Both the position numbers and the translations under genes were made by a program. Positions 1-64,000 of a stretch of DNA of 64,000 bases are shown piece after piece. Every line of letters starts with the position of its first letter. The first letter of the stretch is position 1. The notes beneath the pieces are model-generated. The model was not told the DNA's origin. It did not search any database and worked only from the letters and a program-made list of their open reading frames with translations. Origin of the DNA: Acidimicrobiaceae bacterium. GTDB taxonomy: Bacteria > Actinomycetota > Acidimicrobiia > Acidimicrobiales > RAAP-2. The stretch spans positions 1-64,000 of the forward strand of contig PLZW01000023.1 of assembly GCA_003153575.1 (NCBI GenBank), in the 5' to 3' direction.

Positions 1-622
1 GGTCGGCCGCGGCCCTGGCCTGAGCTCGGGCCGCCTGATGGGCGCCCCGCCGCTGGGCTGCCGCGGCCCTGGCCTGCAGGTGGGCGGCGGCGATCCAGGC
101 CGTCTGTGCCGCCGATCGCCCGGCGCGCGGTACCCGGTGGACGCGGGTCGCCGTCGTGGGGGCTAAACGGCGGACGAGGGTCAGCCGCCCGGTCACCGCG
201 GCCAGCGCCGACGGGACCACCACCGCGGCGAGGGACAGGACCAGGGCCAGGGCGACAATGGCGATCCCCACGAGGCGGAGGCCCGACCCGTGGGTCCGGG
301 CATACCCGGGACGGGCCCGTGGGCCGGTCGGGTGGCGGTCCGTCCGGCGGCGGTCCGGTCCCACGTAATTGTGGGAGATGATCAGGGACGGGTCGTGGAG
401 GTCGGCCAGCCATTCGGGGGCGAGGACGACCTCGACATCCTCCGCGGGGACGACGACCGGTTGGGCCGGGGTCCGCAGGACAGGGGCGGCGGCGAGGAGG
501 TCGGAGACGGTCGGGACAGCCTGAGCGGGCAGCACCTCGCCGTGCCTCTCGCGTCCTCGGGTGAGCAGCCCCAGCACCCCGGACGACCGTTCCTGCGCCT
601 GCATGGTCATCACCGGTGCCAT
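1..622 (-). CDS. Membrane protein of unknown function, 3' end outside the window
   Basis: An open minus-strand frame with strong GC3 bias enters from the left edge. Candidate starts are ATG at 622, 610 and 604, with no clear ribosome site. The visible product starts MAPVMTMQAQ and has a hydrophilic N-terminal part of about 110 residues. One clear transmembrane segment follows (GIAIVALALVLSLAAVVV), then an Ala/Arg-rich stretch (HLQARAAAAQRR) running off the edge. No family is recognised. It lies 60 nt downstream of a glycosyltransferase gene on the same strand, so it is probably the last visible gene of the glycan operon. Existence is well supported by codon bias; the function is unknown. Confidence 0.6.
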   Translation of the reverse strand, partial: MAPVMTMQAQERSSGVLGLLTRGRERHGEVLPAQAVPTVSDLLAAAPVLRTPAQPVVVPAEDVEVVLAPEWLADLHDPSLIISHNYVGPDRRRTDRHPTGPRARPGYARTHGSGLRLVGIAIVALALVLSLAAVVVPSALAAVTGRLTLVRRLAPTTATRVHRVPRAGRSAAQTAWIAAAHLQARAAAAQRRGAHQAARAQARAAAD

Positions 623-682
623 CGGCACCGGAGCCCGACAGCTGAAGCCGGCGGCGACCGCCCGGAGCGGGCCCGGCGCGGC

Positions 683-1732
683 TCAGACAGCCAGGCCGAG
701 GGTGCGGTAGACGTCCGCCGTCGCCCGGGCGGCGCGTTCCCAGGTCAAGGCGCGCACGGCGGTCGCACCCCGTTCGGCCAGGTCGGCCCGCATCGCCGGG
801 TCACCGAGCAGGTCCGACAGGGTCGCGGTCAGTCCGCGCACGTCGCCCGCGGCGAACGTTGCCACACCTTCGCCGACCACTTCGACCACGGCCGGCACCG
901 GGGTCGAGACCACCGGGGCACCACAGGCCATGGCCTCGACGGGTGGGAGCCCGAAGCCCTCGTAGCGGGACGCGTAGGCGACGAGCACGGCCGCCCCGTA
1001 GAGCGCGGGGAGGTCCGCCGTCGGGACGTGGCCGAGTTCGACCACCGACCCGGGCGCCGACGAGGCCCACAGTCCGTGACCGGTCACGACCAGCGGGACC
1101 CCGACCCGGCTGCACCCCTCGGCCAGCGTGGCCAGGTCCTTGCGGGGCTCGATATTGCCGACGTGCAGGACGAACCGTTCCGGCAGCCGGTAGTGCGTCC
1201 GCACCCGGTCGATCTCGGCGTCCGGTGCCGGCACCATCTCGGGGCTCGGAGCCTCGTGCACGACCACCGACTCCCGGCCGGTGAGGACCCGTACCCGCTC
1301 TGCGGTGAAGCCCGACACGGCGATGACGGTGTCGGCCCGGCGGAGTGCGGCCCGTACGAGGATCCGCTCGCCCGCCACCCGGTGCCGGGGGAACGCCCAC
1401 GGTACGTCGAAGATCGCCAGGTCGTGGACGGTGGCCACCCGCAACCCGGTGCGGCGAAGGGGCAGGTCGACGTCGAGACCGTGGACGAGGTCGCACGACC
1501 CGAAGCCGCGCGCTCCGGCCAGGGCCCGCCGGACGCCGTGCGACTCGGGCAGGAGCAGCGGGGTGACCCCGCCTGGCAGCTCGGCGCAGCCGCCCGGTCG
1601 CACGGCCGCCACCAGTTCGGCGTCGACCACGGGGACGAGGGCGGTCAGGAGCTCGCGGATATACGTGCTCACGCCGCCGCCACGGCGGTCGAGCGGCAGG
1701 GCGTTGACGACGATGCGCGGGCGGGGCGTCAC
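683..1732 (-). CDS. GT4-family glycosyltransferase
   Basis: Predicted to transfer a nucleotide-activated sugar during surface glycan assembly. The protein (about 349 aa from GTG 1732) has a GT-B fold pattern. The N-terminal strand IVVNALPL is followed by a glycine-rich loop (RRGGGVSTYI). The C-terminal half carries VLHVGNIEPRKD and the family signature EGFGLPPVEAMACG, with the E-x7-E pair that binds the donor sugar-nucleotide. The frame stays open up to 1840 but overlaps the upstream gene. GTG 1732 lies 23 nt after that gene's stop and directly before the first beta strand, so it is preferred. It probably forms an operon with the O-antigen-ligase-like gene. Substrate and acceptor cannot be read from sequence. 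Confidence 0.88.
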   Translation of the reverse strand: MTPRPRIVVNALPLDRRGGGVSTYIRELLTALVPVVDAELVAAVRPGGCAELPGGVTPLLLPESHGVRRALAGARGFGSCDLVHGLDVDLPLRRTGLRVATVHDLAIFDVPWAFPRHRVAGERILVRAALRRADTVIAVSGFTAERVRVLTGRESVVVHEAPSPEMVPAPDAEIDRVRTHYRLPERFVLHVGNIEPRKDLATLAEGCSRVGVPLVVTGHGLWASSAPGSVVELGHVPTADLPALYGAAVLVAYASRYEGFGLPPVEAMACGAPVVSTPVPAVVEVVGEGVATFAAGDVRGLTATLSDLLGDPAMRADLAERGATAVRALTWERAARATADVYRTLGLAV

Positions 1733-1754
1733 CGCCGGTCCGGCCGGGCGCGGT

Positions 1755-3128
1755 TCACCGGGGGGCGACGGCCCGACCCGCGTAGCGCGGGACCGGACGG
1801 TGCCGGGCGGCCTCCACCCCGGCCAGCAGGTCGGGGGCACGCTCGGCCCCGGGGTCGGCGTCGGACATCCCGAGGGAGATCCCGGCGATCAGGAACGGGG
1901 TGATGGAGAGCGCCCCGATCCAGAACGTGTCGAAGAGTCCGTCGACGTAGTGGGCGAGCAGGACGACCAACCCGAGGATTCCGTAGAACCGGGGCAGCCC
2001 GTTCATCGCCCGCATCGTCACGATGACGAGGAAGAAGAAGGCGATCGATCCGACCACGCCGGTCGAGGCCAGATTGTCGACCAGCGAGTTGGGCGGGGCC
2101 GTCACCGTCAGGTACTGCGGCAGGTTGTAGAACCGCATTCCGAGTCCGAGCACCGGACTGGTGTGCCAGACGTGGATGGCCGCCCCGATCTGCCCGAAGC
2201 GGATGGCCACCGAGTTGAACTGCGGGTTGTTCCGGAAGGCCAGGGCGAAGCTGTAGTAGACGAGCCCCAGGGTCGGTATGGCGATGAAGATGACCATCCG
2301 CACCCGACCCCGGATGTCGGAGTTGAGGACCATGGCCAACCCGAGGGCCAGCACCACCAGGATCGCCGCCTGGCGCGACTGGGTGGCCAGGAGGCCGACT
2401 AGGCAGAGCCCTTCCATGATGCGGGCCTCGACTTTGGGGATCCGGGCCCACGGCGGGTTGAGCTGGGCGATGACCACGGCGACCCACAGCACCGCCCCGA
2501 TGGCGTTCTTCTGGTAGACGCCCCACTGGGCCGGCTGGAAGTGGAGGGCGACGCCGTGCTCGATGGTGATGAGGGCGAGGGCGGCTGCGCCCCACAGGTA
2601 GAGACGGAACGCCTGGCGGGCCCGCCCGTGGTAGGCGATCGTCCACCCGACCAGGGTGCTGCCGGCCAGGTACGAGCAGCGGTGGAACCACTCGATGACG
2701 TCCGACCGGAAGGGGTGGGCCACCACCACCAGGATCAGGACCGCCTCGTACCAGACGATCCCCCGCAGGAACCGTCGCAGGTGCAGGGCCTTGGACCATT
2801 CGATGTGGAAGAGGCATACGAATGCGCCGATCAGCACCAGGAGATCGGCAACACTGAGGTTGGTGCTCGAGCCCCCGACCCTCTGGATCAGGATGCTCCC
2901 GGGCAGCACGATGACGGCGATGAGGAAGGGATCAGCCACGAAGACACCCAAGACCAGGATGACAGCGGCGGCCGCCAGGCCGGCGATCGCGTTGACGGCC
3001 ACCGCCACCCCTGCCGCAGCCGCCAGTACGGCCACCACCAGCCAGGCCGCCGTCGGGCCGGCCAACCGGTCCCACGGGCGCGGTCCGGGGCGCCGACCGT
3101 CCCGCTCGGCTGGGCTGCGTGGGCTCAT
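1755..3128 (-). CDS. O-antigen ligase / polymerase-like membrane protein
   Basis: A polytopic membrane protein of about 457 aa with roughly ten to twelve hydrophobic segments and a central hydrophilic loop carrying Arg/Asn residues (FRNNPQFNS...RFGQIGAAIHVW). That layout is typical of the Wzy/WaaL O-antigen ligase superfamily. Such proteins polymerise or ligate lipid-linked glycan repeat units on the outer face of the membrane. ATG 3128 (MSPRSPAERDG) is chosen because the longer frame to 3233 begins with a poorly folding Pro/Arg-rich stretch; ATG 3173 is an alternative. It sits between glycosyltransferases, which supports a polysaccharide role. Whether it is a polymerase or a ligase cannot be decided here. 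Confidence 0.75.
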   Translation of the reverse strand: MSPRSPAERDGRRPGPRPWDRLAGPTAAWLVVAVLAAAAGVAVAVNAIAGLAAAAVILVLGVFVADPFLIAVIVLPGSILIQRVGGSSTNLSVADLLVLIGAFVCLFHIEWSKALHLRRFLRGIVWYEAVLILVVVAHPFRSDVIEWFHRCSYLAGSTLVGWTIAYHGRARQAFRLYLWGAAALALITIEHGVALHFQPAQWGVYQKNAIGAVLWVAVVIAQLNPPWARIPKVEARIMEGLCLVGLLATQSRQAAILVVLALGLAMVLNSDIRGRVRMVIFIAIPTLGLVYYSFALAFRNNPQFNSVAIRFGQIGAAIHVWHTSPVLGLGMRFYNLPQYLTVTAPPNSLVDNLASTGVVGSIAFFFLVIVTMRAMNGLPRFYGILGLVVLLAHYVDGLFDTFWIGALSITPFLIAGISLGMSDADPGAERAPDLLAGVEAARHRPVPRYAGRAVAPR

Positions 3129-3382
3129 TGTGGCGTCGGTGGGTGGGTCATGGGGACTAGGGCCGCCCGGCATGGCGCACGCGGGACGACCTGAGAATCG
3201 TAGCGGCCACGTGGCGCGTTCCCGTGCCCACACGGCGTGTCACCTCCGCAGATCCGCGGCGGGTGCAACTGCATCTCAAGGTCTCCTGTGCTTCTGACGA
3301 CGCTAGATGTGACCCGGGGGACGTCCCCGGAACGCCGGACGCCCCCGTGGACGGACCGGATCGACGATAAGGACGACGACGC
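3129..3382. promoter_or_regulatory. Divergent intergenic region with a GGGGACGTCCCC palindrome
   Basis: This 254-nt gap separates the minus-strand ligase-like operon from the plus-strand glycosyltransferase operon, so it must hold both promoters. A perfect 12-bp palindrome, GGGGACGTCCCC, lies at 3317-3328, 55 nt before the plus-strand GTG start, and could be an operator. No confident -35/-10 pair was found. An AAGGA ribosome site at 3369-3373 serves the GTG at 3383. Confidence 0.45.
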
Positions 3383-4567
3383 GTGCACACGGCAGTCGAA
3401 CAGGGCATCGGAGGCACCGCAGTGACCAGCGACCCGTCCGCCGGGAACTCGCTGATCGTCTGCTCGTCGGAGGACTGGGGCAACGTCCGGCGTCGCATCC
3501 GCATCCTGGTCGACGAGCTCGTCGAGCGCCATCCCCCGCTGCGGGTCTTGTACGTGGCCCCAGCCGTCGACGTCCCCTTCGAACTGCGCACGGGCCGGGT
3601 GTCGGGCCTGATCCGGCCGCGGCTCGCGCAGGTCCACCCCCGGGTGCACGTGCTGCGGCCCATCAAATGGCTCCCTCGGGCGGTCGGCCCCTTTGCCGAC
3701 CGGTCCCTCGGCCGCCAGGTGGCCCGGGCCGTCCGCCAACTCGACCTCACCGATCCCCTGGTCTGGGTCAACGACGCCTCCTACGCCCGCTTCGCCCTCT
3801 CGACCGGTTGGCCCACCGTGTACGACATCACCGACGACTGGCTGCTGGCGCCCCTCCCCGCCCATCGCCGGGCCCGCCTCCGAGCGGACGACGAGCTGCT
3901 CCTCGAGGGGAGCGGGGCCGTCGTCGTCTGCTCACCCGACCTGGCCCGCACCCGCGGCGGGCGCCGGGACGTCGACCTGATCCCGAACGGCGTGGATGTC
4001 AATTTGTTCCGCACCCCCCAGTCGCGTCCCCCCTCCCTGCCGCCGGCGCCGGTGGCCGTCTACGTCGGTACCCTCCACGAGGAACGGATCGATGTGCCGC
4101 TGCTGGTCGAACTGGCCGAAGCCCGACCCGACCTGGCCATCGCCGTGGTCGGTCCCGACAGCCTGGGGCCCGCCGCCCATGCGGCACTGGCCGCCGTGCC
4201 GACGATCCACCTCCTCGGCCCCGTCCCGTACGACCGGGTGCCCGCCTTCCTCCAGCACGCCGACGTCGTGATCGTCCCTCACCTGGTCAACCCCTTCACG
4301 GAGAGCCTCGACCCGATCAAGGCCTACGAGTGCCTGGCCGCCGGACGCCCCACCGTGGCGACACCGGTGGCGGGCTTCCGGGGACTCGGCGACCCGGTCG
4401 TGGTGAGCGAGCGCGACGAGTTCGTCGCCACCACCTCGGCCGTCCTCGACGCGGCCCCGCCCCCTGGAACCCCGGCGGCCGTCGCCGACGTGCCCACCTG
4501 GCGCCAGCGGGCCGCAGCCATGCACGATGTCATGCAGCGGGTCCGCTCGGCCGCGGTGCCGTCATGA
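3383..4567 (+). CDS. Glycosyltransferase (GT1/GT4-like)
   Basis: A predicted GT-B glycosyltransferase of 394 aa acting in the cytoplasm on a lipid-linked glycan. The N-terminal domain begins NSLIVCSSEDWGNVRRRI, and the acceptor half carries YDITDDWLLAP. The C-terminal half has the nucleotide-sugar pattern VYVGTLHEERID and ESLDPIKAYECLAAGRP, where the E-x-x-K-x-x-E spacing replaces the usual E-x7-E. GTG 3383 is preferred because AAGGA lies 9 nt upstream; an internal GTG at 3422 is possible. It is the first gene of a plus-strand run with the Wzz/kinase gene and the GT2-GT4 gene. Confidence 0.82.
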   Translation: MHTAVEQGIGGTAVTSDPSAGNSLIVCSSEDWGNVRRRIRILVDELVERHPPLRVLYVAPAVDVPFELRTGRVSGLIRPRLAQVHPRVHVLRPIKWLPRAVGPFADRSLGRQVARAVRQLDLTDPLVWVNDASYARFALSTGWPTVYDITDDWLLAPLPAHRRARLRADDELLLEGSGAVVVCSPDLARTRGGRRDVDLIPNGVDVNLFRTPQSRPPSLPPAPVAVYVGTLHEERIDVPLLVELAEARPDLAIAVVGPDSLGPAAHAALAAVPTIHLLGPVPYDRVPAFLQHADVVIVPHLVNPFTESLDPIKAYECLAAGRPTVATPVAGFRGLGDPVVVSERDEFVATTSAVLDAAPPPGTPAAVADVPTWRQRAAAMHDVMQRVRSAAVPS

Positions 4568-4661
4568 CCGCGGTTGCGTCCGGGTCCCGGACCGTCAACC
4601 GTGCGTGGTCCGTGCCCTCGTATCCTGGGAGCTGCTCCCACCTGCCGAAAGTGAGTGTCCG

Positions 4662-6281
4662 GTGACCTTCCAGCAGATGCTGAAGACCCTGTGGTCCAGG
4701 AAGCTGACGATCGTCATCAGCGTGGTGGTGTGCGTCGGGGCCGCCCTCGCCTACTCGACGGTCAAGACCCCCACGTACCAGTCCAGCGCACTGGTCGAAG
4801 TGAGCAACCCGTCGCAGAGCACCACCACCGGGTCGTCGGGCTTCACCGTCCCCGACCCTCTCCAGGAACTGTCCAGCACCAAGGTGGAGCTGGCTGCGGC
4901 CACCATCCTCCACGATCCCGACCCCGGCGCCCTGGCCGGCCGGGTCAGCGGCTCGGTCGACGCCACTACCGGCGCCGTCACCATCACCGGGACCGGCTCG
5001 ACCCCGGCCGAGGCGCGGGCCGTCACCAAGGCCTACTCCGAGGCGCTGGTGAGCCAGATCCAGGCGCTGGCCCAGGCCCAGATCGACAAGTACACGACGG
5101 CCCTCGACCAGATCAACACCAAGATCTCGCTCCTGCAGGCCGGGGCTGCACTCAACCCCGCGTCCTCTGCGGCAAGCTCGCTCGTCACCGCCCAGATCAA
5201 CGCGCTGACCCAGACCTACAGCACCCTCCAGGCCGCCCAGTCGACCATCCAGATCGGGATGCCCTATGCCCAGATCCAGGTGGCGGCGACACCCGGCGAG
5301 TCGACCGGTCTGAGCAAATCGAAGTTGGGGGCAATCGGACTGCTAGCGGGACTGCTCGCCGGCTGCGGCATCGCCCTGGTGCGTGACCAGTTCGACGACC
5401 GGTTGCGGATCAGCCCCGACATCGGCTCGGTCATCGACGCCCCGCTCCTCGGCGAGCTCCCCCAGGACAACGACGTGAAGCGGGGCGAGGTGTCGATCGC
5501 CCTCGTCGAGGCGCCGCAGTCCTCGATGGCCGAGGCCGTGCGCGACCTGCGGACAAGCCTACGGGTGCTCCTCGTCGAGCACCAGAGCCCGGTCCTCGTC
5601 GTCACCAGCCCCGAGGCCGGGGACGGCAAGACGTTCGTGACGGCCAACCTGGCGGCGTCGTGGGCCCTGACCGGCAGCCGGGTCATCGTGGTATCGGCCG
5701 ATTTCCGGCGGCCCCGCCTCGAGGAGGCCTTCGGGCTCCGCGTCGCCGACCGTCCCGGACTCTCCGACCTGATCAAGGCCAACTGGAAGCAGGGCGAGCC
5801 GTCCGACGGACCGATCGAGCCCGGCCACGTCAAGGCGCCGGGCGCCCGGCGCACGGCGCCCGGCGGCGGACGTTCCCTCCCGAAGGCGACCACTCCCCAC
5901 GACGAGACGGCGGTCAGTGCCTACCTCCTCGAGACCGGGATCGACGGCCTCCAGCTCCTACCTGTCGGAGTCCGCCGTGACAATCCGAGCGAACTGTTCG
6001 ACAGCCCTGGCATGCAGCCCGTCCTCGACCAGCTCCACCTGCTGGCCGACATCATCCTCCTCGACACCCCGCCGGTGCTGGCCACCCCGGACACGGCCAT
6101 CCTCGGCAGCCTGACCCATGGCGCCATCGTCGTGGCCTCGGAGGGGAAGACCGACCGGGTGGACCTCGAGCGGACCGCGCACCGACTCGAGTCCACTGGC
6201 TGCCAGGTGGTCGGACTCGTCTTGAACCACGTGCGGCGCAGCTCGTCGGACAGCTACCAGGCCTACAGCTACCAGCGATGA
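4662..6281 (+). CDS. Wzz chain-length determinant fused to a BY-type tyrosine kinase
   Basis: A regulator of exopolysaccharide polymerisation and export, 539 aa. The N-terminal Wzz part has a first transmembrane segment at about 15-35, a periplasm-side coiled region rich in Gln/Ala, and a second one at about 221-243 (LGAIGLLAGLLAGCGIALV). The cytoplasmic kinase follows, with Walker A (SPEAGDGKT, about 315-323), Walker A' (VIVVSADFRRP) and Walker B (IILLDTPP, about 463). The C-terminus ends in a short tyrosine cluster, YQAYSYQR, the usual autophosphorylation tail. An Ala/Pro/Gly-rich insert lies between Walker A' and B. GTG 4662 is chosen because the longer frame from 4527 overlaps the upstream gene. 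It overlaps the next gene by ATGA. Confidence 0.9.
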   Translation: MTFQQMLKTLWSRKLTIVISVVVCVGAALAYSTVKTPTYQSSALVEVSNPSQSTTTGSSGFTVPDPLQELSSTKVELAAATILHDPDPGALAGRVSGSVDATTGAVTITGTGSTPAEARAVTKAYSEALVSQIQALAQAQIDKYTTALDQINTKISLLQAGAALNPASSAASSLVTAQINALTQTYSTLQAAQSTIQIGMPYAQIQVAATPGESTGLSKSKLGAIGLLAGLLAGCGIALVRDQFDDRLRISPDIGSVIDAPLLGELPQDNDVKRGEVSIALVEAPQSSMAEAVRDLRTSLRVLLVEHQSPVLVVTSPEAGDGKTFVTANLAASWALTGSRVIVVSADFRRPRLEEAFGLRVADRPGLSDLIKANWKQGEPSDGPIEPGHVKAPGARRTAPGGGRSLPKATTPHDETAVSAYLLETGIDGLQLLPVGVRRDNPSELFDSPGMQPVLDQLHLLADIILLDTPPVLATPDTAILGSLTHGAIVVASEGKTDRVDLERTAHRLESTGCQVVGLVLNHVRRSSSDSYQAYSYQR

Positions 6282-8179
6282 GCCCGGCGGCGACGGCGCC
6301 GGCACCGGGGACGTCGGACGGAGAGGACCCCCTGGTCGTCGTGGTGGCGTTCCACGCGCCCGACCTGCTCGATCACTGCCTCGCCGGACTCGGGGACGAC
6401 CTCCCGGTGGTGGTGGTCGACAACTCCTCGGACGCCCGGGTGGCGGCGGTCGCCGCCCGCCACGGTGCCGCCTATCTCGATCCGGGTCTCAACCTCGGGT
6501 TCGGGGCCGGCGCCAACCTCGGGTGCGCGCGGCGGAAGGGCCGTGACGTCCTCCTGCTCAACCCCGACGCCGTCATCGCCCCCGACGGCGTGCGAGCCCT
6601 GCATACCAGCCTGCGGGCCGACCCCGGGCTGGCCGCAGTCGCACCGCGCCAGCGCGACCCCGGACACCGGGCGGACGCCCGCGTGGCCTGGCCCTTCCCC
6701 ACCCCGGGCGGAGCCTGGCTGGAGGCCGCCGGCATCGGGCGACTCCGACGCCGCGGCGACTTCCTCATCGGGTCGGTGCTGCTCCTGTCCGGTGCGGCCC
6801 TCGATGACGTCGGCGGGTTCGACGAACAGTTCTTCCTCTACGCCGAAGAGACGGACTGGCAACGCCGGGCCGCCGATCGGGGCTGGCAGGTTGCGCTGTG
6901 CCCCTCGGTGACGGCCACCCACATCGGCGCCGGGACGGGGGGCGACCCCCTGGTCCGAGAAACCCACTTCCACGCTTCCCACGAGCGCTACATCCGCAAG
7001 CACCACGGCACCGTCGGTTGGTCGTCCTACCGGGCCGCGTCCCTCGTCGGGGCAGCGGTGCGGACGGTCGTCCTGTGGGGTGATCGTCGACGCACAGCGG
7101 CCCACCGGCTCCGTCTCTTCCGCACCGGCCCCCTGCGGGCCGAGGCGGCGCTCGGCCGCACAGGGTTGCGGGTGGTCCACGTGGTGGTCACCGACGCCTT
7201 CGCCGGGGTGGAGCGCTACATCTGCCAGGTGGCCAACGGCCTTTCCGCCCGCGGCCACCAGGTCGACGTGATCGGCGGCGCCCCCGACCGGATGGGGGGC
7301 GAGCTCGATCACACCGTCGTCCACCACCCGGCGGCCTCGGTGCCCGCCGGGGTGCGGGCCCTGGTGGCCACCCGCCACGCCGACCTGGTCCACGTCCACA
7401 TGACGGCCGCCGAGACCTGTGCGTTCCTCGCCCACGGGATCGACGACGCCCCCATCGTGGCCACCCGCCACTTCGCCGCCGATCGGGGCTCCACGGTGCT
7501 TCGCCGGGCGTGGGCCCGGGTGGCGGCCCGGCCCATCGTCGCCGACGTCGCCATCAGCGAGTTCGTCGCCCGCGGCGTCACCGGTTCCACCACCTTGATC
7601 CACAACGGCGTGGCGGGCCGGCCCCAGGCACCCCTGGCGGCCCGGGTGGCCGTCATGCTCCAGCGGTTGGAGGAGGAGAAGTCAACGGACATCGGGATCC
7701 GGGCCTGGGCGGCCAGCGGCCTGGCCGAACGGGGTTGGCGCCTCGTGGTGGCCGGTACCGGGGTCCTCCGCCCCGACCTCGAGTACCTGGTCGACCGGCT
7801 CGGCCTTGCGAAGAGCGTCGATTTCGCCGGCCAGGTGGACGACACCGATGCCCTGCTGGCCGGGGCTTCGATCCTGTTGGCACCCGCTCCGGCCGAGCCG
7901 TTCGGCCTCTCGGTGGTGGAAGCCATGGCCCACGGCCTGGCCGTGGTCGCAGCCGATGGCGGCGCCCACGTCGAGACGGTCGGCGAAGACGGTCTCCTGT
8001 TTCCGCCGGGTGACGTCGGGGCGGCGGCGCGCTACCTCGAGCGCCTCGGAAGCGACCCCGAGCTCGTGACCTCGATCGGCCACGCCCTCCGCTACCGCCA
8101 ACAGGAACGCTTTTCCGTCGCCCTCCACCTCGACCGCCTGGAGGCCCTCTACCGGTCGGTCGCCACCGGGAGCCGCTGA
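6278..8179 (+). CDS. Bifunctional GT2-GT4 glycosyltransferase fusion
   Basis: Two glycosyltransferase modules in one 633-aa chain. Residues 1 to about 280 are a GT-A (GT2, rhamnosyltransferase-like) module with VVVVDNSSDARV, LNLGFGAGANLG and the metal-site region LLLNPDAVI; its C-terminal part carries DEQFFLYAEETDWQRR. From about 285 a GT-B (GT4) module begins (LRVVHVVVTDAFAGVERYI) with VVAGTGVLRPDLEYL and the donor signature EPFGLSVVEAMAHG. The start overlaps the kinase stop by ATGA, so translation is probably coupled. The fusion suggests two consecutive sugar additions by one protein. Sugars and acceptor are unknown. Confidence 0.88.
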   Translation: MSPAATAPAPGTSDGEDPLVVVVAFHAPDLLDHCLAGLGDDLPVVVVDNSSDARVAAVAARHGAAYLDPGLNLGFGAGANLGCARRKGRDVLLLNPDAVIAPDGVRALHTSLRADPGLAAVAPRQRDPGHRADARVAWPFPTPGGAWLEAAGIGRLRRRGDFLIGSVLLLSGAALDDVGGFDEQFFLYAEETDWQRRAADRGWQVALCPSVTATHIGAGTGGDPLVRETHFHASHERYIRKHHGTVGWSSYRAASLVGAAVRTVVLWGDRRRTAAHRLRLFRTGPLRAEAALGRTGLRVVHVVVTDAFAGVERYICQVANGLSARGHQVDVIGGAPDRMGGELDHTVVHHPAASVPAGVRALVATRHADLVHVHMTAAETCAFLAHGIDDAPIVATRHFAADRGSTVLRRAWARVAARPIVADVAISEFVARGVTGSTTLIHNGVAGRPQAPLAARVAVMLQRLEEEKSTDIGIRAWAASGLAERGWRLVVAGTGVLRPDLEYLVDRLGLAKSVDFAGQVDDTDALLAGASILLAPAPAEPFGLSVVEAMAHGLAVVAADGGAHVETVGEDGLLFPPGDVGAAARYLERLGSDPELVTSIGHALRYRQQERFSVALHLDRLEALYRSVATGSR

Positions 8180-8201
8180 CCGTCGGAGCCGTGGCCGGGC
8201 C

Positions 8202-9356
8202 TCATCCCCGCCCGGCGACCCGCAGATAGAGATCGTGCTGGCGGTCGGCCACACTCGACCACGAGTAGCGGCCGACGGTATCGGTGCCCGCCCGGCGCAG
8301 CCGCTCCCACAGTCCCGGCTCGTCGAGCATCCGGGCCAGCGACGCCGCCAGGGCCCGGGGATCGGACGGGGGCACCAGCAGTCCGGCCGCACCGACCACC
8401 TCGGGCAGGGCACCGGAGTTGCTGGCCACGGCCGGGATGCCCGACGCCTGACCCTCGACCACGACCCGACCGAACTGTTCGAGCCAACCCGGGACGGGCA
8501 CCGACGGCACGGCGAGGACGTCGAACGTCGGGAACACGTCGGGCAGGGTCGCCTCGTCGACGTGTCCGTGGAACGTCACCCGTCCGGAGATGCCGAGGTC
8601 GTCGGCCAGGGCCTCCAGCCCGGCGGCCTCGGGCCCGGCCCCGTAGACGTCGGCGTCGAGCCGGGCATCGAGGGCGACGGCGCGCAGCAGGACGTCGACC
8701 CCCTTGTGGGGGATGAGGCGACCGACGAAACCGACCCGGAGCCGGTCCGCGGGGGGAGGGCGGTCGGCCGGGTGGAACCGCCCGACGTCGACCCCCAGCG
8801 GGAGCAGCTCGAGGGCGCCGGTCAGGCCCTTGCGCCGGAGGATCGCGCTGGCTTCGGTGTTGCAGGTGTAGGCCCCTGCCGCGCCGCGCAGCGACCACCG
8901 CTCCAACCAGCGGAAGGGGGCCGGGTACCGCTTGTCGATATTCTGGGCCGAGGACACCAGGTAGGGAGTGCGCCGGGCGCGCAGCCACCGCAGGACCAGC
9001 ACCTCGGCCACCGCCAGGCCGAAGGGCTCCTCGTGCAGGTCGATCACGTCCCACCGCCCGTCGCCGAGGAGACGCCACAGGGGTCGTGGGTCGAAGAGGA
9101 AGAGGTTGGGATGGCGCCCGAGGGTGGGCGCCGCCAGGGCGAACTCGTCCCCCGCCGGAGTGAACGGGACGAGCGCCCCACCCTCCTCCCACCGCACGGC
9201 CGTGACCAGGGTGAGGTCGACCCCGGCGCGCCGCAGGAGACGCTCACGCTGGCGCCAGGCGGTGACCACCGCGCTGTGGGAGATCCGCAGGACCCGCAGG
9301 CCCGGTGCAGGCGCCGCCGGGCCCGGTCCCGTTGCTGGAGTCGCCACGCGGGGCAC
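8202..9356 (-). CDS. GT4-family glycosyltransferase
   Basis: A 384-aa GT-B enzyme, converging on the GT2-GT4 gene with 22 nt between the stops. The N-terminal domain contains LRVLRISHSAVVTAWRQR. The C-terminal domain has RVGFVGRLIPHKGVDVLL, the standard start of the GT4 donor domain, and a donor-site region GWLEQFGRVVVEGQASG that keeps the E-x7-E-like spacing. GTG 9356 is used because no better start is visible; the first about 18 residues are Pro/Ala-rich and may not belong. It is transcribed away from the large secreted protein gene with an 86-nt divergent promoter region. Specificity is unknown. Confidence 0.85.
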   Translation of the reverse strand: MPRVATPATGPGPAAPAPGLRVLRISHSAVVTAWRQRERLLRRAGVDLTLVTAVRWEEGGALVPFTPAGDEFALAAPTLGRHPNLFLFDPRPLWRLLGDGRWDVIDLHEEPFGLAVAEVLVLRWLRARRTPYLVSSAQNIDKRYPAPFRWLERWSLRGAAGAYTCNTEASAILRRKGLTGALELLPLGVDVGRFHPADRPPPADRLRVGFVGRLIPHKGVDVLLRAVALDARLDADVYGAGPEAAGLEALADDLGISGRVTFHGHVDEATLPDVFPTFDVLAVPSVPVPGWLEQFGRVVVEGQASGIPAVASNSGALPEVVGAAGLLVPPSDPRALAASLARMLDEPGLWERLRRAGTDTVGRYSWSSVADRQHDLYLRVAGRG

Positions 9357-9442
9357 CGTACCAGGACGGTCCCGGAGGGGGGACTTCCGTCACAGGGTGA
9401 GATTCAACCTTAAGTTCCCCTTGGTCCAGCCGATCAGAGGGT

Positions 9443-12400
9443 ATGGACCGGGCAGGGGCCACGTTGAGGCCGAATCGCACGGCCAGGAGGGGCATTCTCG
9501 GGATCTCCGTAGTCGTCGTGGGCCTCACCGTGGCCGTGACCGTCGGCGGCCCGGCGCACGCGGTGGGCCCACCACCCCAGATTCCCGGGAGCCCGGCCGC
9601 TCCGACGGCCTCGGAGATCAGCCCGGTGTGCACCACCACGACGCCGGCCGGTGCGCTCGGCCCGGCGACCGACCTCCCGTCCAGCCCGGTCTCGAAGGTG
9701 GCCACCCCGAGCGGCGGCGTCGCCAACTTCACGGCCACCGCCGGCGGCCTGTACGTCGACACGGGAAGGCAGCTGATCACGTACGGCCTGTCCGGCACCC
9801 AGCTCGGCGCCTTCGCACTGCCGGCCCACTTCGCGGGGAACACCGACGAGGTCTATCCGCCCGTGGTCGACCCGTCGGGCAACATCTATCTCTCCTCCTA
9901 CTACGGCACGGCGGTCGCCAAGTTCTCCCCCACCGGCACGTTGCTGTGGTCGGTCGACCCCCAGCAGGGGAATCCCACCGCCCTCTTCTCGACCGGCACG
10001 GGAAGCAACTTCCGGCTCCTGGTCAGCCTGGTGCAGGACAGCGCCTCGAGCCTGGCCCTCGACCCGACGACCGGGGCGGTGATCGGCACCTTCCCGCTGG
10101 TCGTCCACCTCGGTGACTACGTGACCCAGGAGCCCGGCGGCAACCTCCTCCACAGTGGCAACGGCTACGTCGAGACGGTCAGCCCCGCGGGACAGGTGCT
10201 GTCCACCTTCGGCGCGTCCCAGATCGAGGGCAACGGCGTCCACACCGGCTCCGGCACCCAGTTCTACTACCCGGGCCAGGCCGTCCAGGGTCCCGACGGG
10301 ACCATCTACACGGCCGATCCGCTGCACTCGATCGAGGCCACCTCACCGGCCGGCTTCCTGAAGGGCACGACCACCCTCGGCGGCAGCCTCGCCTTCGGCG
10401 GTTGGGGCCTCGCCCTCGTCGGCTCGACCCTCTACTTCCAGAGCGGCCCACCGTTCAACTCCGCCGGCGACGCCATCTCGTCGGTCTCCCTGGCCACCGT
10501 CGGGGCCTACCTGGCAGCCATCCAGACGCCGACCAACAGCCTCGGCTGGGGCGCCGGACTGACGACACCGGCCCAGGGCAACTACTTCGCCCCGGGCACG
10601 ACCCCCTCCGTCGACGCCAGCTTCGACCCGTGGTGGACGGCGGTGGCCCCCGGGCTGGAGCTGTCGTACTCGGTGTGGAACTCCGACACGCTGGCGGCCG
10701 AGACCGTGCCGGCGCCCACCGTCGTGCAGCTGCCCACCGCGTCCGGCGACCTGGCCAACATCCCGTTGACCCTCCCGCCGGCCGACACCGGACCCGGGCC
10801 GTACGAGGTGCGTGCGACGCTCCTCGACACGTCCACCTCGCCGGTATCCACCCTCGGCAGCACCTGCATGCCGTACACGGTCGGGGCCCCCGGTGACGGT
10901 CTGGACCTGGCCACGCTCCCGGCGGGTACGGGCTCCGGCGGACCGGCCGACCCGAGAGGCGTGGCCCTCAACGCCCAACTCGGCCTCGACGGCACGCGGT
11001 CGGGCCAGGTCGTCGACTGGGGATCGCTCCTCCCTTCGTGCAACGCCTCCGCCCCGAGTGCCGCCGCCTGCGGTCCCGCGGCGATGACCTTCGCTTCGGC
11101 GTCCACCGATCCTTATCGGGCGGCCTTCCTGGCCGTCCAGGACCACGTCCACTACTGGATCCAGGTCAGCGGGGGCGACGCCGTGTCGATGGCACTGGTG
11201 CGGTCCGGCTTCTGGCAGGGTGACATAGCGGCCCTGGTCACCCACTACGCGACCGTCCCGGTCGGCTGTGCCGACTGCGCCCCGGTGACCACGTGGGAGC
11301 CATGGAACGAACCCAACAACACCGGGTGGGGCAACGGTGGCACCTATGCCACGTCGGTCCTCAAGCCCTTCTTCGCCGCAGTCAAGTCCGTCGAGCCGGG
11401 CGCAACGTCGACGGTCATCGGCGGCTCCACCCTGGAGCCGGTGACCTGGTGGTGGCAGCAGCTGATCGCCGGCGGCGGGCTGGCGTGGATGGATGCGGCC
11501 GGCGTCCATCCTTACACCGGCTCCAACGACTCCTACGAGGAGGACGGGATGCCGGCCCAGGTCCGCCAGCTCCAGGGGCTGCTGGGCGGGATGCCGTTGT
11601 GGTTCACCGAGATCGGCTGGTGGAGCGACGGCGACTACAACTTCCTGGCGCAGGCCAACAACGTCGCCCGCTCCATCATCTGGCAGAAGGTGTTGGGGGT
11701 GGCCGCCCAGAGCTACTTCTTCGACGAGGGGTCCTGGGGCAACAACGGGATCAGCTTCTCGCTGATCCAGGCCACCAGCACCGACGACTTCGTGAAGCCC
11801 TCGGCCCTGGCCGCCATGACGACGTCCGGCATGCTGGCCAGCCGGCCCGTCCTGGCCTCGCCGTCCACCGGGATCCCCCAGGGCTACCGGGCCGACTTCG
11901 GCACGACAGGTGGCGGTACCACCAAGGTGGCGGCCGTATGGACTGACGGCATCGCCGAGACGGCGTCGGTCACCCTCACCTCGCCCACAGGGAGCTCTGA
12001 TCCGGTGACGGTCACCACGGAGTACGGGTCGACGACGACCGTTCAGGCCGCGTCGGGCACCGCCTACAGCCTGCCGGTGTCGGACCAGGTCAACTTCATC
12101 AGCTACCCCGCCGGAGACACCCTGGCCATCGGCCCCACGGAGGCGTTCGGCACCGACCTGGCCTCCTCGGCGGCCCACGCCGCGGCCACCGCTTCGAGCG
12201 GCAACGCCGCCGCGGCCATCGGCGGCCTCACCGTGGGCTACGGGCAGGGATGGACGTCCGGCAACGGCGACACCACCCCGTCCCTGACGGTCACCCTGGC
12301 GGCACCGTCGACCCTCGACCGGGCGGTGGTCGACACCCAGTCGGTGGGCTCGACGGCCACCGGTATCCGGGACTACACGCTGTCGGCCGACGAGCCGGGA

Positions 12401-13579
12401 TCCGGCTGGGTCACCGTAGCCAGCCAGAACAGCCAGTTCCGCGACCACGAGGCACTCTTCGCCTTCGCCCCGTTGGTGGCCTCCGCACTGAGGGTTTCCG
12501 TTACCGAGGTGAACTTCGGCGGGTACTACGGCGGCGGCGTCCCACCGTGGTGGCCGACCGGCCAGGCCGCACCCGCCTTCATCCACGCCATCCAGGCCTA
12601 CGCCGGCTCGGGCGGACCGGAGGTGGTGGGCGGCGGCTCCCTCCCCCCGTTGCTCGGCGGGAACTCCGGCGGCGGGCCCGGCGGGGGGACGACCACCACG
12701 ACGACAACGCCCACCGTGCCGCCGACCACCACGACGAGCACGGAGCCTCCGCCGACCACAACCACTACGACCCAGCCGACCCACGAAGGCGACAATGGCA
12801 ACGGGGGCAACGGCCAGTCGTGGCGCCACAACGACAAGGGCTACTGGTTGACCACCGCTGGCGGCGGCATCTACAACTTCGGTTCGGCGCCCGCCCTGGG
12901 CCCGACACTGGGGTTCAGCCTCAACAAGCCCATCGTGGACGCGGTGGCGACCCCGGACAAGCAGGGCTATTGGATGGTGGCCTCGGACGGCGGCATCTTC
13001 ACCTTCGGCGACGCCGGGTTCTTCGGTTCGACGGGAGGCATGGACCTCAATGAACCGATCGTGGGCATGGCCCCCACGCCCGACGGCCGGGGGTACTGGC
13101 TGGTGGCCTCCGACGGCGGCATCTTCGCCTTCGGCGACGCCCACTTCTACGGCTCGACCGGTGCGCTCACTCTCAACAAGCCGATCGTCCACATGGCGGC
13201 CACACCGGACGGCGGCGGCTACTGGTTAGCCGCCTCGGACGGAGGGATCTTCGCCTTCGGCGACGCCGCCTTCCACGGCTCGACCGGTGCGCTCACCCTC
13301 AACCAGCCCATCGTGGGCATGGATGCCACCCCCGACGGTCAGGGCTACTGGCTGGCCGCGGCCGACGGCGGCATCTTCGCCTTCGGCGACGCCCGCTACT
13401 ACGGCTCGACCGGCGGCGAGCCCATCAACGCCCCGGTCACCGGGATCGAGTCCAGCGCCACGGGCGCGGGCTACTGGCTGGTCTCACGGGACGGCGGCAT
13501 CTTCGCCTTCGGCGACGCGCCCTACCTCGGTTCCGCCGGCGATCTCCACCTCCAGTCGCCGACGGTGGCGATCTCCTAG
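9443..13579 (+). CDS. Secreted glycosidase-like protein with C-terminal GYW/FGDA repeats
   Basis: A 1378-aa exported protein. The N-terminus has a signal peptide (hydrophobic ISVVVVGLTVAVTV, likely cleavage after AHA near residue 48). Residues about 50-400 resemble a beta-propeller-like region. A TIM-barrel glycosidase region follows with clan GH-A hallmarks: acid/base Glu623 in WNEPN and nucleophile-like Glu723 in WFTEIGW, 100 residues apart. Residues about 950-1055 look like a discoidin (F5/8-type) carbohydrate-binding module. A Thr/Pro-rich linker (about 1075-1120) leads to six 42-aa repeats (1133-1378). In the glycan cluster it may trim, anchor or bind the exported polysaccharide. Catalytic activity is inferred only from the two Glu motifs. 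Confidence 0.82.
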   Translation: MDRAGATLRPNRTARRGILGISVVVVGLTVAVTVGGPAHAVGPPPQIPGSPAAPTASEISPVCTTTTPAGALGPATDLPSSPVSKVATPSGGVANFTATAGGLYVDTGRQLITYGLSGTQLGAFALPAHFAGNTDEVYPPVVDPSGNIYLSSYYGTAVAKFSPTGTLLWSVDPQQGNPTALFSTGTGSNFRLLVSLVQDSASSLALDPTTGAVIGTFPLVVHLGDYVTQEPGGNLLHSGNGYVETVSPAGQVLSTFGASQIEGNGVHTGSGTQFYYPGQAVQGPDGTIYTADPLHSIEATSPAGFLKGTTTLGGSLAFGGWGLALVGSTLYFQSGPPFNSAGDAISSVSLATVGAYLAAIQTPTNSLGWGAGLTTPAQGNYFAPGTTPSVDASFDPWWTAVAPGLELSYSVWNSDTLAAETVPAPTVVQLPTASGDLANIPLTLPPADTGPGPYEVRATLLDTSTSPVSTLGSTCMPYTVGAPGDGLDLATLPAGTGSGGPADPRGVALNAQLGLDGTRSGQVVDWGSLLPSCNASAPSAAACGPAAMTFASASTDPYRAAFLAVQDHVHYWIQVSGGDAVSMALVRSGFWQGDIAALVTHYATVPVGCADCAPVTTWEPWNEPNNTGWGNGGTYATSVLKPFFAAVKSVEPGATSTVIGGSTLEPVTWWWQQLIAGGGLAWMDAAGVHPYTGSNDSYEEDGMPAQVRQLQGLLGGMPLWFTEIGWWSDGDYNFLAQANNVARSIIWQKVLGVAAQSYFFDEGSWGNNGISFSLIQATSTDDFVKPSALAAMTTSGMLASRPVLASPSTGIPQGYRADFGTTGGGTTKVAAVWTDGIAETASVTLTSPTGSSDPVTVTTEYGSTTTVQAASGTAYSLPVSDQVNFISYPAGDTLAIGPTEAFGTDLASSAAHAAATASSGNAAAAIGGLTVGYGQGWTSGNGDTTPSLTVTLAAPSTLDRAVVDTQSVGSTATGIRDYTLSADEPGSGWVTVASQNSQFRDHEALFAFAPLVASALRVSVTEVNFGGYYGGGVPPWWPTGQAAPAFIHAIQAYAGSGGPEVVGGGSLPPLLGGNSGGGPGGGTTTTTTTPTVPPTTTTSTEPPPTTTTTTQPTHEGDNGNGGNGQSWRHNDKGYWLTTAGGGIYNFGSAPALGPTLGFSLNKPIVDAVATPDKQGYWMVASDGGIFTFGDAGFFGSTGGMDLNEPIVGMAPTPDGRGYWLVASDGGIFAFGDAHFYGSTGALTLNKPIVHMAATPDGGGYWLAASDGGIFAFGDAAFHGSTGALTLNQPIVGMDATPDGQGYWLAAADGGIFAFGDARYYGSTGGEPINAPVTGIESSATGAGYWLVSRDGGIFAFGDAPYLGSAGDLHLQSPTVAIS
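12839..13576 (+). repeat. Six in-frame 126-bp repeats coding 42-aa GYW/FGDA units
   Basis: Repeat units begin at 12839, 12965, 13091, 13217, 13343 and 13469, with an exact 126-nt period. Each encodes a variant of GYW(L/M)VASDGGIF(A/T)FGDA followed by a GSTG turn and an N-x-PIVGM strand, which suggests one propeller blade per unit. The first unit is the most divergent (GYWLTTAGGGIYNFGSA). The same motif occurs in the gene at 48350-49324. Confidence 0.92.
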
Positions 13580-13605
13580 CCCGGCCCGCGACAGCCGACC
13601 TCAGC

Positions 13606-14232
13606 TCACGAGCGGTCGGCCACGTCGTCGGGTTGGCGCATCCGCACAACCCGTGCCGGTACGCCGACGGCCACGCACCCGGCCGGCAGGTCGTGGGTCA
13701 CCACGGCATGGGCGCCCACTACCGCCCCTGAGCCGATGGTGACCCCGGCGGTGACGGTGGCCTTGGCCCCCACCCACACGTCGTCGCCGATGACGACGGG
13801 TGCGGTTCGCCGTCCCTGGTCCAGGATCGGGGTACCGGTCCGGTCGAACGCGTGGTCGTGGTCGCGGATCGAGACCAGCTCGCCGATCAGGCAGCCGGCA
13901 CCGATGACGACGCGGTCGTCCGAGGCCACCGTGCAGTGGTGGCCGAAGACGGTACGGTCCCCCACCTCGACGGCCCCGACGGCCTCGAGGGTGAACCCGT
14001 GATCGAGGACGCATCCTTTGCCGAACGTCACGGTGGCGCCCCGGGCCACGGTCAACCGGGCGCCGGAACGGACGTCGCAGCGTGACCCGAAGGAGATCCG
14101 CGGGTGACGAAGGCGCGTCACGGCCAGGCCGAGCCGGCGACGGAGGGACCCGCGCAGACGGAACACCGCACCGAAGTCGGGCGGGGTCCGGCCGGGCGGA
14201 CCGGGGTCCACCGCGCTCGGGTCCGTGGCCAT
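13606..14232 (-). CDS. Hexapeptide-repeat O-acyltransferase
   Basis: A 208-aa left-handed beta-helix acyltransferase (WbbJ/LacA type) that probably acetylates a sugar hydroxyl of the surface glycan from acetyl-CoA. The hexapeptide periodicity is plain from about residue 45 to 190 (VTFGKGCVLDHG, VFGHHCTVASDDRVVIGAG). The catalytic His region is IRDHDHAFDRTG, and the C-terminal VGVPARVVR ending is typical of the family. ATG 14232 is supported by a TAGGGT box 6 nt upstream, indicating a leaderless transcript. It converges with the repeat-protein gene. Confidence 0.88.
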   Translation of the reverse strand: MATDPSAVDPGPPGRTPPDFGAVFRLRGSLRRRLGLAVTRLRHPRISFGSRCDVRSGARLTVARGATVTFGKGCVLDHGFTLEAVGAVEVGDRTVFGHHCTVASDDRVVIGAGCLIGELVSIRDHDHAFDRTGTPILDQGRRTAPVVIGDDVWVGAKATVTAGVTIGSGAVVGAHAVVTHDLPAGCVAVGVPARVVRMRQPDDVADRS

Positions 14233-14238
14233 GGCCGT

Positions 14239-14244
14239 ACCCTA
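14239..14244 (-). promoter_or_regulatory. -10 box of a leaderless acyltransferase transcript
   Basis: TAGGGT on the minus strand ends 6 nt before ATG 14232. This spacing puts the transcription start at or next to the A of the start codon. No convincing -35 was identified. Confidence 0.5.
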
Positions 14245-14300
14245 TCGGGGCCCTCCATCGGGATTCGCGGACCGCACCGGCCCTCCGCCGGGCTCCCCCG

Positions 14301-16043
14301 CTACCAGGAAATCGATTGGGACCGCTCGTCGGTGAAGGACCGGGACCCGATGGTCCATTGCTCGGCCGGTACCCGGGCCGACGGCACGACGGTCATCGAG
14401 CCGTGCGCGGTGGGCATGTGGAACCGGACCACCACCGTGGCCGTGGCTCCCTGGTGGATCACGACGGGAGCGGCCACCAGCCAGGTGGGACCTTCCGCAC
14501 CCAGGGCCGACAACGGCCCGGCCCCCGTCATCGATATGCCGGTCGCCGCGGCAGGCAGGTTGTCCGCCACCACGCCGCTGTAGTCGCCGTAGGCGAGGGC
14601 GAGACCGGGGAAGGGCCCGGCGATGAACTGCGACTGACCGGCGGGGGTCCGGTTCGCCAGTGTGGTGGTCAAGGTCACGGCGCTGCCGGACCGGTCGGGT
14701 CGGGTGGAGACGTGGACGGCGACCGGCAGGTACTGGTCCAACTTGTTGCCGCCTTGGCTGACGATGTTGACGGCCAGTGACGTCGGGGTCAAGGTCCCGC
14801 TCACCCCGGAAGCCACCCACGCGGCCTGGTCCACCGGGTTCCGCGACCACACCATGAGGTGACGTCCGGCCACCGCCCCGGATACGGCCGAGGCCAGGTT
14901 GCGCAGATCGGTCGACTGGCCCTGCAGCTGGCGCAGTACGGCAGAAGCGATGCCGCCCAACGCATCCACCCGCACGGCGTCACCGGTCGCGTCGTCGGAC
15001 AGCCCGACGTACTGATCGTGCAGGAGGTACTGCTGGACGTTGCCGGCGTCGAGGCTCAGGGCGCCGACCTGCACCGGACCGGTGGCCGTCATGATCTGGC
15101 GCAGCCCGGCGATGTCGAGGGCCAGCACCCCGTCCACCTGCTGGCCGGTCGAGGTGGCCCACATCCGGGATGCCAGCTGGGCGGTCACGTCGAATTGGGG
15201 GGTGACCCCGAGGTTGCGCCAATCGACGCCCGGCTCCAGCCACCCCCAGTTCCGCTCGAGGTCCCCGGTGGCGACCACCTGGCCCGGCGAGAGCGCCAGC
15301 CGGCCCGAGGGTGAGAGGTCTCCGAGATGCACCGACCCGTCGGAGGTGGACGCCGTGCCCACCTCCAGGAAGGCGCCGGACCCGGCGCGCATCTCGGCGT
15401 TGTTGCCGGCCAGCACCAGGTAGGTCTGGGGCCCCTGCAGGATGGTGGCCGTCACGGCCGACACCCCGGCCGCCCGCACCAGGCGACTGCGGGCGTCGTC
15501 GAGCTGGGCGACGAACTGGTCGTGTTTGCGGGCCAGGGGGCCCACCAGGGCCTGGCCGGGACCGGTGTCGATGGCATTCAGCTTCCGGGCCGCAGTGAGC
15601 GACAGGGCCGACAGGCGCCGTAGCGACTGGACCCGTTCGGGTCCGGCTCCGTGGGGCTGGTCCAGGACGCCGTGGACCGCGCCGAGGAAGCCCCAGCCGA
15701 TGGTCGAGACCTGTTGGGCGGCAGAGCTCAGCGACCGGGCCGACCGGAGCTGTCGTCCGAGCACGGGCAGCCAGGTGGCCGGCACCATCAGCGGTCCGGA
15801 CAGGTCGTCGTGGGCGGCGGCGAACTCGGTCGACGCCCGCTGGAGGGAGGATCGGGTGGCTGCGGCCGTCAGCTTCGTCGGGTCGGTCGTCGTGCGCACG
15901 GCCTCGAGCTCGGCCAGGCCCCTTTGGTCGTGGCGATAGGCCGACCACACGCCGAGGCCCACCACCACTCCCCACACACCCGCCACGACCAGGACACCGA
16001 CGACGATCCACCGGCGCCGTCGTCGACCGCTGGAATCGCTCAC
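14301..16043 (-). CDS. DUF4012 membrane-anchored protein
   Basis: About 580 aa. After a basic stretch (SGRRRRRWIVV) there is one transmembrane segment, then a long extracytoplasmic domain. The signature LVLAGNNAEMRAGSGAFLEVG matches DUF4012 proteins, which are common beside actinobacterial exopolysaccharide genes and have no settled function. GTG 16043 is chosen over the frame start at 16169 because the added stretch is Pro/Gly-rich and the shorter form puts the basic-plus-hydrophobic anchor at the N-terminus. An AGGAG lies 14 nt upstream, rather far, and TACGAT at 16122-16127 may be its -10. It is divergent from the sortase gene. Confidence 0.8.
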   Translation of the reverse strand: MSDSSGRRRRRWIVVGVLVVAGVWGVVVGLGVWSAYRHDQRGLAELEAVRTTTDPTKLTAAATRSSLQRASTEFAAAHDDLSGPLMVPATWLPVLGRQLRSARSLSSAAQQVSTIGWGFLGAVHGVLDQPHGAGPERVQSLRRLSALSLTAARKLNAIDTGPGQALVGPLARKHDQFVAQLDDARSRLVRAAGVSAVTATILQGPQTYLVLAGNNAEMRAGSGAFLEVGTASTSDGSVHLGDLSPSGRLALSPGQVVATGDLERNWGWLEPGVDWRNLGVTPQFDVTAQLASRMWATSTGQQVDGVLALDIAGLRQIMTATGPVQVGALSLDAGNVQQYLLHDQYVGLSDDATGDAVRVDALGGIASAVLRQLQGQSTDLRNLASAVSGAVAGRHLMVWSRNPVDQAAWVASGVSGTLTPTSLAVNIVSQGGNKLDQYLPVAVHVSTRPDRSGSAVTLTTTLANRTPAGQSQFIAGPFPGLALAYGDYSGVVADNLPAAATGISMTGAGPLSALGAEGPTWLVAAPVVIHQGATATVVVRFHMPTAHGSMTVVPSARVPAEQWTIGSRSFTDERSQSISW

Positions 16044-16180
16044 CGTGTCACTCGATGCTCCTGGCGCGGGCGGGAACGGGGGACCCCGGAGGCCCCCGGG
16101 CGCAACGGACGGGCCGCAGGGATCGTACCGGAGCACTCCGTGCCAGTGGCGCGCGCCCCGGACCAGCAAGGTGCGGCCAG

Positions 16181-16186
16181 TAGCAT
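16181..16186 (+). promoter_or_regulatory. -10 box of a leaderless sortase transcript
   Basis: TAGCAT lies 6 nt before GTG 16193 and there is no ribosome site, so the sortase mRNA is probably leaderless. The 150-nt gap also holds the promoter of the divergent DUF4012 gene. Confidence 0.5.
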
Positions 16187-16192
16187 CGCCCC

Positions 16193-17101
16193 GTGTCGCT
16201 CTCGACCATCCGAGTGACCGTCGGGCGCGTCTTCCTCGTGGCCGGCGTGCTCGTCCTGCTGTTCATCCCCTACCTGTTGTGGGGCACCGGCCTGATAACG
16301 GCTCGCGCCCAAGCCGAGCTGCGCCAGCAGTTCGCCGCCGCCGAGCGCCTCCACCACGAACGGACGGACCTCCATCCGGCGCCGCCTGCACCCGGTCCGC
16401 TGGTCGTCGCATCCAACGTGGCCCCACCGTCGCCCGGCAGTCCGGTCGGGGTCATCTCGATCCCCAAGATCTCGTTGTCCATGGTCGTGGTGGAAGGTAC
16501 CGATGCCGACCAGCTCCGGTCCGGGCCGGGCCACTACCCGGGCACGCCGCTGCCGGGCGAGGCGGGCAACGCGGCCATCGCCGGCCATCGGACCACCTAC
16601 CTCCACCCCTTCTACAACTTGAACGAGCTGGTGCCCGGCGATCCGATCGACATCGTGACCGTCCAGGGCATCTTCGAGTACCACGTGGTCTCCAGCCAGG
16701 CCGTCGATCCCACTGACGTGGCCGTGGTGGCGCCGACGCCGACCCCGACGCTCACGCTGACCACGTGCACTCCCCGCTACAGCGCCAGCCAGCGCCTCGT
16801 CGTCCAAGCCACGCTGGTGGCCGACGTGCTGACCGGGACGAAGGCGCCGGCCACGCCCGTCACGACAGTCGGGCGGACGCCGAAGGTGCCGGCCGCGCCC
16901 CCGCCGATCCAGAAGAACTGGTGGGCGGCCATCGGGTGGGGCCTGGCCGTGGCCGCCCTGGCCGTCGGCCTGTGGGCCCTGGCTCTGCGCCTCCACCGGG
17001 GTCGGCGACTGGCCGTCGTGGTCGGCGGCACGGTGGTGTGGCTGGGCGCGGTCTACCTGTTCTTCGGCGCGTTGGCCCCGCTCCTGCCCGCCAGTTACTG
17101 A
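16193..17101 (+). CDS. Class E sortase
   Basis: A membrane transpeptidase of 302 aa that cleaves LPXTG-like sorting signals and attaches the protein to the cell wall. It has an N-terminal transmembrane helix (about 12-30), then the sortase barrel with catalytic His in AGHRTTY (about residue 131), catalytic Cys in TLTTCTPRYS (about 191) and Arg in ASQRLVV (about 202). Two more hydrophobic segments at the C-terminus (about 245-265 and 275-295) are typical of class E. GTG 16193 is supported by the leaderless TAGCAT box. The convergent next gene encodes an LPFTG protein, a plausible dedicated substrate. Confidence 0.92.
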   Translation: MSLSTIRVTVGRVFLVAGVLVLLFIPYLLWGTGLITARAQAELRQQFAAAERLHHERTDLHPAPPAPGPLVVASNVAPPSPGSPVGVISIPKISLSMVVVEGTDADQLRSGPGHYPGTPLPGEAGNAAIAGHRTTYLHPFYNLNELVPGDPIDIVTVQGIFEYHVVSSQAVDPTDVAVVAPTPTPTLTLTTCTPRYSASQRLVVQATLVADVLTGTKAPATPVTTVGRTPKVPAAPPPIQKNWWAAIGWGLAVAALAVGLWALALRLHRGRRLAVVVGGTVVWLGAVYLFFGALAPLLPASY

Positions 17102-17169
17102 CCCCGGGCGGCGGCGCGGCGTGACCGGGGTTCCGGAGTCAGGCCGGCACGCGGCGGATTGCCGCAGAC

Positions 17170-17499
17170 TCAGGAGGCCCGGCGGCGCCGGCGGGTCAGC
17201 ACCCCGCCGATGACCACGGCGCCGATGCCCACCGCGGCGAGTTCACCGATGTCGGCTCCCGTGAAGGGCAGCGTCGACGAGCCGTTGGCGATGGTGGTCG
17301 CAGCGGCCGTCTGCGGCTGCCCGTCGGTGCTCGGCGGCGACGGCGGCAGCACGGTGTTGGGCAAAACGGTAGGCGGCGTACACGCCGTGTAGCAGGTGGT
17401 GCTCGCCGCTCCGACGGCGGTGGGGACGGCGAAGATCGAGGCCAGCGCGATCCCCGTGCCGATGCCCATGCGCTTTGTCCACGTCAAGGTCTTCATCAT
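17170..17499 (-). CDS. Small LPFTG-anchored surface protein, probable sortase substrate
   Basis: A 109-aa exported protein. It has a signal peptide (hydrophobic GIGTGIALASIFAVPTAVGA), a short Thr/Pro-rich mature part with a CYTAC cysteine pair, and a complete cell-wall sorting signal: LPFTG at residues 77-81, a hydrophobic helix and the tail RRRRRAS. Starts ATG 17499 or 17496 are both close to a GGAAGAGAGG ribosome site. A longer frame to 17640 reads through this site and is unlikely. The mature region is so short that the protein may act as a small coat or stalk protein. Convergent with the class E sortase, 68 nt away. Confidence 0.88.
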   Translation of the reverse strand: MMKTLTWTKRMGIGTGIALASIFAVPTAVGAASTTCYTACTPPTVLPNTVLPPSPPSTDGQPQTAAATTIANGSSTLPFTGADIGELAAVGIGAVVIGGVLTRRRRRAS

Positions 17500-17658
17500 G
17501 CCCTCTCTTCCGGGTGCTCCGCATCCCGTGTTCGGACGGACAACCCGTCGCCCCGTGCGTCCATCTTGCACGGTGCCCGGCGCTTTCGCACGTCCCACCC
17601 GATGACTGCAACCGAACAAACGCGCCCCGTGGTAACACAACCACCCACCGTCGGCGGA

Positions 17659-17979
17659 TCAGGCGGGAACCACCTGGCCGAAGGTGCTGCAGAGTCCGAA
17701 CGCCTCGATGGCCAGGAAGGCGGCGACGAGGGCGAGCACCACCGGGGTCCGCCACCGCGGCCGGATCCGGGCCATGGGCGACGGCATGTACCACGTCGGC
17801 AGGAGGCCCCTCCCGCCGAGGTCGGGTTGACTGGCCTCCAGGAACTCGGACAGTGGCACGGCGTCGTCGGCCGGAGGCCGCCCGGGCTCGGCCGAGAGGG
17901 CCAGCGCGCACAGCTCGTCCTCGGACCATGTCGCCGGGTCGGCCGCCTCGCCGGTCGTGTGCTCCGTCCCGAGGCTCAT
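17659..17979 (-). CDS. Small single-pass membrane protein
   Basis: A 106-aa protein starting at ATG 17979 with a GGGAG ribosome site. The N-terminal part is acidic (WSEDELCALALSAEP) and one transmembrane helix lies near the C-terminus (VVLALVAAFLAIEAFGLC). The frame stays open upstream to 18519, but that part is antisense-like and overlaps the next membrane protein gene. The function is unknown. Same strand as the 18054-18572 membrane protein, so a small operon is likely. Confidence 0.65.
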   Translation of the reverse strand: MSLGTEHTTGEAADPATWSEDELCALALSAEPGRPPADDAVPLSEFLEASQPDLGGRGLLPTWYMPSPMARIRPRWRTPVVLALVAAFLAIEAFGLCSTFGQVVPA

Positions 17980-18053
17980 GGCGCTCTCCCGTCTCGCCGG
18001 CCTACCGAGGGACCGGATCGTCCCTGTGACCCTACCCGGACGGTCACCGTTCC

Positions 18054-18572
18054 TCACAGCAGGTGGACACCCGCTTCCAACACCACGATGGCCACACCCA
18101 CCAGCACCACGGCCAGCACGTAGCCGATCCGGCGGGCCAGCGGGCGGTCCCTCCCCCCGGCCGTCCCGATGCCGACCACGGCGAGGGCCGCTACGCCCAC
18201 CAACTCGGCGACGATGAATGCGGTGTGCATGGTCCACAGGTGGAGGGCCGCGAGCACGAAGACGACGGTCGCCGGAACGGCGGCGGTCACGATCGACCAC
18301 GAGCTGCGCAACTCGGCCAGGACGTCGCGTATCCCCAGCCGCAGGTGGCGACTCGAGCGGATGGACACCAGCCGCGACAGGGTGTGGGCGAACCAGATGG
18401 CCACGGCCCCCACGATGACCACGCCAGCCGTGGACAGCTCGCCCGGGTTGGTCTCGAACGTGAGGCCGGCGATGGCGACCAGCGTGGCGATCGTCCCGTA
18501 GATGTAGTCGGCCAGCCAATGGACGGTGCCCGAATGCTCGACGGTGGCCTCGTCGACGGTCGGCTCAGTCAC
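18054..18572 (-). CDS. Polytopic membrane protein of unknown function
   Basis: A 172-aa protein with about five hydrophobic helices (for example IYGTIATLVAIAGL, AGVVIVGAVAIWFA, VLAVVLVGVAIVVLEAGV) and short polar loops. GTG 18572 is the start; it overlaps a tiny upstream frame (18565-18648) by the GTGACTGA junction. No family is recognised. Codon bias supports the gene strongly. Confidence 0.7.
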   Translation of the reverse strand: MTEPTVDEATVEHSGTVHWLADYIYGTIATLVAIAGLTFETNPGELSTAGVVIVGAVAIWFAHTLSRLVSIRSSRHLRLGIRDVLAELRSSWSIVTAAVPATVVFVLAALHLWTMHTAFIVAELVGVAALAVVGIGTAGGRDRPLARRIGYVLAVVLVGVAIVVLEAGVHLL

Positions 18573-18648
18573 GGCGACCCGGGTCGACCGGTGCGGGCCG
18601 GGCCTCGCCCGCCGGGGTGATCCGCACCAACATGTTGCACATGACCAT
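18565..18648 (-). CDS. Possible leaderless 27-aa upstream ORF
   Basis: ATG 18648 lies 7 nt after a TATCCT box (18656-18661). The frame codes for 27 residues starting MVMCNMLVRI and its stop overlaps the start of the membrane protein gene. The -10 spacing and the stop/start overlap suggest a leader peptide with translational coupling. It could also be a chance frame. Confidence 0.35.
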   Translation of the reverse strand: MVMCNMLVRITPAGEARPAPVDPGRRD

Positions 18649-18681
18649 GGCGAACAGGATACGAGGGGGCGGGCGCCCCGC

Positions 18682-19134
18682 TCACCCGCCTAGGCCCACG
18701 CTCTCCTGGACCCAGCGCGAGGCCAGCTGACGGGACACGCCCCAGCTCTTGGCCACCTCGCCGATCGACCGGCCCTCCTCGACCTCGATGGCCACCAGCA
18801 GCAGGCGCACCCGGTGCCGGGCCGCCTCGAACCCGCGGATGGCGTCGGTCATGGCCGACCGCCACGTGTCGGCATGGATCTCGGGGAGCACCCCGGTGAT
18901 CTCGTGGTCGACCCGGACCTCGTCGAGCAACGTACGACAGGTCGCCTCGTGCACATCCAGCTCCGAACGGAGGACCGACGTCACCCCGATGAGTTCCTCG
19001 ATGCCGTTCGCCGCCAACTCCTTGAGGGTGCTGACGGTCGGCACCGGACCCTGGTCGACGGTCACCGGACCGTGCCGCTCCTTCGGAACGCCCGCTGAGT
19101 GCAACTCATGGGGTACCTCCGACTGCTCCGCCAC
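18682..19134 (-). CDS. HTH DNA-binding protein
   Basis: A 150-aa protein. The C-terminal end contains a helix-turn-helix (SIGEVAKSWGVSRQLASRW, about 123-141), as in MerR/recombinase-type HTHs. The rest is helical (LKELAANGIEELIGV...), with acidic and hydrophobic heptad-like spacing that suggests dimerisation. GTG 19134 is the longest start and no ribosome site is visible, so the true start may be internal. It lies 60 nt downstream of the MurF-like/Alr fusion on the same strand, so it may be co-transcribed with the peptidoglycan operon or regulate it. Confidence 0.6.
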   Translation of the reverse strand: MAEQSEVPHELHSAGVPKERHGPVTVDQGPVPTVSTLKELAANGIEELIGVTSVLRSELDVHEATCRTLLDEVRVDHEITGVLPEIHADTWRSAMTDAIRGFEAARHRVRLLLVAIEVEEGRSIGEVAKSWGVSRQLASRWVQESVGLGG

Positions 19135-19194
19135 CCGTGGGTGGTCAAGATGCTCAGTTCAGACAGTAATCCCGCGGGCGGCCACGCGCCCGAT

Positions 19195-21738
19195 TCAGTT
19201 CACCCGGGGCACCCGGGCCAGGATCTCGGCGACCACCTCGTACGGCGAGGTGCCGAGCCAGTCGGCCACCTCGGTGGCCGGCACCGCGTCGCCTCCCTGG
19301 CGGCCGATCAGCACCACTTCGTCGCCCCGGCGCACGCCGTCCACGTCGGTCACGTCGATGGAGATCTGGTCCATCGACACCCGACCCACCACCGGGGCCC
19401 GACGGCCCCGCACGAGGACGTGGCGCCAGGTGGCCGGCGCCCGGCGCAGCCCGTCGGCGTAGCCGACCGGGACGGTGGCCACCCGGCTGGGTCGCGTCGT
19501 CGTCCAGGTGTGGCCATAGCCCACCGACTCCCCGCTACCGAGATCGAGCACTTGGGCCACCTGGGACTTCCAGGCCAGAGCGGGACGGAGGTCGTCCATC
19601 GCCACCTCGGGTCCCGGCGGGAGGCCGTAGACGGCGATCCCCGGACGCACCAGGTCGAAGGCCGCGTCGTCCCGGCACAGCACCCCGGCACTGTTGGCGG
19701 CGTGGACGATGTCCGGCCGGTGCCCGGTGGACTCCAGATCAGCTACCACCCGGCGGAAGGACTGCAGCTGCGCGTCGGTGACGGCCACCCCGGCGGCCGA
19801 CGGGTCCTCGGCGGAGGCGAAGTGGGTGAACAGGCCCGCCACCTCCAGTCCTTCGATGCCGCCCAGCTCGCGGACGAACTCCGCCGCCCGGTCGGCGGGC
19901 ACCCCCAGGCGGTGCATCCCCGTGTCGACCTTCACATGGACGGGCACCTGCCTGTCGAGGGCGCGTGCCGCCTGGGCGAACTCGTGGGCCGTGGCGAGGT
20001 CGAATACGGCCAGCGTCAGGTCGAGACCGGTTGCCTCGCGGGCCTGCCAGCCCGGGGTGTAGCCGAGGACCAGCACCGGGGCCCGGATGCCGGCGACCCG
20101 GAGGGCACGGGCCTCGGGCACACAGGCCACCCCCAGTCGGGTGGCACCGCTGCGCAGCGCGGTGTGGGCCACCTGGACGGCCCCGTGCCCGTAGGCGTCG
20201 GCCTTGAGCACGACCATCACCTCGGCGCCCGGTGCCCGTCCGGCCAGCCGGCGGATGTTGTGGGCCACCGCCGACAGGTCGATCTCCAACCACGTGGGCC
20301 GGTCGGGCTGGACGATACTGAGCGACTTCCAGGCCCGGTCCTGGCGGACCAGCAGCTCCTCGACGTCGACGCCCTCGGCCAGGAGCTGCTCGACCACCCG
20401 CTCCATCCTCGCCACCGCGCTCCCCTTGACCAGCACCACCGTGTCGGGACCGAGGCGGGGGACGACCGCGGCGGCGGCGTCCTCCGGCGTGAACGTGATG
20501 GCCACCCGGTCGGCGTCGAGGCCCGCCTTCGTGGCGGCGTCGGCGATCCAGGCCGCCGAGTTCCCTTGGGTCACCAACAGGTCGACCACCTCGGCCGCCC
20601 GCCGCCCGACGGCGCGGTGCAGCTCCTCGGCGGCCGCCCCGAGTTCGGCCATGTCGCCGAGCACCGCCACCCGCGACCCGGCCGGGAGTGCGGCCAGCGC
20701 GTCCAGGCCGGCGAGCACCGAGCGGGGCGCGGCGTTGTAGCTGTCGTCGAGCAGGAGGCTCCCGGCGCGGCCGGCCAGCGGCCGGAGCCGTCCGGGCAGG
20801 GCATCCACCCGGCCGACCGCCGCCACCGCGTCGGCCCGCCCGATGCCGAAGCGCTCGCCCACGGCCAGGGCGGCCAGGGCGGCGCCGGTGCTGTGGGCAC
20901 CGAGGAAGGGGACGACGACCCGTTCCTCCCACCCGTCGTGGTGGCAGGTGAAGGTCGTCCCCGACGCCGTCAGCGCCACCCCGTCCGCCCGGAACCCGGA
21001 CCCGGGTGCGTCCCCGAAGGTGACCGCGGGCGCGGGGCCGGCGGTGGCCATGGCGGCCACCCGGGGGTCGTCGGCGTTGAGCACGGCCAGTCCGTCGGCC
21101 GGGAGGCGGGCGACCAACGACGCCTTCTCGCGGGCGACCCCGTCGACGTCGCCGAGGGCCACCAGGTGGGCGGCGTCCACGGCCGTGACCACGCCCACCT
21201 CGGGCGGGGCCATGGCGCACATGGCGTCGATCTCGCCGAAGTGGCCCGTCGCCATCTCCACCACCGCCACCTGGTGCTCGGGACGGAGTCCGCCGAGCGC
21301 CACGGCCAGGCCGAAGCGACCGCTGAAGTTGCCCGGCGTGCGGAAGACCGTGAACCGGGTGGCGAGGACCTCGGCGATCAGCTCCTTGGTGCCCGTCTTG
21401 CCCACCGTCCCGGTCACCCCCACCACCCGCGGGGCCCAGGCCCGGACCACGTGGGCCCCGTAGCGCTCCATGGCCGCCACCGTGTCGTCGACCACCAGCG
21501 CGGGGCACCCGTCGGGCACACCCGAGGCGTCGTCGACCAGCACGGCCGCAGCCCCGTGCGCCCAGGCGTCGGCCACGAAGTCGTGGCCGTCACCCCGCTG
21601 GGTGCGCACGGCCACGAACAGGTCGCCCGTCTCCACCAGGCGCGAGTCGAAGCAGAACCGGACATAGCGGCCGGGGTGCGCGGGACCGCGCCGCTCGAGT
21701 TCGGGCACCGCGGCCACCAGGTCGTCGAGGCGGATCAT
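19195..21738 (-). CDS. MurF-like ligase fused to alanine racemase
   Basis: An 847-aa bifunctional protein for cell-wall precursor synthesis. Residues 1 to about 470 form a Mur ligase: ATP loop GVTGTVGKTGT (Lys114), LLDDSYNAAPRS (about 329-340) and AVLGDMAELG. Residues about 480-847 form a complete PLP alanine racemase: Lys512 in VVLKADAYGHG, a SVGYGHTW region and RVSMDQISID. The ligase half differs from normal MurF: the substrate-contact stretch is TPGNFSGRFGL where the neighbouring MurF has ASYNNELGV. The racemase could supply D-Ala directly to the upstream Ddl-like protein. It starts at ATG 21738, 15 nt after that gene. MurF-Alr fusions are known in Bacteroidetes; here a second MurF is also present. 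Confidence 0.88.
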   Translation of the reverse strand: MIRLDDLVAAVPELERRGPAHPGRYVRFCFDSRLVETGDLFVAVRTQRGDGHDFVADAWAHGAAAVLVDDASGVPDGCPALVVDDTVAAMERYGAHVVRAWAPRVVGVTGTVGKTGTKELIAEVLATRFTVFRTPGNFSGRFGLAVALGGLRPEHQVAVVEMATGHFGEIDAMCAMAPPEVGVVTAVDAAHLVALGDVDGVAREKASLVARLPADGLAVLNADDPRVAAMATAGPAPAVTFGDAPGSGFRADGVALTASGTTFTCHHDGWEERVVVPFLGAHSTGAALAALAVGERFGIGRADAVAAVGRVDALPGRLRPLAGRAGSLLLDDSYNAAPRSVLAGLDALAALPAGSRVAVLGDMAELGAAAEELHRAVGRRAAEVVDLLVTQGNSAAWIADAATKAGLDADRVAITFTPEDAAAAVVPRLGPDTVVLVKGSAVARMERVVEQLLAEGVDVEELLVRQDRAWKSLSIVQPDRPTWLEIDLSAVAHNIRRLAGRAPGAEVMVVLKADAYGHGAVQVAHTALRSGATRLGVACVPEARALRVAGIRAPVLVLGYTPGWQAREATGLDLTLAVFDLATAHEFAQAARALDRQVPVHVKVDTGMHRLGVPADRAAEFVRELGGIEGLEVAGLFTHFASAEDPSAAGVAVTDAQLQSFRRVVADLESTGHRPDIVHAANSAGVLCRDDAAFDLVRPGIAVYGLPPGPEVAMDDLRPALAWKSQVAQVLDLGSGESVGYGHTWTTTRPSRVATVPVGYADGLRRAPATWRHVLVRGRRAPVVGRVSMDQISIDVTDVDGVRRGDEVVLIGRQGGDAVPATEVADWLGTSPYEVVAEILARVPRVN

Positions 21739-21753
21739 CGGAGCACAGGTCCC

Positions 21754-24231
21754 TCAGCCGGCCCGGGGTGCCCGGCGGGCACCGGCCAGGCGCTCGGACC
21801 GCTCGATCCCGGCCTCCACGATGCGGTCGAGCACGGCCCAGGGCGGCGCCGAGTCCTTGTCGGCCAGCCACTGCGAGTAGAACACGGTGGCCTCGGTCAG
21901 CCCACACAGCGAGTTGATCTCGAGCAGGTAGACCACGTCGTCCACCCGGTCCCAGAAGGCGTCGAGGCGCGCGTAGCCCTCGATGTCGAAGGCGCGGGCC
22001 AGCTGCTCGACACGCCGGCGCACGCTGTCAGCCACCTCGTCCGCCACGAACAGGTCGAGGGCCAGGTTGGTGCCCACCCCGCTCTGGAACTTCTGCTGGA
22101 GGGTCAGCTCGTCGGCGGTCACCGTCACGCTGGGCACGGCGGCCACCAGGCCGCGGCCCCGACGGTCGAGCACGGCCACCGTCAGTTCGATGAACTGCTT
22201 GGCGGCAAACCACGGTCGGAGCGTCCCGAGATTGAGGTCGCCCGGCGGGAGCTCGATCGTCGCCGGGTCGACGAAGGCGCGCTCGATCAACCACCGCTTG
22301 GGGGCGGGCACGGGCATGGCGACGGTCGGGGCCCGCCCACGTAGGTCGGACCGCGCCTCGTCCGTGGCGAACTCAGGCGCCTCGGCCACGATGGCGGTGA
22401 AGAACCGCTCCATCACTTCGGGTCGCCTGAGCAACTTCACGCCGGTCGAGCACCCGTCTGTCGCCGGCTTGCACACCAGCACCCGGGCCGACAGTTCGTC
22501 GCACAGCGCGCCATAGCGGGCCGCCGCGCCACCAGGGCCGGCCATCCCGTCCAACCAGGTCCCGAGCTCGAAGATGTCGACCTCGCGCTGGGCCGGAGCC
22601 CCCACGCCGGGCAACGCCAGGGCTCGCACCCGGGCCGCGGTGGCCGCCTTGTCACCGGCCAGGTCGGCCGCCCGCGGCCCCGAACCGTTGTAGGGGACGC
22701 CGCGGCGCTCCAGGGCCAACTGCAACCGCCCGTCCTCGCCGGGACCGCCGTGGAGGGCCAGGAACACGAAGTCGGTACCGTCGGCCACCGCGTCGAACGC
22801 CACCGTGGGGCCGACCCGCAGCGCCGCTCCGGCCGCTCCGGCACCCATGGCGAAGTCGGCCCGCACGGTGGCTCCGACCGCCTCGATGGTGGCCCGACGC
22901 ACCGGGTCGCCGACCAGGGACTGGATCTCCTCGACGTCGTGGTGGAGCACGTAGAACAGCCCGATCTCGGTGTACCGGCTCTGCAGGTCCATCAGGAAGA
23001 AGCGGACGTCGCTGCCCGAGGCCAGGAGCGAGAGACCGACGAAGCACCCGCTCTGCCGGCTCACCTGGCGCTCGCTGGTCGGCCCCCCGAGCACCACGTG
23101 GATGCGGCGGGCGCCATCCGACGAGGCCACCGCGTCCTCGGCGGTGACGTCGGAGGTGCCCAGTGCGGCGCGTAGGAGGCCCATGATCAGCCGCCGGTGG
23201 TCGATGCCGACCATCGCCGCCTGCTGGAAGACGAAGCTGGAGAAGCCCATCCCGCCGATGCCGTTCACATCGGTGACCACGACGGTCCCGTCCTCGGTTC
23301 GGAAGCCGTCGATGCGGGCCATGTGCCGGAGGCCGAGCACGCCGAACGCTTCGGCGGCCCGGCGACGGATCCCGTGCAGGACGTCGTGGTCCACCCGCAT
23401 CGGCGTGTGGTGGATCACGCCCGAGCCGTGCAGGTACTTCTCCTCGGTGCCGTAGACCAGGCTGGCCGGCGGCTTCTCGACCTCGGTCGGGGCGAGGGCC
23501 GTCGGCACCCGGCCGGGCCCGTCCAGCACCACCACCGAGAACTCGGTGCCCCTGAGGAACTCCTCGACGAGGACGGCCCCGCCGGTGGCGGCAAAGGCGG
23601 CGTCGACGGCGTCGGCGAGCGCCCGCTCCTCGACCGGCACCACGTCGACCCCGAAGGACGATCCGCCGGCAAGGGGTTTGACGGCCACCAGGGGGTCCGC
23701 CGCGCCGTCCCGCGTCCCGAGGACCGGGGCCAGCGCGGCCAGTGCGGCCAGGACCCCGGCCCGGTCGGCGTCCCACTCCTGGCGGGTCACCGAACGGTGG
23801 GCCGGCACCGGGAACCCGGCGGCAGCCAAGGTCGCGTAGCAGGCCTCCTTGTCGAGCGTGCGCTCGAGAGCGTCGGGCTCGCTGAACACATAGGGGATGC
23901 CCCACGCCTCCAGCCGGCGCTGCAGCGCGCCGTCCTCGCCGAATTCGCCGTGGATCAGGGGCACCGCCACGTCGTGAATCCGGGCCAGTTCGGCCACCTC
24001 GTCCCAGTCGAGCCCGAGGTCGAGCGCGCTCAGCTGCGTCTCGAAGTCGGCACAGGTGTTGGCGTAGTAGTACACCGGCGGCATCCGGTAGGGCCGTAGC
24101 TCCCGGTCGACGAAGACGACGGTCAGCTCCGCCGTGGGGTCGGCCTGGAGGTAGGTGACCCACGGCTTGATGGACCCCGCGCTGACGTCGCGCTCCTCGC
24201 TCGGGCCGCCGAAGAAGAGGAGGACCTTCAC
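21754..24231 (-). CDS. Tandem double D-Ala-D-Ala-ligase-like (ATP-grasp) protein
   Basis: An 825-aa chain containing two complete Ddl-like modules. Module 1 (1 to about 370) has GGPSEERDVS (8-17), HGEFGEDGALQ (94-104), VAVKPLAGGSSFG (182-194), ARIDGF (305-310) and the Mg-site DVNGIGGMG (321-329). Module 2 (about 376-815) has GGPTSERQVS (382-391), HGGPGEDGRLQ (494-504), VCKPATDGCSTG (586-597), ARLDAF and LEINSLCGLT. Both keep the family's catalytic Glu, the ATP-grasp Lys and the metal ligands, so both may be active. They diverge strongly from each other, which argues for different substrates or a regulatory half. GTG 24231 overlaps the MurF stop (GTGA). Which dipeptide or depsipeptide it makes is unknown. 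Confidence 0.85.
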   Translation of the reverse strand: MKVLLFFGGPSEERDVSAGSIKPWVTYLQADPTAELTVVFVDRELRPYRMPPVYYYANTCADFETQLSALDLGLDWDEVAELARIHDVAVPLIHGEFGEDGALQRRLEAWGIPYVFSEPDALERTLDKEACYATLAAAGFPVPAHRSVTRQEWDADRAGVLAALAALAPVLGTRDGAADPLVAVKPLAGGSSFGVDVVPVEERALADAVDAAFAATGGAVLVEEFLRGTEFSVVVLDGPGRVPTALAPTEVEKPPASLVYGTEEKYLHGSGVIHHTPMRVDHDVLHGIRRRAAEAFGVLGLRHMARIDGFRTEDGTVVVTDVNGIGGMGFSSFVFQQAAMVGIDHRRLIMGLLRAALGTSDVTAEDAVASSDGARRIHVVLGGPTSERQVSRQSGCFVGLSLLASGSDVRFFLMDLQSRYTEIGLFYVLHHDVEEIQSLVGDPVRRATIEAVGATVRADFAMGAGAAGAALRVGPTVAFDAVADGTDFVFLALHGGPGEDGRLQLALERRGVPYNGSGPRAADLAGDKAATAARVRALALPGVGAPAQREVDIFELGTWLDGMAGPGGAAARYGALCDELSARVLVCKPATDGCSTGVKLLRRPEVMERFFTAIVAEAPEFATDEARSDLRGRAPTVAMPVPAPKRWLIERAFVDPATIELPPGDLNLGTLRPWFAAKQFIELTVAVLDRRGRGLVAAVPSVTVTADELTLQQKFQSGVGTNLALDLFVADEVADSVRRRVEQLARAFDIEGYARLDAFWDRVDDVVYLLEINSLCGLTEATVFYSQWLADKDSAPPWAVLDRIVEAGIERSERLAGARRAPRAG

Positions 24232-25541
24232 CGGACGCCCACCCCGTCGCGCAGGCGCTGCGCCATCCGGTCCAGGCCGACCGCGCGGCTGGCCTTCAGC
24301 AGGACCACGCTGTCCGGAGCGAGCCCCTCGACCAGCGCCAGCGCCTCGTCCTGCCCGTCGACCGCGGTGCCGCCGTAGGGAGCGCCGTCCACGGCCACCA
24401 CTTCGATGCCGAGCACGCCGGCCAGCTCGCCCATGCGCCGGTGGGCCTCGCCGCTCCCCTCCCCCAGCTCGGCCATCTCACCGAGGACGGCCACCCGTCG
24501 AGGGGCGTCGACCAGGGCCAGGTTGCGCAGGGCCGCCTCCACCGACGCCGGGTTGGCGTTGTAGGAGTCGTTCAGGACCCGCAGTCCCGAAGGCGTCCGC
24601 CAGAACTCGGCCCGCAGCTCGCTCCCCTCGGCCGACGCCACGCCGGCCAGGACCAGTTCGAGGTCCACCCCGGCGCAGACGGCGGCGGCCACGGCGGCGG
24701 CGGCGTTGGTCGCCTGGTGGTCCCCCCGCACCGACAGCACGATCTCGCCGGTCCCCCAGGGCGAGTCGATCCGGACCGTCGGGCGCAGCCCCTCGTCGCG
24801 CCCGGTGACGGAGCCCCTCACGTCGCCCGACGCCGAGCCGAACGTCACCACGTTCGCCTCCGTACGCCTGCGAACGTCGGGGCCGCACTCCACGTCGTTC
24901 AGGATGGCATAGCCGTCCCGCCGGAGCCCCTCGATGAGCGATCCCTTCTCGAGGGCGATCCCCTCGGTACCTCCCAGGTGGGCGGCGTGGGCCGAGCCGA
25001 CCGAGGTGATGACCCCGATCGAGGGCCGGACGAGGTCACGCAAGCGGGCGATGTCCCCCGGGTGCCGGGCGCCCATCTCCACGACCACCGCCTCGACGCC
25101 GTCCGGGGCGCCGAGCAGGGTGAGCGGAACGCCCAGTTCGTTGTTGTAGGAGGCCCGATTGGCGTGGGTGCGCAGGCCGGCAGCCAGCCCGCCGCCCAGC
25201 AGGTCCTTGACGGTGGTCTTGCCCACCGAGCCCGTGATCCCCACCACCAGGTCGCACATGTGCGCCCTGGCGTGCACGCCGAGATCCCACAGGGCGCCCC
25301 CGGTGTCGGCCACCACCACGGCGGAGGCACCTACCGGCGCACGGACCGTGAGGTAGGCGGGCGCCCCGGCGGCCAGGGCCGCGCCCACGAAGTCGTGGCC
25401 GTCGCGCACGGCGACCACGGGGACGAACAGTTGACCACCGACCACCTCTCGCGAGTCTGTCGAGGCGCCGTCCACGGTCACGTCCGGTCCATGCAGCTCC
25501 CCACCGGTGGCGGTCGCTATGTCCCGTGCGGTCAGTCTCAC
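24228..25541 (-). CDS. murF: UDP-MurNAc-tripeptide:D-alanyl-D-alanine ligase
   Basis: A standard-length MurF (437 aa) that adds the D-Ala-D-Ala dipeptide to UDP-MurNAc-tripeptide in the cytoplasm. The N-terminal domain has DSREVVGGQLFVP. The central ATPase has GITGSVGKTTVKD, the canonical ASYNNELGVPLTLLG substrate loop and VVVEMGARHPGDI. The C-terminal domain has VLNDSYNANPAS and VAVLGEMAELGE. GTG 25541 has GAGG 8 nt upstream. First gene of a tightly coupled operon with the double Ddl-like gene and the MurF-like/Alr fusion. All canonical motifs are intact, so this is the likelier housekeeping MurF of the two. Confidence 0.9.
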   Translation of the reverse strand: MRLTARDIATATGGELHGPDVTVDGASTDSREVVGGQLFVPVVAVRDGHDFVGAALAAGAPAYLTVRAPVGASAVVVADTGGALWDLGVHARAHMCDLVVGITGSVGKTTVKDLLGGGLAAGLRTHANRASYNNELGVPLTLLGAPDGVEAVVVEMGARHPGDIARLRDLVRPSIGVITSVGSAHAAHLGGTEGIALEKGSLIEGLRRDGYAILNDVECGPDVRRRTEANVVTFGSASGDVRGSVTGRDEGLRPTVRIDSPWGTGEIVLSVRGDHQATNAAAAVAAAVCAGVDLELVLAGVASAEGSELRAEFWRTPSGLRVLNDSYNANPASVEAALRNLALVDAPRRVAVLGEMAELGEGSGEAHRRMGELAGVLGIEVVAVDGAPYGGTAVDGQDEALALVEGLAPDSVVLLKASRAVGLDRMAQRLRDGVGVR

Positions 25542-25799
25542 CCGTCAACCTCGGGCGGGCACCGGTTCGTGGAGGGCGCCATGGTGGGGTGCGGGTCCGG
25601 ACTCATCGAAGGGGGTGTCACGACCGCCTGCCCCGAGGCGCAGGTGGCGTCGGGATCCACCGACATGGCGAGCGGGTGACGATCGACCGATCCTATCCGG
25701 CGGGCCCTCGCCGGCATCGCGTGGGAGGGCGCGGGCCATCCCGTGTCCTGGCCGTCGCCGCGACCGTCCCCGACGCCGCCGGGGACGGTCGCGGCCGGT
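25542..25799. other. Intergenic gap between murF and the cobalamin-controlled gene
   Basis: A 258-nt gap that must hold the promoter of the MurF operon and the terminator of the upstream gene. The terminator hairpin is listed separately. No clear promoter box was recognised. Confidence 0.5.
25758..25794 (-). terminator. 14-bp perfect-stem hairpin downstream of the 25800 gene
   Basis: Bases 25758-25771 pair perfectly with 25781-25794 around a 9-nt loop. The hairpin starts 6 nt past the stop codon of the secreted protein gene. There is no U tract on the minus strand, as is common for GC-rich actinobacterial terminators. Confidence 0.75.
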
Positions 25800-27143
25800 T
25801 CAGCCCTGGTAGGTGAACCGGTCGACGGCGGATACGGGGCTGGTGCCGGCCGGGGTCGTCACCCGCACGTTCACAGGGCCCGACACTCCGGCGGGGGCCA
25901 CCGCGGTGATCGACGTGGACGAGTTGATGGTGTAGCTGGTGGCGGCCTGGGTACCGAACCTGACTGAGCCCGCCTCCACCAGGCCGCTGCCTGTCAGACG
26001 GACCGAGGTGCCGCCGGCCACCGGGCCGAAGTTCGGGCCCACGTGGGCGACGACCGGGGTGCCGAGGTCGTAGGCCACGGTCACACCGGCCAGGGCCGGG
26101 GTCGCCTGGTAGGTGGCCAGCAGGTCGGCGCCGCTGATGCCGGGGAAGGCGATCCCCCCGGAGTCCGGGCCCGACGTGATCTGAAAGGACAGCAGCGTGG
26201 CGACCGGATCGGTCGAGCCCTTGGTGAACTTGGCCGACGAGGGCGACGCGCCGAGGGCCAGCAGGGCCTGGAGGACCAGTGCCGTCGAGTCCGGGTCGGT
26301 CGAGCCGGGAGCCGCGGCCGAGTTCGGCTCGTAGCCCCACCCGGCGTCGGCGTCCTGGGCCCGGGTGAGGAACTTGAGGGCCGACGCGGCCGCCGGAGGG
26401 CTGAGCGCGTGCTGGGCCTCCAGTCCCTGAACGGCCAGGGCGGTGGAGTTGGTGTCGGGGCCGGCGAAGTTGACCGGCTTGCCCGAGCACGGATTGGAGG
26501 AGGTGATGTAACTGGTCCACCCGCTGAACGGGCACTGCTGGCCCGTCAGCCACGCCACGGCCGAGGTCACCGACGATCCGGAGGACACCCCAGCGGCGGC
26601 CAGGGCGGCCAGGGACAGACCCTGCCGATAGGCCCCGTCGAATATCGGGTCCTGGGACCCGAACAGCCCGGCGTCGACCCCGGTGGTCCGCTCGGTGGCC
26701 AGGAGGCGGGCCACCAGGTCGGACCCACCGAACGAGTTGGGTGACACGCCCATGGCATGGGCGTCCAGGATCAGCACGGCAAGCTGGCCCGGGCCGTCGG
26801 CCGACGAGACGGTCACGTAGGCGTCGACATGGCCCTCGAGGTACACCAGGGCGGCGAGAGCCTTGGTGTGGTGCACCCCGGCGGCGGCCAGGGCGAACAC
26901 TGCGTTGGCCGTGGCGGCGAGGTCGGCCGTGCCCGGCGTGGTGGTCGAGGCGATGTAGCCGGCCGGTGTGATGAGGGCGGCCAGCCAGTGGGCAGCCGCA
27001 TCGGCCGCGGCCGTCTGCGGGAGCGACGGTGGCGAGGTGGCGGCGGAGGCCGGGACCGGCGAGGCGAGGACGCCGAGTCCGAGCGTGAGGGCGAGTGCCC
27101 CGGAGGCGACGAGGCGCCGGATGGTCAAACGGTTGGTGGTCAT
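25800..27143 (-). CDS. Secreted alpha/alpha-barrel (squalene-cyclase/transcobalamin-like) + TIG protein
   Basis: A 447-aa exported protein. The signal peptide is clear (LVASGALALTLGLGVLASPVPASAA). Residues about 40-345 have repeated helical units of the prenyltransferase/squalene-oxidase type, with repeated Asp/Ser/Thr-Ala-Leu-x-x-Q-(A/G)L segments (DTNSTALAVQGLE, DPDSTALVLQALL). The same alpha6/alpha6 fold occurs in transcobalamin and intrinsic factor. Residues about 365-447 form an IPT/TIG domain (HVGPNFGPVAGGTSVRLTG). There is no LPXTG or lipobox. ATG 27143 has a GAGAGGAAG ribosome site. The cobalamin riboswitch directly upstream suggests a role in binding or capturing corrinoids; that role is inference. 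Confidence 0.82.
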   Translation of the reverse strand: MTTNRLTIRRLVASGALALTLGLGVLASPVPASAATSPPSLPQTAAADAAAHWLAALITPAGYIASTTTPGTADLAATANAVFALAAAGVHHTKALAALVYLEGHVDAYVTVSSADGPGQLAVLILDAHAMGVSPNSFGGSDLVARLLATERTTGVDAGLFGSQDPIFDGAYRQGLSLAALAAAGVSSGSSVTSAVAWLTGQQCPFSGWTSYITSSNPCSGKPVNFAGPDTNSTALAVQGLEAQHALSPPAAASALKFLTRAQDADAGWGYEPNSAAAPGSTDPDSTALVLQALLALGASPSSAKFTKGSTDPVATLLSFQITSGPDSGGIAFPGISGADLLATYQATPALAGVTVAYDLGTPVVAHVGPNFGPVAGGTSVRLTGSGLVEAGSVRFGTQAATSYTINSSTSITAVAPAGVSGPVNVRVTTPAGTSPVSAVDRFTYQG

Positions 27144-27154
27144 GTGGACTTCCT

Positions 27155-27173
27155 CTCCGGTGAACACCCGGAG
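27155..27173 (-). promoter_or_regulatory. Hairpin overlapping the ribosome site: probable riboswitch expression platform
   Basis: On the RNA strand CTCCGG pairs with CCGGAG around a 7-nt loop. The right arm runs into the GAGAGGAAG ribosome site before ATG 27143. A second hairpin, GGGACTC/GAGTCCC, lies at 27189-27211. Together they look like a translation on/off switch below the cobalamin aptamer. Confidence 0.55.
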
Positions 27174-27204
27174 GACCAGTGACCGAACGGGACTCTGACC
27201 ATCC

Positions 27205-27377
27205 GAGTCCCCACCGCGTGTCTCGACGGATATGGACTCCCTGACGGTTCCCGGTATCCCGACTTGTGACGAGCGGACGTGCCCATCACCCACGGTTGCG
27301 GACCAGCGCCGGACTTTGACCGGCTTCCCCGAAGAACTGCCATGCGCCGCGCGTGTGCAGCCCACGCAACGTAGCAC
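27205..27377 (-). ncRNA. Cobalamin riboswitch aptamer
   Basis: Reading the minus strand, core elements of the B12 riboswitch appear in order: GCTACGTTGCG near 27361-27377, GGGGAAGCCGG (27320-27330), then AAAGTCCGGCGCTGGTCCGC, CAACCGTG, and finally AGTCGGGATACC (27253-27264). These match the conserved cobalamin family positions (GGGAAxCCGGT, AxTCCGGxGCxG, CCGCAACxGT, AGTCxGGATACC). It lies about 60-70 nt upstream of the secreted alpha/alpha-barrel gene on the same strand. Exact boundaries are estimates. It is probably repressed by adenosyl- or other cobalamins. Confidence 0.88.
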
Positions 27378-27412
27378 CCGTTCGCCGGCCGGGTCGGGGG
27401 TAGCGTCGCGTC

Positions 27413-27499
27413 GTGCTCGCCCGTTGGGGGATCCGCATCGGCATGAGCCTGGCCGGCGTGGCCGCATGTCACAATCCGGGCCCGCCGGTCGTCGACTAG
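27413..27499 (+). CDS. Possible leaderless 28-aa leader peptide of the oxidoreductase
   Basis: GTG 27413 lies 6 nt after a TAGCGT box (27401-27406). The 28 codons (VLARWGIRIGMSLAGVAACH...) end in TAG at 27497-27499, only 2 nt before ATG 27502 of the FAD oxidoreductase. That geometry suggests a translated leader coupled to the next gene. No homologue is recognised. Confidence 0.45.
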   Translation: MLARWGIRIGMSLAGVAACHNPGPPVVD

Positions 27500-27501
27500 G
27501 T

Positions 27502-28753
27502 ATGGACACGCAATTCGACGTCGTGGTCGTCGGGGCCGGACTGACCGGACTGACCGCAGCCGCCACCGCCACCCGGGGTGGCGCCCGCACCCTCGTGCTC
27601 GAGGCCCACCGGGCCGGGGGGGCGGGCCCGTACGACCGAGCGGGAAGGATCCACCCTCAACCTCGGTGCCCACGCCTTGTACCGCGGCGGCCCCGGCGGC
27701 CGGGTGCTCGCCGACCTCGGCATCGTCCCCTCCGGCAGTCCACCGCCGCTGGCCAGGTACCGCGGCTCCCGGGACGGGGAGCTGCACCAGCTGCCCACCG
27801 GACCGGCGTCCCTGCTCCGGACGACGCTGCTCGGCACCCGGAGCAAGGTGCGACTGGCGCGGCTCCTGTCCGGGCTGCCCCGTATGGACCCCGCCGCCCT
27901 CGCCGGCACTTCGGTCCGCGGCTGGCTCGACGGCCTCGACCTGCGGCCCGATGCCGAGTCGGTGGTCCTCGCCCTGCTCCGACTGGGCACGTACTGCCCG
28001 GACGTCGACTCCTTCGGCGCCGACGCCGCCATGACCCAGTTGCAATCGGCGGCGTCCGGGGGTGTCCTCTACCTCCACGGCGGCTGGTCCCAGCTCACCG
28101 ATGCGCTGGGGGCCGCGTCGGAGGTTCGCCCGTCGTCGCCGGTCCGGGCCATCGAGCCCGCCGCCGGCCGCTTCGAGGTCCGCACCGACGACGGGCCGAT
28201 CGTGGCCGGGCAGGTGGTGGTGGCCGCCGGGCTGCCGGCGGCAGCTCGGGCGCTGCTTCCCGAGCCCCCCGAGTGGGCCGACCTCGGTGCTCCGGTCACC
28301 GCCGTCTGCCTCGACCTCGGGGTCCGACGGGTGCCCAGCCCGGGCTACGTCCTCGGCATCGACGCCCCCCTCTACGCCACCACCCAGGGACCACCGGCCC
28401 GGCAGGCGCCGGAGGGACAGGCCGTCGTCGGCGTCCTGCGCTACGGCGCCCGGTCGGCCGAGTTGGACCGTCCGGAGCTCGACGCCCAGCGCCGACTGTG
28501 CGGGGTGGCCGACGACGACGTGGTGTTCGAACGCTTCCTGGCCTCGATGACGGTTGCAGGATCGTTTCCCCGGGCAGAGGCTGGGGGCATGCGGGGACGA
28601 CCCATGACCGCCGACACCGGGACGCCGGGCATCCATCTGGCCGGCGACTGGGTGGGCCCCCACGGACTGCTGGCCGACGGCGCACTGGCCAGCGGGCAGG
28701 ACGCCGGGCGTCGGGCCCTCCGTGCCCTGGAACAGACCGGACGGACGGTGTGA
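27502..28753 (+). pseudogene. FAD-dependent oxidoreductase (amine-oxidase/protoporphyrinogen-oxidase-like), frameshifted
   Basis: The N-terminal FAD site (DVVVVGAGLTGLTAAATA) starts at ATG 27502, but the rest of the flavoenzyme continues in the next frame from about 27620 (GGRARTTEREGSTLNLG...) to the TGA at 28751-28753. The switch falls at a run of seven Gs (27616-27622); six Gs would restore one open frame of about 416 codons. The C-terminal part is intact and ends with the FAD-contact pattern GIHLAGDWVGPHG...LASGQDAGRRA. The defect may be a true mutation, a reversible slippage site or a sequencing error. The stop overlaps the ECF41 sigma gene, so the two form one unit. Substrate unknown. 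Confidence 0.8.
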
Positions 28754-29631
28754 GCACCGCAGCCCCTGACGCCGTCGACACCTTCACCGGGGCCCGGCCG
28801 CGGCTGGTGGGCCTGGCCTACCGCATCCTCGGGAGCCTGGCCGACGCCGAGGACGTCGTGTCCGAGGTCTGGTTCCGGTGGGCCGCGACCGATCAGGATC
28901 GCCTCGACCGGCCCGGGGCGTGGCTCACCACGGTCACCACCCGGGTGGCGGTCGACCACCTGCGGGCCCGTCGCCGGCGGTCGGCCGACTATCCCGGCCC
29001 GTGGCTGCCCGAGCCGATCGTCGGTGCCCCGGGGCCCGAGGAGGTGGCCGTGCTGGCCGACTCTCTCACCCTGGGCTTCCTGATCCTCCTCGACGAGCTC
29101 GGACCGGTCGAGCGTGCCGTCTTCGTCCTGGCCGAGGTGTTCGCCGTCCCCTACGACGAGATCGCCGACGTGGTGGGCAAGTCACCCGCCGCCTGCCGTC
29201 AGATCGCCAGCCGGGCCCGGAGGCGGGTGCGGGCCGCCCACCTGCCCCGCGCGTCGGGTCCCGACCGCCGGTTGGTCGACGAACTGCTCGCCGCCGTCGC
29301 CGTCGGCGACGTCCAAGGCGTACTCGACCGCGTCTCCCCCGACGTGGTCTGCACCTCCGACGGCGGCCCGCACCGCCGGGCCGCCCGCCGACCCGTGGTC
29401 ACCGGACCCCGGGTGGCCCGCTTCCTCATCAATCTGGCCAGCCGCTACGAGGGGCGGATGACGGCCACCCCGGTGAGTGTCAACGGCGATGCCGGCTACG
29501 TCGTCGAGGTGGACGGCGAGATCGACCAGATCCTGTCCTGCGCCGTCGACGACGGGCGGGTGACCGCCATCCGGATCATGCGCAACCCGGACAAGCTCCG
29601 CCTGGTCGGTTCCCCCAGCCAGCTCCGCTGA
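28750..29631 (+). CDS. ECF41-group sigma factor with SnoaL-like C-terminal domain
   Basis: A 293-aa extracytoplasmic-function sigma factor. Region sigma2 (LVGLAYRILGSLADAEDVV) and sigma4 (FAVPYDEIADVVGKSPAACRQ) are complete. The linker carries WLPEP. The C-terminal extension resembles a SnoaL fold, with a DGG-type motif (TSDGGPHRR) and NPDKL near the end. These marks define the ECF41/SigJ group, in which the C-terminal domain controls activity instead of an anti-sigma factor. GTG 28750 overlaps the oxidoreductase stop. ECF41 genes are usually next to an oxidoreductase or carboxymuconolactone-decarboxylase-type gene, which fits this pair. Confidence 0.92.
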   Translation: MSTAAPDAVDTFTGARPRLVGLAYRILGSLADAEDVVSEVWFRWAATDQDRLDRPGAWLTTVTTRVAVDHLRARRRRSADYPGPWLPEPIVGAPGPEEVAVLADSLTLGFLILLDELGPVERAVFVLAEVFAVPYDEIADVVGKSPAACRQIASRARRRVRAAHLPRASGPDRRLVDELLAAVAVGDVQGVLDRVSPDVVCTSDGGPHRRAARRPVVTGPRVARFLINLASRYEGRMTATPVSVNGDAGYVVEVDGEIDQILSCAVDDGRVTAIRIMRNPDKLRLVGSPSQLR

Positions 29632-29767
29632 GCGCCCGGGCCCGCCGGACGGGATGACGCCGCACGTAGGATCGGGCGATCGGCCCCCACGACACCACTT
29701 GACCCGCAGACGACCGAGCCATCCCCCGCTCGATCACCGTCCCGATCACCGCAAGGAGTCCACACCG

Positions 29768-30073
29768 ATGCACGCACTGAGCGGCTACCTCGAGTTCCCC
29801 GAGGACCGACGCGAGGTCACCCTCGCCGCCCTCCGGGAAGTCACCACCCGCAGTCGTCTGGACCCGGGGTGCGTCGACTACTGGTGGGCGGAGGACGTGG
29901 AACAGCCCAACCGGTTCCGCTTCTTCGAATGCTGGGAGTCGCTCGAACTGTTCGAGGCCCACCAGGCCCAGCCCTACGAGTCGGCGTTCATGGAGGAGCA
30001 CGTGTCCCGGATCACCGGGTTCGACGCCCACGTCCTCGACATCCCCGAGCGCCGCTCGCTCCTGGGGGGCTGA
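29768..30073 (+). CDS. ABM-domain (antibiotic biosynthesis monooxygenase-like) protein
   Basis: A 101-aa dimeric ferredoxin-like-fold protein. ATG 29768 has an AAGGAG site 11 nt upstream; the frame is open from 29654 but that extension has no ribosome site. Features are SGYLEFPEDRRE, LDPGCVDYWWAED, the RFRFFECWESLELFEAH block and a conserved C-terminal His region, as in quinol monooxygenases of the ABM family. It is followed after 4 nt by an amidohydrolase, so the pair probably acts on one substrate. No substrate can be named. Confidence 0.82.
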   Translation: MHALSGYLEFPEDRREVTLAALREVTTRSRLDPGCVDYWWAEDVEQPNRFRFFECWESLELFEAHQAQPYESAFMEEHVSRITGFDAHVLDIPERRSLLGG

Positions 30074-30077
30074 GCCG

Positions 30078-31352
30078 ATGGCGCCGGCACGCGGACGGCT
30101 GGTCCTGGAACGGGCCCGGGTGGTGGTCGGCGACGGCAGTGTGGTCGAGCGGGCCACCGTGGTGGTGGACGGCGACCGGATCTCCTCGGTGGAGGACGGC
30201 CTGCCCGGCGGACCCCGTCCCGATGACCGGGTGGTCGACCTGTCCGGACGCACGGTCATGCCGGGCATGGTCAACTGCCACTTCCACGCCACATACCACA
30301 ACCTCGGCGCGGTCACGGCTCCGTTCGGTCTCGAGGAACCGATGGCCATGCAGGTGGTGCGGGCGGTACGCAACCTGGAGACGCTCGTCCGGGCCGGGTT
30401 CACCGGGGCGGTCAGCGCCGGCGCCCCGTTCGCCATCGACGCCTCCATGAAGGCCGCCATCGACCGTCGCCTCATCGTCGGACCACGCCTCGTGCCTTGC
30501 AGCCGGGACATCTCGACCACCGGTCATGCGGGCGACCGGAGCTTCCCCTCCCACTGGGACGTCGGCGCCCTCGGGGCCATCCGCCGGAGCGACGGCCCCG
30601 ACGAATTCCGCCGGTCGGTCCGTCTCGAGATCAAGGAGGGCGCCGAGATGATCAAGCTGTTCATCACCGGCGGCCACGGCACGGTCGGACCACGCGAGCA
30701 GACAGAGCTGTCTCGGGCAGAACTGGCGGCCGCCGTCGAGGCGGCCCATCAGCGCGGTGCGAGGGTGCGCGGTCACATCGCCAACAAGGAGGCGCTGCTC
30801 ATGGCCCTCGACTGCTCGATCGATATCGTCGACCACGGCGACGGGATGGACACCGAGTGCATCGAGCGGCTCCTCGAGACGGACACGCCGGTGGTGCCGT
30901 CGATGCTCTTTCCGGCCCGGTTTCTGGCATCCATAGGCGGGGGTTCGCTCGGGTTCACCGACGACATGCGCCACGACATCGAGGCCATGGCCGCCGTTCT
31001 GCCCGAGGCCAACCGGTCCGGCGTGCGCATCGTCCTGGGCGACGACTACGGCGCCATCAACTTCCCCCACGGCCCTTACGCCGACGAGCTGGCCTACTAC
31101 GTCGAGGAGGTGGGGATCCCGCCGCTCGATGTGTTGACATGGGCCACCGGCAACGGCGCCGCAGTGTTCGGCCGCGCGGACGACCTGGGGACGGTCACGG
31201 CCGGCAAGCTGGCCGACCTCTTGGTGGTGGACGGCGATCCGGTGGCTGACATCAACCTGCTCCGCAATCCGGGGGCGCTCTTGGCCGTCCTGCTCGGAGG
31301 CCATCCGGTGACCGACCGGCTCGCCAGCGTGGCCGACCGTCCCGGTGGCTGA
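30078..31352 (+). CDS. Metal-dependent amidohydrolase (imidazolonepropionase-like)
   Basis: A 424-aa cytoplasmic amidohydrolase. The metal-binding residues are visible in order: HFH in MVNCHFHATYHN (about residue 73), the Lys in AEMIKLFITGG, His in GHIANKEA, His in IVDHGDG and Asp in VLGDDYG. The C-terminal beta-sandwich returns with AGKLADLLVVDGDP. The family hydrolyses C-N bonds of cyclic or linear amides, such as prolidase- or carboxypeptidase-like substrates. It starts 4 nt after the ABM gene, and its stop overlaps a small ORF. The substrate is unknown. Confidence 0.88.
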   Translation: MAPARGRLVLERARVVVGDGSVVERATVVVDGDRISSVEDGLPGGPRPDDRVVDLSGRTVMPGMVNCHFHATYHNLGAVTAPFGLEEPMAMQVVRAVRNLETLVRAGFTGAVSAGAPFAIDASMKAAIDRRLIVGPRLVPCSRDISTTGHAGDRSFPSHWDVGALGAIRRSDGPDEFRRSVRLEIKEGAEMIKLFITGGHGTVGPREQTELSRAELAAAVEAAHQRGARVRGHIANKEALLMALDCSIDIVDHGDGMDTECIERLLETDTPVVPSMLFPARFLASIGGGSLGFTDDMRHDIEAMAAVLPEANRSGVRIVLGDDYGAINFPHGPYADELAYYVEEVGIPPLDVLTWATGNGAAVFGRADDLGTVTAGKLADLLVVDGDPVADINLLRNPGALLAVLLGGHPVTDRLASVADRPGG

Positions 31353-31509
31353 CGGCGAGAACCAACCCGTGGACGTCTCCCCTCTGATCGCCGCCGAACG
31401 GATCCGGCTCGCCGACACACTCGCCCTGTGCTCCACGTTGTGCGGGCGCCGGGCCTTCCTCGACCAGCTGTCGGGGGACGGCCTCGCCGTCCTCTCGTCC
31501 CGGCTCTGA
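31345..31509 (+). CDS. Small 54-aa protein coupled to the amidohydrolase
   Basis: GTG 31345 overlaps the amidohydrolase stop and the frame runs 54 codons with consistently G/C third positions, which supports real coding. The product starts VADGENQPVD and has two Cys in LCSTLCGRR and a hydrophobic C-terminus (LAVLSSRL). No family is recognised. Coupling suggests an accessory role for the ABM-amidohydrolase pair. Confidence 0.45.
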   Translation: MADGENQPVDVSPLIAAERIRLADTLALCSTLCGRRAFLDQLSGDGLAVLSSRL

Positions 31510-31531
31510 CGCCGGGGCACCTCCGGGCGGT

Positions 31532-32335
31532 TCAGCAGGTGGTCGAGGGGGCCGACGTCCCGGTGCCGGCCTCGGGGTCCAGGACGACGCCCCCGCTGCC
31601 GGGCCGGAGGATGGCCCCGAGATGGACCACGTACCACTCGCCCCGCCAGGAGATGAGGGAGGCGATCCCGAAGGACCGCGTCGCCCCGTCCTCGGTGTAG
31701 ACGACGCGGGAGTTGGCCACCTCGAAGTAGCCGACCCCGTTCTCGCACTTCCCTGAGGGGACCCAGTGGGCGTACTGCATGGGCACCTGGACGGAGGTGA
31801 GGTTGGCCCCGGTCGCCCCGGCGCCCAGTTCGGCATGGGCCGCCATCACATCGACGTCGAAGTCGCCCAGCAGCCGGTGCTGGTAGTCGTACAACGCGCC
31901 GTCGATGTCCTTCAGCTGCACGTACGCGCCCTGCGGAAAGAAGGCGCCCGACGCCGTGGCCGGGGTGCCCGCCACAATCGCGGTGAACAGGGCCTGCATG
32001 GCCGCCTGGAACTGGGGGGAGGCGCTGCTCGGGAGCGCAGCGGTCTGGGGCAGGCCGCCCGCATCGGTGGTGGTCGTGGTCGTCGGCGGCCCGGTCGTCG
32101 GCGGCACGGTCGTCGGCGGCCCGGTCGTCGGCGGCACCGTCGTGACGCTGGATGCCACAGAGGCCGACGCCACAGTGGTGGACGTACCCGATGTGACCAC
32201 GGTGGCCGTCCGGCTCCGACCCGGCGTGGCGACCCAGACCACGAGTGCGACCAGTAGGACCGTGGCGACCACCAAGGGCAGCAGGCGGCGCATGAGCCGG
32301 TACCTGCGGGTCGGCGAATGGATGCGGCTGGGCAT
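31532..32335 (-). CDS. Membrane-anchored protein with Thr/Pro linker and SnoaL-like domain
   Basis: A 267-aa protein. It has an N-terminal basic stretch and transmembrane helix (LLPLVVATVLLVALVVWVA), a long Thr/Pro linker (about 45-90) built from TTGPP/TTVPP repeats, and an extracytoplasmic domain (about 105-250; QFQAAMQALFTAIVAG, YDYQHRLLGDFDVDV, ISWRGEWYVVHLGAI) resembling a small NTF2/SnoaL-type fold. The C-terminus is Ser/Thr-rich and ends in Cys. Function unknown; it is probably a surface sensor or binding protein. Convergent with the amidohydrolase operon. Confidence 0.72.
   Translation of the reverse strand: MPSRIHSPTRRYRLMRRLLPLVVATVLLVALVVWVATPGRSRTATVVTSGTSTTVASASVASSVTTVPPTTGPPTTVPPTTGPPTTTTTTDAGGLPQTAALPSSASPQFQAAMQALFTAIVAGTPATASGAFFPQGAYVQLKDIDGALYDYQHRLLGDFDVDVMAAHAELGAGATGANLTSVQVPMQYAHWVPSGKCENGVGYFEVANSRVVYTEDGATRSFGIASLISWRGEWYVVHLGAILRPGSGGVVLDPEAGTGTSAPSTTC
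32091..32150 (-). repeat. Four 15-bp tandem repeats in the Thr/Pro linker
   Basis: Four consecutive 15-nt units (CGTCGGCGGC plus ACGGT, CCGGT or ACCGT on the plus strand) encode the pentapeptides TTGPP and TTVPP. Such tracts expand and contract by slippage, so linker length may vary between strains. Confidence 0.8.
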
Positions 32336-32532
32336 GTCGCCGTCAGGCTACGTGAACGGGGAACGTCCCGGCCGGCCCGGCCCAGAGCTCCCGGACGTCG
32401 TCGAAGCACGCCTGGGGCCGCCCCGGCGCACGATGCCGTTTGCCTCCCGACGGAGCCGGTGGGCTAGACAAGGGCGTCCGACTTAGCAGAAGCCGTCCGT
32501 GACGCACATCCGACCGACCAAGGAGCAACCCG
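32336..32532 (+). other. Intergenic region before the thiolase
   Basis: A 197-nt divergent gap between the Thr/Pro membrane protein and the thiolase. The only clear element is AAGGAG before ATG 32533. No promoter could be assigned. Confidence 0.4.
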
Positions 32533-33771
32533 ATGCCTGAAGCCTGGATCATCGACGCCGTCCGCACGCCGCGGGGCCTCGGCAAGGTCGGCAAGGGGGC
32601 CTTGGCCGACCAGCACCCGCAGATCATCGGGGCGGCCGTGCTCCGGGCACTGGCCGAGCGCAACGATCTGACCACCGCCGACGTCGACGACATCATCTGG
32701 GGGACGAGCCGTCAGGTGGGCACCCAGGGCGGTGACCTCGGCCGCATGGCCGCCCTCGACGCCGGGTACGACATCCACTCCAGCGGGGTCACCCTCGACC
32801 GCTACTGCGGTTCCGGGATCACCGCCGTCAACCTGGCCGCCGCCTCGGTCATGTCGGGCTTCGAGGACTGCATGATCGCCGGGGGCACCGAGCTGATGTC
32901 GTCGTACGGTGCCAACAAGGTCGAGGGCGGCGGCTTCTTCATCGACTCCGGCAATGAGCACCTGCGGGCCCTCTGGCCCCAGCCGAACCAGGGCGTGGCC
33001 GCCGACGCCATCGCCACCCTCGAGGGGATCCCGCGTCGGGCCCTCGACGAGCTGGCCGAGTCCTCCCAGTCCCGTGCGGCCACCGCCATCGCCGAGGGAC
33101 GATTCGCCAAGAGCCTGGTCCCCGTCCACGACACCGCGGGCAACCTGCTGCTCGACAAGGAGGAGTATCCCCGTCCCGGCACCACGGCCGACAAGTTGGC
33201 CCAGCTGGCGCCGTCGTTCGAGGGGATCGCCGACATCGCCCTAAACGCCGACGGGCTGACCTTCCGGAAGATGGTCGCCCAGCAGTACCCGGACCTCACC
33301 ATCGAGCACGTCCACCACGCCGGCAACTCGTCGGGCGTCGTCGACGGGGCCGCCGCCTTGTTGATCACCAGTCCCGAGTACGCGCGCTCCCACGATCACA
33401 CCCCCCGGGCCCGCATCGTGGCCGCCGCCAACATGGGTGACGATCCGACGCTGATGCTCAACGCACCGGTTCCCGCTGCCCGGAAGGTCCTCGCCAAGGC
33501 CGGCATGACCGTCGACCAGATCGACCTGTTCGAGGTCAACGAGGCGTTCGCCGTGGTAGCGGAGAAGTTCATCCGCGACCTCGACCTCGACCGCGAGAAG
33601 GTCAACGTCAACGGCGGGGCCATGGCGCTGGGCCACCCGATCGGCGCCACCGGCTCGATGCTGATCGGCACCGTCCTCGACGAGCTCGAGCGACAGGACA
33701 AGCAGTTCGGCCTCGTGACCATGTGCGCAGCGGGCGGCATGGCCCCGGCCGTCATCATCGAGCGCATCTGA
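32533..33771 (+). CDS. Acetyl-CoA acetyltransferase / thiolase
   Basis: A 412-aa thiolase, acting in fatty-acid, aromatic or steroid side-chain degradation, or in acetoacetyl-CoA formation. The active-site Cys is in LDRYCGSGITAV (about residue 95), the catalytic His in GGAMALGHPIGATGS, and the second Cys in MCAAGGMAPA. An AAGGAG ribosome site precedes ATG 32533. The gene stands alone, converging with the TetR-controlled amidohydrolase operon. Which acyl-CoA it uses cannot be read from the sequence. Confidence 0.92.
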   Translation: MPEAWIIDAVRTPRGLGKVGKGALADQHPQIIGAAVLRALAERNDLTTADVDDIIWGTSRQVGTQGGDLGRMAALDAGYDIHSSGVTLDRYCGSGITAVNLAAASVMSGFEDCMIAGGTELMSSYGANKVEGGGFFIDSGNEHLRALWPQPNQGVAADAIATLEGIPRRALDELAESSQSRAATAIAEGRFAKSLVPVHDTAGNLLLDKEEYPRPGTTADKLAQLAPSFEGIADIALNADGLTFRKMVAQQYPDLTIEHVHHAGNSSGVVDGAAALLITSPEYARSHDHTPRARIVAAANMGDDPTLMLNAPVPAARKVLAKAGMTVDQIDLFEVNEAFAVVAEKFIRDLDLDREKVNVNGGAMALGHPIGATGSMLIGTVLDELERQDKQFGLVTMCAAGGMAPAVIIERI

Positions 33772-33822
33772 CCGGAGTGGTCCTGGCTCGATGCGCGAGG
33801 GCGCCGGGCCCGAGGACCGCGC

Positions 33823-35079
33823 CTACCGCGGGCCGGTGCGCAGCGCGACGGGTGTGCCCCGGTCGGTGAACGCGAAGTCCGCTCCGGTGCTGAACCGGGT
33901 GAGCCGGACGTCGTCGGGGACAGGCAGCTCGTCGTCCCCCCGGACGACCTCGACGACCAGTTCGCCGGGGCCGGCGGCCACCGCCAGGCACCGGTACCGA
34001 CGATCGACCGCACCGACGATGGCGTCGAGCGGCTCCAGGTGGTCGGCATCGAGGAGGGTCGGCCAGGATCCGTCGGCCGCAGCCGGAGCCGCCCGGTCGA
34101 CCCGGACCAGGACCCGATCGCCCACGTCGACGTGGACCCCGGTGTAGGCCGTCGGGAGGAGTCCCGGGCTGAGGGCCAGCACGGCGGCGACGTCCCCCTG
34201 GGTGGTCCCGAGCCCGAGAGCGGCGTGCAGGCGTGAGGCGGCCACGCCGGCCACCCCGGTGAACTGTCGGCGGCTGAACGATCGGGCGTCATCGTCGGTG
34301 TCGACGTGGTTCCGGGTACTGGCGAGGAAGGACAGTGCGAGGAGGTGGCCCTGGAGACACACCTCCTCGGCGATGCGGCGGAGCGCGGAGGCCGACCACT
34401 GGCGGAAGTCCAGATCCGACAGCAGCGGTCCCGGGTAGTCGTGGAGGCCGGGGTCGTGAGGGTCGATCGGGTCGAGTTCGATTGTCGCCGCCGCCGTGGC
34501 CCCGATGGCCACCGCCTGGGCCGGTACCTGGAGCTCGGGATGGCCCGGGTCGATGACGACCGTCCAGGCGCAGTGGGGCGAGCGGTCGGCCGGCACGCGT
34601 GGCGGCCGGTGGACCGGGCGCACCTGGGCGCGGGGATTGGACGCGGTGGCCGTGGCGTCGAAGGTGGGGTCCTCGATGTCGTGGCACATAGCCGTCACGT
34701 AGTCGGGACCCATCGGCTCGACGTCCATCAGGGCGCCACAGTGGTCCAGCCAGAATTCGCCGTGGTCCCGGTCGGTCACGTGGAACCGGAAGTCCATGAA
34801 CTGGGGGGGCGAGCCGATGTCGATCTGGAGGTTCTTGAAGATGGTCACGACGGAGTCACCCTCGAATCCGAGCGTCCGCTGCATCCGCTTGGAGTACACC
34901 GGACTGGCGCCCATCCACTCGTCGATGGCGATGTCGCGCATCACGTCGCGCCCGAACGCCCCGATCAGGTGGGGCATTCCGGCGCGGTCGATCAGATGGC
35001 CGGCGAGCAGGAGCTCGGGCACCAAGACGGCCAACTCCGACCGGTCGAGGTCGGCGAGCCCCCGGGGCAGGTCGCTCAC
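33823..35079 (-). CDS. Conserved protein of unknown function in the amidohydrolase operon
   Basis: A 418-aa protein with many His and acidic residues that could bind metal (RDHGEFWLDHCGAL, CHDIEDPTF, VRPVHRPPRVPADRSPHC). No family is recognised with confidence. GTG 35079 overlaps the stop of the upstream amidohydrolase (GTGA), and the longer frame to 35547 is antisense to that gene. It is the third gene of the TetR-controlled operon. Codon bias is strong, so the gene is real. Its job is probably in the same catabolic or detoxification route. Confidence 0.72.
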   Translation of the reverse strand: MSDLPRGLADLDRSELAVLVPELLLAGHLIDRAGMPHLIGAFGRDVMRDIAIDEWMGASPVYSKRMQRTLGFEGDSVVTIFKNLQIDIGSPPQFMDFRFHVTDRDHGEFWLDHCGALMDVEPMGPDYVTAMCHDIEDPTFDATATASNPRAQVRPVHRPPRVPADRSPHCAWTVVIDPGHPELQVPAQAVAIGATAAATIELDPIDPHDPGLHDYPGPLLSDLDFRQWSASALRRIAEEVCLQGHLLALSFLASTRNHVDTDDDARSFSRRQFTGVAGVAASRLHAALGLGTTQGDVAAVLALSPGLLPTAYTGVHVDVGDRVLVRVDRAAPAAADGSWPTLLDADHLEPLDAIVGAVDRRYRCLAVAAGPGELVVEVVRGDDELPVPDDVRLTRFSTGADFAFTDRGTPVALRTGPR

Positions 35080-36260
35080 GGGAGGCGTTCCGTCAGGACC
35101 CAACCATTGTCTGCCATGACGGTCCGGATCTCCTGCTCGTCGTACCCGTTCCTGCGGAGGTCGTCGGCGAAGTTGCTGGGCTCCGCCAGTCCTTCGGCAT
35201 GGGGCCAGTCCGATCCGAACAGGAGGTGGTCGAGGCCGATCAGGTCCTTCAGCTGGGCCAGGTCGTCCTCGTAGAAGGGGGCGACCCACACGTGCCGTCG
35301 GAAGGTGGCGACCGGGTCGGAGGCGAAGCCGTTCGGGATCTGGCCGTAGACTTTGGCCAGCTTCTTGAGGAGTTCGGGGACCCAGTCGGCCCCGGCTTCG
35401 ATGCTGGCCACCCGCACTCTCGGGAAGCGGTCGAAGACCCCTTGGCAGACGAGGGCGGCCATCGTCTCGTACGGCGCCCGACTGCCGTTGAGGACGATCC
35501 GGAGGGGTGCATAGGCGAAGGCCCGGAACTCCCCCACCTGCTCCCAATCATCGATGTACCGGTTGTAGCCGGCGTCGCCCGAGTGGATCCCGACGGTCAC
35601 ACCGGCATCGTGCGCCCGGGCCCAGAACGGGTCGAATCGGGGGTCCCCGGGGGACACTCTCCCGTCGCGGGTGATCGCCGGCCCGCCCTTGATGCAGACG
35701 ATGCGGGCGTCGCGGGCCAACACCGTCTCGAGCTCGGCCACGGCGGCGTCCGGGTCGACCAGGGGGATCATCGGGGCGGCGAAGATCCGCTCCCGATAGG
35801 CGTAGCCCCAGTCCTCGTCGAGCCACCGGTTGAAAGCATGGAAGGCGGCCACCGCCGCTTCGGGGTCGTCGGCCAGTGCCTCCTCCATCCCGACGCCGAG
35901 CGTGGGGAAGAGGAAGCAGCCGTCGACGCCCTGGTCGTCCATGACGGCCAGACGGGCGTCGCGGTCCCGGTACTCGGCCCGGATCGGCTCGAGGTCGCCG
36001 AACAGCTGGGCGACGCCCTCGCCCCGCGGGTTCCTCCCGCGGAAGTACTCGTCGAGGCTGCCCGGCTTGGCCACGGGGTCGAAGGTCGGATTCGGGATGA
36101 AGCGGTTGACCTTCCCGCCGACCAGGAGCCGTTGGCGACCGTCGATCTCGGCCCACTGCATGGTCCGCCGGGCCATCTTCTTGTCGAGGAACCGGGTGAA
36201 GGCGTCAGTGGCCTCGTAGTAGTGGTTGTCGGCGTCGAACGTGGTGAAGTCGAGGCTCAT
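35076..36260 (-). CDS. Amidohydrolase-2 family enzyme (ACMSD-like)
   Basis: A 394-aa TIM-barrel metal enzyme. The family usually has an HxH near the N-terminus; here the strand reads FDADNHYYEATD. Further metal positions are VGIHSGD and LFGSDWPHAEG, the latter typical of the ACMSD/gamma-resorcylate decarboxylase group. Such enzymes decarboxylate or hydrolyse aromatic and ring-opened substrates. ATG 36260 is the start. Second gene of the operon, 40 nt after the first amidohydrolase and overlapping the third gene. The altered first metal motif means the exact chemistry is uncertain. Confidence 0.85.
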   Translation of the reverse strand: MSLDFTTFDADNHYYEATDAFTRFLDKKMARRTMQWAEIDGRQRLLVGGKVNRFIPNPTFDPVAKPGSLDEYFRGRNPRGEGVAQLFGDLEPIRAEYRDRDARLAVMDDQGVDGCFLFPTLGVGMEEALADDPEAAVAAFHAFNRWLDEDWGYAYRERIFAAPMIPLVDPDAAVAELETVLARDARIVCIKGGPAITRDGRVSPGDPRFDPFWARAHDAGVTVGIHSGDAGYNRYIDDWEQVGEFRAFAYAPLRIVLNGSRAPYETMAALVCQGVFDRFPRVRVASIEAGADWVPELLKKLAKVYGQIPNGFASDPVATFRRHVWVAPFYEDDLAQLKDLIGLDHLLFGSDWPHAEGLAEPSNFADDLRRNGYDEQEIRTVMADNGWVLTERLP

Positions 36261-36300
36261 CGGTCACTCCCAGCGGTCCGGTCCCACGACGGCCGTGGCA

Positions 36301-37179
36301 TCACGAATCCAGTCCGAGGACGCGCAGCGCGTTGGTGCGCAGGAACTTTGGCCAGACCTCGTCCTTCAGCCCGACGTCGCGCATCTCAGTCATGATCCGC
36401 TCGAGCGAGAGCCCCATCGGGAAGTACCCGGCGTAGATGATCTTGTCCGATCCCCGCTTGTTGGCGAACTCGATGACGTCTTTCGGGTAGTACTTCGGGG
36501 CGAACGCACTGGTCGAGTAGTGGAGACCGGGCCACTTGAGCATCAGTTTGACGGCCAGCTCGGTCCACGGCTCGCACCCGTGGCGCGTCACGAAGACGAG
36601 TTCGGGGAAGTCGAACATGACCTCGTCGATGTGCTCGACGTGCTGGGGCGCGAACTTCAGTCGCGGGCCGGGCACGCCCGCACAGCAGAACACCGGGATC
36701 CCGAGCTCCACGCACTTGGCGTAGACCGGGTACATCAGCTTGTCGTTGATCGCCACCTGCGGGAAGGTCCCCGACGGAAAGACGCCGACGGCCCGTATCC
36801 CCCACGTCTCGTAGGCCCGGGTCATGGAGCGGATGGCGTCCATCCCCCTGTTGGGATCGACCGACAGGGACGGGATGAACCGGTCGGGGTACCGCTTGAG
36901 GGCGTCCACGCCGGTTCCCTCGGGGTCGTCGACGCCGATGAGCCCCCGCTCGACGCCCCAGCGGTCCATCTCCCCGACCGTCACGGAGACGGCGTCCAAG
37001 GTCTCCGTCAACTCCTTCTCGGGCACGTCTTTGAACATGTACTCGGCCGGGAACTTGAAGTCCTCTTTCGACTCCCGGTCCTTGGTCTGGCGGGTGATGA
37101 AGTCGTAGACCCCCGCCATGTCCGCGTGCGGGAACCCGATCATGGTGTCGACAATCCCTACGTCGTCCGGCATCCCCAT
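36301..37179 (-). CDS. Amidohydrolase-2 family enzyme
   Basis: A 292-aa TIM-barrel member of the same superfamily as the next gene. The first strand reads IVDTMIGFPHAD, without the usual HxH. Later elements are VFVTRHGCEPW and KIIYAGYFPMG, replacing the common GSDxP. ATG 37179 is preferred over 37224 because GGAAGGA lies 8 nt upstream and a near-consensus promoter sits at 37210-37237, inside the longer frame. First gene of a three-gene operon divergent from the TetR regulator. The missing canonical metal ligands suggest a changed active site. Confidence 0.85.
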   Translation of the reverse strand: MGMPDDVGIVDTMIGFPHADMAGVYDFITRQTKDRESKEDFKFPAEYMFKDVPEKELTETLDAVSVTVGEMDRWGVERGLIGVDDPEGTGVDALKRYPDRFIPSLSVDPNRGMDAIRSMTRAYETWGIRAVGVFPSGTFPQVAINDKLMYPVYAKCVELGIPVFCCAGVPGPRLKFAPQHVEHIDEVMFDFPELVFVTRHGCEPWTELAVKLMLKWPGLHYSTSAFAPKYYPKDVIEFANKRGSDKIIYAGYFPMGLSLERIMTEMRDVGLKDEVWPKFLRTNALRVLGLDS

Positions 37180-37209
37180 GGTGTCGTCCTTCCTGTCGGC
37201 GGTCGGCGT

Positions 37210-37237
37210 ATGATAGAACGCCATTTCAGTTTGTCAA
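37210..37237 (-). promoter_or_regulatory. Near-consensus sigma70-type promoter of the amidohydrolase operon
   Basis: On the minus strand TTGACA (37232-37237) is followed by a 16-nt spacer and TATCAT (37210-37215). The transcription start would fall near 37203, giving a leader of about 24 nt before ATG 37179. It is AT-rich compared with its surroundings and lies in the gap shared with the TetR gene, so the regulator probably binds here. Confidence 0.75.
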
Positions 37238-37263
37238 CTACCGCCCAGCTCAGAGGATCCCCC

Positions 37264-37950
37264 ATGGGACGAAATGCCGTTTCGGAGGCCCATCCACCCG
37301 GGGACGTCACCGGCGGCCGGCGGCGGCCGGCCGTGAGCCGGGCGCGTGGCGGCGTGGCGCTGCTCCCGAGCGAGTTGTCGGAGTCCCAACGAGCCCGGCG
37401 GGACCGGATCATCGATGCCGCGCTCGGGCTGTCGCAGCGACGGTCCTTCGACCAGATCCAGATGAAGGACGTGGCCGAGGCATCCGGGGTGGCCCTCGGG
37501 ACCATGTACCAGTACTTCTCCTCCAAGGACCACCTCTTCGCCGAGGCGCTGGTCCACTGGGGCGAGCTCCTTCCCGACAACCTCGACCGGCGCCCGCTGG
37601 CGGGAGACGATTCGGCCCAGCGGCTGACCGAAGTCCTCCACCGGGCCGTGCGGGCGTTCGAGCAGCAGCCCAACCTGGCCAAGCTGGTCACGGCCCTGGC
37701 CGTCTCCTCGGACCGCTTTGCCGTCGAGGCCATTGCGCGCCTCGACCGCACGACCGGAGCCGTGTTCCGCCAGGCGCTTATCGGACTCGACGAGCCGACG
37801 GCAGAGTCCATGGTCCGCATCATCGACCATGTCATGGCCGGCACCCTGCGGCTGTGGTCGGCCGGCCGGATCTCCATCGGCGAGGTGTACCGCTCGCTCG
37901 ACGAGATGGTCGAGCTCCTCTTCCGTACGGCGTCCACCCGCACCTCCTGA
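37264..37950 (+). CDS. TetR-family transcriptional regulator
   Basis: A 228-aa repressor. The N-terminal HTH domain is complete (RDRIIDAALGLSQRRSFDQ, MKDVAEASGVALGTMYQYF, about 40-90); the C-terminal ligand domain is helical. ATG 37264 is used because longer frames run into the divergent promoter. It is transcribed away from the amidohydrolase operon, with the -35/-10 of that operon in the 84-nt gap, the usual layout of a local repressor. Confidence 0.9.
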   Translation: MGRNAVSEAHPPGDVTGGRRRPAVSRARGGVALLPSELSESQRARRDRIIDAALGLSQRRSFDQIQMKDVAEASGVALGTMYQYFSSKDHLFAEALVHWGELLPDNLDRRPLAGDDSAQRLTEVLHRAVRAFEQQPNLAKLVTALAVSSDRFAVEAIARLDRTTGAVFRQALIGLDEPTAESMVRIIDHVMAGTLRLWSAGRISIGEVYRSLDEMVELLFRTASTRTS

Positions 37951-37987
37951 GCGCCCGGGTCGCGGTGTCCTCGATCCGGTCCGTCGT

Positions 37988-38506
37988 CTACCAGAACGAG
38001 GTCTCCCTGGTCAGCCCCAGTTCGGGGATCCCTCCGGCGACGATGGGCTGGCAGTTGCCCAAGCCGTCGGCCCCGGTGTCGAGGTCGCGGACCCGTACCA
38101 CCGTGTCCCGGATCTGGTGGAGCTGGCGGGCGAGGTCGGGATCGCTGCAGTCGGCCAGGCGCTCGCCGTCCACGACCAGCTCGCCCCGCCACTCGCCGTG
38201 GTGGTGACCCTGCCACCCGAAGTACAGGCCGGCGCCCAGGTGGAACCCGGTCGACGACGCCACCTCGAGCTCGAACCGCCGATCGTCACCTCCTCCGGTG
38301 GTCACGTGGACCACACCGCCGAGCAGGCGACGCTTGGTCGACATCGGTCGGCTCGTTCGCCTCGAGCCGGAACCGCACCTTGTGCATCGGCTCGAGGACC
38401 TCGTAGTGGATGGGTCCCACCGCGGTGATGTCCGGCGTCGGGAACAGCCGGCGACTGCCCCGAAGCGCTCGTCGGCGAGTCCGAGCGGACCCAGAGGGTT
38501 GGTCAC
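37988..38506 (-). pseudogene. Broken gene with two compensating frameshifts
   Basis: GTG 38506 follows a strong GAAGGAG site and begins VTNPLGPLGLADERFGA. The meaningful sequence then jumps to another frame between about 38440 and 38345 (RLFPTPDITAVGPIHYEVLEP, MHKVRFRLEANEP), then returns to the first frame (RLLGGVVHVTTGGGDD...HHHGEWRGELVVDGERLADC) up to the stop at 37988. Reading one frame straight through gives a Ser/Arg/Thr-rich nonsense stretch in the middle. Two indels, or a deletion, have broken the gene. The family was not recognised. Confidence 0.7.
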
Positions 38507-38576
38507 CGGTGGTCTCCTTCGCTCATCGGGGGTCGTACCCCAGCGTGTCTACTCGTTCCCGGCGACCGACGGCCCG

Positions 38577-40037
<1,461 letters not shown>

Positions 40038-40062
40038 GGTAGCCAAGGCCCGGCTTGGACCT

Positions 40063-41118
40063 TCAGGGTTTCGGGGGCAGCTCCACTCCGGCGGCGCCGA
40101 GCATCTTCGCCTGGAGCTCCCGCGTCACCTTCCAGGAGCCGTCGATGAGGCGGACCGGGCCCTCGAACGGGAAGCCGCTCGAACCGGGTCCGAGGTGGAC
40201 GGCCAGATAGACCCATGCGGTGGTCGGCGAGAGGAAGCGCAGCCGACGGACGATGCCCTGAGCCCCGCCCAGTGGCGTCCGCTGGCGGGCCTGCAGGACG
40301 AACGGCCGGACCTCGGCGGCATCCTCGAGGTACGCGTCCCATCCCTCATCGGGCTCGGGACCGACCATGGCGGCGATCGACCGGGCGATCGACGCGGCCG
40401 CCCCCGGCGTGGGCTCCTTGCCGAAGACCCGGGGCGGAAGACGCACCAGGCGCGTCTCCTCCCCCGCCTCGTCCATGGCCGCGGCGGCGTCCTCGATGCA
40501 CACTTGGCAGACCATGACGTTGCCGTCGGTGACGTAGTGGTCAACCTCCCAGGAGTCCCGGCCGCACAGTATGCAGGACTCGAACTGCCGTCCTCCCACC
40601 GGGCGGCCCGCCAGGACGGGGGCTCCCACGGTCCGCCGGCCGAAGCGTGCCGTGGTCGTCGAGCCCGCGGGCAGATCGGCCAGACGGGAGAGGACGTCCC
40701 GACGCAACGCGTCGAGGTCGACGCCTCGCGCCCTGAGCACCTGCACGCCCACGCCCTCCCCTTCCTGAAGCAGGCCGAGCAAGAGGTCACCGGGTCCGAT
40801 GGTGGCGCTCTGTCGGTCCAACGCCTCGTGCAAGGCAAGCTCGAGCACTTTCTTGGCCCTCGGCGTGAACGGCGCCGAGCCAGCGGGCCCCTGTGGCGCC
40901 GAGCGGAGCTCCACGGTCCGGGCGACCTGTTGGCGGAGCGAGTCCAACGTCTGGCCCGCCGCCGACAGCACGTCTGCGGCCACTCCCCCGGACATCAGCC
41001 CGAGCAGGATGTGTTCCGTCCCGATGTGGCCGCTGGCGCCCAGGCGCGCCTCCTCCTGGGCCACGACCAGGACCCGTCGGCTGCCATCCTCGAAGCGCTC
41101 GAACACGCCGACCATCAT
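40063..41118 (-). CDS. Clp N-domain protein with ClpX-type zinc finger, no ATPase domain
   Basis: About 351 aa. The N-terminal half is a double Clp repeat (VFERFEDGSRRVLVVAQEEA, GHIGTEHILLGL, then TIGPGDLLLGLLQEGEG) as in ClpA/ClpC. The middle has a four-Cys zinc finger like that of ClpX (CILCGRDS...VCQVCIED). The C-terminal part (about 240-345) is a small alpha/beta domain. There is no Walker A/B or AAA+ module, so it cannot unfold proteins itself and is more likely an adaptor or competitor for Clp substrates. Start ATG 41118 or 41115; the frame to 41151 adds only a weak N-terminus. Divergent from the LOG gene. Confidence 0.8.
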   Translation of the reverse strand: MMVGVFERFEDGSRRVLVVAQEEARLGASGHIGTEHILLGLMSGGVAADVLSAAGQTLDSLRQQVARTVELRSAPQGPAGSAPFTPRAKKVLELALHEALDRQSATIGPGDLLLGLLQEGEGVGVQVLRARGVDLDALRRDVLSRLADLPAGSTTTARFGRRTVGAPVLAGRPVGGRQFESCILCGRDSWEVDHYVTDGNVMVCQVCIEDAAAAMDEAGEETRLVRLPPRVFGKEPTPGAAASIARSIAAMVGPEPDEGWDAYLEDAAEVRPFVLQARQRTPLGGAQGIVRRLRFLSPTTAWVYLAVHLGPGSSGFPFEGPVRLIDGSWKVTRELQAKMLGAAGVELPPKP

Positions 41119-41205
41119 CGCGCCCGGCCGGTCCGACCACACGGGTGACATCTCGAGCCCACTGCGGTATCCGGCTTCCCTCCCGCTCCGTCGGGGCCCG
41201 CCCGT

Positions 41206-41211
41206 AGGATG
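41206..41211 (+). promoter_or_regulatory. -10 box of a leaderless LOG transcript
   Basis: TAGGAT lies 5 nt before ATG 41217, with no ribosome site in between. This is the leaderless arrangement also seen for the acyltransferase, sortase and lipase genes. Confidence 0.5.
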
Positions 41212-41216
41212 CGCCG

Positions 41217-41810
41217 ATGGAGCGGAGGTTGTCGGCGATCGCCGTGTACTGCGGATCGAGCCCCGGGGCCGATCCCGTGTTCGCCGACGTCGCCCGGCAA
41301 CTCGGCACCCTCCTCGCCCAACGCCGCGTCGAGCTCGTCTACGGGGGCGGACACGTCGGGCTGATGGGGACGGTGGCCGACGCCGTGCTGGCCGGAGGAG
41401 GCTCCGTCCACGGCGTCATCACCCGCGCCCTCGAGGCCAAGGAGGTCGCCCACACACAGCTGACGTCTCTGCAGGTCGTGTCGACCATGCACGAGCGCAA
41501 ATCGGCGATGGCCGACCGGGCGGACGCCTTCTGCATGCTGCCGGGCGGCTTCGGCACGTTCGACGAGTTCTTCGAGGCGGTCACGTGGACCCAGCTCGGC
41601 ATCCACGCCAAGCCGTGCGGTGTCCTGAATGTCGGCGGGTTCTACGACCCCCTGGTCGAGCTGCTGGACGCGGCCACCCGGGAGCGGTTCCTCCTTCCGG
41701 CACACCGGGACATGGTGCTCGTGGCGTCCGACCCGGAGGCCATGGTCGATCGCCTGTCGTCGTGGGTGCCGTTGGTCGTGGACAAGTGGCTGGACCGTGC
41801 GCAGCGGTGA
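41217..41810 (+). CDS. LOG-family nucleoside 5'-monophosphate phosphoribohydrolase
   Basis: A 197-aa Rossmann-fold enzyme of the TIGR00730/LOG family, which removes ribose 5'-phosphate from nucleotides or cytokinin ribotides. Signatures are IAVYCGSSPG, YGGGHVGLMGTVAD and the catalytic PGGFGTFDEFFE (PGGxGTxxE). Length matches the family. ATG 41217 is supported by a leaderless promoter box. Divergent from the Clp-N gene with a 98-nt gap. Confidence 0.92.
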   Translation: MERRLSAIAVYCGSSPGADPVFADVARQLGTLLAQRRVELVYGGGHVGLMGTVADAVLAGGGSVHGVITRALEAKEVAHTQLTSLQVVSTMHERKSAMADRADAFCMLPGGFGTFDEFFEAVTWTQLGIHAKPCGVLNVGGFYDPLVELLDAATRERFLLPAHRDMVLVASDPEAMVDRLSSWVPLVVDKWLDRAQR

Positions 41811-41867
41811 CCGTCCACTGACAGTCCGGACGGCTCGGCCGGCAACGGCACAGGGGATCCGTCCGTC

Positions 41868-41873
41868 TACCGT
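41868..41873 (+). promoter_or_regulatory. -10 box of a leaderless lipase transcript
   Basis: TACCGT lies 7 nt before GTG 41881 and no ribosome site is present. This selects 41881 over the in-frame GTGs at 41872 and 41875. Confidence 0.45.
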
Positions 41874-41880
41874 GGTGGCG

Positions 41881-42861
41881 GTGAAGGCGAGGGGTGCGCT
41901 GGCGTTGATACTGGCCCTGATCCTGTGCGGGTGTGGCGCAGCCTCCGGACCGGCAACTGCTCCGAGCTCTTCGTTCTATCAAGACCCCGGCGCCTCGGCC
42001 GCTCCTCCCGGGACGATGTTGCGCGTCCAACCGCTGGGCACCGACGTACCGGGTGCGCGTGCGGATCGGATCCTCTACCAGTCCTCGACGTCCACGGGCG
42101 TGGCTGCGCTGTCCGGAGGCATGGTCTTCGTGCCTGTCGGGAGGGCTCCAGCAACAGGCCGGCCGATCGTCGCCTGGGCCCACCCGGTCATCGGGGACGA
42201 CGTCGCCCCCTCACGTTCCACGTCACCCCTGTCCGGCATGCAGCCGTGGCTCACCGAGATGATCGCCAGGGGATGGATCGTGGTCGCCACTGACTTCGTC
42301 GGTGTCGGGACCGGTCATCAGGAATGGTTGAACGGCCAGGCGGAGGCGCACGACGTGACCTACTCGGTCGAAGCGGTGCAACATCTCGGCGGCGCGGATG
42401 CCGGCCTGCGGTGGGTGGCCTGGGGGTTCTCCTACGGTGGGCACGCTGCCCTGTGGACGGGCTCGATGGCGGCGGCGCTCGATCCCACCTCGCAGCTCGT
42501 GGGTGTGGCCACGGCCGCTCCGGTGGCGGAGCTGGTCCCGCTCGAACACGCCCTCGGCAAACCGTGGGCACCGAGCCTGCTGGCCGAGACCCCGCCGCCT
42601 CCGCCGGCCGGGTTCCCGGCACTGGTCGTCCAGGGGACCAACGACACCGTGGTGCCGGCCCCCACGACCGCCCTGCTCCAGGAGCAATGGTGCCGAGCCG
42701 GCGTGGCGCTGGAGACGCATTGGTTGCCGGGCGTGCGCCACGAGGACACGGCAGCCGTCGGCTCCCCCTTCGTGCTCGCCTGGATCGACGCCCGGTTCCG
42801 GCGACTGCCGGCTCAAAGCAACTGTGGCGAGGTGCCTCCCGCCGGACTGGTGAAGGATTAG
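41881..42861 (+). CDS. Secretory lipase-family lipoprotein
   Basis: A 326-aa alpha/beta hydrolase, probably membrane-anchored on the outer face. The N-terminus is a lipoprotein signal (ALALILALILCGCGA, lipobox with Cys as acceptor). The nucleophile elbow is WGFSYGGHA (Ser), the acid lies in VQGTNDTVVP (Asp) and the His in VRHEDTAA, giving a complete triad. The family (LIP) hydrolyses esters and triglycerides. Convergent with the DUF2510 gene. Confidence 0.85.
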   Translation: MKARGALALILALILCGCGAASGPATAPSSSFYQDPGASAAPPGTMLRVQPLGTDVPGARADRILYQSSTSTGVAALSGGMVFVPVGRAPATGRPIVAWAHPVIGDDVAPSRSTSPLSGMQPWLTEMIARGWIVVATDFVGVGTGHQEWLNGQAEAHDVTYSVEAVQHLGGADAGLRWVAWGFSYGGHAALWTGSMAAALDPTSQLVGVATAAPVAELVPLEHALGKPWAPSLLAETPPPPPAGFPALVVQGTNDTVVPAPTTALLQEQWCRAGVALETHWLPGVRHEDTAAVGSPFVLAWIDARFRRLPAQSNCGEVPPAGLVKD

Positions 42862-42889
42862 GCGGGGGTCGGACGAATGCCTCAGACGT

Positions 42890-43501
42890 TCATCTTGGCG
42901 ACGTCAACACTCCCTCATCCGTCGTGGCCAGGAAACTGGTCCAGGCGTACCCATCCCAGTAGCGCCACTGCGGCCACCCCTTCGGGTCGGCATACCAACC
43001 CGGCGGCACGTTTCCCGCGGTGCCGGGACGCATCTGCGACCCGCTGCCGATGGGCAGGGCCAACACCGTGCAGAGTCCGGCGAACGGGGCGATGAAGATG
43101 CCGATCGTCATGAACCCGAGCAGCGAGATCGCGCCCCCGGCGATGGCGACGACGAGCCCGGTGACCCCCACCCGGTGGGAGTGCCGAACCACCCGCCAGA
43201 GCACGCTGGCGGTCTCGATCACGAATGCCGCCGCCACGCAGGCGAGGAGTGTCCTGGCCAGGCCCGGTGAGCCCTGGTACATGGTGGTCGGAGGAGTCGT
43301 GGGGACCCCGGGGCCGCCGGAGCGGGCGTCGCCCCAGTGGTAGGACACCAGGATCAAGTAGAGCCCGACCCAGGAGAGATAGGCCACCCCGAGGACGGCG
43401 AAACGCGCCGCCACCTGCCTCTTCCACTGAGTCCAGCGTCTCGAGGCCAGGGGTGTTCGCGCCGGATCCGGGCGCCCATCCGCAGGTCCAGCCGTGGTCA
43501 C
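42890..43501 (-). CDS. DUF2510 membrane protein
   Basis: A 203-aa membrane protein. Hydrophobic segments occur at about 33-53, 85-105, 113-130 and 130-145. The C-terminal DUF2510 module is plain (PPGWYADPKGWPQWRYWDG), a short extra- or intracellular binding motif common in actinobacteria. GTG 43501 overlaps the TetR stop (GTGA), so the two are co-translated; the membrane protein is a likely target of that regulator. Confidence 0.85.
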   Translation of the reverse strand: MTTAGPADGRPDPARTPLASRRWTQWKRQVAARFAVLGVAYLSWVGLYLILVSYHWGDARSGGPGVPTTPPTTMYQGSPGLARTLLACVAAAFVIETASVLWRVVRHSHRVGVTGLVVAIAGGAISLLGFMTIGIFIAPFAGLCTVLALPIGSGSQMRPGTAGNVPPGWYADPKGWPQWRYWDGYAWTSFLATTDEGVLTSPR

Positions 43502-44157
43502 GATCCGGCCTCGGCCGCCGGGAACCCGGGTGCGGATCCGCCGAATGCCATCAGCAGTCCGGCAAGCGTGCCGGCTCTCGAGAAGAGTGCCTCGGCCGGG
43601 CCACGGTCGCCATCGAGCTCGGTCAGCATCTCCATGCCCAGATACAGGGCGACCACTGCGTAGGCGACTTCATCGACAGGGAGGACCGAACCCATCGGCG
43701 AACCCTCGAGGGCTCCGGAGATGGCGTCGCGTGCGAACGCCGTCCACGGCGCGATCCGCTTGGCGACCTCTTCCCCGAGGCCGGGGGTCGACGCCGCTCC
43801 GGAGATCATGGCCACCAGCACGGCGACATGGCCGGCCTCGAGGTCCTCTTCGAAGATCGACGTCGCCACGTCGACCAGGCCCATCGGCGACGTGACTCCG
43901 GCGACCGCCTCCCCGTAGCGGACAGCGCGGGCTTCGCTTACGGCATCGAGGGCTGCGAGCAGGAGGCCCACCACCGAATCGAAGTGGTAGAAGATCAGAC
44001 CCTGGTTGACCCCGGCCCGGTCGGCGATGACACGGGCACTCGCCCCGGCGAACCCCTGCTCGATCAAGGTGGCGGTGGCCGCTGTGACCAGGCGTTTCCT
44101 GGTCTCGTCGCCCCGACGCGTCCTCAGGGGGCTGTCGGTACTGGCCTGCACTGGCAT
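43498..44157 (-). CDS. TetR-family transcriptional regulator, probably autoregulated
   Basis: A 219-aa repressor with an intact HTH (TRKRLVTAATATLIEQGFAG, ARVIADRAGVNQGLIFYHF) and a helical ligand domain. ATG 44157 has a textbook AGAGGAGG ribosome site; the frame to 44187 reads through the operator and is rejected. A TTGAGC-N4-GCTCAA palindrome at 44172-44187 overlaps the leader, so it likely represses itself and the coupled DUF2510 gene. Confidence 0.9.
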   Translation of the reverse strand: MPVQASTDSPLRTRRGDETRKRLVTAATATLIEQGFAGASARVIADRAGVNQGLIFYHFDSVVGLLLAALDAVSEARAVRYGEAVAGVTSPMGLVDVATSIFEEDLEAGHVAVLVAMISGAASTPGLGEEVAKRIAPWTAFARDAISGALEGSPMGSVLPVDEVAYAVVALYLGMEMLTELDGDRGPAEALFSRAGTLAGLLMAFGGSAPGFPAAEAGS

Positions 44158-44171
44158 CTGGCCTCCTCTAA

Positions 44172-44187
44172 TTGAGCGACTGCTCAA
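44172..44187 (-). promoter_or_regulatory. TetR operator palindrome TTGAGC-N4-GCTCAA
   Basis: A perfect 6+6 inverted repeat with a 4-nt spacer, 14 nt upstream of the regulator's ATG and right next to its ribosome site. The position fits autorepression. Confidence 0.75.
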
Positions 44188-44326
44188 GTAGCGTACCAGA
44201 ACTGCGGACGCGGACCACGCGTTTCGGGTGATCGAGAGACCCCGGCAGCCGGTGGTCGGTTCGCGAGAAAGCCAACCCCGTGAGGGGCGGCAGAAGGCAA
44301 GTGAGCCACACCCGCTGTCGAGGGAT

Positions 44327-44461
44327 TCAGCCGCGAGGCAGATGTCGATAGGCCTCAGGGGCGACGTAGCGCTTCAAGATGCGGATGACCTGACGCTTGG
44401 TGCGTCCGTCCTTCACTCGGCGCTCGAAGCAGGCCTTCGTCTCTGGGAACCTCGACGGCAC
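44327..44461 (-). pseudogene. C-terminal remnant of an IS110-like transposase
   Basis: A 44-codon minus-strand stretch ending in TGA at 44327. It encodes ETKACFERRVKDGRTKRQ followed by VIRILKRYVAPEAYRHL, which resembles the C-terminal tail of IS110/IS1111 transposases (the EGKxxxEAxRCLKRxxxxxVY pattern). The rest of the transposase and any terminal repeats are missing, so this is a fossil. It marks the left border of the lower-GC accessory region. Confidence 0.55.
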
Positions 44462-44464
44462 TTC

Positions 44465-44911
44465 CTACGCCACGGTTGTATTCAGAGCTCCCGTGATCTC
44501 GCTGATGGCCGCTTGCTCGGAGTCACTCACGTCTTGATCGTGCTCACGATGAGCAGCTGCGACTTTGTGGGACAGCGTGATGACGAACTGGCGATATTCT
44601 TCGACCTCTTCCGGCGTGGCCTTACGCTCAAGCATGGCAACCGCATCATGCAAGTGTTGGAGTCCATGCTGCTTGAGTTCCTCAGGAGAGTGATAGTGCG
44701 TGTGGTCGCGCTCCGGTTTAGCCGCGACGATCTCATCCAGAAGTTCACTCTCCCCGTGCTGTTGCCGTGCCTCCACATAGGCCTTGGCCATGGCGATGGT
44801 CTCGCGAAACGACCCTCCCCGTTGGGCAGTGACCACGATCATTCCAGCGCTTGGTGGCGCTTCTAGGATCACCTGCCATTCTTCAGTCGTGAAGTCGGAC
44901 TTCGAGGTCAT
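44465..44911 (-). CDS. Conserved hypothetical helical protein
   Basis: A 148-aa soluble protein. Visible features are FTTEEWQVILEAPPSAGM, a Gly-rich turn (AQRGGSFRETIAMAKAY), a short His-rich stretch (RDHTHYHSPEE) and an acidic helical C-terminus (TPEEVEEYRQFVITLSHKVA). The pattern resembles small uncharacterised actinobacterial proteins; no function is known to me. ATG 44911 is chosen; the frame to 45115 adds a Cys/Arg-rich stretch unlike coding sequence. It ends 4 nt before the transposase remnant on the same strand. Confidence 0.7.
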   Translation of the reverse strand: MTSKSDFTTEEWQVILEAPPSAGMIVVTAQRGGSFRETIAMAKAYVEARQQHGESELLDEIVAAKPERDHTHYHSPEELKQHGLQHLHDAVAMLERKATPEEVEEYRQFVITLSHKVAAAHREHDQDVSDSEQAAISEITGALNTTVA

Positions 44912-45059
44912 CACCAAGCTCCCATTCTCTACGATTTGCCAACCCCTTCGTTGCACACACCGTAGCGATCGGCAGTGCACGGGCGTGCATCGACCGTAGC
45001 CAACAATCCGGTGCGGATTCAGGGGATCAACGAAACACCGCTGGTGCAAGACTGGGCCG

Positions 45060-45478
45060 GTGACTTGGAGCCAAGCATCACCTGACTTCGAGCCTGATGG
45101 TGGACTCCGTGACATCTACGTCAGAAACGTCGGTCCAGCGGGCGGGAGACCGTCTACCACTGGCTGCTCGACACTTTCCCGCATGTGTTCTTGCGGGATG
45201 GCGTCGAAGTCGAGCCGCCTCCTTCAGTCCAGTTCATCTAGGAAGACCGGAAAATCGCTTCAAGCCTCCTGAGACTCCGAGTCGGCGACCTCCGTGTGAA
45301 CTGCCACTTCTTTCAGTCGGACGACTTGGAACTTGACATTCGGCCCGAAGAGATCAACGAGGAACAATTCCGAGGGGTCCGCCATTTGATGCTGAGCCTC
45401 GGTCGGCTGGCTGGCAGGCAGGTCATTCTGACTTATGAAAACGCCAAAGGACTCCGCCTTCTTGGAATACCGACCTGA
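45060..45478 (+). pseudogene. Gene decayed by a frameshift and an amber stop
   Basis: Three coding pieces line up. Starting at GTG 45060, frame 1 gives FEPDGGLRDIYVRNVGPAG. After about 45140 the sense continues one frame over (RETVYHWLLDTFPHVFLRDG then VEVEPPPSVQFI) to an in-frame TAG at 45239-45241. Past the TAG the same frame goes on (EDRKIASSLLRLRVGDLRV ... QVILTYENAKGLRLLGIPT) to the TGA at 45478. The intact ancestor would be about 138 aa, of unknown family. One indel plus one nonsense mutation show decay rather than a sequencing slip. Confidence 0.65.
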
Positions 45479-45779
45479 CGACGATGCACTGAGGTATCGA
45501 CGGCCGTCATGGCGGTAAGGGGGCAGGCCCGATGGCCGGTCGGTGGCACTCGATCTCCGCCCTGCTCCCGGTGATACGGGCAGGCTTTGGCCTCAAGAGT
45601 CGCCGACTGGATTACCCGAAGTCGCAGGTCAGTCCCTCAAGATGGCCTGGACAGGCCCCCACCGCCCACCACCGATCCCGTCTCGGCGAGCGCTACCGAC
45701 ACGTCGGTGCCGGGCATTTCTCCGGTTTTGCCGTACTGGGAGGCAACCTTTCGAACAGGCAGGGGGGTTGAACTAGGTA
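45479..45779. other. Gap of 301 nt with no supported gene
   Basis: Short plus-strand frames between 45532 and 45776 overlap in three frames and have no ribosome site or recognisable product. The last about 60 nt should hold the promoter of the sigma factor gene at 45780. No ECF-type -35/-10 pair could be confirmed. Confidence 0.5.
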
Positions 45780-46469
45780 ATGGACGGACGTCGGCATCAG
45801 ATCCAGCCCCCGATTGACTTCGACCGCTTCGTCGCCGAGACGGCTGAGACCCTGCTGCGGTCGGCCTACCTGATCACCTGGGACTTCGCAGAGGCGGAGG
45901 ACCTGGTTCAGGAGTGTCTGTTCAAGGTCGCCCGCCGGTGGCCCCGGGTCAAGAAGATGGAGCGGCCCACTGCGTACGCGCGCACGGTGCTCGTCCACCT
46001 TGCGTTGGACGGAGGGAAGCGGCGGAGCCAGCTGCGCTCAGAGCTCGGACCTGCAGCGACCGGGCTCCTCGAGGCGCACCACGACGATGCATCCGTGCGC
46101 ATCCTTGGACGCGTCGAGACGAGTACCGACCTGCTGGGGGTGCTCAGAGAGCTGCCACCGCGGCAACGCGCCGCTCTGGTGCTGCGGTATTTCGACGATC
46201 TGAGCGAAGCGGAGGTCGCCGACGTCATGGGTTGTTCGGTGGGGACGGTGAAGAGCACCACGTCGCGAGCCCTCGGGCGCCTTCGTCGGGAAGTCGAAGG
46301 TACGGGGGTGGCATCCGACATGACGACGGACGGCACACAAGCAAACGGTGCTAACGGTTCGTCGCGGCCAACCGACCTCCGAACGGCCGCGCTCTCACAT
46401 GCCCGGCCAGACGTGGACGCAATCGCACAAGACACGACACAAACAATCGAAGGGAGCACCACACTATGA
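45780..46469 (+). CDS. ECF sigma factor (SigE-like, actinobacterial)
   Basis: A 229-aa sigma-70 family factor. Sigma2 is FVAETAETLLRSAYLITWD with AEDLVQECLFKVARRW; sigma4 is LPPRQRAALVLRYFDDLSE with ADVMGCSVGTVKSTTSRAL. The C-terminal about 50 residues are polar and unstructured. The start ATG 45780 overlaps no gene. Its stop overlaps the ATG of the following membrane protein (ATGA), so the two form a sigma/anti-sigma-like unit. Confidence 0.9.
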   Translation: MDGRRHQIQPPIDFDRFVAETAETLLRSAYLITWDFAEAEDLVQECLFKVARRWPRVKKMERPTAYARTVLVHLALDGGKRRSQLRSELGPAATGLLEAHHDDASVRILGRVETSTDLLGVLRELPPRQRAALVLRYFDDLSEAEVADVMGCSVGTVKSTTSRALGRLRREVEGTGVASDMTTDGTQANGANGSSRPTDLRTAALSHARPDVDAIAQDTTQTIEGSTTL

Positions 46470-47467
46470 AAACGACATTGGAAGAGGAGCTGATCTCCGC
46501 GCTCAGAGATCGCGCGGCAGCGCTGCCGATGGACGCATCGGAGAAACTGCGCTCCGTCGATTACCACCCGCGCCGGCATCGCCGCGCCGCGCCTGCGGCA
46601 CTCGGCGCCACTGCTGTCGGTGCCGCCGCGGCGGGAACCGCCCTGGTGGTCGCTCTCGGTGGAGCCGCTCCCGCTTACGCGGGCTGGAGCGCTGCACCGA
46701 CCGCAGCCTCGCCCTCACCGCCGTCGCAGGCCGGCCAGAGCTGTCTGGGCGCGCTTTCCTCTGACCGGCCGGGCGGCGCCGAGCTCGGCTCCGGGCCCTG
46801 GCAGCCCGTGCTCACCGACGTGCGTGGCCCGTTCACGGTGGCGCTGTACCAGAACAACAGCGCCTACATGGGCTGCTTCACCAGCTCCTCCTTCACGCAG
46901 GTGACCCAGGTGAGCTCGGACGGCGGCACCTCGAACGGCGTGCTCAAGGTCAGCGGCTCCGGCTCCGGCAGCCCCGCGCAGGGCCTGTCGACGGTGACGG
47001 TAGGCGGTACCACCTCTGGCGATCTCCAAAACGTCGTGCAATCGTATCTCTCCACGGCTGACGGCCCGTACACACTCGTCGACGGGCGAGTCGGGTCAGG
47101 GGTGACAGGGGTCACCCTGGTGCTCGATAACGGGCAAGACGTTGTGGCCACCGTGGCCGACGGGTGGCTTCTCGCCTGGTGGCCCAGCGACGCCGCGGCA
47201 ACCTCGTCGCGGGTAACGAACGCGTCCGGGACGACGTCCGAAACTCTCGTCTCATCGACCAAGGGACCGCCAACGCCCCCCGCCCCCGGTTCCTGCACGC
47301 CGACCACGACTCCCGACGGAACCAACGGAGTGGTCCACTGCGCCAGCTCCGGCGGTGTAAGGGTGGGGTCAAGGAACTCTGGCAACAGCGGCAGCGGCCA
47401 GAACGTCACCCGAGCCGGGAACAGCGGGAACACCGGCGGGACCGGAACCGGCCCGACGAAGTCCTGA
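46466..47467 (+). CDS. Membrane protein coupled to the ECF sigma factor, possible anti-sigma
   Basis: A 333-aa protein. A short cytoplasmic N-terminus (LEEELISALRDRAAALPM, with basic HPRRHRRAAP) precedes one transmembrane helix (about 47-70). The rest is extracytoplasmic, Gly/Ser/Thr-rich, and ends in a low-complexity Asn/Ser/Gly tail (NSGNSGSGQNVTRAGNSG). Coupling to the sigma gene by ATGA and the single-helix layout suggest that it senses the envelope and holds the sigma factor. No zinc anti-sigma motif (HxxxCxxC) is visible, so this is inference. Confidence 0.72.
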   Translation: MKTTLEEELISALRDRAAALPMDASEKLRSVDYHPRRHRRAAPAALGATAVGAAAAGTALVVALGGAAPAYAGWSAAPTAASPSPPSQAGQSCLGALSSDRPGGAELGSGPWQPVLTDVRGPFTVALYQNNSAYMGCFTSSSFTQVTQVSSDGGTSNGVLKVSGSGSGSPAQGLSTVTVGGTTSGDLQNVVQSYLSTADGPYTLVDGRVGSGVTGVTLVLDNGQDVVATVADGWLLAWWPSDAAATSSRVTNASGTTSETLVSSTKGPPTPPAPGSCTPTTTPDGTNGVVHCASSGGVRVGSRNSGNSGSGQNVTRAGNSGNTGGTGTGPTKS

Positions 47468-47580
47468 GCCCGCCAGCCTGCGAATCCGCCGTCGCGAGAC
47501 CAATATCAAACCAGAATTGCGGAGGCACCACCCAGCGGGTGAGCCAACATCCCTCGACCGGGCACTCACATAGAACCGCT

Positions 47581-47612
47581 GGTAGGTGGCACCTCGACCG
47601 AAAGATGCTTGC
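47581..47612 (+). repeat. Imperfect direct repeat copy 1 (pairs with 48184-48214)
   Basis: GGTAGGTGGCACCT followed by a block containing AAAGATGCT. It matches the site at 48184-48214 over about 30 nt with few differences. Both copies carry an AGGTG-N-CACCT inverted repeat. They bracket the SnoaL-like gene. Confidence 0.5.
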
Positions 47613-47691
47613 ACGTTGTGGGGCACCTTCAGCAACCCTGATCATCGAAAAGGGCAACTCAAGAACTCTTCGAGTTGGCTTTAGGCTTCGC

Positions 47692-48165
47692 CTACTCGAT
47701 CACGTACTCAACCAGCTGGAGTGGTTCACCTTCGCCAAACACCTGGTCCCATCCACCCCGCGTGACCATGTATTCACGGATCCGCCACACCTTTCCATCG
47801 GGGACCTCGTACACGAAGCAGTAGTCGTTCACATACGATCGACCATTTGGAAGCGTGGCCGATAGTCGGTGCTCGACGACCACCACCTCACCCTCAGCCA
47901 CCACCGTCCGGAAGTCATTCTCGACGTCGCCGAAGAACCGGGCAAAGTTGTACGCCATGAACGTCACGATGGCATCACGATCGAGATTATTCACCCCACG
48001 CGGCGGGCCTGCGTCCTCGGGTCGACCGAGTCCAAGAGCGACCTGTGTTGCATTGCCTGCTGGCGCCGTCCACACCACCTCGTCGTGCAGCAAACCACTG
48101 ATCTCCTCCGCATCCCGAGCGGCATATGCGCCGTACAGCGCCATCACTGTCTGCTTGGAATCCAT
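47692..48165 (-). CDS. SnoaL/NTF2-like protein
   Basis: A 157-aa protein of the NTF2 fold. Marks are MALYGAYAARDAEEISGLL, HDEVVWTAPAG, FMAYNFARFFGDVE and the strand pair VVVEHRLSATLPNGRSY with YCFVYEVPDGKVWRIREY. Such proteins are small-molecule hydrolases, isomerases or carriers; nothing here fixes the reaction. ATG 48165 has an AGAAGGG site. The repeat pair at 47581 and 48184 flanks it, and the AGGTG-N-CACCT site at 48188-48198 sits where an operator would be. Confidence 0.78.
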   Translation of the reverse strand: MDSKQTVMALYGAYAARDAEEISGLLHDEVVWTAPAGNATQVALGLGRPEDAGPPRGVNNLDRDAIVTFMAYNFARFFGDVENDFRTVVAEGEVVVVEHRLSATLPNGRSYVNDYCFVYEVPDGKVWRIREYMVTRGGWDQVFGEGEPLQLVEYVIE

Positions 48166-48183
48166 GTCCGCCGCAACCCTTCT

Positions 48184-48214
48184 TGGTAGGTGTCACCTAA
48201 CGTAAAGATGCTGC
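48184..48214 (+). repeat. Imperfect direct repeat copy 2, with AGGTGTCACCT inverted repeat
   Basis: GGTAGGTGTCACCTAACGT then AAAGATGCT. The inverted repeat AGGTG-T-CACCT lies at 48188-48198, 22 nt upstream of the SnoaL-like start, so it could be an operator. A related CACCT-ACC-AGGTG element is at 49523-49535. Confidence 0.5.
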
Positions 48215-48349
48215 CTCGCAGGTGCTGGCGGAATTCGGACATCGTCAGCCTCGTAGCGCTAGCTCGAACCGAACGGGCAGCAAGTGCGACATCAAGTAGG
48301 CGCGCCCCGTCAAGCCGGCGATCTGGGGCAGGCAACACCTCAATCCCGA

Positions 48350-49324
48350 CTACCAGCCAGTTGCTGCAACGATCAGCCCATTGAGCTGATCAGCAGACAT
48401 GCCTCCGTAATATGGTGCGTCGCCGTAGGCGTACACGGCTCCATTGAATGTGGTCACCCAGTATCCACCGCCATCTGAAGTCGCAAAGATTGCTGAGGTG
48501 GGGTTCGAAAACTCAATCTGGCCAAACGGACTGCCCAGATAGACCGCATCGCCGTAGGAATAGATTTCACCGTCGGAGAAGAGAACCCAGTACCCGTTTC
48601 CGCTCGCCGTGCGGTCCGCTGAGCGGACCACCGTCGCGTACGGGAGGTAGGAGGCAGGTCCTCCATAGTTGGTGGCGTCACCGAAGGCATGCACGTCACC
48701 GGTGTAGCTGACGGCCCAGTAACCATTGCCGCTGCCATCCGTCATCACGACGGCGATACCACCGCCCAAGCAGCCTCCGATACCTGGGCACGATCCCTCA
48801 AACTTCGCGTCCCCGAACGCGAAGACTCCGCCGTCGTTGGCGACCAGGAAGTAACCATGACCGTCGTGGGAAGGAACCATGCCCACAATGGGGGCGTTCA
48901 GGCTGGGGTGCATGGGTGAGTCGTCGGGTGCAATCCCCAGACCGGGAATCGAACCGTAGAAGTTCGCATCCCCAAAGGAGAAGACGCCCCCATCGGACCC
49001 CACTAACCAATAGCCGCGACGATCAGCCGTGGGCGTGATGCCAACGACGGGTGATTGCAGGTGCATGTCGGCCACTGATCCGTAGAACTGAGACGAACCA
49101 AAGGAGAAGACGCCCCCATCGGACCCCACCAGCCAGTACCCGTGCTGTCCCGGTGCAGGCGCTGCGCTTGCCGTCTGGGACCTCATGAGGGTCGTGGCAT
49201 CGATCCCCCTGGTGGACATCGACGGCTGCGCCGAGGCTGGAGTGAACCCCATGACGAACAGCGACGCTGCAACTGAGGCAGCTGCGACCAACACCAGCAT
49301 TCGCCGACACAATGATTCCGCCAC
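48350..49324 (-). CDS. Secreted GYW/FGDA repeat protein
   Basis: A 324-aa exported protein. A signal peptide is clear (MLVLVAAASVAASLFVMGF, ASAQ). The mature protein consists of six degenerate 42-53-aa repeats beginning GYWLVGSDGGVFSFGSSQF, GYWLVGSDGGVFSFGDANF, GYFLVANDGGVFAFGDAKF, GYWAVSYTGDVHAFGDA, GYWVLFSDGEIYSYGDA and GYWVTTFNGAVYAYGDA. They are the same family as the C-terminus of the protein at 9443-13579, but decay towards the C-terminus. GTG 49324 has AAAGGA 7-8 nt upstream. It is probably a propeller-type surface protein; ligand unknown. Confidence 0.82.
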   Translation of the reverse strand: MAESLCRRMLVLVAAASVAASLFVMGFTPASAQPSMSTRGIDATTLMRSQTASAAPAPGQHGYWLVGSDGGVFSFGSSQFYGSVADMHLQSPVVGITPTADRRGYWLVGSDGGVFSFGDANFYGSIPGLGIAPDDSPMHPSLNAPIVGMVPSHDGHGYFLVANDGGVFAFGDAKFEGSCPGIGGCLGGGIAVVMTDGSGNGYWAVSYTGDVHAFGDATNYGGPASYLPYATVVRSADRTASGNGYWVLFSDGEIYSYGDAVYLGSPFGQIEFSNPTSAIFATSDGGGYWVTTFNGAVYAYGDAPYYGGMSADQLNGLIVAATGW

Positions 49325-49525
49325 CGCATGTCCTTTCTACGGGTCCGTTGCCAATGTACGCCCCCTCCGGCTTTGGTCAAGGGTGCCCCGACGTTTCTGG
49401 TTGGTCGGGGGCGGGCTCGTCCTCTGTGCCATATCTTTCCGGCAGGATCGGACTCTCGGAGTGTCCCACCTAGCCGGCGGTCGGGGACGATCAAGCTCCC
49501 GTCCACAAGTGCACCTTTTGGACAC

Positions 49526-49864
49526 CTACCAGGTGACGAGCACCCAGGGATATTCGTCGAAGTCCGCCAGTCCGGGGCGATGCAAGGCCTCCAAGGCCTG
49601 CCGCCTGGCGTCCTCCACTTCGCCATCCACCGAAGAAGGGTCTGGCCGAAAGTCGCTCCACGGGACCTCGGTAGCCAGCCCGGGCGGTGTGGTGCCTTCT
49701 CCGTCGCTCCGCAGGTCAAGGCCGAGAACCTTCTTGCCCTGGTCTGCCAGTGCGTTGATCACAAGCTCGGCATCGTCACGGGGCCACATGACTTCCCTCC
49801 CGCTGTTGGTGAAGCGGGCAGTGGCTTGCAGTTCCGGACTGAGACCCGACAGGTCGTTCGGCAT
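49526..49864 (-). CDS. Hypothetical protein
   Basis: A 112-aa soluble protein from ATG 49864 (MPNDLSGLSPELQ). The visible core is FTNSGREVMWPRDDAELVI and GKKVLGLDLR. The C-terminus has an aromatic end (YPWVLVTW). No family is recognised. The frame stays open to 50251, but that part runs antisense to the ArsR gene. Proteins of this size with a conserved GREVMWPRDDA block could be immunity or regulatory proteins; this is a guess. Confidence 0.6.
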   Translation of the reverse strand: MPNDLSGLSPELQATARFTNSGREVMWPRDDAELVINALADQGKKVLGLDLRSDGEGTTPPGLATEVPWSDFRPDPSSVDGEVEDARRQALEALHRPGLADFDEYPWVLVTW

Positions 49865-50030
49865 CGGGTCAGTATGCCTTGGTGCGGATGAAAGTGGCAG
49901 CAACAGTCTGTGATCGCTTGATTGGGGTATGGCAGAAGTGCCGATCAGCCACAGTCGGAGTGTGACGCTCGCCCGGTGATCGCTGACACCGAACCGAGGC
50001 GATCTGCTCAGGTATTGATTTGTTCTTAGC

Positions 50031-50044
50031 ACATTAGCTAATGT
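50031..50044 (+). promoter_or_regulatory. Perfect 14-bp palindrome ACATTAGCTAATGT, ArsR operator
   Basis: A perfect palindrome 7 nt upstream of ATG 50052. TTGATT at 50015-50020 and TAATGT at 50039-50044 (18-nt spacer) form a plausible promoter whose -10 lies inside the palindrome. ArsR proteins bind such sites, so autorepression is likely. Confidence 0.72.
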
Positions 50045-50051
50045 AGGAAAC

Positions 50052-50393
50052 ATGGATGATGATGCTGGAGTGTTTAAGGCGCTTGCCGACCCCACTCGGC
50101 GACAGATTCTCCAGGACCTACAAGCCGGCGAGCTTGGTGCCGGGGAGATCGCTTCTCGCTTCACGATCAGCGCTCCATCAATCTCCCGACATCTCGGCGT
50201 TTTGAAGTCAGCGGGCCTTATCGTCGAGCGAAGGGAGGCGAATCGGATCATCTACTCCCTCGTAGAGGACCGGCTGGCGCTCTGTGTCGGGCAGTTCCTG
50301 TCAACGGTCTGTCCCGAGCAGGTTGTCCTTCGCCAACGTCGAAAGCGTCGGGTCAATCCAGCTCAGGACAAAGTAAGGACACCACGATCATGA
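50052..50393 (+). CDS. ArsR-family transcriptional regulator
   Basis: A 113-aa winged-helix regulator. The HTH reads FKALADPTRRQILQDLQAG, with EIASRFTISAPSISRHLGV and a wing LIVERREANRIIYSL. No metal-binding Cys pair of the ArsR/SmtB metal sensors is visible, so it probably senses something else or acts as a simple autoregulator. It overlaps the DUF2071 gene by ATGA, which suggests that it regulates that gene. Confidence 0.88.
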   Translation: MDDDAGVFKALADPTRRQILQDLQAGELGAGEIASRFTISAPSISRHLGVLKSAGLIVERREANRIIYSLVEDRLALCVGQFLSTVCPEQVVLRQRRKRRVNPAQDKVRTPRS

Positions 50394-51133
50394 GATCGGT
50401 CGACTGCACCATCGAGAGGCGCTTGCTCATCAACTATCGGATTGACCCCGAGGTGGTCCGTCGTCACATTCCGTCACCGTTTCGGCCGCTCTTGGTCTCC
50501 GGCTGGGCCGTCGGTGGAGTGTGCCTCATCCGCCTGGGAGGACTTCGGCCTGCCCACCTGCCCAGGGCATTGGGGCTGACGACCGAAAACGCTGCTCATC
50601 GGTTCGCCGTCGAGTGGGACGATGACCAAGGCACCCAAGTGGGGGTCTTCATTCCCCGGCGTGATACGAACTCACGCCTTACAGCCCTCGCCGGAGACCG
50701 GCTTTTCCCGGGTCTTCACCATCGTGCAGAGTTTCAGGTCCGGGACGACGGGCCGGAGATTCAAATCGCAGTATCGAGCCACGATGGAACCCTCGACCTA
50801 TCGGCCACGGCACACGAGAATGCAGCCCTCGGGGGTGAGCTCTTCTCATGCCTCGATGATGCGATCGGCTTCTTTCGTGAAGGTTCGCATGGGTACTCGC
50901 CACATGGCGATTTAGGCCAGCTCGCCGGGGTGAGTCTGGAGTGTCCTCGCTGGGATGCTCTGCCTGTTCAGATCGACTCCGTGAGGTCGAGCATGTTCGA
51001 CGACCACGACGCCTTTCCCAAGGGTTCCTGTACCGTCGATTTTGGACTTCTGATGCGGGACCTGCCAGCTCGCTGGGTCAGCGGCGGCGGCCTCAGATCC
51101 AGACGGCTGCTTCAAGCACGCGGGGTGGCTTGA
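50390..51133 (+). CDS. DUF2071 (YqjF-like) protein
   Basis: A 247-aa protein. The N-terminal part matches DUF2071 (IERRLLINYRIDPEVVRRHI followed by PSPFRPLLVSGWAVGGVCLI). Members are often small-molecule or stress-linked proteins of unknown activity. The start is coupled to ArsR by ATGA. A His/Gly-rich segment (HGYSPHGDLGQ) occurs mid-protein and the C-terminus is Arg-rich. No catalytic residues can be named. Confidence 0.78.
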   Translation: MRSVDCTIERRLLINYRIDPEVVRRHIPSPFRPLLVSGWAVGGVCLIRLGGLRPAHLPRALGLTTENAAHRFAVEWDDDQGTQVGVFIPRRDTNSRLTALAGDRLFPGLHHRAEFQVRDDGPEIQIAVSSHDGTLDLSATAHENAALGGELFSCLDDAIGFFREGSHGYSPHGDLGQLAGVSLECPRWDALPVQIDSVRSSMFDDHDAFPKGSCTVDFGLLMRDLPARWVSGGGLRSRRLLQARGVA

Positions 51134-51241
51134 AAGGCGTGAGATAGCCGCGCCGCTCCCGGCGATCGGGGGCAGGTGCTCCCGCTCGGGACTTTCGCCG
51201 ATCGGACTCAAGCCGAGTGGAGGCCCGGTCGATGATCGAAC

Positions 51242-51493
51242 ATGAGTCTGGCTTCGTTGGGCGTTCTCGTCATGGTCTTGGTAGGTGCCTTACTCATGGC
51301 CATCGGCATCTCGCTGATGACGAACTTTCGTGGCTCAACCAAGTGGTGGGTAGAAAGCGTCGCTGAGTCTCGAGGAGCACCTCCGGAGAGGGTGTTCGGA
51401 GGATTCTCTGAGAGGTCGATGCGACTCGTAGTCGGAGGAGCGGCTGTCGTCATCGGCAGTATCTTCTTCGTCACCGCCATTATTCACGTCTGA
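51242..51493 (+). CDS. Small two-helix membrane protein
   Basis: An 83-aa protein from ATG 51242 with two transmembrane helices (LGVLVMVLVGALLMAIGISL and LVVGGAAVVIGSIFFVTAII). A polar loop with KWWVESVAESRG lies between them. No family is recognised; no strong ribosome site is visible. Confidence 0.6.
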   Translation: MSLASLGVLVMVLVGALLMAIGISLMTNFRGSTKWWVESVAESRGAPPERVFGGFSERSMRLVVGGAAVVIGSIFFVTAIIHV

Positions 51494-51672
51494 CGACGCT
51501 TCCCAGCCACAACACTGCGGGGCGTCCTTGGGGGCCGCACTCGTGCCGGATTGTGGTAGTTCGCCCTGGACACGCGTCGGGTCCTCGATAGCGTTCCGAT
51601 AGCCGGTTCGGGGACAGGTGCCCCGGCAATGGCGGGCGCATTTGATGGCACTGGTCGCTACCATCTGCGGGA

Positions 51673-52488
51673 ATGGCGGCCCAATCAACCTCGCGATCGG
51701 CGACACTTGTCGCCCTTGCGAGAACGCACCTGAACTGGATGGGAGTCATAGGCGACCCCTTTGCCGAGCAGATGCTCCGTCCCGGGTGGGCGAAGGCAGC
51801 GTCAATACTCCGAATCCCTGGCCTTGGGCGGTTAGGCACGAACCGCTCTTTCGCCTATCTCGGGGCGCGAACCTGCTTCTACGACCAGTTCGTCACCGAC
51901 GCTCTCGACGAGGGCGTCAAGCAGGTGGTCGTGCTGGGCGCCGGGTACGACAGTCGAGCCTGGAGGTTCGCTCGACCCGGAGTCACCTTCTACGAAGTCG
52001 ACCTCCCAACGACGCAAGCGGACAAGCGAACACGTGCGCCCGAAGGAGGCCCGACCTATGTGCCTGCCGACGTGACCGAGCCGTCCCTCGGTGAGTCACT
52101 CGTGACCGCAGGATTCCAGGCCGGGGAACCGGCAGCTTTCACCGCTGAAGGCCTCACCATGTATCTCACAGAAGAGCAAGTGAAAGGCCTGCTCGGACTC
52201 CTATCGGCGCTGAGTCCCGATGGCCGTCTGGCCGCCAACTTCGGCGTGGGATTCGAGCAGCAGGGCAGCCAGCGTGGGCGAGTCGGTCGAAGGGTTATGG
52301 CGGCAGGGGGAGAGGAACTGCGATTCCGGTTAACGCCGGCCGACGCACCAGGCTTCATGATGAAAACCGGGTGGACTATCAATGAACTGCTGTCTGGCCC
52401 TCAGCTCAGAGACAGGTATCTAGACGGGACCAAGTTGGCCACTGCAAACGTCACTACAAGTGGCTTCGCGATCGCGGCCACCAACTGA
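51673..52488 (+). CDS. SAM-dependent methyltransferase (TIGR00027/LCM-type)
   Basis: A 271-aa class I methyltransferase of the leucine-carboxymethyltransferase-like group found widely in actinobacteria. Motif I is VVVLGAGYDSRAWRF, followed by the acidic VTFYEVDLPTTQADK. The late motif AFTAEGLTMYLTEEQV is typical. Substrates of this group are unknown, usually small acids or polyketide-like acids. It stands alone, 179 nt after the small membrane protein. Confidence 0.85.
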   Translation: MAAQSTSRSATLVALARTHLNWMGVIGDPFAEQMLRPGWAKAASILRIPGLGRLGTNRSFAYLGARTCFYDQFVTDALDEGVKQVVVLGAGYDSRAWRFARPGVTFYEVDLPTTQADKRTRAPEGGPTYVPADVTEPSLGESLVTAGFQAGEPAAFTAEGLTMYLTEEQVKGLLGLLSALSPDGRLAANFGVGFEQQGSQRGRVGRRVMAAGGEELRFRLTPADAPGFMMKTGWTINELLSGPQLRDRYLDGTKLATANVTTSGFAIAATN

Positions 52489-52560
52489 CCATAAGCGCCG
52501 ACCGACTGCGGTCGATGGGCGACCACGAGCAGGTGAATGTATATGAATACCCCAATCCGA

Positions 52561-53469
52561 CTACCGCTTTATGCCGCCGATGACGCTCGCAACCGAGGCT
52601 ATAAAGCGGGGAATCGCGTCGGGATCTCCTGCGCTTCGGGTGGGGTTCAGCTCCCCGATTGACAAGGACCGGAAACGCGCGTCTTGGGCTGCAATCCGAA
52701 GAGCGACCGCAACCTGGTCAAGCGTCGGCCCAGAGTTGCGGCCGTCCGTATTCTCCGCGAGCGGCGCATCAATGAAATCCAGCACATCGACATCGAGGTG
52801 AACAGCCAACGGTCCGTTCGGCAGGTATTCGAGGGAATCGACAGCAGATGAGACAGGATCATGCGCAAAGGCATCACTCGAAATCACATGCAGCCCGAGG
52901 CGTCGGGCTTCAGCTCCCTCCCATTCGGTAGCAAATCTGTCGTCGATACCTACCCATGCCACTTGATTCGGATTAAGGAGGGGTCGAGGGCCGAGCACAT
53001 CGACAAGCACATCGAGGGATCCGGGAAGGGAGAGCACATGGGCCATGCCCATCCAGTCGAGCGCTCCATCAGTCGTGCTCTCAGGCGTGTTGATGTCGTA
53101 GTTTCGATCCACATACAACACTCCGACTGGATCTTCGGAGACACGACAGAGGCCGGCGACCACTTCAAGCGCAACAGTGCAGTTCCCACCGAGTACGAGC
53201 AGTGTGTCTCCACGTGTCAAAAGTGGGACGAGGCGTTCGATCAACTCGCGGATCGATTCGGTCACGTCACCGACGTTCTGCGCCCGAGGGTTGAGTCGAT
53301 CCGGGCGCCAAATCTGAAGGGGCAAGTCACCCTCGTCATGCACCTCCAGGCCTGAAGCACTGAGAGCATCAACCAGTCCGGCGGACCGGAGCACAGCCGG
53401 TGCCTGGTCTTGTCCGGCGGCGTAGCTCCCTGCACTACTCGGAACGCCGACGATGGAGACGGCACCCAT
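52561..53469 (-). CDS. Arginase/agmatinase-fold protein with altered metal ligands
   Basis: A 302-aa ureohydrolase-fold protein. The family needs a GG(D/N)H, DAHxD and SxDxDxxDP set of manganese ligands. Here the first is LGGNCTVAL (His replaced by Cys), the second is YVDRNYDINT (middle His replaced by Asn), and the third HLDVDVLDF keeps both Asp. Length and order match arginase, but at least two ligand positions differ, so normal arginase activity is unlikely. It may hydrolyse another guanidino or formimino compound, or bind without catalysis. ATG 53469 is the start. Confidence 0.8.
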   Translation of the reverse strand: MGAVSIVGVPSSAGSYAAGQDQAPAVLRSAGLVDALSASGLEVHDEGDLPLQIWRPDRLNPRAQNVGDVTESIRELIERLVPLLTRGDTLLVLGGNCTVALEVVAGLCRVSEDPVGVLYVDRNYDINTPESTTDGALDWMGMAHVLSLPGSLDVLVDVLGPRPLLNPNQVAWVGIDDRFATEWEGAEARRLGLHVISSDAFAHDPVSSAVDSLEYLPNGPLAVHLDVDVLDFIDAPLAENTDGRNSGPTLDQVAVALRIAAQDARFRSLSIGELNPTRSAGDPDAIPRFIASVASVIGGIKR

Positions 53470-53570
53470 ATTCGCGAGTGTAGGCGTCCGAGTCCATTTC
53501 CGAAGGGCCGCATCCGGTCAACCGTGACCGTCTCGACATCCGAGTCGACTTTGGCCCAGGACCGACGACA

Positions 53571-53604
53571 GAAGTTGCCCGGGCCGACAGGCCCGGGCAA
53601 CTTC
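53571..53604. terminator. Perfect 15-bp inverted repeat with 4-nt loop
   Basis: GAAGTTGCCCGGGCC pairs exactly with GGCCCGGGCAACTTC around GACA. It lies between the arginase-fold gene and a minus-strand fragment, so it probably terminates transcription coming from 53701-53898. No U tract follows on either strand. Confidence 0.6.
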
Positions 53605-53700
53605 ATGGTCCGGCTACTCCCTCATGGGACCCGCCGTGGGAACTCCGGGTCGGTCAGCTGTGATCTGTCGCGGATTGTCACTGGGATTTGTCGTTTGATG

Positions 53701-53898
53701 TCACCGACCTCTATTGCTTGCAAGAGTTAGCACGCTACTCCCCCGCCGGAACTGGGCCGGCGGGGCACAGAGTCCCTGTTCAGTGATCGAAACCGCAGTA
53801 CCGCGGCCGACCATACGGACCCAGTCATAGAGAGGAACTCCGGAGGTTCCTGAGTCTGTATTCCTGACCAGGTACTTCGCCAGGTAATCCCTGTTCAC
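53701..53898 (-). CDS. Possible small gene or gene remnant
   Basis: GTG 53898 opens a 65-codon frame (VNRDYLAKYLVRNTDSG...). The frame is sensible further upstream too (FSHPVGRPVARL), then hits a stop, so it may be the tail of a larger broken gene. A strong hairpin terminator follows. No family is recognised. Confidence 0.35.
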   Translation of the reverse strand: MNRDYLAKYLVRNTDSGTSGVPLYDWVRMVGRGTAVSITEQGLCAPPAQFRRGSSVLTLASNRGR

Positions 53899-53983
53899 GA
53901 GCCTCGCGACCGGCCGGCCAACGGGGTGGCTGAAACCTGGCCAGCACTACCATCGGACAACCTCCAACGCTACCGTTGGGTAC

Positions 53984-54769
53984 GTGGCGGGCGGCGCGAA
54001 CCCATACCAACGAGGGCCTGCAGTGCCGTCCAAGCAAGCAGCCGCGGCGAGTGCCACCTTCGGTCGACTTCTGGCGACGCAGACATGGCTCGGACCGGTC
54101 ATCCAGCAGCACGGTCCACCGCTGCGGCGCCTGGAGTGCGTCCTCGGCCGTCGGTGGCGTGGCGTGGCGACAGCCATCAGTGATCCGGCACTGAGTAACG
54201 CCGCGGTCGACCTGATCGATCGACGATGTCCGCCGGTCAAAGGGGCGGACCACCGGACGTGGTTGGGGATCGATCGTCCGTTCCTCAAGAAGTTGAGCGC
54301 GGGAGCCCGCACGTCCGATCAGGATTTGGTCCAGTTGTGGCTGGCCACGATGATGTGGGGTTACGCAACCGACAACAGGGGGCCGTCCCGCGTCGGCAAG
54401 GCCATGAACCAGTCATGGGCGACATTCGTCCGCAAGCTGCGCCTCTCACTGGAGCGGATCGACAACCGCCAGTTCGTCGATGCCTATCGGGGAAGCCAGT
54501 CGCAGGGCCTGAGCTACCTGCCGGGGATCGCTGACTCGTTCTTCACCAAGTGGTTCTGGACTGTGAGCCTCGGCAACCCACGCCTACCGCTCACGCTGCT
54601 CATCTTCGACGGCAGAGTGGCGGGGTCGGCCACAGGCAAGACATGGGCGCTCCAGGGCAAGAACGTCGCCGAGCGGTATGTGTACCTCTGCGAGCTCGTC
54701 GAGTTGGTCGCGACAGCCCAGGGGCTCAGCTCGGAACAGGTCGAGTACGGCCTCTACTGCGCTGGTTGA
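53984..54769 (+). CDS. Putative 8-oxoguanine-glycosylase-fold (OGG-fold) protein
   Basis: A 261-aa soluble helical protein. The C-terminal third carries GLSYLPGIADSFFTKWFW and LPLTLLIFDGRVAGS, which resembles the LPGxGxxFxTK...LIxDxRVA pattern of OGG-fold proteins found in bacterial defence loci. The N-terminal part (about 20-150) is helical with WLGIDRPFLKKLSAGA and QLWLATMMWGYATDN. Known glycosylase catalytic Lys/Asp residues were not identified, so base excision is not shown. GTG 53984 has a TACCGT box 7 nt upstream (leaderless). The kinase and zinc-ribbon genes follow, and its 3' end is repeated at 56936. Confidence 0.6.
   Translation: MAGGANPYQRGPAVPSKQAAAASATFGRLLATQTWLGPVIQQHGPPLRRLECVLGRRWRGVATAISDPALSNAAVDLIDRRCPPVKGADHRTWLGIDRPFLKKLSAGARTSDQDLVQLWLATMMWGYATDNRGPSRVGKAMNQSWATFVRKLRLSLERIDNRQFVDAYRGSQSQGLSYLPGIADSFFTKWFWTVSLGNPRLPLTLLIFDGRVAGSATGKTWALQGKNVAERYVYLCELVELVATAQGLSSEQVEYGLYCAG
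54470..54769 (+). repeat. Direct repeat copy 1 (3' end of the OGG-fold gene)
   Basis: These 300 bp align with 56936-57235 without gaps, with 27 differences by eye (about 91% identity); the first about 68 bp are identical. Copies are 2466 bp apart and bracket the kinase and zinc-ribbon genes. Homologous recombination between them would delete that block. Confidence 0.9.
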
Positions 54770-54896
54770 CAAGGCCCATGGTCCGGTTCTCGGGTCCTAC
54801 CGACGGTACGCTGCGCCGATGCCCAGCAGCGCAACAGTCGTTAGGCATGTGGGCCCCTGCCACTACTCCACCACCTACTAACCCTGGTAGTCACCG

Positions 54897-56270
54897 ATGA
54901 CGGAATCACAACCTTCGCCGGTCGGGCCGTGGGCCCGGCATGAGGAGCTCGGACGTGGCGGTAACGCCACGGTCTGGCGCGCCACGCAGGCCGGCGGCCT
55001 CGCGGTGGCACTGAAGGTCATCAACGAGACCAAGGTGCAGAGCGAGTCCTACCAGCGCTTCACGCGTGAGGTGGACTTCTTCCGACGTAACGGGTCAATC
55101 CCGGGCGTGCTCCCGATGCTGGACTCCTACCTGCCAGAGCATCCGAGCAAGAACGATCGTGCATGGCTTTCCATGCCCATCGCTACACCTATCGAGCGTG
55201 CACTCGATAGTCGACCCCTTGCTGATGTTGTCGACGCGGTTGCGACGATCTCAGAGACGCTTGCTCGTCTTCAGCACGACCACGGCGTCGGTCACCGGGA
55301 CATCAAGCCTGGCAACCTCTACGAGCTTGGCGGCGAGTGGCTCATCGGTGACTTCGGTCTGATCTCGGTACCCGACGCAGCGTCACTCACCGAGGACGGG
55401 CGCCAAGTGGGCCCTGCGCACTTCACCGCTTACGAAATGATCCTGAATCCGACGGAGGCCAATCCGCACATGGCCGACGTCTACTCGCTGGGGAAGGCAC
55501 TCTGGGTACTCGCCACCGGTCAACGGTACGCACCCAGCGGTCATCAGGCGGTTGGAAACGGCATGGGGGTCGGGGAGAACCGGCCCCATCCGAGATCCCT
55601 GGCACTTGACGAAGAGATCGACCTCATGACCCAGCTCCGCCCAGAAGATCGGCCCACGATGGAGCAGGTCTCGCGCGACCTTCGCGCCTGGCTCGCACTC
55701 GGCAGCACTGCCCCAGCTCTCGATGTCTCTGCTTCCAAGACTGCGCTACGGGCGAAGCTCCAGACATCTCTCGCTGCGCGTGACTCCGAAGAGCTCCACA
55801 AGGAGATGGCCTTCGCAGCTGTCCGACGAATGCAGGAGCTCGTCCGGCCACTCAACGACGAACTGAAGTCGCTCGATTCACGCACGCAGATCGACCTCAC
55901 GAACGACGAACTGACCAAGAACCACCTGGCGGTTCCACACGAGTTCCGGCACGCGGCGATTTGGAGCTGGCAGCGGTGCACGCGAGTCGCGCCGGTTGAG
56001 GGACCTGCGGCACCTGTCCTGCGAATGTCGAGAGCGCTGCACTTACTGGACGACGGAACCCTCGTGCTGCAGATGCTCGTCCTGGTCTCACCGAATAGCG
56101 TCTTCGGCCAATACTTCGCTTGGTCGCCCGCCGAGTCGGCGACTGCGCCGGTGGGCACGATCGAGGCCAATCTGATGCTGGACGACGGAGTTCGCGAGCT
56201 CGCTGTAGCTGTAGCCGCTGGCGTCGTCGCCCTCGTGGAGGCGCTTCCGGATCAGTCCGCGGGAGGCTGA
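54897..56270 (+). CDS. Cytosolic Ser/Thr protein kinase
   Basis: A 457-aa protein with a full eukaryote-like kinase domain (about 15-275): Gly loop LGRGGNATVWRA, VALKV Lys, catalytic HRDIKPGNL, and GDFGL metal loop. The activation segment ends in VGPAHFTAYEMI. The C-terminal about 180 residues (helical, LAARDSEELHKEM; EFRHAAIWSWQRC) form a separate domain without a transmembrane helix or PASTA repeats, so it is not a cell-wall sensor kinase. It lies between an OGG-fold gene and a zinc-ribbon gene. Kinases in such clusters are often antiphage effectors or regulators; that is inference. Confidence 0.9.
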   Translation: MTESQPSPVGPWARHEELGRGGNATVWRATQAGGLAVALKVINETKVQSESYQRFTREVDFFRRNGSIPGVLPMLDSYLPEHPSKNDRAWLSMPIATPIERALDSRPLADVVDAVATISETLARLQHDHGVGHRDIKPGNLYELGGEWLIGDFGLISVPDAASLTEDGRQVGPAHFTAYEMILNPTEANPHMADVYSLGKALWVLATGQRYAPSGHQAVGNGMGVGENRPHPRSLALDEEIDLMTQLRPEDRPTMEQVSRDLRAWLALGSTAPALDVSASKTALRAKLQTSLAARDSEELHKEMAFAAVRRMQELVRPLNDELKSLDSRTQIDLTNDELTKNHLAVPHEFRHAAIWSWQRCTRVAPVEGPAAPVLRMSRALHLLDDGTLVLQMLVLVSPNSVFGQYFAWSPAESATAPVGTIEANLMLDDGVRELAVAVAAGVVALVEALPDQSAGG

Positions 56271-56743
56271 TCCGCGAGGGAGCCACAGACAACGCAGCGG
56301 ACGGGTCCAGACCAGTCTTCGAGGACTTTGATCGATTCTCCCGGATGGCACGCAAAGTCCACCCTCCGCATGTCCTCGGCCTCCATGAGGTCGACGGGCT
56401 CGTCAAACTCCGGCTGAGTGACCTCCACGGAGAGGAACCCCTGTGAACGATCCGCGCTTCGCTGTAATCCATCGCCGAAGTCCTTGAACAGCGGGCCGAG
56501 GACCTCCTGCTGGATCATTGCAGTGAAGTTCTCCTCCTGTGCCTCAGTGAGCCACTCGCCCGGCGGCGCTTGGATTCCGCAATAGGGGCAGAAGAAGCCC
56601 CCATCGGGTGCTTCAGTGCCGTCCTCGTCATCGCCCGCGGCGAGCCACTTCAGCTCTCGCTCGCACGACGAGCACCGCCTCCGCAGGAAGCCATCCGAGT
56701 CGAGCGGCATGGACATCTCCAGGATCACCTCGTCATCGCTCAT
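56252..56743 (-). CDS. Zinc-ribbon protein convergent with the kinase
   Basis: A 163-aa protein with two Cys pairs near the N-terminus (RRCSSCERELKW and FFCPYCGIQ) and a third pair near the C-terminus (VRCVVCGSLAD) with a lone Cys-His (ACHPGES). It likely binds one or two zinc ions. Acidic segments dominate the rest (SVEVTQPEFDEPVDLMEAED). It overlaps the kinase 3' end by 19 nt, convergently. No function is known; proximity suggests a sensor or partner of the kinase. Confidence 0.75.
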   Translation of the reverse strand: MSDDEVILEMSMPLDSDGFLRRRCSSCERELKWLAAGDDEDGTEAPDGGFFCPYCGIQAPPGEWLTEAQEENFTAMIQQEVLGPLFKDFGDGLQRSADRSQGFLSVEVTQPEFDEPVDLMEAEDMRRVDFACHPGESIKVLEDWSGPVRCVVCGSLADQPPAD

Positions 56744-56935
56744 TGCTTGCTCCTTCGATAGCCCGGCAACTTCTGTATGAGTCTCGGATCGCTACGTTGG
56801 CATGCCACGTCACCCGCCAGGCAGTTGTGCTTCCCAAGTATGCAGGCACCGGTCGGAGCTCGCGTACCGTCTGACCTCGAGGGCCTTCGCTCGAGCGGCG
56901 GCCCCGGGCCGGTTGGTAGCCAGGTCGTCTGCGGA

Positions 56936-57235
56936 CAGTTCGTCGATGCCTATCGGGGAAGCCAGTCGCAGGGCCTGAGCTACCTGCCGGGGATCGCTGA
57001 CTCTTTCTTCGCCAAGTGGTTCTGGACGGTGAGCCTCGGCAACTCGCGGCTGCCACTGACGCTGCTCATCTTCGACGGCAGGGTGGCGGGGTCCGCCACA
57101 GGCAAGGCGTGGGCACTCCAGGGCAAGAACGTCGCCGAGCGGTACGTGTACTTCTGCGAGCTCGTCGAACCGGTGGCGACGGCGCAAGGGCTCAGCGCCG
57201 AGCAGGTCGAGTACGGCCTCTACTGCGCCGGTTGA
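56936..57235 (+). pseudogene. Duplicated C-terminal fragment of the OGG-fold gene (direct repeat copy 2)
   Basis: Codes for the same 99 C-terminal residues as 54470-54769 (QFVDAYRGSQSQGLSYLPGI ... VEYGLYCAG) with about 91% nucleotide identity. The frame upstream to 56777 is unrelated to the OGG gene (MSLGSLRWHATSPARQ) and lacks start signals, so this copy is a truncated leftover of a duplication or a recombination scar. It could still be translated as a chimera. Confidence 0.75.
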
Positions 57236-57521
57236 CGCCGCTCGACTGCCCACTCCTCGGGCCATGGACACTGGGTCTTCGGCAGCGCTGCCCCACTCGA
57301 GAGGCACCCACCAGGGAATGGCTTGCCGTGCAATTCGGTATAGCCGGGCGACAGAAGCATGGTGTCGTTGAACGCTGTCTGCTTCTCAGCAGCGATCGCG
57401 TCGTACGCCTCCCAGTCCACCACGGGATTGCGCAGCGCTGCTATCAACTTGCGACAGCCCGCTGATAACGGGCGCTGGCCTCGTCCATCGCATCCAAGTG
57501 CCCTTCGGTCCACCACTCCAC
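57220..57521 (-). pseudogene. Small gene broken by a frameshift
   Basis: GTG 57521 follows an AGAAGGGGA ribosome site and starts VEWWTEGHLDAMDEASARYQ, then hits TGA at 57444. The sense continues one frame over, from about 57460: KLIAALRNPVVDWEAYDAIA, AEKQTAFNDTMLL, GKPFPGGCLSS, to TAG at 57220. A single-base indel near 57444-57462 explains it. The 3' end overlaps the duplicated OGG fragment. Family unknown. Confidence 0.6.
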
Positions 57522-57551
57522 GGCCGTCCCCTTCTGTGTGACAATGCCTCA

Positions 57552-57836
57552 GTGTCGGCACAGCACAGTGACCCGGAAGCGGAGATTCCCCGATTGTTGC
57601 GGGAACTACGGGATGCTGCTCTGGAGAAGACCAACTGCGCCTGGTGTCTGAGCCGGAACCCAGACAACCTTCCGAGTGACCCTGAGGAAGCCAATCGCAT
57701 GGTCACGCGTTGGCAGGGGAACCTCGCGGCAGCGGAGGCGGTGCTACATGACCATGTGCCACGCCTCCGTTCGGCTGGAGCAACTGAGCACCAGATCGAC
57801 AGGGCGTTGCGCGTTCCCGCACTACCCGGTCAATGA
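57552..57836 (+). CDS. Small hypothetical protein
   Basis: A 94-aa protein from GTG 57552 (VSAQHSDPEAEIPRLLREL). It has a CxxC (TNCAWCLSR) and a helical C-terminus (RWQGNLAAAEAVLHDHV). A GACAAT box 6 nt upstream of the GTG suggests a leaderless start. It ends 32 nt before the Pnkp gene, which runs convergently. No family is recognised. Confidence 0.55.
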   Translation: MSAQHSDPEAEIPRLLRELRDAALEKTNCAWCLSRNPDNLPSDPEEANRMVTRWQGNLAAAEAVLHDHVPRLRSAGATEHQIDRALRVPALPGQ

Positions 57837-57868
57837 GCCGGATGCGGTGAACACGCCGTAGGCACCCG

Positions 57869-60406
57869 TTACAACCTCGGATCCACCGGCTCGCTCTCGA
57901 GGGCGAGGACGCCGAAGACGCACTCGTGCACCCGGTAGAGCGGCTCGCGGGCCACGAAGCGCTCGAGTGACTCGATGCCGAGGGCGAACTCCCGGATGGC
58001 GAGGCCCCGCTTGCGGCCGAGCCCTCGGGACCGCAGGCGCGACAGGTGTCGCTCGGCGGTGTACTCGGGTCCGTAGATGATCCGTAGGTACTCGCGCCCG
58101 CGCACCTTGATCCCCGGCTGGGCCAAACCGTCCGGTCCCTTGTGGACCACGTCGATCGGTTTCACCACCATGCCTTCGCCGCCTGCTGCAGTGAGCTCCT
58201 CCCACCAGGTGGTGGCCCCCTCGACTGATGCCTCGTCATCGACGTCCACGGTGATCGACCGGGTCGCGCGGAAGGTCACCGGATCGGTTGCCGTAAGGCG
58301 TCCGAGAACCTCCAAGTGCCAGAGGTGGTCGCGCAGGGCGTAGACCTCGCCCTCGCCCGCAAGGATCTGGAACGGGGCCAGCTTCAGGTCGTCCAGAGTC
58401 ACCACCGGCCAGCAGTACTCCCCGTAGGCAGCGATGAAGCCGTCGACCATGCTGGCCCGCTCGCCCATGTGGCCGAGCAGGTCAGCGACGTCGGTGCCCC
58501 GCTCGCCGGCCGCTTCGACGATGGCCAGCTCGGCCCGCACTGTCCGGGCCGCGGCCGCCCCCACTGGTGCGTACTGACGGCGGAGCAGCTCCTCGGCCTT
58601 GGCCGACCATGGCATCAGCTCGCAGTCGAGGATCAACCACTCCGTGCCGAGCTCGCCCCACAGGCCGGCCGCGGTGACCCCGGCGCGGATCCGCTCGAGG
58701 AACTGGGCCTCGAGGGTGGGGTCGGTGAAGAAGGGGCGACCGGTCCGGGTGTAGATCACGCCCCCGGCCGCCGACTCGATGCCGAACCGCGCCCGAGCCA
58801 CCGACGGCTCGCGGCAAACCACGGCAATGGCCCGGGACCCCATGTGCTTCTCCTCACACACCACCTGCTCCACCCCGGCGGCCCGAAAGGCGGCGAACGC
58901 CTCGTGGGGGTGCTCGAGCATCCCCTCCCTATTCGAGGTGGCCGTGGGCGACATGGTCGGCGGGAGGTAGGCCAGCCAGCGGGGATCGACGGCAAAGCGG
59001 CTCATCACCTCGAGCGCGGCGATGGCGTTTTCCTCCCGGATGGTGATCGAGGTGGTCAGCCGGGTCTCGAGGATCCGCTTGCCGACCACGTCTTCGAGGT
59101 CAAGGTCCGTCCCCTCCCGGGCGTCCTTGAGCGGTTGGTCGGGGACGAGTGGCTTGGCCGGCTCGTAGTACATCTTCTGCGCCGGGACCGAGACGAGTTC
59201 CTTTTCGGGGTAGCGGAGCGCGGTGAGTTGGCCCCCGAACACACATCCCGTGTCGATGCAGATGGTCCGGTTGAGCCAGACCGCCTCGGGGACCGGGGTG
59301 TGCCCGTAGACCACGTTGGCCTTGCCGCGGTAATCCTCCGCCCACGGGTAGCGGATGGGCAGGCCGTACTCGTCGGTCTCCCCGGTGGTGTCCCCGTAGA
59401 GGGAGAACGATCGCACGGCGCCCGAGGCCCTGCCCTGCATGTTCTCGGGCAAGCCAGCGTGGGTGACGACCAGGTCACCGTCGTCGAGCACGTAGTGGCT
59501 GATGAGGCCGTCGATGAAGGCGGCCACCTGGGTAGAGAACTCAGGAGGCTCGGCGGCCAACTGCTCGAGGCTCTCAGCCAGTCCGTGGCTGGGGGTGACC
59601 TTGCGGCCGTTGAGGGCCCGCAACAGCTTCACTTCGTGGTTCCCTGGGATGCACAGGGCCGTGCCCTCCTCGACCATCCCCATCACCAGGCGCAGCACGG
59701 CCGGGGTGGCCGGGCCGCGGTCCACCAGGTCACCGAGGAACAGCGCCCGGCGGCCACCGGGATGGCGGGCCGAGGTGCCATCGGCATCGACCTCGTAGCC
59801 CAAGGTCCCGAGCAGCTCGACCAGCTCGGTGTGACACCCGTGGATGTCGCCGATGATGTCGAAGGGCCCGTGGTCGCTGCGCCGGTCGTTCCACAGCGGC
59901 TCGCGCTCGATCACCACGTCGGCGATCTCAGCCTCGTCCAGGTGGTACACCCGGGAGAAGCCCTCCCGACGCAGGCCCCGCATCGAGCGGCGCAGCTGGG
60001 AGCGCTGGTTGCGCAGCACATGGGGCCCGAACTGGCGGTCGGGCCGTGAGGCGTTGCGTTCGATGCAGGTGGCCTCGGACACGTCGAGGACGATGGCCAC
60101 GGCCAGCGTGTGGTGGGACTTGGCCAGGTCGATGAGCCCCTTGCGGGCAGGGGGCTGGACGTTGGTCGCGTCCACCACGCACAGCCGACCGGCCTCGAGT
60201 CGCTTGCCGGCCACGTAGTGCAGCACGTCGAAGGCCGCGTTGGTGGCCGCCTGGTCGTTCTCGTCATCGGACACCAGCCCGCGGAAGAAGTCGGAGGACA
60301 GGACCTCGGTCGGGAGGAAGTGGTTGGCGGCGAACGTCGACTTGCCGGACCCGGTCACCCCCACCAGGGCCACCACGCAGAGCTCGGGGATCTTGATCGT
60401 GGTCAT
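57869..60406 (-). CDS. pnkp: Polynucleotide kinase-phosphatase-ligase Pnkp (RNA repair)
   Basis: An 845-aa trifunctional RNA end-healing enzyme. The N-terminal 5'-OH kinase has P-loop GVTGSGKS (16-23) and HVLRNQRSQLRRSM. The central metallophosphoesterase (2',3'-phosphatase) has GDIHG (186-190), GDLVDRGP, GNHEVK and HAGLPENM. The C-terminal adenylyltransferase/ligase has nucleophile Lys520 in CEEKHMGSRA and later motifs EGMVVKP and IKVRGREYLRI. This is the Pnkp half of the Pnkp-Hen1 system, which repairs RNAs cut by ribotoxins. ATG 60406 overlaps the Hen1 stop. All three active sites look intact. Confidence 0.95.
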   Translation of the reverse strand: MTTIKIPELCVVALVGVTGSGKSTFAANHFLPTEVLSSDFFRGLVSDDENDQAATNAAFDVLHYVAGKRLEAGRLCVVDATNVQPPARKGLIDLAKSHHTLAVAIVLDVSEATCIERNASRPDRQFGPHVLRNQRSQLRRSMRGLRREGFSRVYHLDEAEIADVVIEREPLWNDRRSDHGPFDIIGDIHGCHTELVELLGTLGYEVDADGTSARHPGGRRALFLGDLVDRGPATPAVLRLVMGMVEEGTALCIPGNHEVKLLRALNGRKVTPSHGLAESLEQLAAEPPEFSTQVAAFIDGLISHYVLDDGDLVVTHAGLPENMQGRASGAVRSFSLYGDTTGETDEYGLPIRYPWAEDYRGKANVVYGHTPVPEAVWLNRTICIDTGCVFGGQLTALRYPEKELVSVPAQKMYYEPAKPLVPDQPLKDAREGTDLDLEDVVGKRILETRLTTSITIREENAIAALEVMSRFAVDPRWLAYLPPTMSPTATSNREGMLEHPHEAFAAFRAAGVEQVVCEEKHMGSRAIAVVCREPSVARARFGIESAAGGVIYTRTGRPFFTDPTLEAQFLERIRAGVTAAGLWGELGTEWLILDCELMPWSAKAEELLRRQYAPVGAAAARTVRAELAIVEAAGERGTDVADLLGHMGERASMVDGFIAAYGEYCWPVVTLDDLKLAPFQILAGEGEVYALRDHLWHLEVLGRLTATDPVTFRATRSITVDVDDEASVEGATTWWEELTAAGGEGMVVKPIDVVHKGPDGLAQPGIKVRGREYLRIIYGPEYTAERHLSRLRSRGLGRKRGLAIREFALGIESLERFVAREPLYRVHECVFGVLALESEPVDPRL

Positions 60407-61803
60407 CGGCTGAACACCGCCATCTGGGTAGGCGAACCCACCTCGGGGTCATCGGGTCCAATGCCCGAGCGGGCCACGGAGTACCCCTGGCGCGCAGCCA
60501 CCCCATCGGTCCAGGAGGCGAATTCGGCCCGGGTCCACTCGAAGCGGTGGTCCCGGTGGCGCAGCTCGCCGGCCGGCAGCGTCTCGAACCGGACGTTGTA
60601 CTCGACGTTGGGTGTGGTGACGATGACCGTCTGCGGGTGGGCGTGGGTGAACACGGCCCGCTCGAAGCTGCCGAGGCGCGAGGGATCCAGGTGCTCGATG
60701 ACCTCCATCACCACCGCGGCGTCGAAGTCGGCGAGGCGGCGGTCCCGATAGGTGAGCGACCCCTGGAACAGGTCGACTCGAGCCCGCTGGCGGGGCGCCA
60801 TCGTGTCGAAGTGCAGCCGGCGGGCCCCCACCTCGAGCACCCGGTGGGAGACGTCGATGCCCACCACCCGCTCGAGTCCCTGCTCCTTCAGCAGGACCCG
60901 CATGAGGTTGCCCGCCCCGCAGCCCAGGTCGAGCACCCGGCGCGCCCCGCTAGCCCGCACTGCGTCGACCACTGCATCGGTGCGCTGCTGGTTGAGGCTG
61001 ATCGGCTTCTCTACCGCCTCCTCCTCGGCGTCGTGGCTGGCCTGGGCCGCATCGGGGTCGGTGGGGTCGTCCTCCATCAAGCGTCCCAGCGCCTCCTCGG
61101 TCAGCTTGCGGTCGTGACGGAGGTAGCGCCGAGTGATCAGGTCGCGCTCGGGATGGTCGGCAAGCCAGTCCCCGCCGCGGCGGAGGAGCTTGTCGATCTC
61201 GTCGGCGCCAACCCAGTAGTGCTTGTCGTCGTCCAACACGGGCAGCAGGACGAACAGTTGCTCCAGTACCGACTTGAGGGTCGCCGTCGTCGACAGCGTG
61301 AGATCCAGGTAACGGCTCATGCCCCACTCGGGGAACTTCGGGTCGAGGGGGATCTCCTCGGCGACCACGGTGTACCCCAATGGCTCGAACAGGCGGGTAG
61401 CCACATCGACCCCACCGCGGCACGGGGTGACCGGCAGGCGAACCTCGAGGTTGATGGCCTCGGCCGCGAGCTCCGGACGCTCCTTGCTCCGTCCGGTCAT
61501 GGCCGTGGAGAACATCTTGCCCAGCACCACGGACGTGAACGACGAGGTGACGTAGGGCCGGTCGTTCACGTACTGGGCGAGGGAGAAGTCGTTGCCTTTC
61601 GAGCCGGGCCGCCCACGGACGAGGCCCACCGGGTCGACGTCAACGACCAGACCCGCGGTGCACCGCTCCTCGCTGGCCTCGGGGAAGAGCACGTGCCCCA
61701 CGCCAAATCCGAACTCGGCCGTGTGGTGGCCACCCGGGTTCTTGTGCAGGAGGAAGCCGAGATCGGTGGCCGGCTTATGATCTGTCGAGATGGTGAGGAG
61801 CAT
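60403..61803 (-). CDS. hen1: Hen1 3'-terminal RNA 2'-O-methyltransferase
   Basis: A 466-aa partner of Pnkp. The N-terminal about 240 residues (LLTISTDHKPATDLGFLLHK; MFSTAMTGRSKERPEL) form the domain that activates the Pnkp ligase. The C-terminal methyltransferase has SAM motif RRVLDLGCGAGNLMR, IDVSHRVLEVG, and the Hen1 metal site EVIEHLDPSRL with a later His pair in ELRHRDHRFEW. It methylates the 2'-OH at the break before sealing so that the same site cannot be cut again. First gene of the pair. Confidence 0.95.
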   Translation of the reverse strand: MLLTISTDHKPATDLGFLLHKNPGGHHTAEFGFGVGHVLFPEASEERCTAGLVVDVDPVGLVRGRPGSKGNDFSLAQYVNDRPYVTSSFTSVVLGKMFSTAMTGRSKERPELAAEAINLEVRLPVTPCRGGVDVATRLFEPLGYTVVAEEIPLDPKFPEWGMSRYLDLTLSTTATLKSVLEQLFVLLPVLDDDKHYWVGADEIDKLLRRGGDWLADHPERDLITRRYLRHDRKLTEEALGRLMEDDPTDPDAAQASHDAEEEAVEKPISLNQQRTDAVVDAVRASGARRVLDLGCGAGNLMRVLLKEQGLERVVGIDVSHRVLEVGARRLHFDTMAPRQRARVDLFQGSLTYRDRRLADFDAAVVMEVIEHLDPSRLGSFERAVFTHAHPQTVIVTTPNVEYNVRFETLPAGELRHRDHRFEWTRAEFASWTDGVAARQGYSVARSGIGPDDPEVGSPTQMAVFSR

Positions 61804-61963
61804 GGCAAGTTCCGCCTGAATCAGTCGAGAGCGAAGGCTGCCCAGTCTCGCATCTCTGCGCCACAGCCCGTTCGGTAGCCACTCGACTGTGGTGTGTGCG
61901 AGCTACTCCGCACTCAACCCACAGGTGCTTGCGGGTCTGTGACCACTTCGAAGGAGTGGGGAC
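61804..61963. promoter_or_regulatory. Gap between DUF429 and hen1
   Basis: A 160-nt region that may hold the Hen1 promoter; the DUF429 gene upstream is on the same strand. No -35/-10 pair was recognised and no ribosome site precedes ATG 61803. Confidence 0.3.
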
Positions 61964-62623
61964 TCAGCGCCAGATGGCGCCAATCCGCTGGGAGCCTGCA
62001 GGTAGGGCCCGGCCCTCCCCCGCTGCAATGCGCGTGGCCGACCAGGCTGCGATCGCCGCGTCCAGCACGTCGGCCACATCGGCCGCCCCGCCGGGGCCGA
62101 GGTCAGCGGGGAGGACGATCCCCTCGCGCTCGAGGATCCCCCGGCGCAGGCCGATCCCGTTCCAGGTCGACTTCGGCCACTCGAGCGGTCGGCCGTGGGA
62201 TTGGGCGAAAGAGACCTCGGGGTGCACCTCCCAGATCCGCTCATCGGCCGCGGCCAGGGGCTGGACGGCCAGGATCTGCTTCTTGAGGGCGAACGACTGG
62301 GCCGCGAGTCCCGGCCACCCCTGCTCCTTGGCCAACACGTTGGCCTCAGCTGCGGTCTCGGTCTCCAGCAGCTCCGCCGACGGGGTGAAGAACACCGAGT
62401 TGCGTCGGGCGCCCACGAAGGCCCGGGCTTCGAGGTCAGCCGGCCGGCGCTCCCCCGCTGCCGGCAGCCCGATCGGCATGTCGACCCCGATGGTCGCGGC
62501 CTCCGCGAGCTCAGCCACTGCGTCCTCGATGGTGGTGACGACGAAGGCCCGGGTGAACTGGCCGTCCTCGAGCACGACGACGACCCAGCGGCCCTTCCAG
62601 ACATCAGCTCCGGCTACCAGCAC
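61964..62623 (-). CDS. DUF429 predicted RNase H-fold nuclease
   Basis: A 219-aa protein of the DUF429 family, predicted to have an RNase H-like nuclease fold. Marks are VAGADVWKGRWVVVV, GVDMPIGLPAAGERRPAD, FVGARRNSVFFTPSAELL and IWEVHPEVSFAQ; acidic residues in the first and late motifs fit a two-metal nuclease. Upstream of hen1 on the same strand, so it may belong to the repair or defence unit. Its substrate is unknown. Confidence 0.8.
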   Translation of the reverse strand: MLVAGADVWKGRWVVVVLEDGQFTRAFVVTTIEDAVAELAEAATIGVDMPIGLPAAGERRPADLEARAFVGARRNSVFFTPSAELLETETAAEANVLAKEQGWPGLAAQSFALKKQILAVQPLAAADERIWEVHPEVSFAQSHGRPLEWPKSTWNGIGLRRGILEREGIVLPADLGPGGAADVADVLDAAIAAWSATRIAAGEGRALPAGSQRIGAIWR

Positions 62624-62909
62624 GGGTTGATCCTGCCGCAGAATCAGCGCCCTCGGTGGAGCACCGGGCCAGCGTGGTGCATCTGGCGTCGAGGCCGTAG
62701 TCGCAAATTGGACCCTGTGGAAGACCCGACCGGGTTCGTCGGCGCAGCACAGTGGTGCACCTCGAGGACCCAGGTGGCAACCACCTGTCGGGCTCCCGCG
62801 GCCGTCGTCAAGCGCGGGTCCGCAAAGAATTCGTGCTTCCGCTCTTCGGATTCCGGTGCTTCACACGACTACTAGTCATCCCCCAACTACGCCCCAAGGA
62901 GGCGCCGCC
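62624..62909 (+). promoter_or_regulatory. 286-nt divergent region before the ubiquitin-like operon
   Basis: Contains the promoter of the plus-strand ubiquitin-like operon; AAGGAGG at 62896-62902 is its ribosome site. A TACTAGT-like AT-rich spot near 62871-62877 could be a -10. Nothing else was identified. Confidence 0.4.
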
Positions 62910-63209
62910 ATGACCAGTCCCACTGACCCGACCACCGAGCACGAGCACATCCGGGTGACCGTCCGTACCCCCTCAGGGGCCAGCCACGAGTTCAGCTTCC
63001 GACCGGCCGAGCTGGTTGTCGCTGCCACGGCAACTGCCGTTGAGCACTTCGTGAAGGCCAAGGAGTTGGCTCCTGACGACTACGGGCTTGCTCTGGTGCG
63101 CTCGGGCACTGCCGTGGCGCTGCTCGACACGAACGAGCTCCGCTCGGACGCCATCGTGGACGGTGACGTCCTCCACCTCGTCATCGAGAAGCCCCAGGTC
63201 GACGGATGA
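62910..63209 (+). CDS. Ubiquitin-like protein (Bil/BilA-like)
   Basis: A 99-aa beta-grasp protein. After a disordered N-terminus it has alternating strands and one helix (HIRVTVRTPSGASHEFSF, VVAATATAVEHFVKAKEL, LALVRSGTAVALLD, DGDVLHLVIEKPQVDG), as in ubiquitin-like modifiers of bacterial conjugation operons. The C-terminus ends in a single Gly (VDG), not Gly-Gly. ATG 62910 has AAGGAGG 7 nt upstream. It overlaps the E2-like gene by ATGA, the gene order of Bil-type antiphage systems (Ubl, E2, DUB, then E1). Confidence 0.8.
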   Translation: MTSPTDPTTEHEHIRVTVRTPSGASHEFSFRPAELVVAATATAVEHFVKAKELAPDDYGLALVRSGTAVALLDTNELRSDAIVDGDVLHLVIEKPQVDG

Positions 63210-63622
63210 CCCTTCATCCGGCAATCGTCTCCGACCTGCTGGACGACGAGATGCAGGTTGCCCAGGAACGCCTGGGCGGCCGCATCTCGTCGCTCAGCAG
63301 CACCGGGACTTCCGTCTACTGCACCTTCACTGCTTCGGGAGGTGGCAATGTGACGATGCGGCTCGAAGGCGGCGACTACGACGCCGAGCCCTTCCGATTC
63401 GCAGTGGTCACCTCAGATGACGAGGTCCTACCCCTTGAGGCTTGGCCGCCTGGCCTGGGCCACAGTATCCACCCCGTACTGGGGCGGCCCTTCGCCTGCG
63501 TCCAGGGCACTTACGAGTACCACTGCCTGCCCTGTCACATGGGGGACGCGTGGGATGCCTACCGAGGCCGCCTCCGCATGGCGGACCTGCTCGACCACCT
63601 TCTACGGCGAGCTGGCGCATGA
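63206..63622 (+). CDS. E2-like (UBC-like) conjugating protein
   Basis: A 138-aa protein with the position and size of the E2 component. The C-terminal part has SIHPVLGRPFACVQG, in which HP...C resembles the E2 HPxx...C active-site region; Cys98 is the candidate. Cys107 and Cys110 (HCLPC) follow closely. The N-terminal half is a mixed beta region (FTASGGGNVTMRLEGGD). Coupled by ATGA on both sides. E2 identity rests on synteny and this motif. Confidence 0.65.
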   Translation: MTLHPAIVSDLLDDEMQVAQERLGGRISSLSSTGTSVYCTFTASGGGNVTMRLEGGDYDAEPFRFAVVTSDDEVLPLEAWPPGLGHSIHPVLGRPFACVQGTYEYHCLPCHMGDAWDAYRGRLRMADLLDHLLRRAGA

Positions 63623-64000
63623 ACCCCGTCGTCATCGCCCCCGCGACCCTGCAGGACGCCCGCCGATTCTTCGAGGAGAGAGGTGCCCACGGGTGCGAGG
63701 GGACGGCCATGCTGGCAGCAACGGCAGGCGGGCCCGTTGATCGCATCGTCATCCCTGACCAAGTTACCCATCCCGTCCCGAGGTGCTGGGTCGAGGTGAC
63801 GACCGCCGGGAAGCTCGAGCTGGCAGGCGCGCTCGGTGTCGACGAGCGCTACATCGCTCGGATCCACTCCCATCCCGCCGCGGCCTTCCACAGCCCGGCC
63901 GACGACGCCAACCCGGCACTCACCTTCGAGGGTGCGCTTTCGATCGTCGTCCCCTTCTTCGGACTGGGGCTCCGACATGGGCTCAATGCCTGCGCTGTAC
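63619..64000 (+). CDS. JAB/JAMM deubiquitinase-like protease, cut by the window edge
   Basis: The visible 127 residues contain a full JAMM site: Glu27 in GCEGTA, His83 and His85 in IHSHP, Ser92 and Asp95 in HSPADD. JAMM proteases of this type cleave ubiquitin-like proteins from their targets. ATG 63619 overlaps the E2-like stop by ATGA. The 3' end lies outside, and an E1 (ThiF-like) gene is expected after it in a Bil-type operon. Confidence 0.85.
   Translation, partial: MNPVVIAPATLQDARRFFEERGAHGCEGTAMLAATAGGPVDRIVIPDQVTHPVPRCWVEVTTAGKLELAGALGVDERYIARIHSHPAAAFHSPADDANPALTFEGALSIVVPFFGLGLRHGLNACAV

Follow-up and report, generated by a model that had tools for sequence, protein, structure and literature searches.

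A predicted tandem D-alanine-D-alanine ligase with one canonical and one diverged module in uncultured Acidimicrobiales

D-alanine-D-alanine ligase (Ddl) is known as a one-module enzyme, works as a dimer, and is an antibiotic target (D-cycloserine). In the window, the whole 64,000 nt stretch of an Acidimicrobiaceae contig (PLZW01000023.1) analyzed here, an earlier note had read two Ddl-like modules in one protein, which raises the question of what a second module might do in this enzyme. The open reading frame runs uninterrupted through 825 codons (Table 1), and the opposite (+) strand of 21754-24231 contains stops in the same frame. The Pfam domains Dala_Dala_lig_N and Dala_Dala_lig_C each match two stretches of the protein, so that two Ddl modules are indeed joined in one frame. 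The whole protein scored 240.4 bits with the NCBIfam model TIGR01205, slightly below the cut-off of 245.65, and the modules taken apart scored 147.7 bits (module 1) and 92.9 bits (module 2). As the note had also read, each module carries its own set of motifs: GGPSEERDVS, GEDGALQ, K185 and D321-V-N323 in module 1, and GGPTSERQVS, GEDGRLQ, K588 and E771-I-N773 in module 2. Module 2 spans about 450 aa as compared with 306 aa of DdlB. AlphaFold modeled the whole chain with a pLDDT of 82.4 and a pTM of 0.84 (39-row alignment) and module 2 alone with a pLDDT of 83.3 and a pTM of 0.85 (42-row alignment). The best 50 PDB fold matches listed for each of the two models are all Ddl or D-Ala-D-X ligases.

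Table 1. Position of the tandem ddl gene, its parts and the adjoining murF genes in the window.
Feature	Position	Strand	Support
MurF1, 437 aa, canonical motifs	24228..25541	-	TIGR01143 318.7 bits, cut-off 288.6
Tandem Ddl-Ddl protein, 825 aa	21754..24231	-	start GTG 24231, stop TGA 21754-21756
Module 1, residues 1-360 (Ser191/Tyr266 = DdlB Ser150/Tyr216)	23152..24231	-	
Linker, residues 361-374, approximate limits	23110..23151	-	
Module 2, residues 375-825, diverged, longer Ddl	21757..23109	-	AlphaFold model, PDB matches
Cys594 codon (module 2), equivalent to DdlB Ser150	22450..22452	-	
Phe715 codon (module 2), equivalent to DdlB Tyr216	22087..22089	-	
MurF2-alanine racemase fusion, 847 aa	19195..21738	-	TIGR01143 342.6 bits; TIGR00492 327.6 bits

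A fusion of two adjacent ddl genes by assembly or gene calling might be suspected, as the five carriers with named records are metagenome bins (Acidimicrobiaceae or Acidimicrobiales) and fragmentary contigs suggest the same of the others. This explanation is refuted, its probability being practically nil, by the same continuous frame recurring in eight bins, six from the genus and two from another family of the order, hereafter the second family. The linker is read through in frame in all six carriers within the genus and in both full-length homologues from the second family, and no frame break was seen in these eight genomes between residues 360 and 385, where the earlier note had allowed for one. 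The five homologues in the genus are 68-83% identical to the window protein. The dN/dS ratio is 0.16-0.24 in each module (five of the 15 possible pairs), the modules being alike, and both are under similar purifying selection.

To compare the active sites, we aligned ten rows of each module with 50 single Ddls and numbered the residues by the E. coli ddlB row (L185). All 50 single Ddls and 10/10 rows of module 1 have Ser at position 150, whereas 10/10 rows of module 2 have Cys there. Position 216 is Tyr in 49 of the 50 single Ddls (the other has a gap) and throughout the ten rows of module 1, and Phe in 10/10 rows of module 2. Likewise, Ser281 is found in 50/50 single Ddls and in 9/9 rows of module 1 (the tenth is cut off), as against Thr in all ten rows of module 2, and position 282, which is Leu, Met or Thr in the single Ddls, is Phe in module 1 (9/9) and Val in module 2 (10/10). 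A wider table with all 53 single Ddls gave Ser150 in 53/53 and Tyr216 in 52/53 (one gap). Of the reference rows in the same alignment, VanB has Ser150 without Tyr216 and a VanG-like row has both Ser and Tyr. Module 1 keeps what would be the D-Ala-D-Ala signature, Ser150 and Tyr216 of DdlB, while module 2 has a fixed and distinct residue set around its predicted second-substrate pocket. According to an excerpt of PMC7691350, Ddls restricted to D-Ala-D-Ala have conserved Ser150 and Tyr216, and E. coli DdlB with the residues of LmDdl2 (Ala150, Phe216) gains weak D-Ala-D-Lac activity.

The catalytic residues are largely shared. Module 2 retains Lys97, Lys144, Lys215, Arg255, Asp257, Glu270 and Asn272, and in both modules Lys144, Lys215, Arg255, Asp257, Asn272 and an acid at 270 are retained wherever the position is present. 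Loss of ATP or metal ligands from one module, which the earlier note had considered as a counterargument, was not seen in the window protein, with position 180 of module 2 aligning ambiguously in the genus (E in one alignment, R in another). Neither tandem site is of the textbook kind, because module 1 has Phe282, Asp at 270 (9/9) and, in all four rows of the second family, Gln in place of Glu180, and module 2 has Ala in place of Gly276 in 3/10 rows. Among the 50 single Ddls, 11 have Lys at 272 together with Asp at 270, and therefore some of them may not be true Ddls.

The tandem gene lies between two murF genes. The stop codon of MurF1 overlaps the start of the tandem (GTGA), and MurF2-Alr starts 15 bases past its stop; MurF1, Ddl-Ddl and MurF2-Alr form a compact D-alanine operon. 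There is no VanH-like gene in the window operon. When aligned with E. coli MurF, MurF1 keeps the P-loop, NNE, His, Lys and D-YNANP motifs in five of the six rows, that of G006 being cut. MurF2 keeps the P-loop, His, Lys and D-YNA-P in 6/6 rows, with SGR replacing NNE and Ala or Ser replacing the conserved Asn (NAxAA). The ordinary MurFs of the genus (five of eight aligned) keep the motifs with NNR in place of NNE. The racemase half of MurF2-Alr passes TIGR00492, and the whole fusion matches NF008897, the bifunctional MurF-Alr model, end to end (residues 26-846), yet its 428.1 bits do not reach the cut-off of 804. This known MurF-Alr fusion, which we take to be of Bacteroidota origin, and the MurC-Ddl fusion (NF011171) are precedents for fusing enzymes of the D-Ala branch. 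Among the matches listed from 296 genomes of the phylum, MurF2-Alr was matched across both halves in an open frame in the window genome only; two listed matches that start at residues 370-371 run through stop codons. The window genome also encodes MurC, MurE, FtsW and FtsZ, which share a contig, and MurD, which is on a different one.

To examine how common this arrangement is, we searched the 14 genomes of the genus with PF01820. Six of them (G000, G002, G005, G006, G010 and G012) gave exactly two matches, which are the two modules, and the remaining eight gave one ordinary Ddl each. By this search, the tandem is the only predicted Ddl found in the window genome and its five congeners. The window genome (2.98 Mb) is 76% complete; the carriers G002, G006 and G012, which are 93-95% complete, likewise have the tandem without a further Ddl. 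A PF07478 match on contig C15 of the window genome was discarded as a further Ddl, as its sequence is that of a biotin-carboxylase-type protein, and the matches on C11 and C20 are below the cut-off. Two MurFs flank the tandem in 6/6 carriers, both above the TIGR01143 cut-off in five of them; the first MurF of G006 is truncated by the contig end and scored 209 bits, below the cut-off. The fused Alr is the only Alr found in all six tandem carriers. In each of the eight single-Ddl genomes, a MurF below the cut-off (174-201 bits) adjoins the Ddl and Alr is located on another contig. Three of the five other carriers were compared (G012, G002 and G005) and have flanking genes in common with the window, including the sortase. 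Five of the eight single-Ddl loci were compared (G003, G007, G011, G001 and G008) and have a different neighborhood; the one exception is a flanking gene of G001 with 62% identity to the window gene at 9401-13576, some kilobases beyond the operon.

A whole-protein search of 61 genomes (own, genus, family and order) gave full-length matches solely in the six carriers of the genus, and the frames of 53 other Ddl rows, some of which are truncated by contig ends, showed no second module. In 396 genomes of the phylum (E <= 1e-20), only partial matches were found outside the window genome among the rows listed, and the module 2 profile matched nothing beyond the window genome in 296 genomes (E <= 1e-14), both sets being samples of a larger group. 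Other phyla were scanned by two N-terminal peptide patterns, together with viral and plasmid scans; as the pattern scan did not list the second family, it is a weak test of absence. No tandem Ddl was found on viral contigs or among the matches listed from plasmids. Two candidates were set aside: the plasmid match H31, whose 89% coverage came from a single Ddl of about 960 bases matched to both halves, and the Neomarinimicrobiota loci L105-L107, which are ordinary single Ddls. In some uncultured soil and wetland bacteria, the one-module Ddl seems to have been replaced by a two-module protein.

The module 2 profile matched four of 397 genomes of the order at E <= 1e-12 (the window genome, G769, G785 and G546), of which G546 was rejected as a tandem carrier because its match is an ordinary Ddl. 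With a G769 row added to the profile, 8 of 32 genomes of the second family were matched at E <= 1e-10. Five of these matches were strong: G769 (615 bits, its own row being part of the profile), G802 (481 bits), G803 (462 bits), G795 (349 bits) and G785 (113 bits, with a gene cut by the contig end). The other three, G617, G796 and G051, reached no more than 41-47 bits. G802 and G795 encode the full tandem in a single frame (832 aa and 849 aa, respectively). In G803, a contig starts with the last part of module 1, followed by module 2, and in G769 and G785 the two modules lie at the ends of different contigs. The apparent second ordinary Ddls in G769 and G785 were rejected as such, as they are module 1 parts of tandem genes truncated by contig ends.

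A MurF-Alr fusion is found near the tandem in four of the five carriers of the second family. In G802 and G785 it lies directly upstream. In G769 the distance is about 7 kb, also upstream, and the contig includes no more than the Alr end of the fusion. In G795 the fusion and the tandem are arranged tail to tail; the G803 contig begins within the tandem. The MurF half of this fusion has lost the His, the carbamylated Lys and D-YN in G802 (by alignment) and G785 (by reading), and the partial row of the G795 MurF half is without D-YN. The NF008897 scores are 513 bits in G802 and 511 bits in G785, against the cut-off of 804. G795 has an intact MurF as a separate gene after the tandem and in the same orientation (TIGR01143 355.5 bits, cut-off 288.6), an arrangement that recalls the window operon. 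In the fusions at L180:6795-9287, L184:5400-7898 and L182:2-1813, a dead MurF may have been retained as the partner of the racemase.

In G802, G803, G769 and G785, though not in G795, the tandem is followed by MurL and MurD, with MurL at 318-328 bits against a cut-off of 700 (G803 and G802) and MurD above its own cut-off (G802 and G769). Such pairs of a MurL-like epimerase and MurD were noted beside the second-family tandem at L180, L181, L166 and L167. In the window genome too, MurD adjoins a MurL-like epimerase gene (L139:997-3497, contig C10; NF041275 344.6 bits, below the cut-off of 700). The pairs point to a putative alternative D-Glu route (MurD2/MurL) in the order, which does not appear among the genera listed for this route in an excerpt of PMC8788868.

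We then asked whether the tandems of the two families have a common origin. In a first tree of 62 rows, from which three incomplete single Ddls had been dropped, modules 1 and 2 formed separate clades of six on long stems, in agreement with the earlier note that they are very different from each other. The ordinary Ddls of the genus clustered with those of the family in a clade of their own, and a descent of the tandem from the ordinary Ddl of the genus was thus rejected. In a second tree of 69 rows (one more partial row dropped), module 1 of both families formed one clade with a support of 100/99, and so did module 2 (100/99). As each module is one clade across both families, the tandem is a single old arrangement, either inherited or transferred whole. 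Modules 1 and 2 did not join in the first tree, but an AU test did not reject one clade for them (p 0.268), and long branches meet in the second tree; the modules may have arisen by duplication of one another or as two old paralogues that were joined.

The tandem resembles the bacterial Ddls (DdlA/DdlB; PF01820 and PF07478, TIGR01205) in domains, fold and most ATP and metal ligands, but differs from them in having a second module, which is without Ser150 and Tyr216. A comparison with Van-type ligases, which the earlier note had suggested, found no Van model near its cut-off among the best 25 of 35 NCBIfam families; the best among the families listed were VanG (139.5 bits, cut-off 495) and VanD (115.8 bits, cut-off 700). 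The VanX-type dipeptidase domain PF01427 was found in 0/14 genomes of the genus, and an excerpt of a published survey gives van genes in 0/216 Acidimicrobiales assemblies (PMC8698665). Some van clusters contain an extra MurF (vanI with murF_I; murF2 beside vanHAX), and excerpts of PMC4790382 and PMC4229326 describe extra MurF genes accompanying D-Ala-D-X ligases. The window operon is like them in a second MurF adjoining a putative ligase of this kind, but no VanX was found in the tandem genomes of the genus. Compared with the D-Ala-D-Lac ligase LmDdl2, whose residues are taken from the same excerpt of PMC7691350, module 2 is alike in Phe216 and in a residue other than Ser at 150, and LmDdl2 (1ehi) ranked third by fold among the best 50 matches listed for module 2, with close neighboring scores. 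However, position 150 is Cys instead of Ala, no VanX was found, and sequence similarity is low, 1ehi scoring only 40.9 bits with the module 2 profile. As far as these models tell, none of the Van or Lac ligases is a near relative of module 2 by sequence.

What, then, might the two modules do? Our tentative preference, held with a little less than even confidence, is a housekeeping D-Ala-D-Ala ligase in a two-active-site form, with one canonical site and one site of altered specificity. Alr would produce D-Ala, module 1 would ligate two D-Ala, and MurF1 would attach the dipeptide to UDP-MurNAc-tripeptide. Module 2 would also be an ATP-using ligase but would select its second substrate (a D-amino or D-hydroxy acid) differently or less strictly, and its putative product may be loaded by MurF1 or the diverged MurF2. 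The fusion and the tight operon would keep the D-Ala branch together at a fixed ratio. We infer the altered second substrate mainly from the changed positions 150 and 216 and from the DdlB mutant data (excerpt of PMC7691350); against it stand Cys150 of module 2 where LmDdl2 has Ala150, the low similarity of module 2 to Van and Lac ligases, and the searches that found neither VanX in the 14 genomes of the genus nor a VanH-like gene in the operon. As for the sole Ddl, another could be missing from a genome that is 76% complete. Of the two possibilities raised by the earlier note, two different ligations became likelier by the residues fixed at positions 150, 216, 281 and 282 of module 2 (10/10 rows), while the second product is a prediction. 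The diverged MurF2 fits two ligations weakly, because the matching MurF half in the second family looks dead, and with the dead halves of G802 and G785 and the separate intact MurF of G795, a second MurF for a second product is not a general rule. The note had not foreseen that the tandem is the sole Ddl found, that it lies in a MurF/Ddl-Ddl/MurF-Alr operon, or that a second family shares it.

Alternatively, both modules may make D-Ala-D-Ala as a fused hetero-dimer that raises or regulates capacity, the changes in module 2 being drift or kinetic tuning. This is a real but lesser possibility: the main ATP and metal residues and Arg255 are present in both modules, growth would need only one intact site, no Ddl besides the tandem was found in the six genomes, and DdlB Y216F, judged by the title of PDB 1iow, is an enzyme with a solved complex. 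Drift is harder to reconcile with four positions of the second-substrate site fixed differently in 10/10 rows of module 2 from two families, at three of which the single Ddls are invariant apart from one gap. That catalysis is confined to one half, with a structural or regulatory role for the other, the second possibility of the earlier note, is rather unlikely. The halves are strongly diverged, module 1 of the second family has Gln for Glu180 (4/4), and inactive fused partners do occur in these clusters, as the dead-looking MurF half near the second-family tandem indicates; nevertheless, both halves retain the remaining ATP and metal ligands, keep most catalytic residues and have similar dN/dS. 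More improbable still is another chemistry for module 2, such as dipeptide extension or a non-alanine pair, giving a different stem or a soluble product. The long stem branch, the length of module 2 and the MurL and MurD neighbors in the second family would suit it, but every one of the 50 PDB matches listed for the module 2 model is a Ddl-type ligase, and the sole-Ddl context speaks against it.

Besides these bacteria, a fusion of two putative Ddl enzymes is described throughout the plant lineage (Arabidopsis At-DDL and Physcomitrella DDL) in an excerpt of PMC9954125, in which Arabidopsis DDL activity is yet to be shown. The window protein is like plant DDL in having two Ddl modules per chain, but it is bacterial, and the likeness was drawn from the published description, so that kinship is a lead only. 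In a limited literature search, tandem Ddls were described for plants only, and a bacterial one may be published elsewhere. An excerpt of PMC9434261 reports the pathway with DDL as active in moss, places P. patens Ddl nearest to the Fibrobacteres-Chlorobi-Bacteroidetes (FCB) group and conjectures that plants received a peptidoglycan gene cluster by transfer at an early stage. A bolder and, in our view, unlikely reading is that the tandem is a counterpart or near source of the plant plastid DDL, passed on within a MurF-Alr/Ddl-Ddl/MurL/MurD cluster, with module 2 as a conserved D-Ala-D-X ligase. If so, two kinds of wall precursor would exist in these bacteria and perhaps also in plastids. A lineage with the tandem as its only detected Ddl offers a simple system for asking why tandems arise, a bacterial comparator for the plant tandem DDL, and a candidate for walls with two precursor ends.

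Elsewhere in the window, a sortase gene at 16193-17101 (+) lies near a small ORF at 17170-17640 (-), which ends in LPFTG followed by a hydrophobic stretch and arginines; the two are likely a dedicated sortase-substrate pair. The G+C content at 44001-58000 is 0.61-0.66, as compared with about 0.67-0.75 in the first 44 kb, and this part is possibly acquired DNA. An ORF at 25800-27590 (-) contains a TIG domain, together with a SQHop_cyclase_C match that is weak and does not reach the cut-off; two other carriers have this TIG-domain ORF conserved at the upstream side of the operon.
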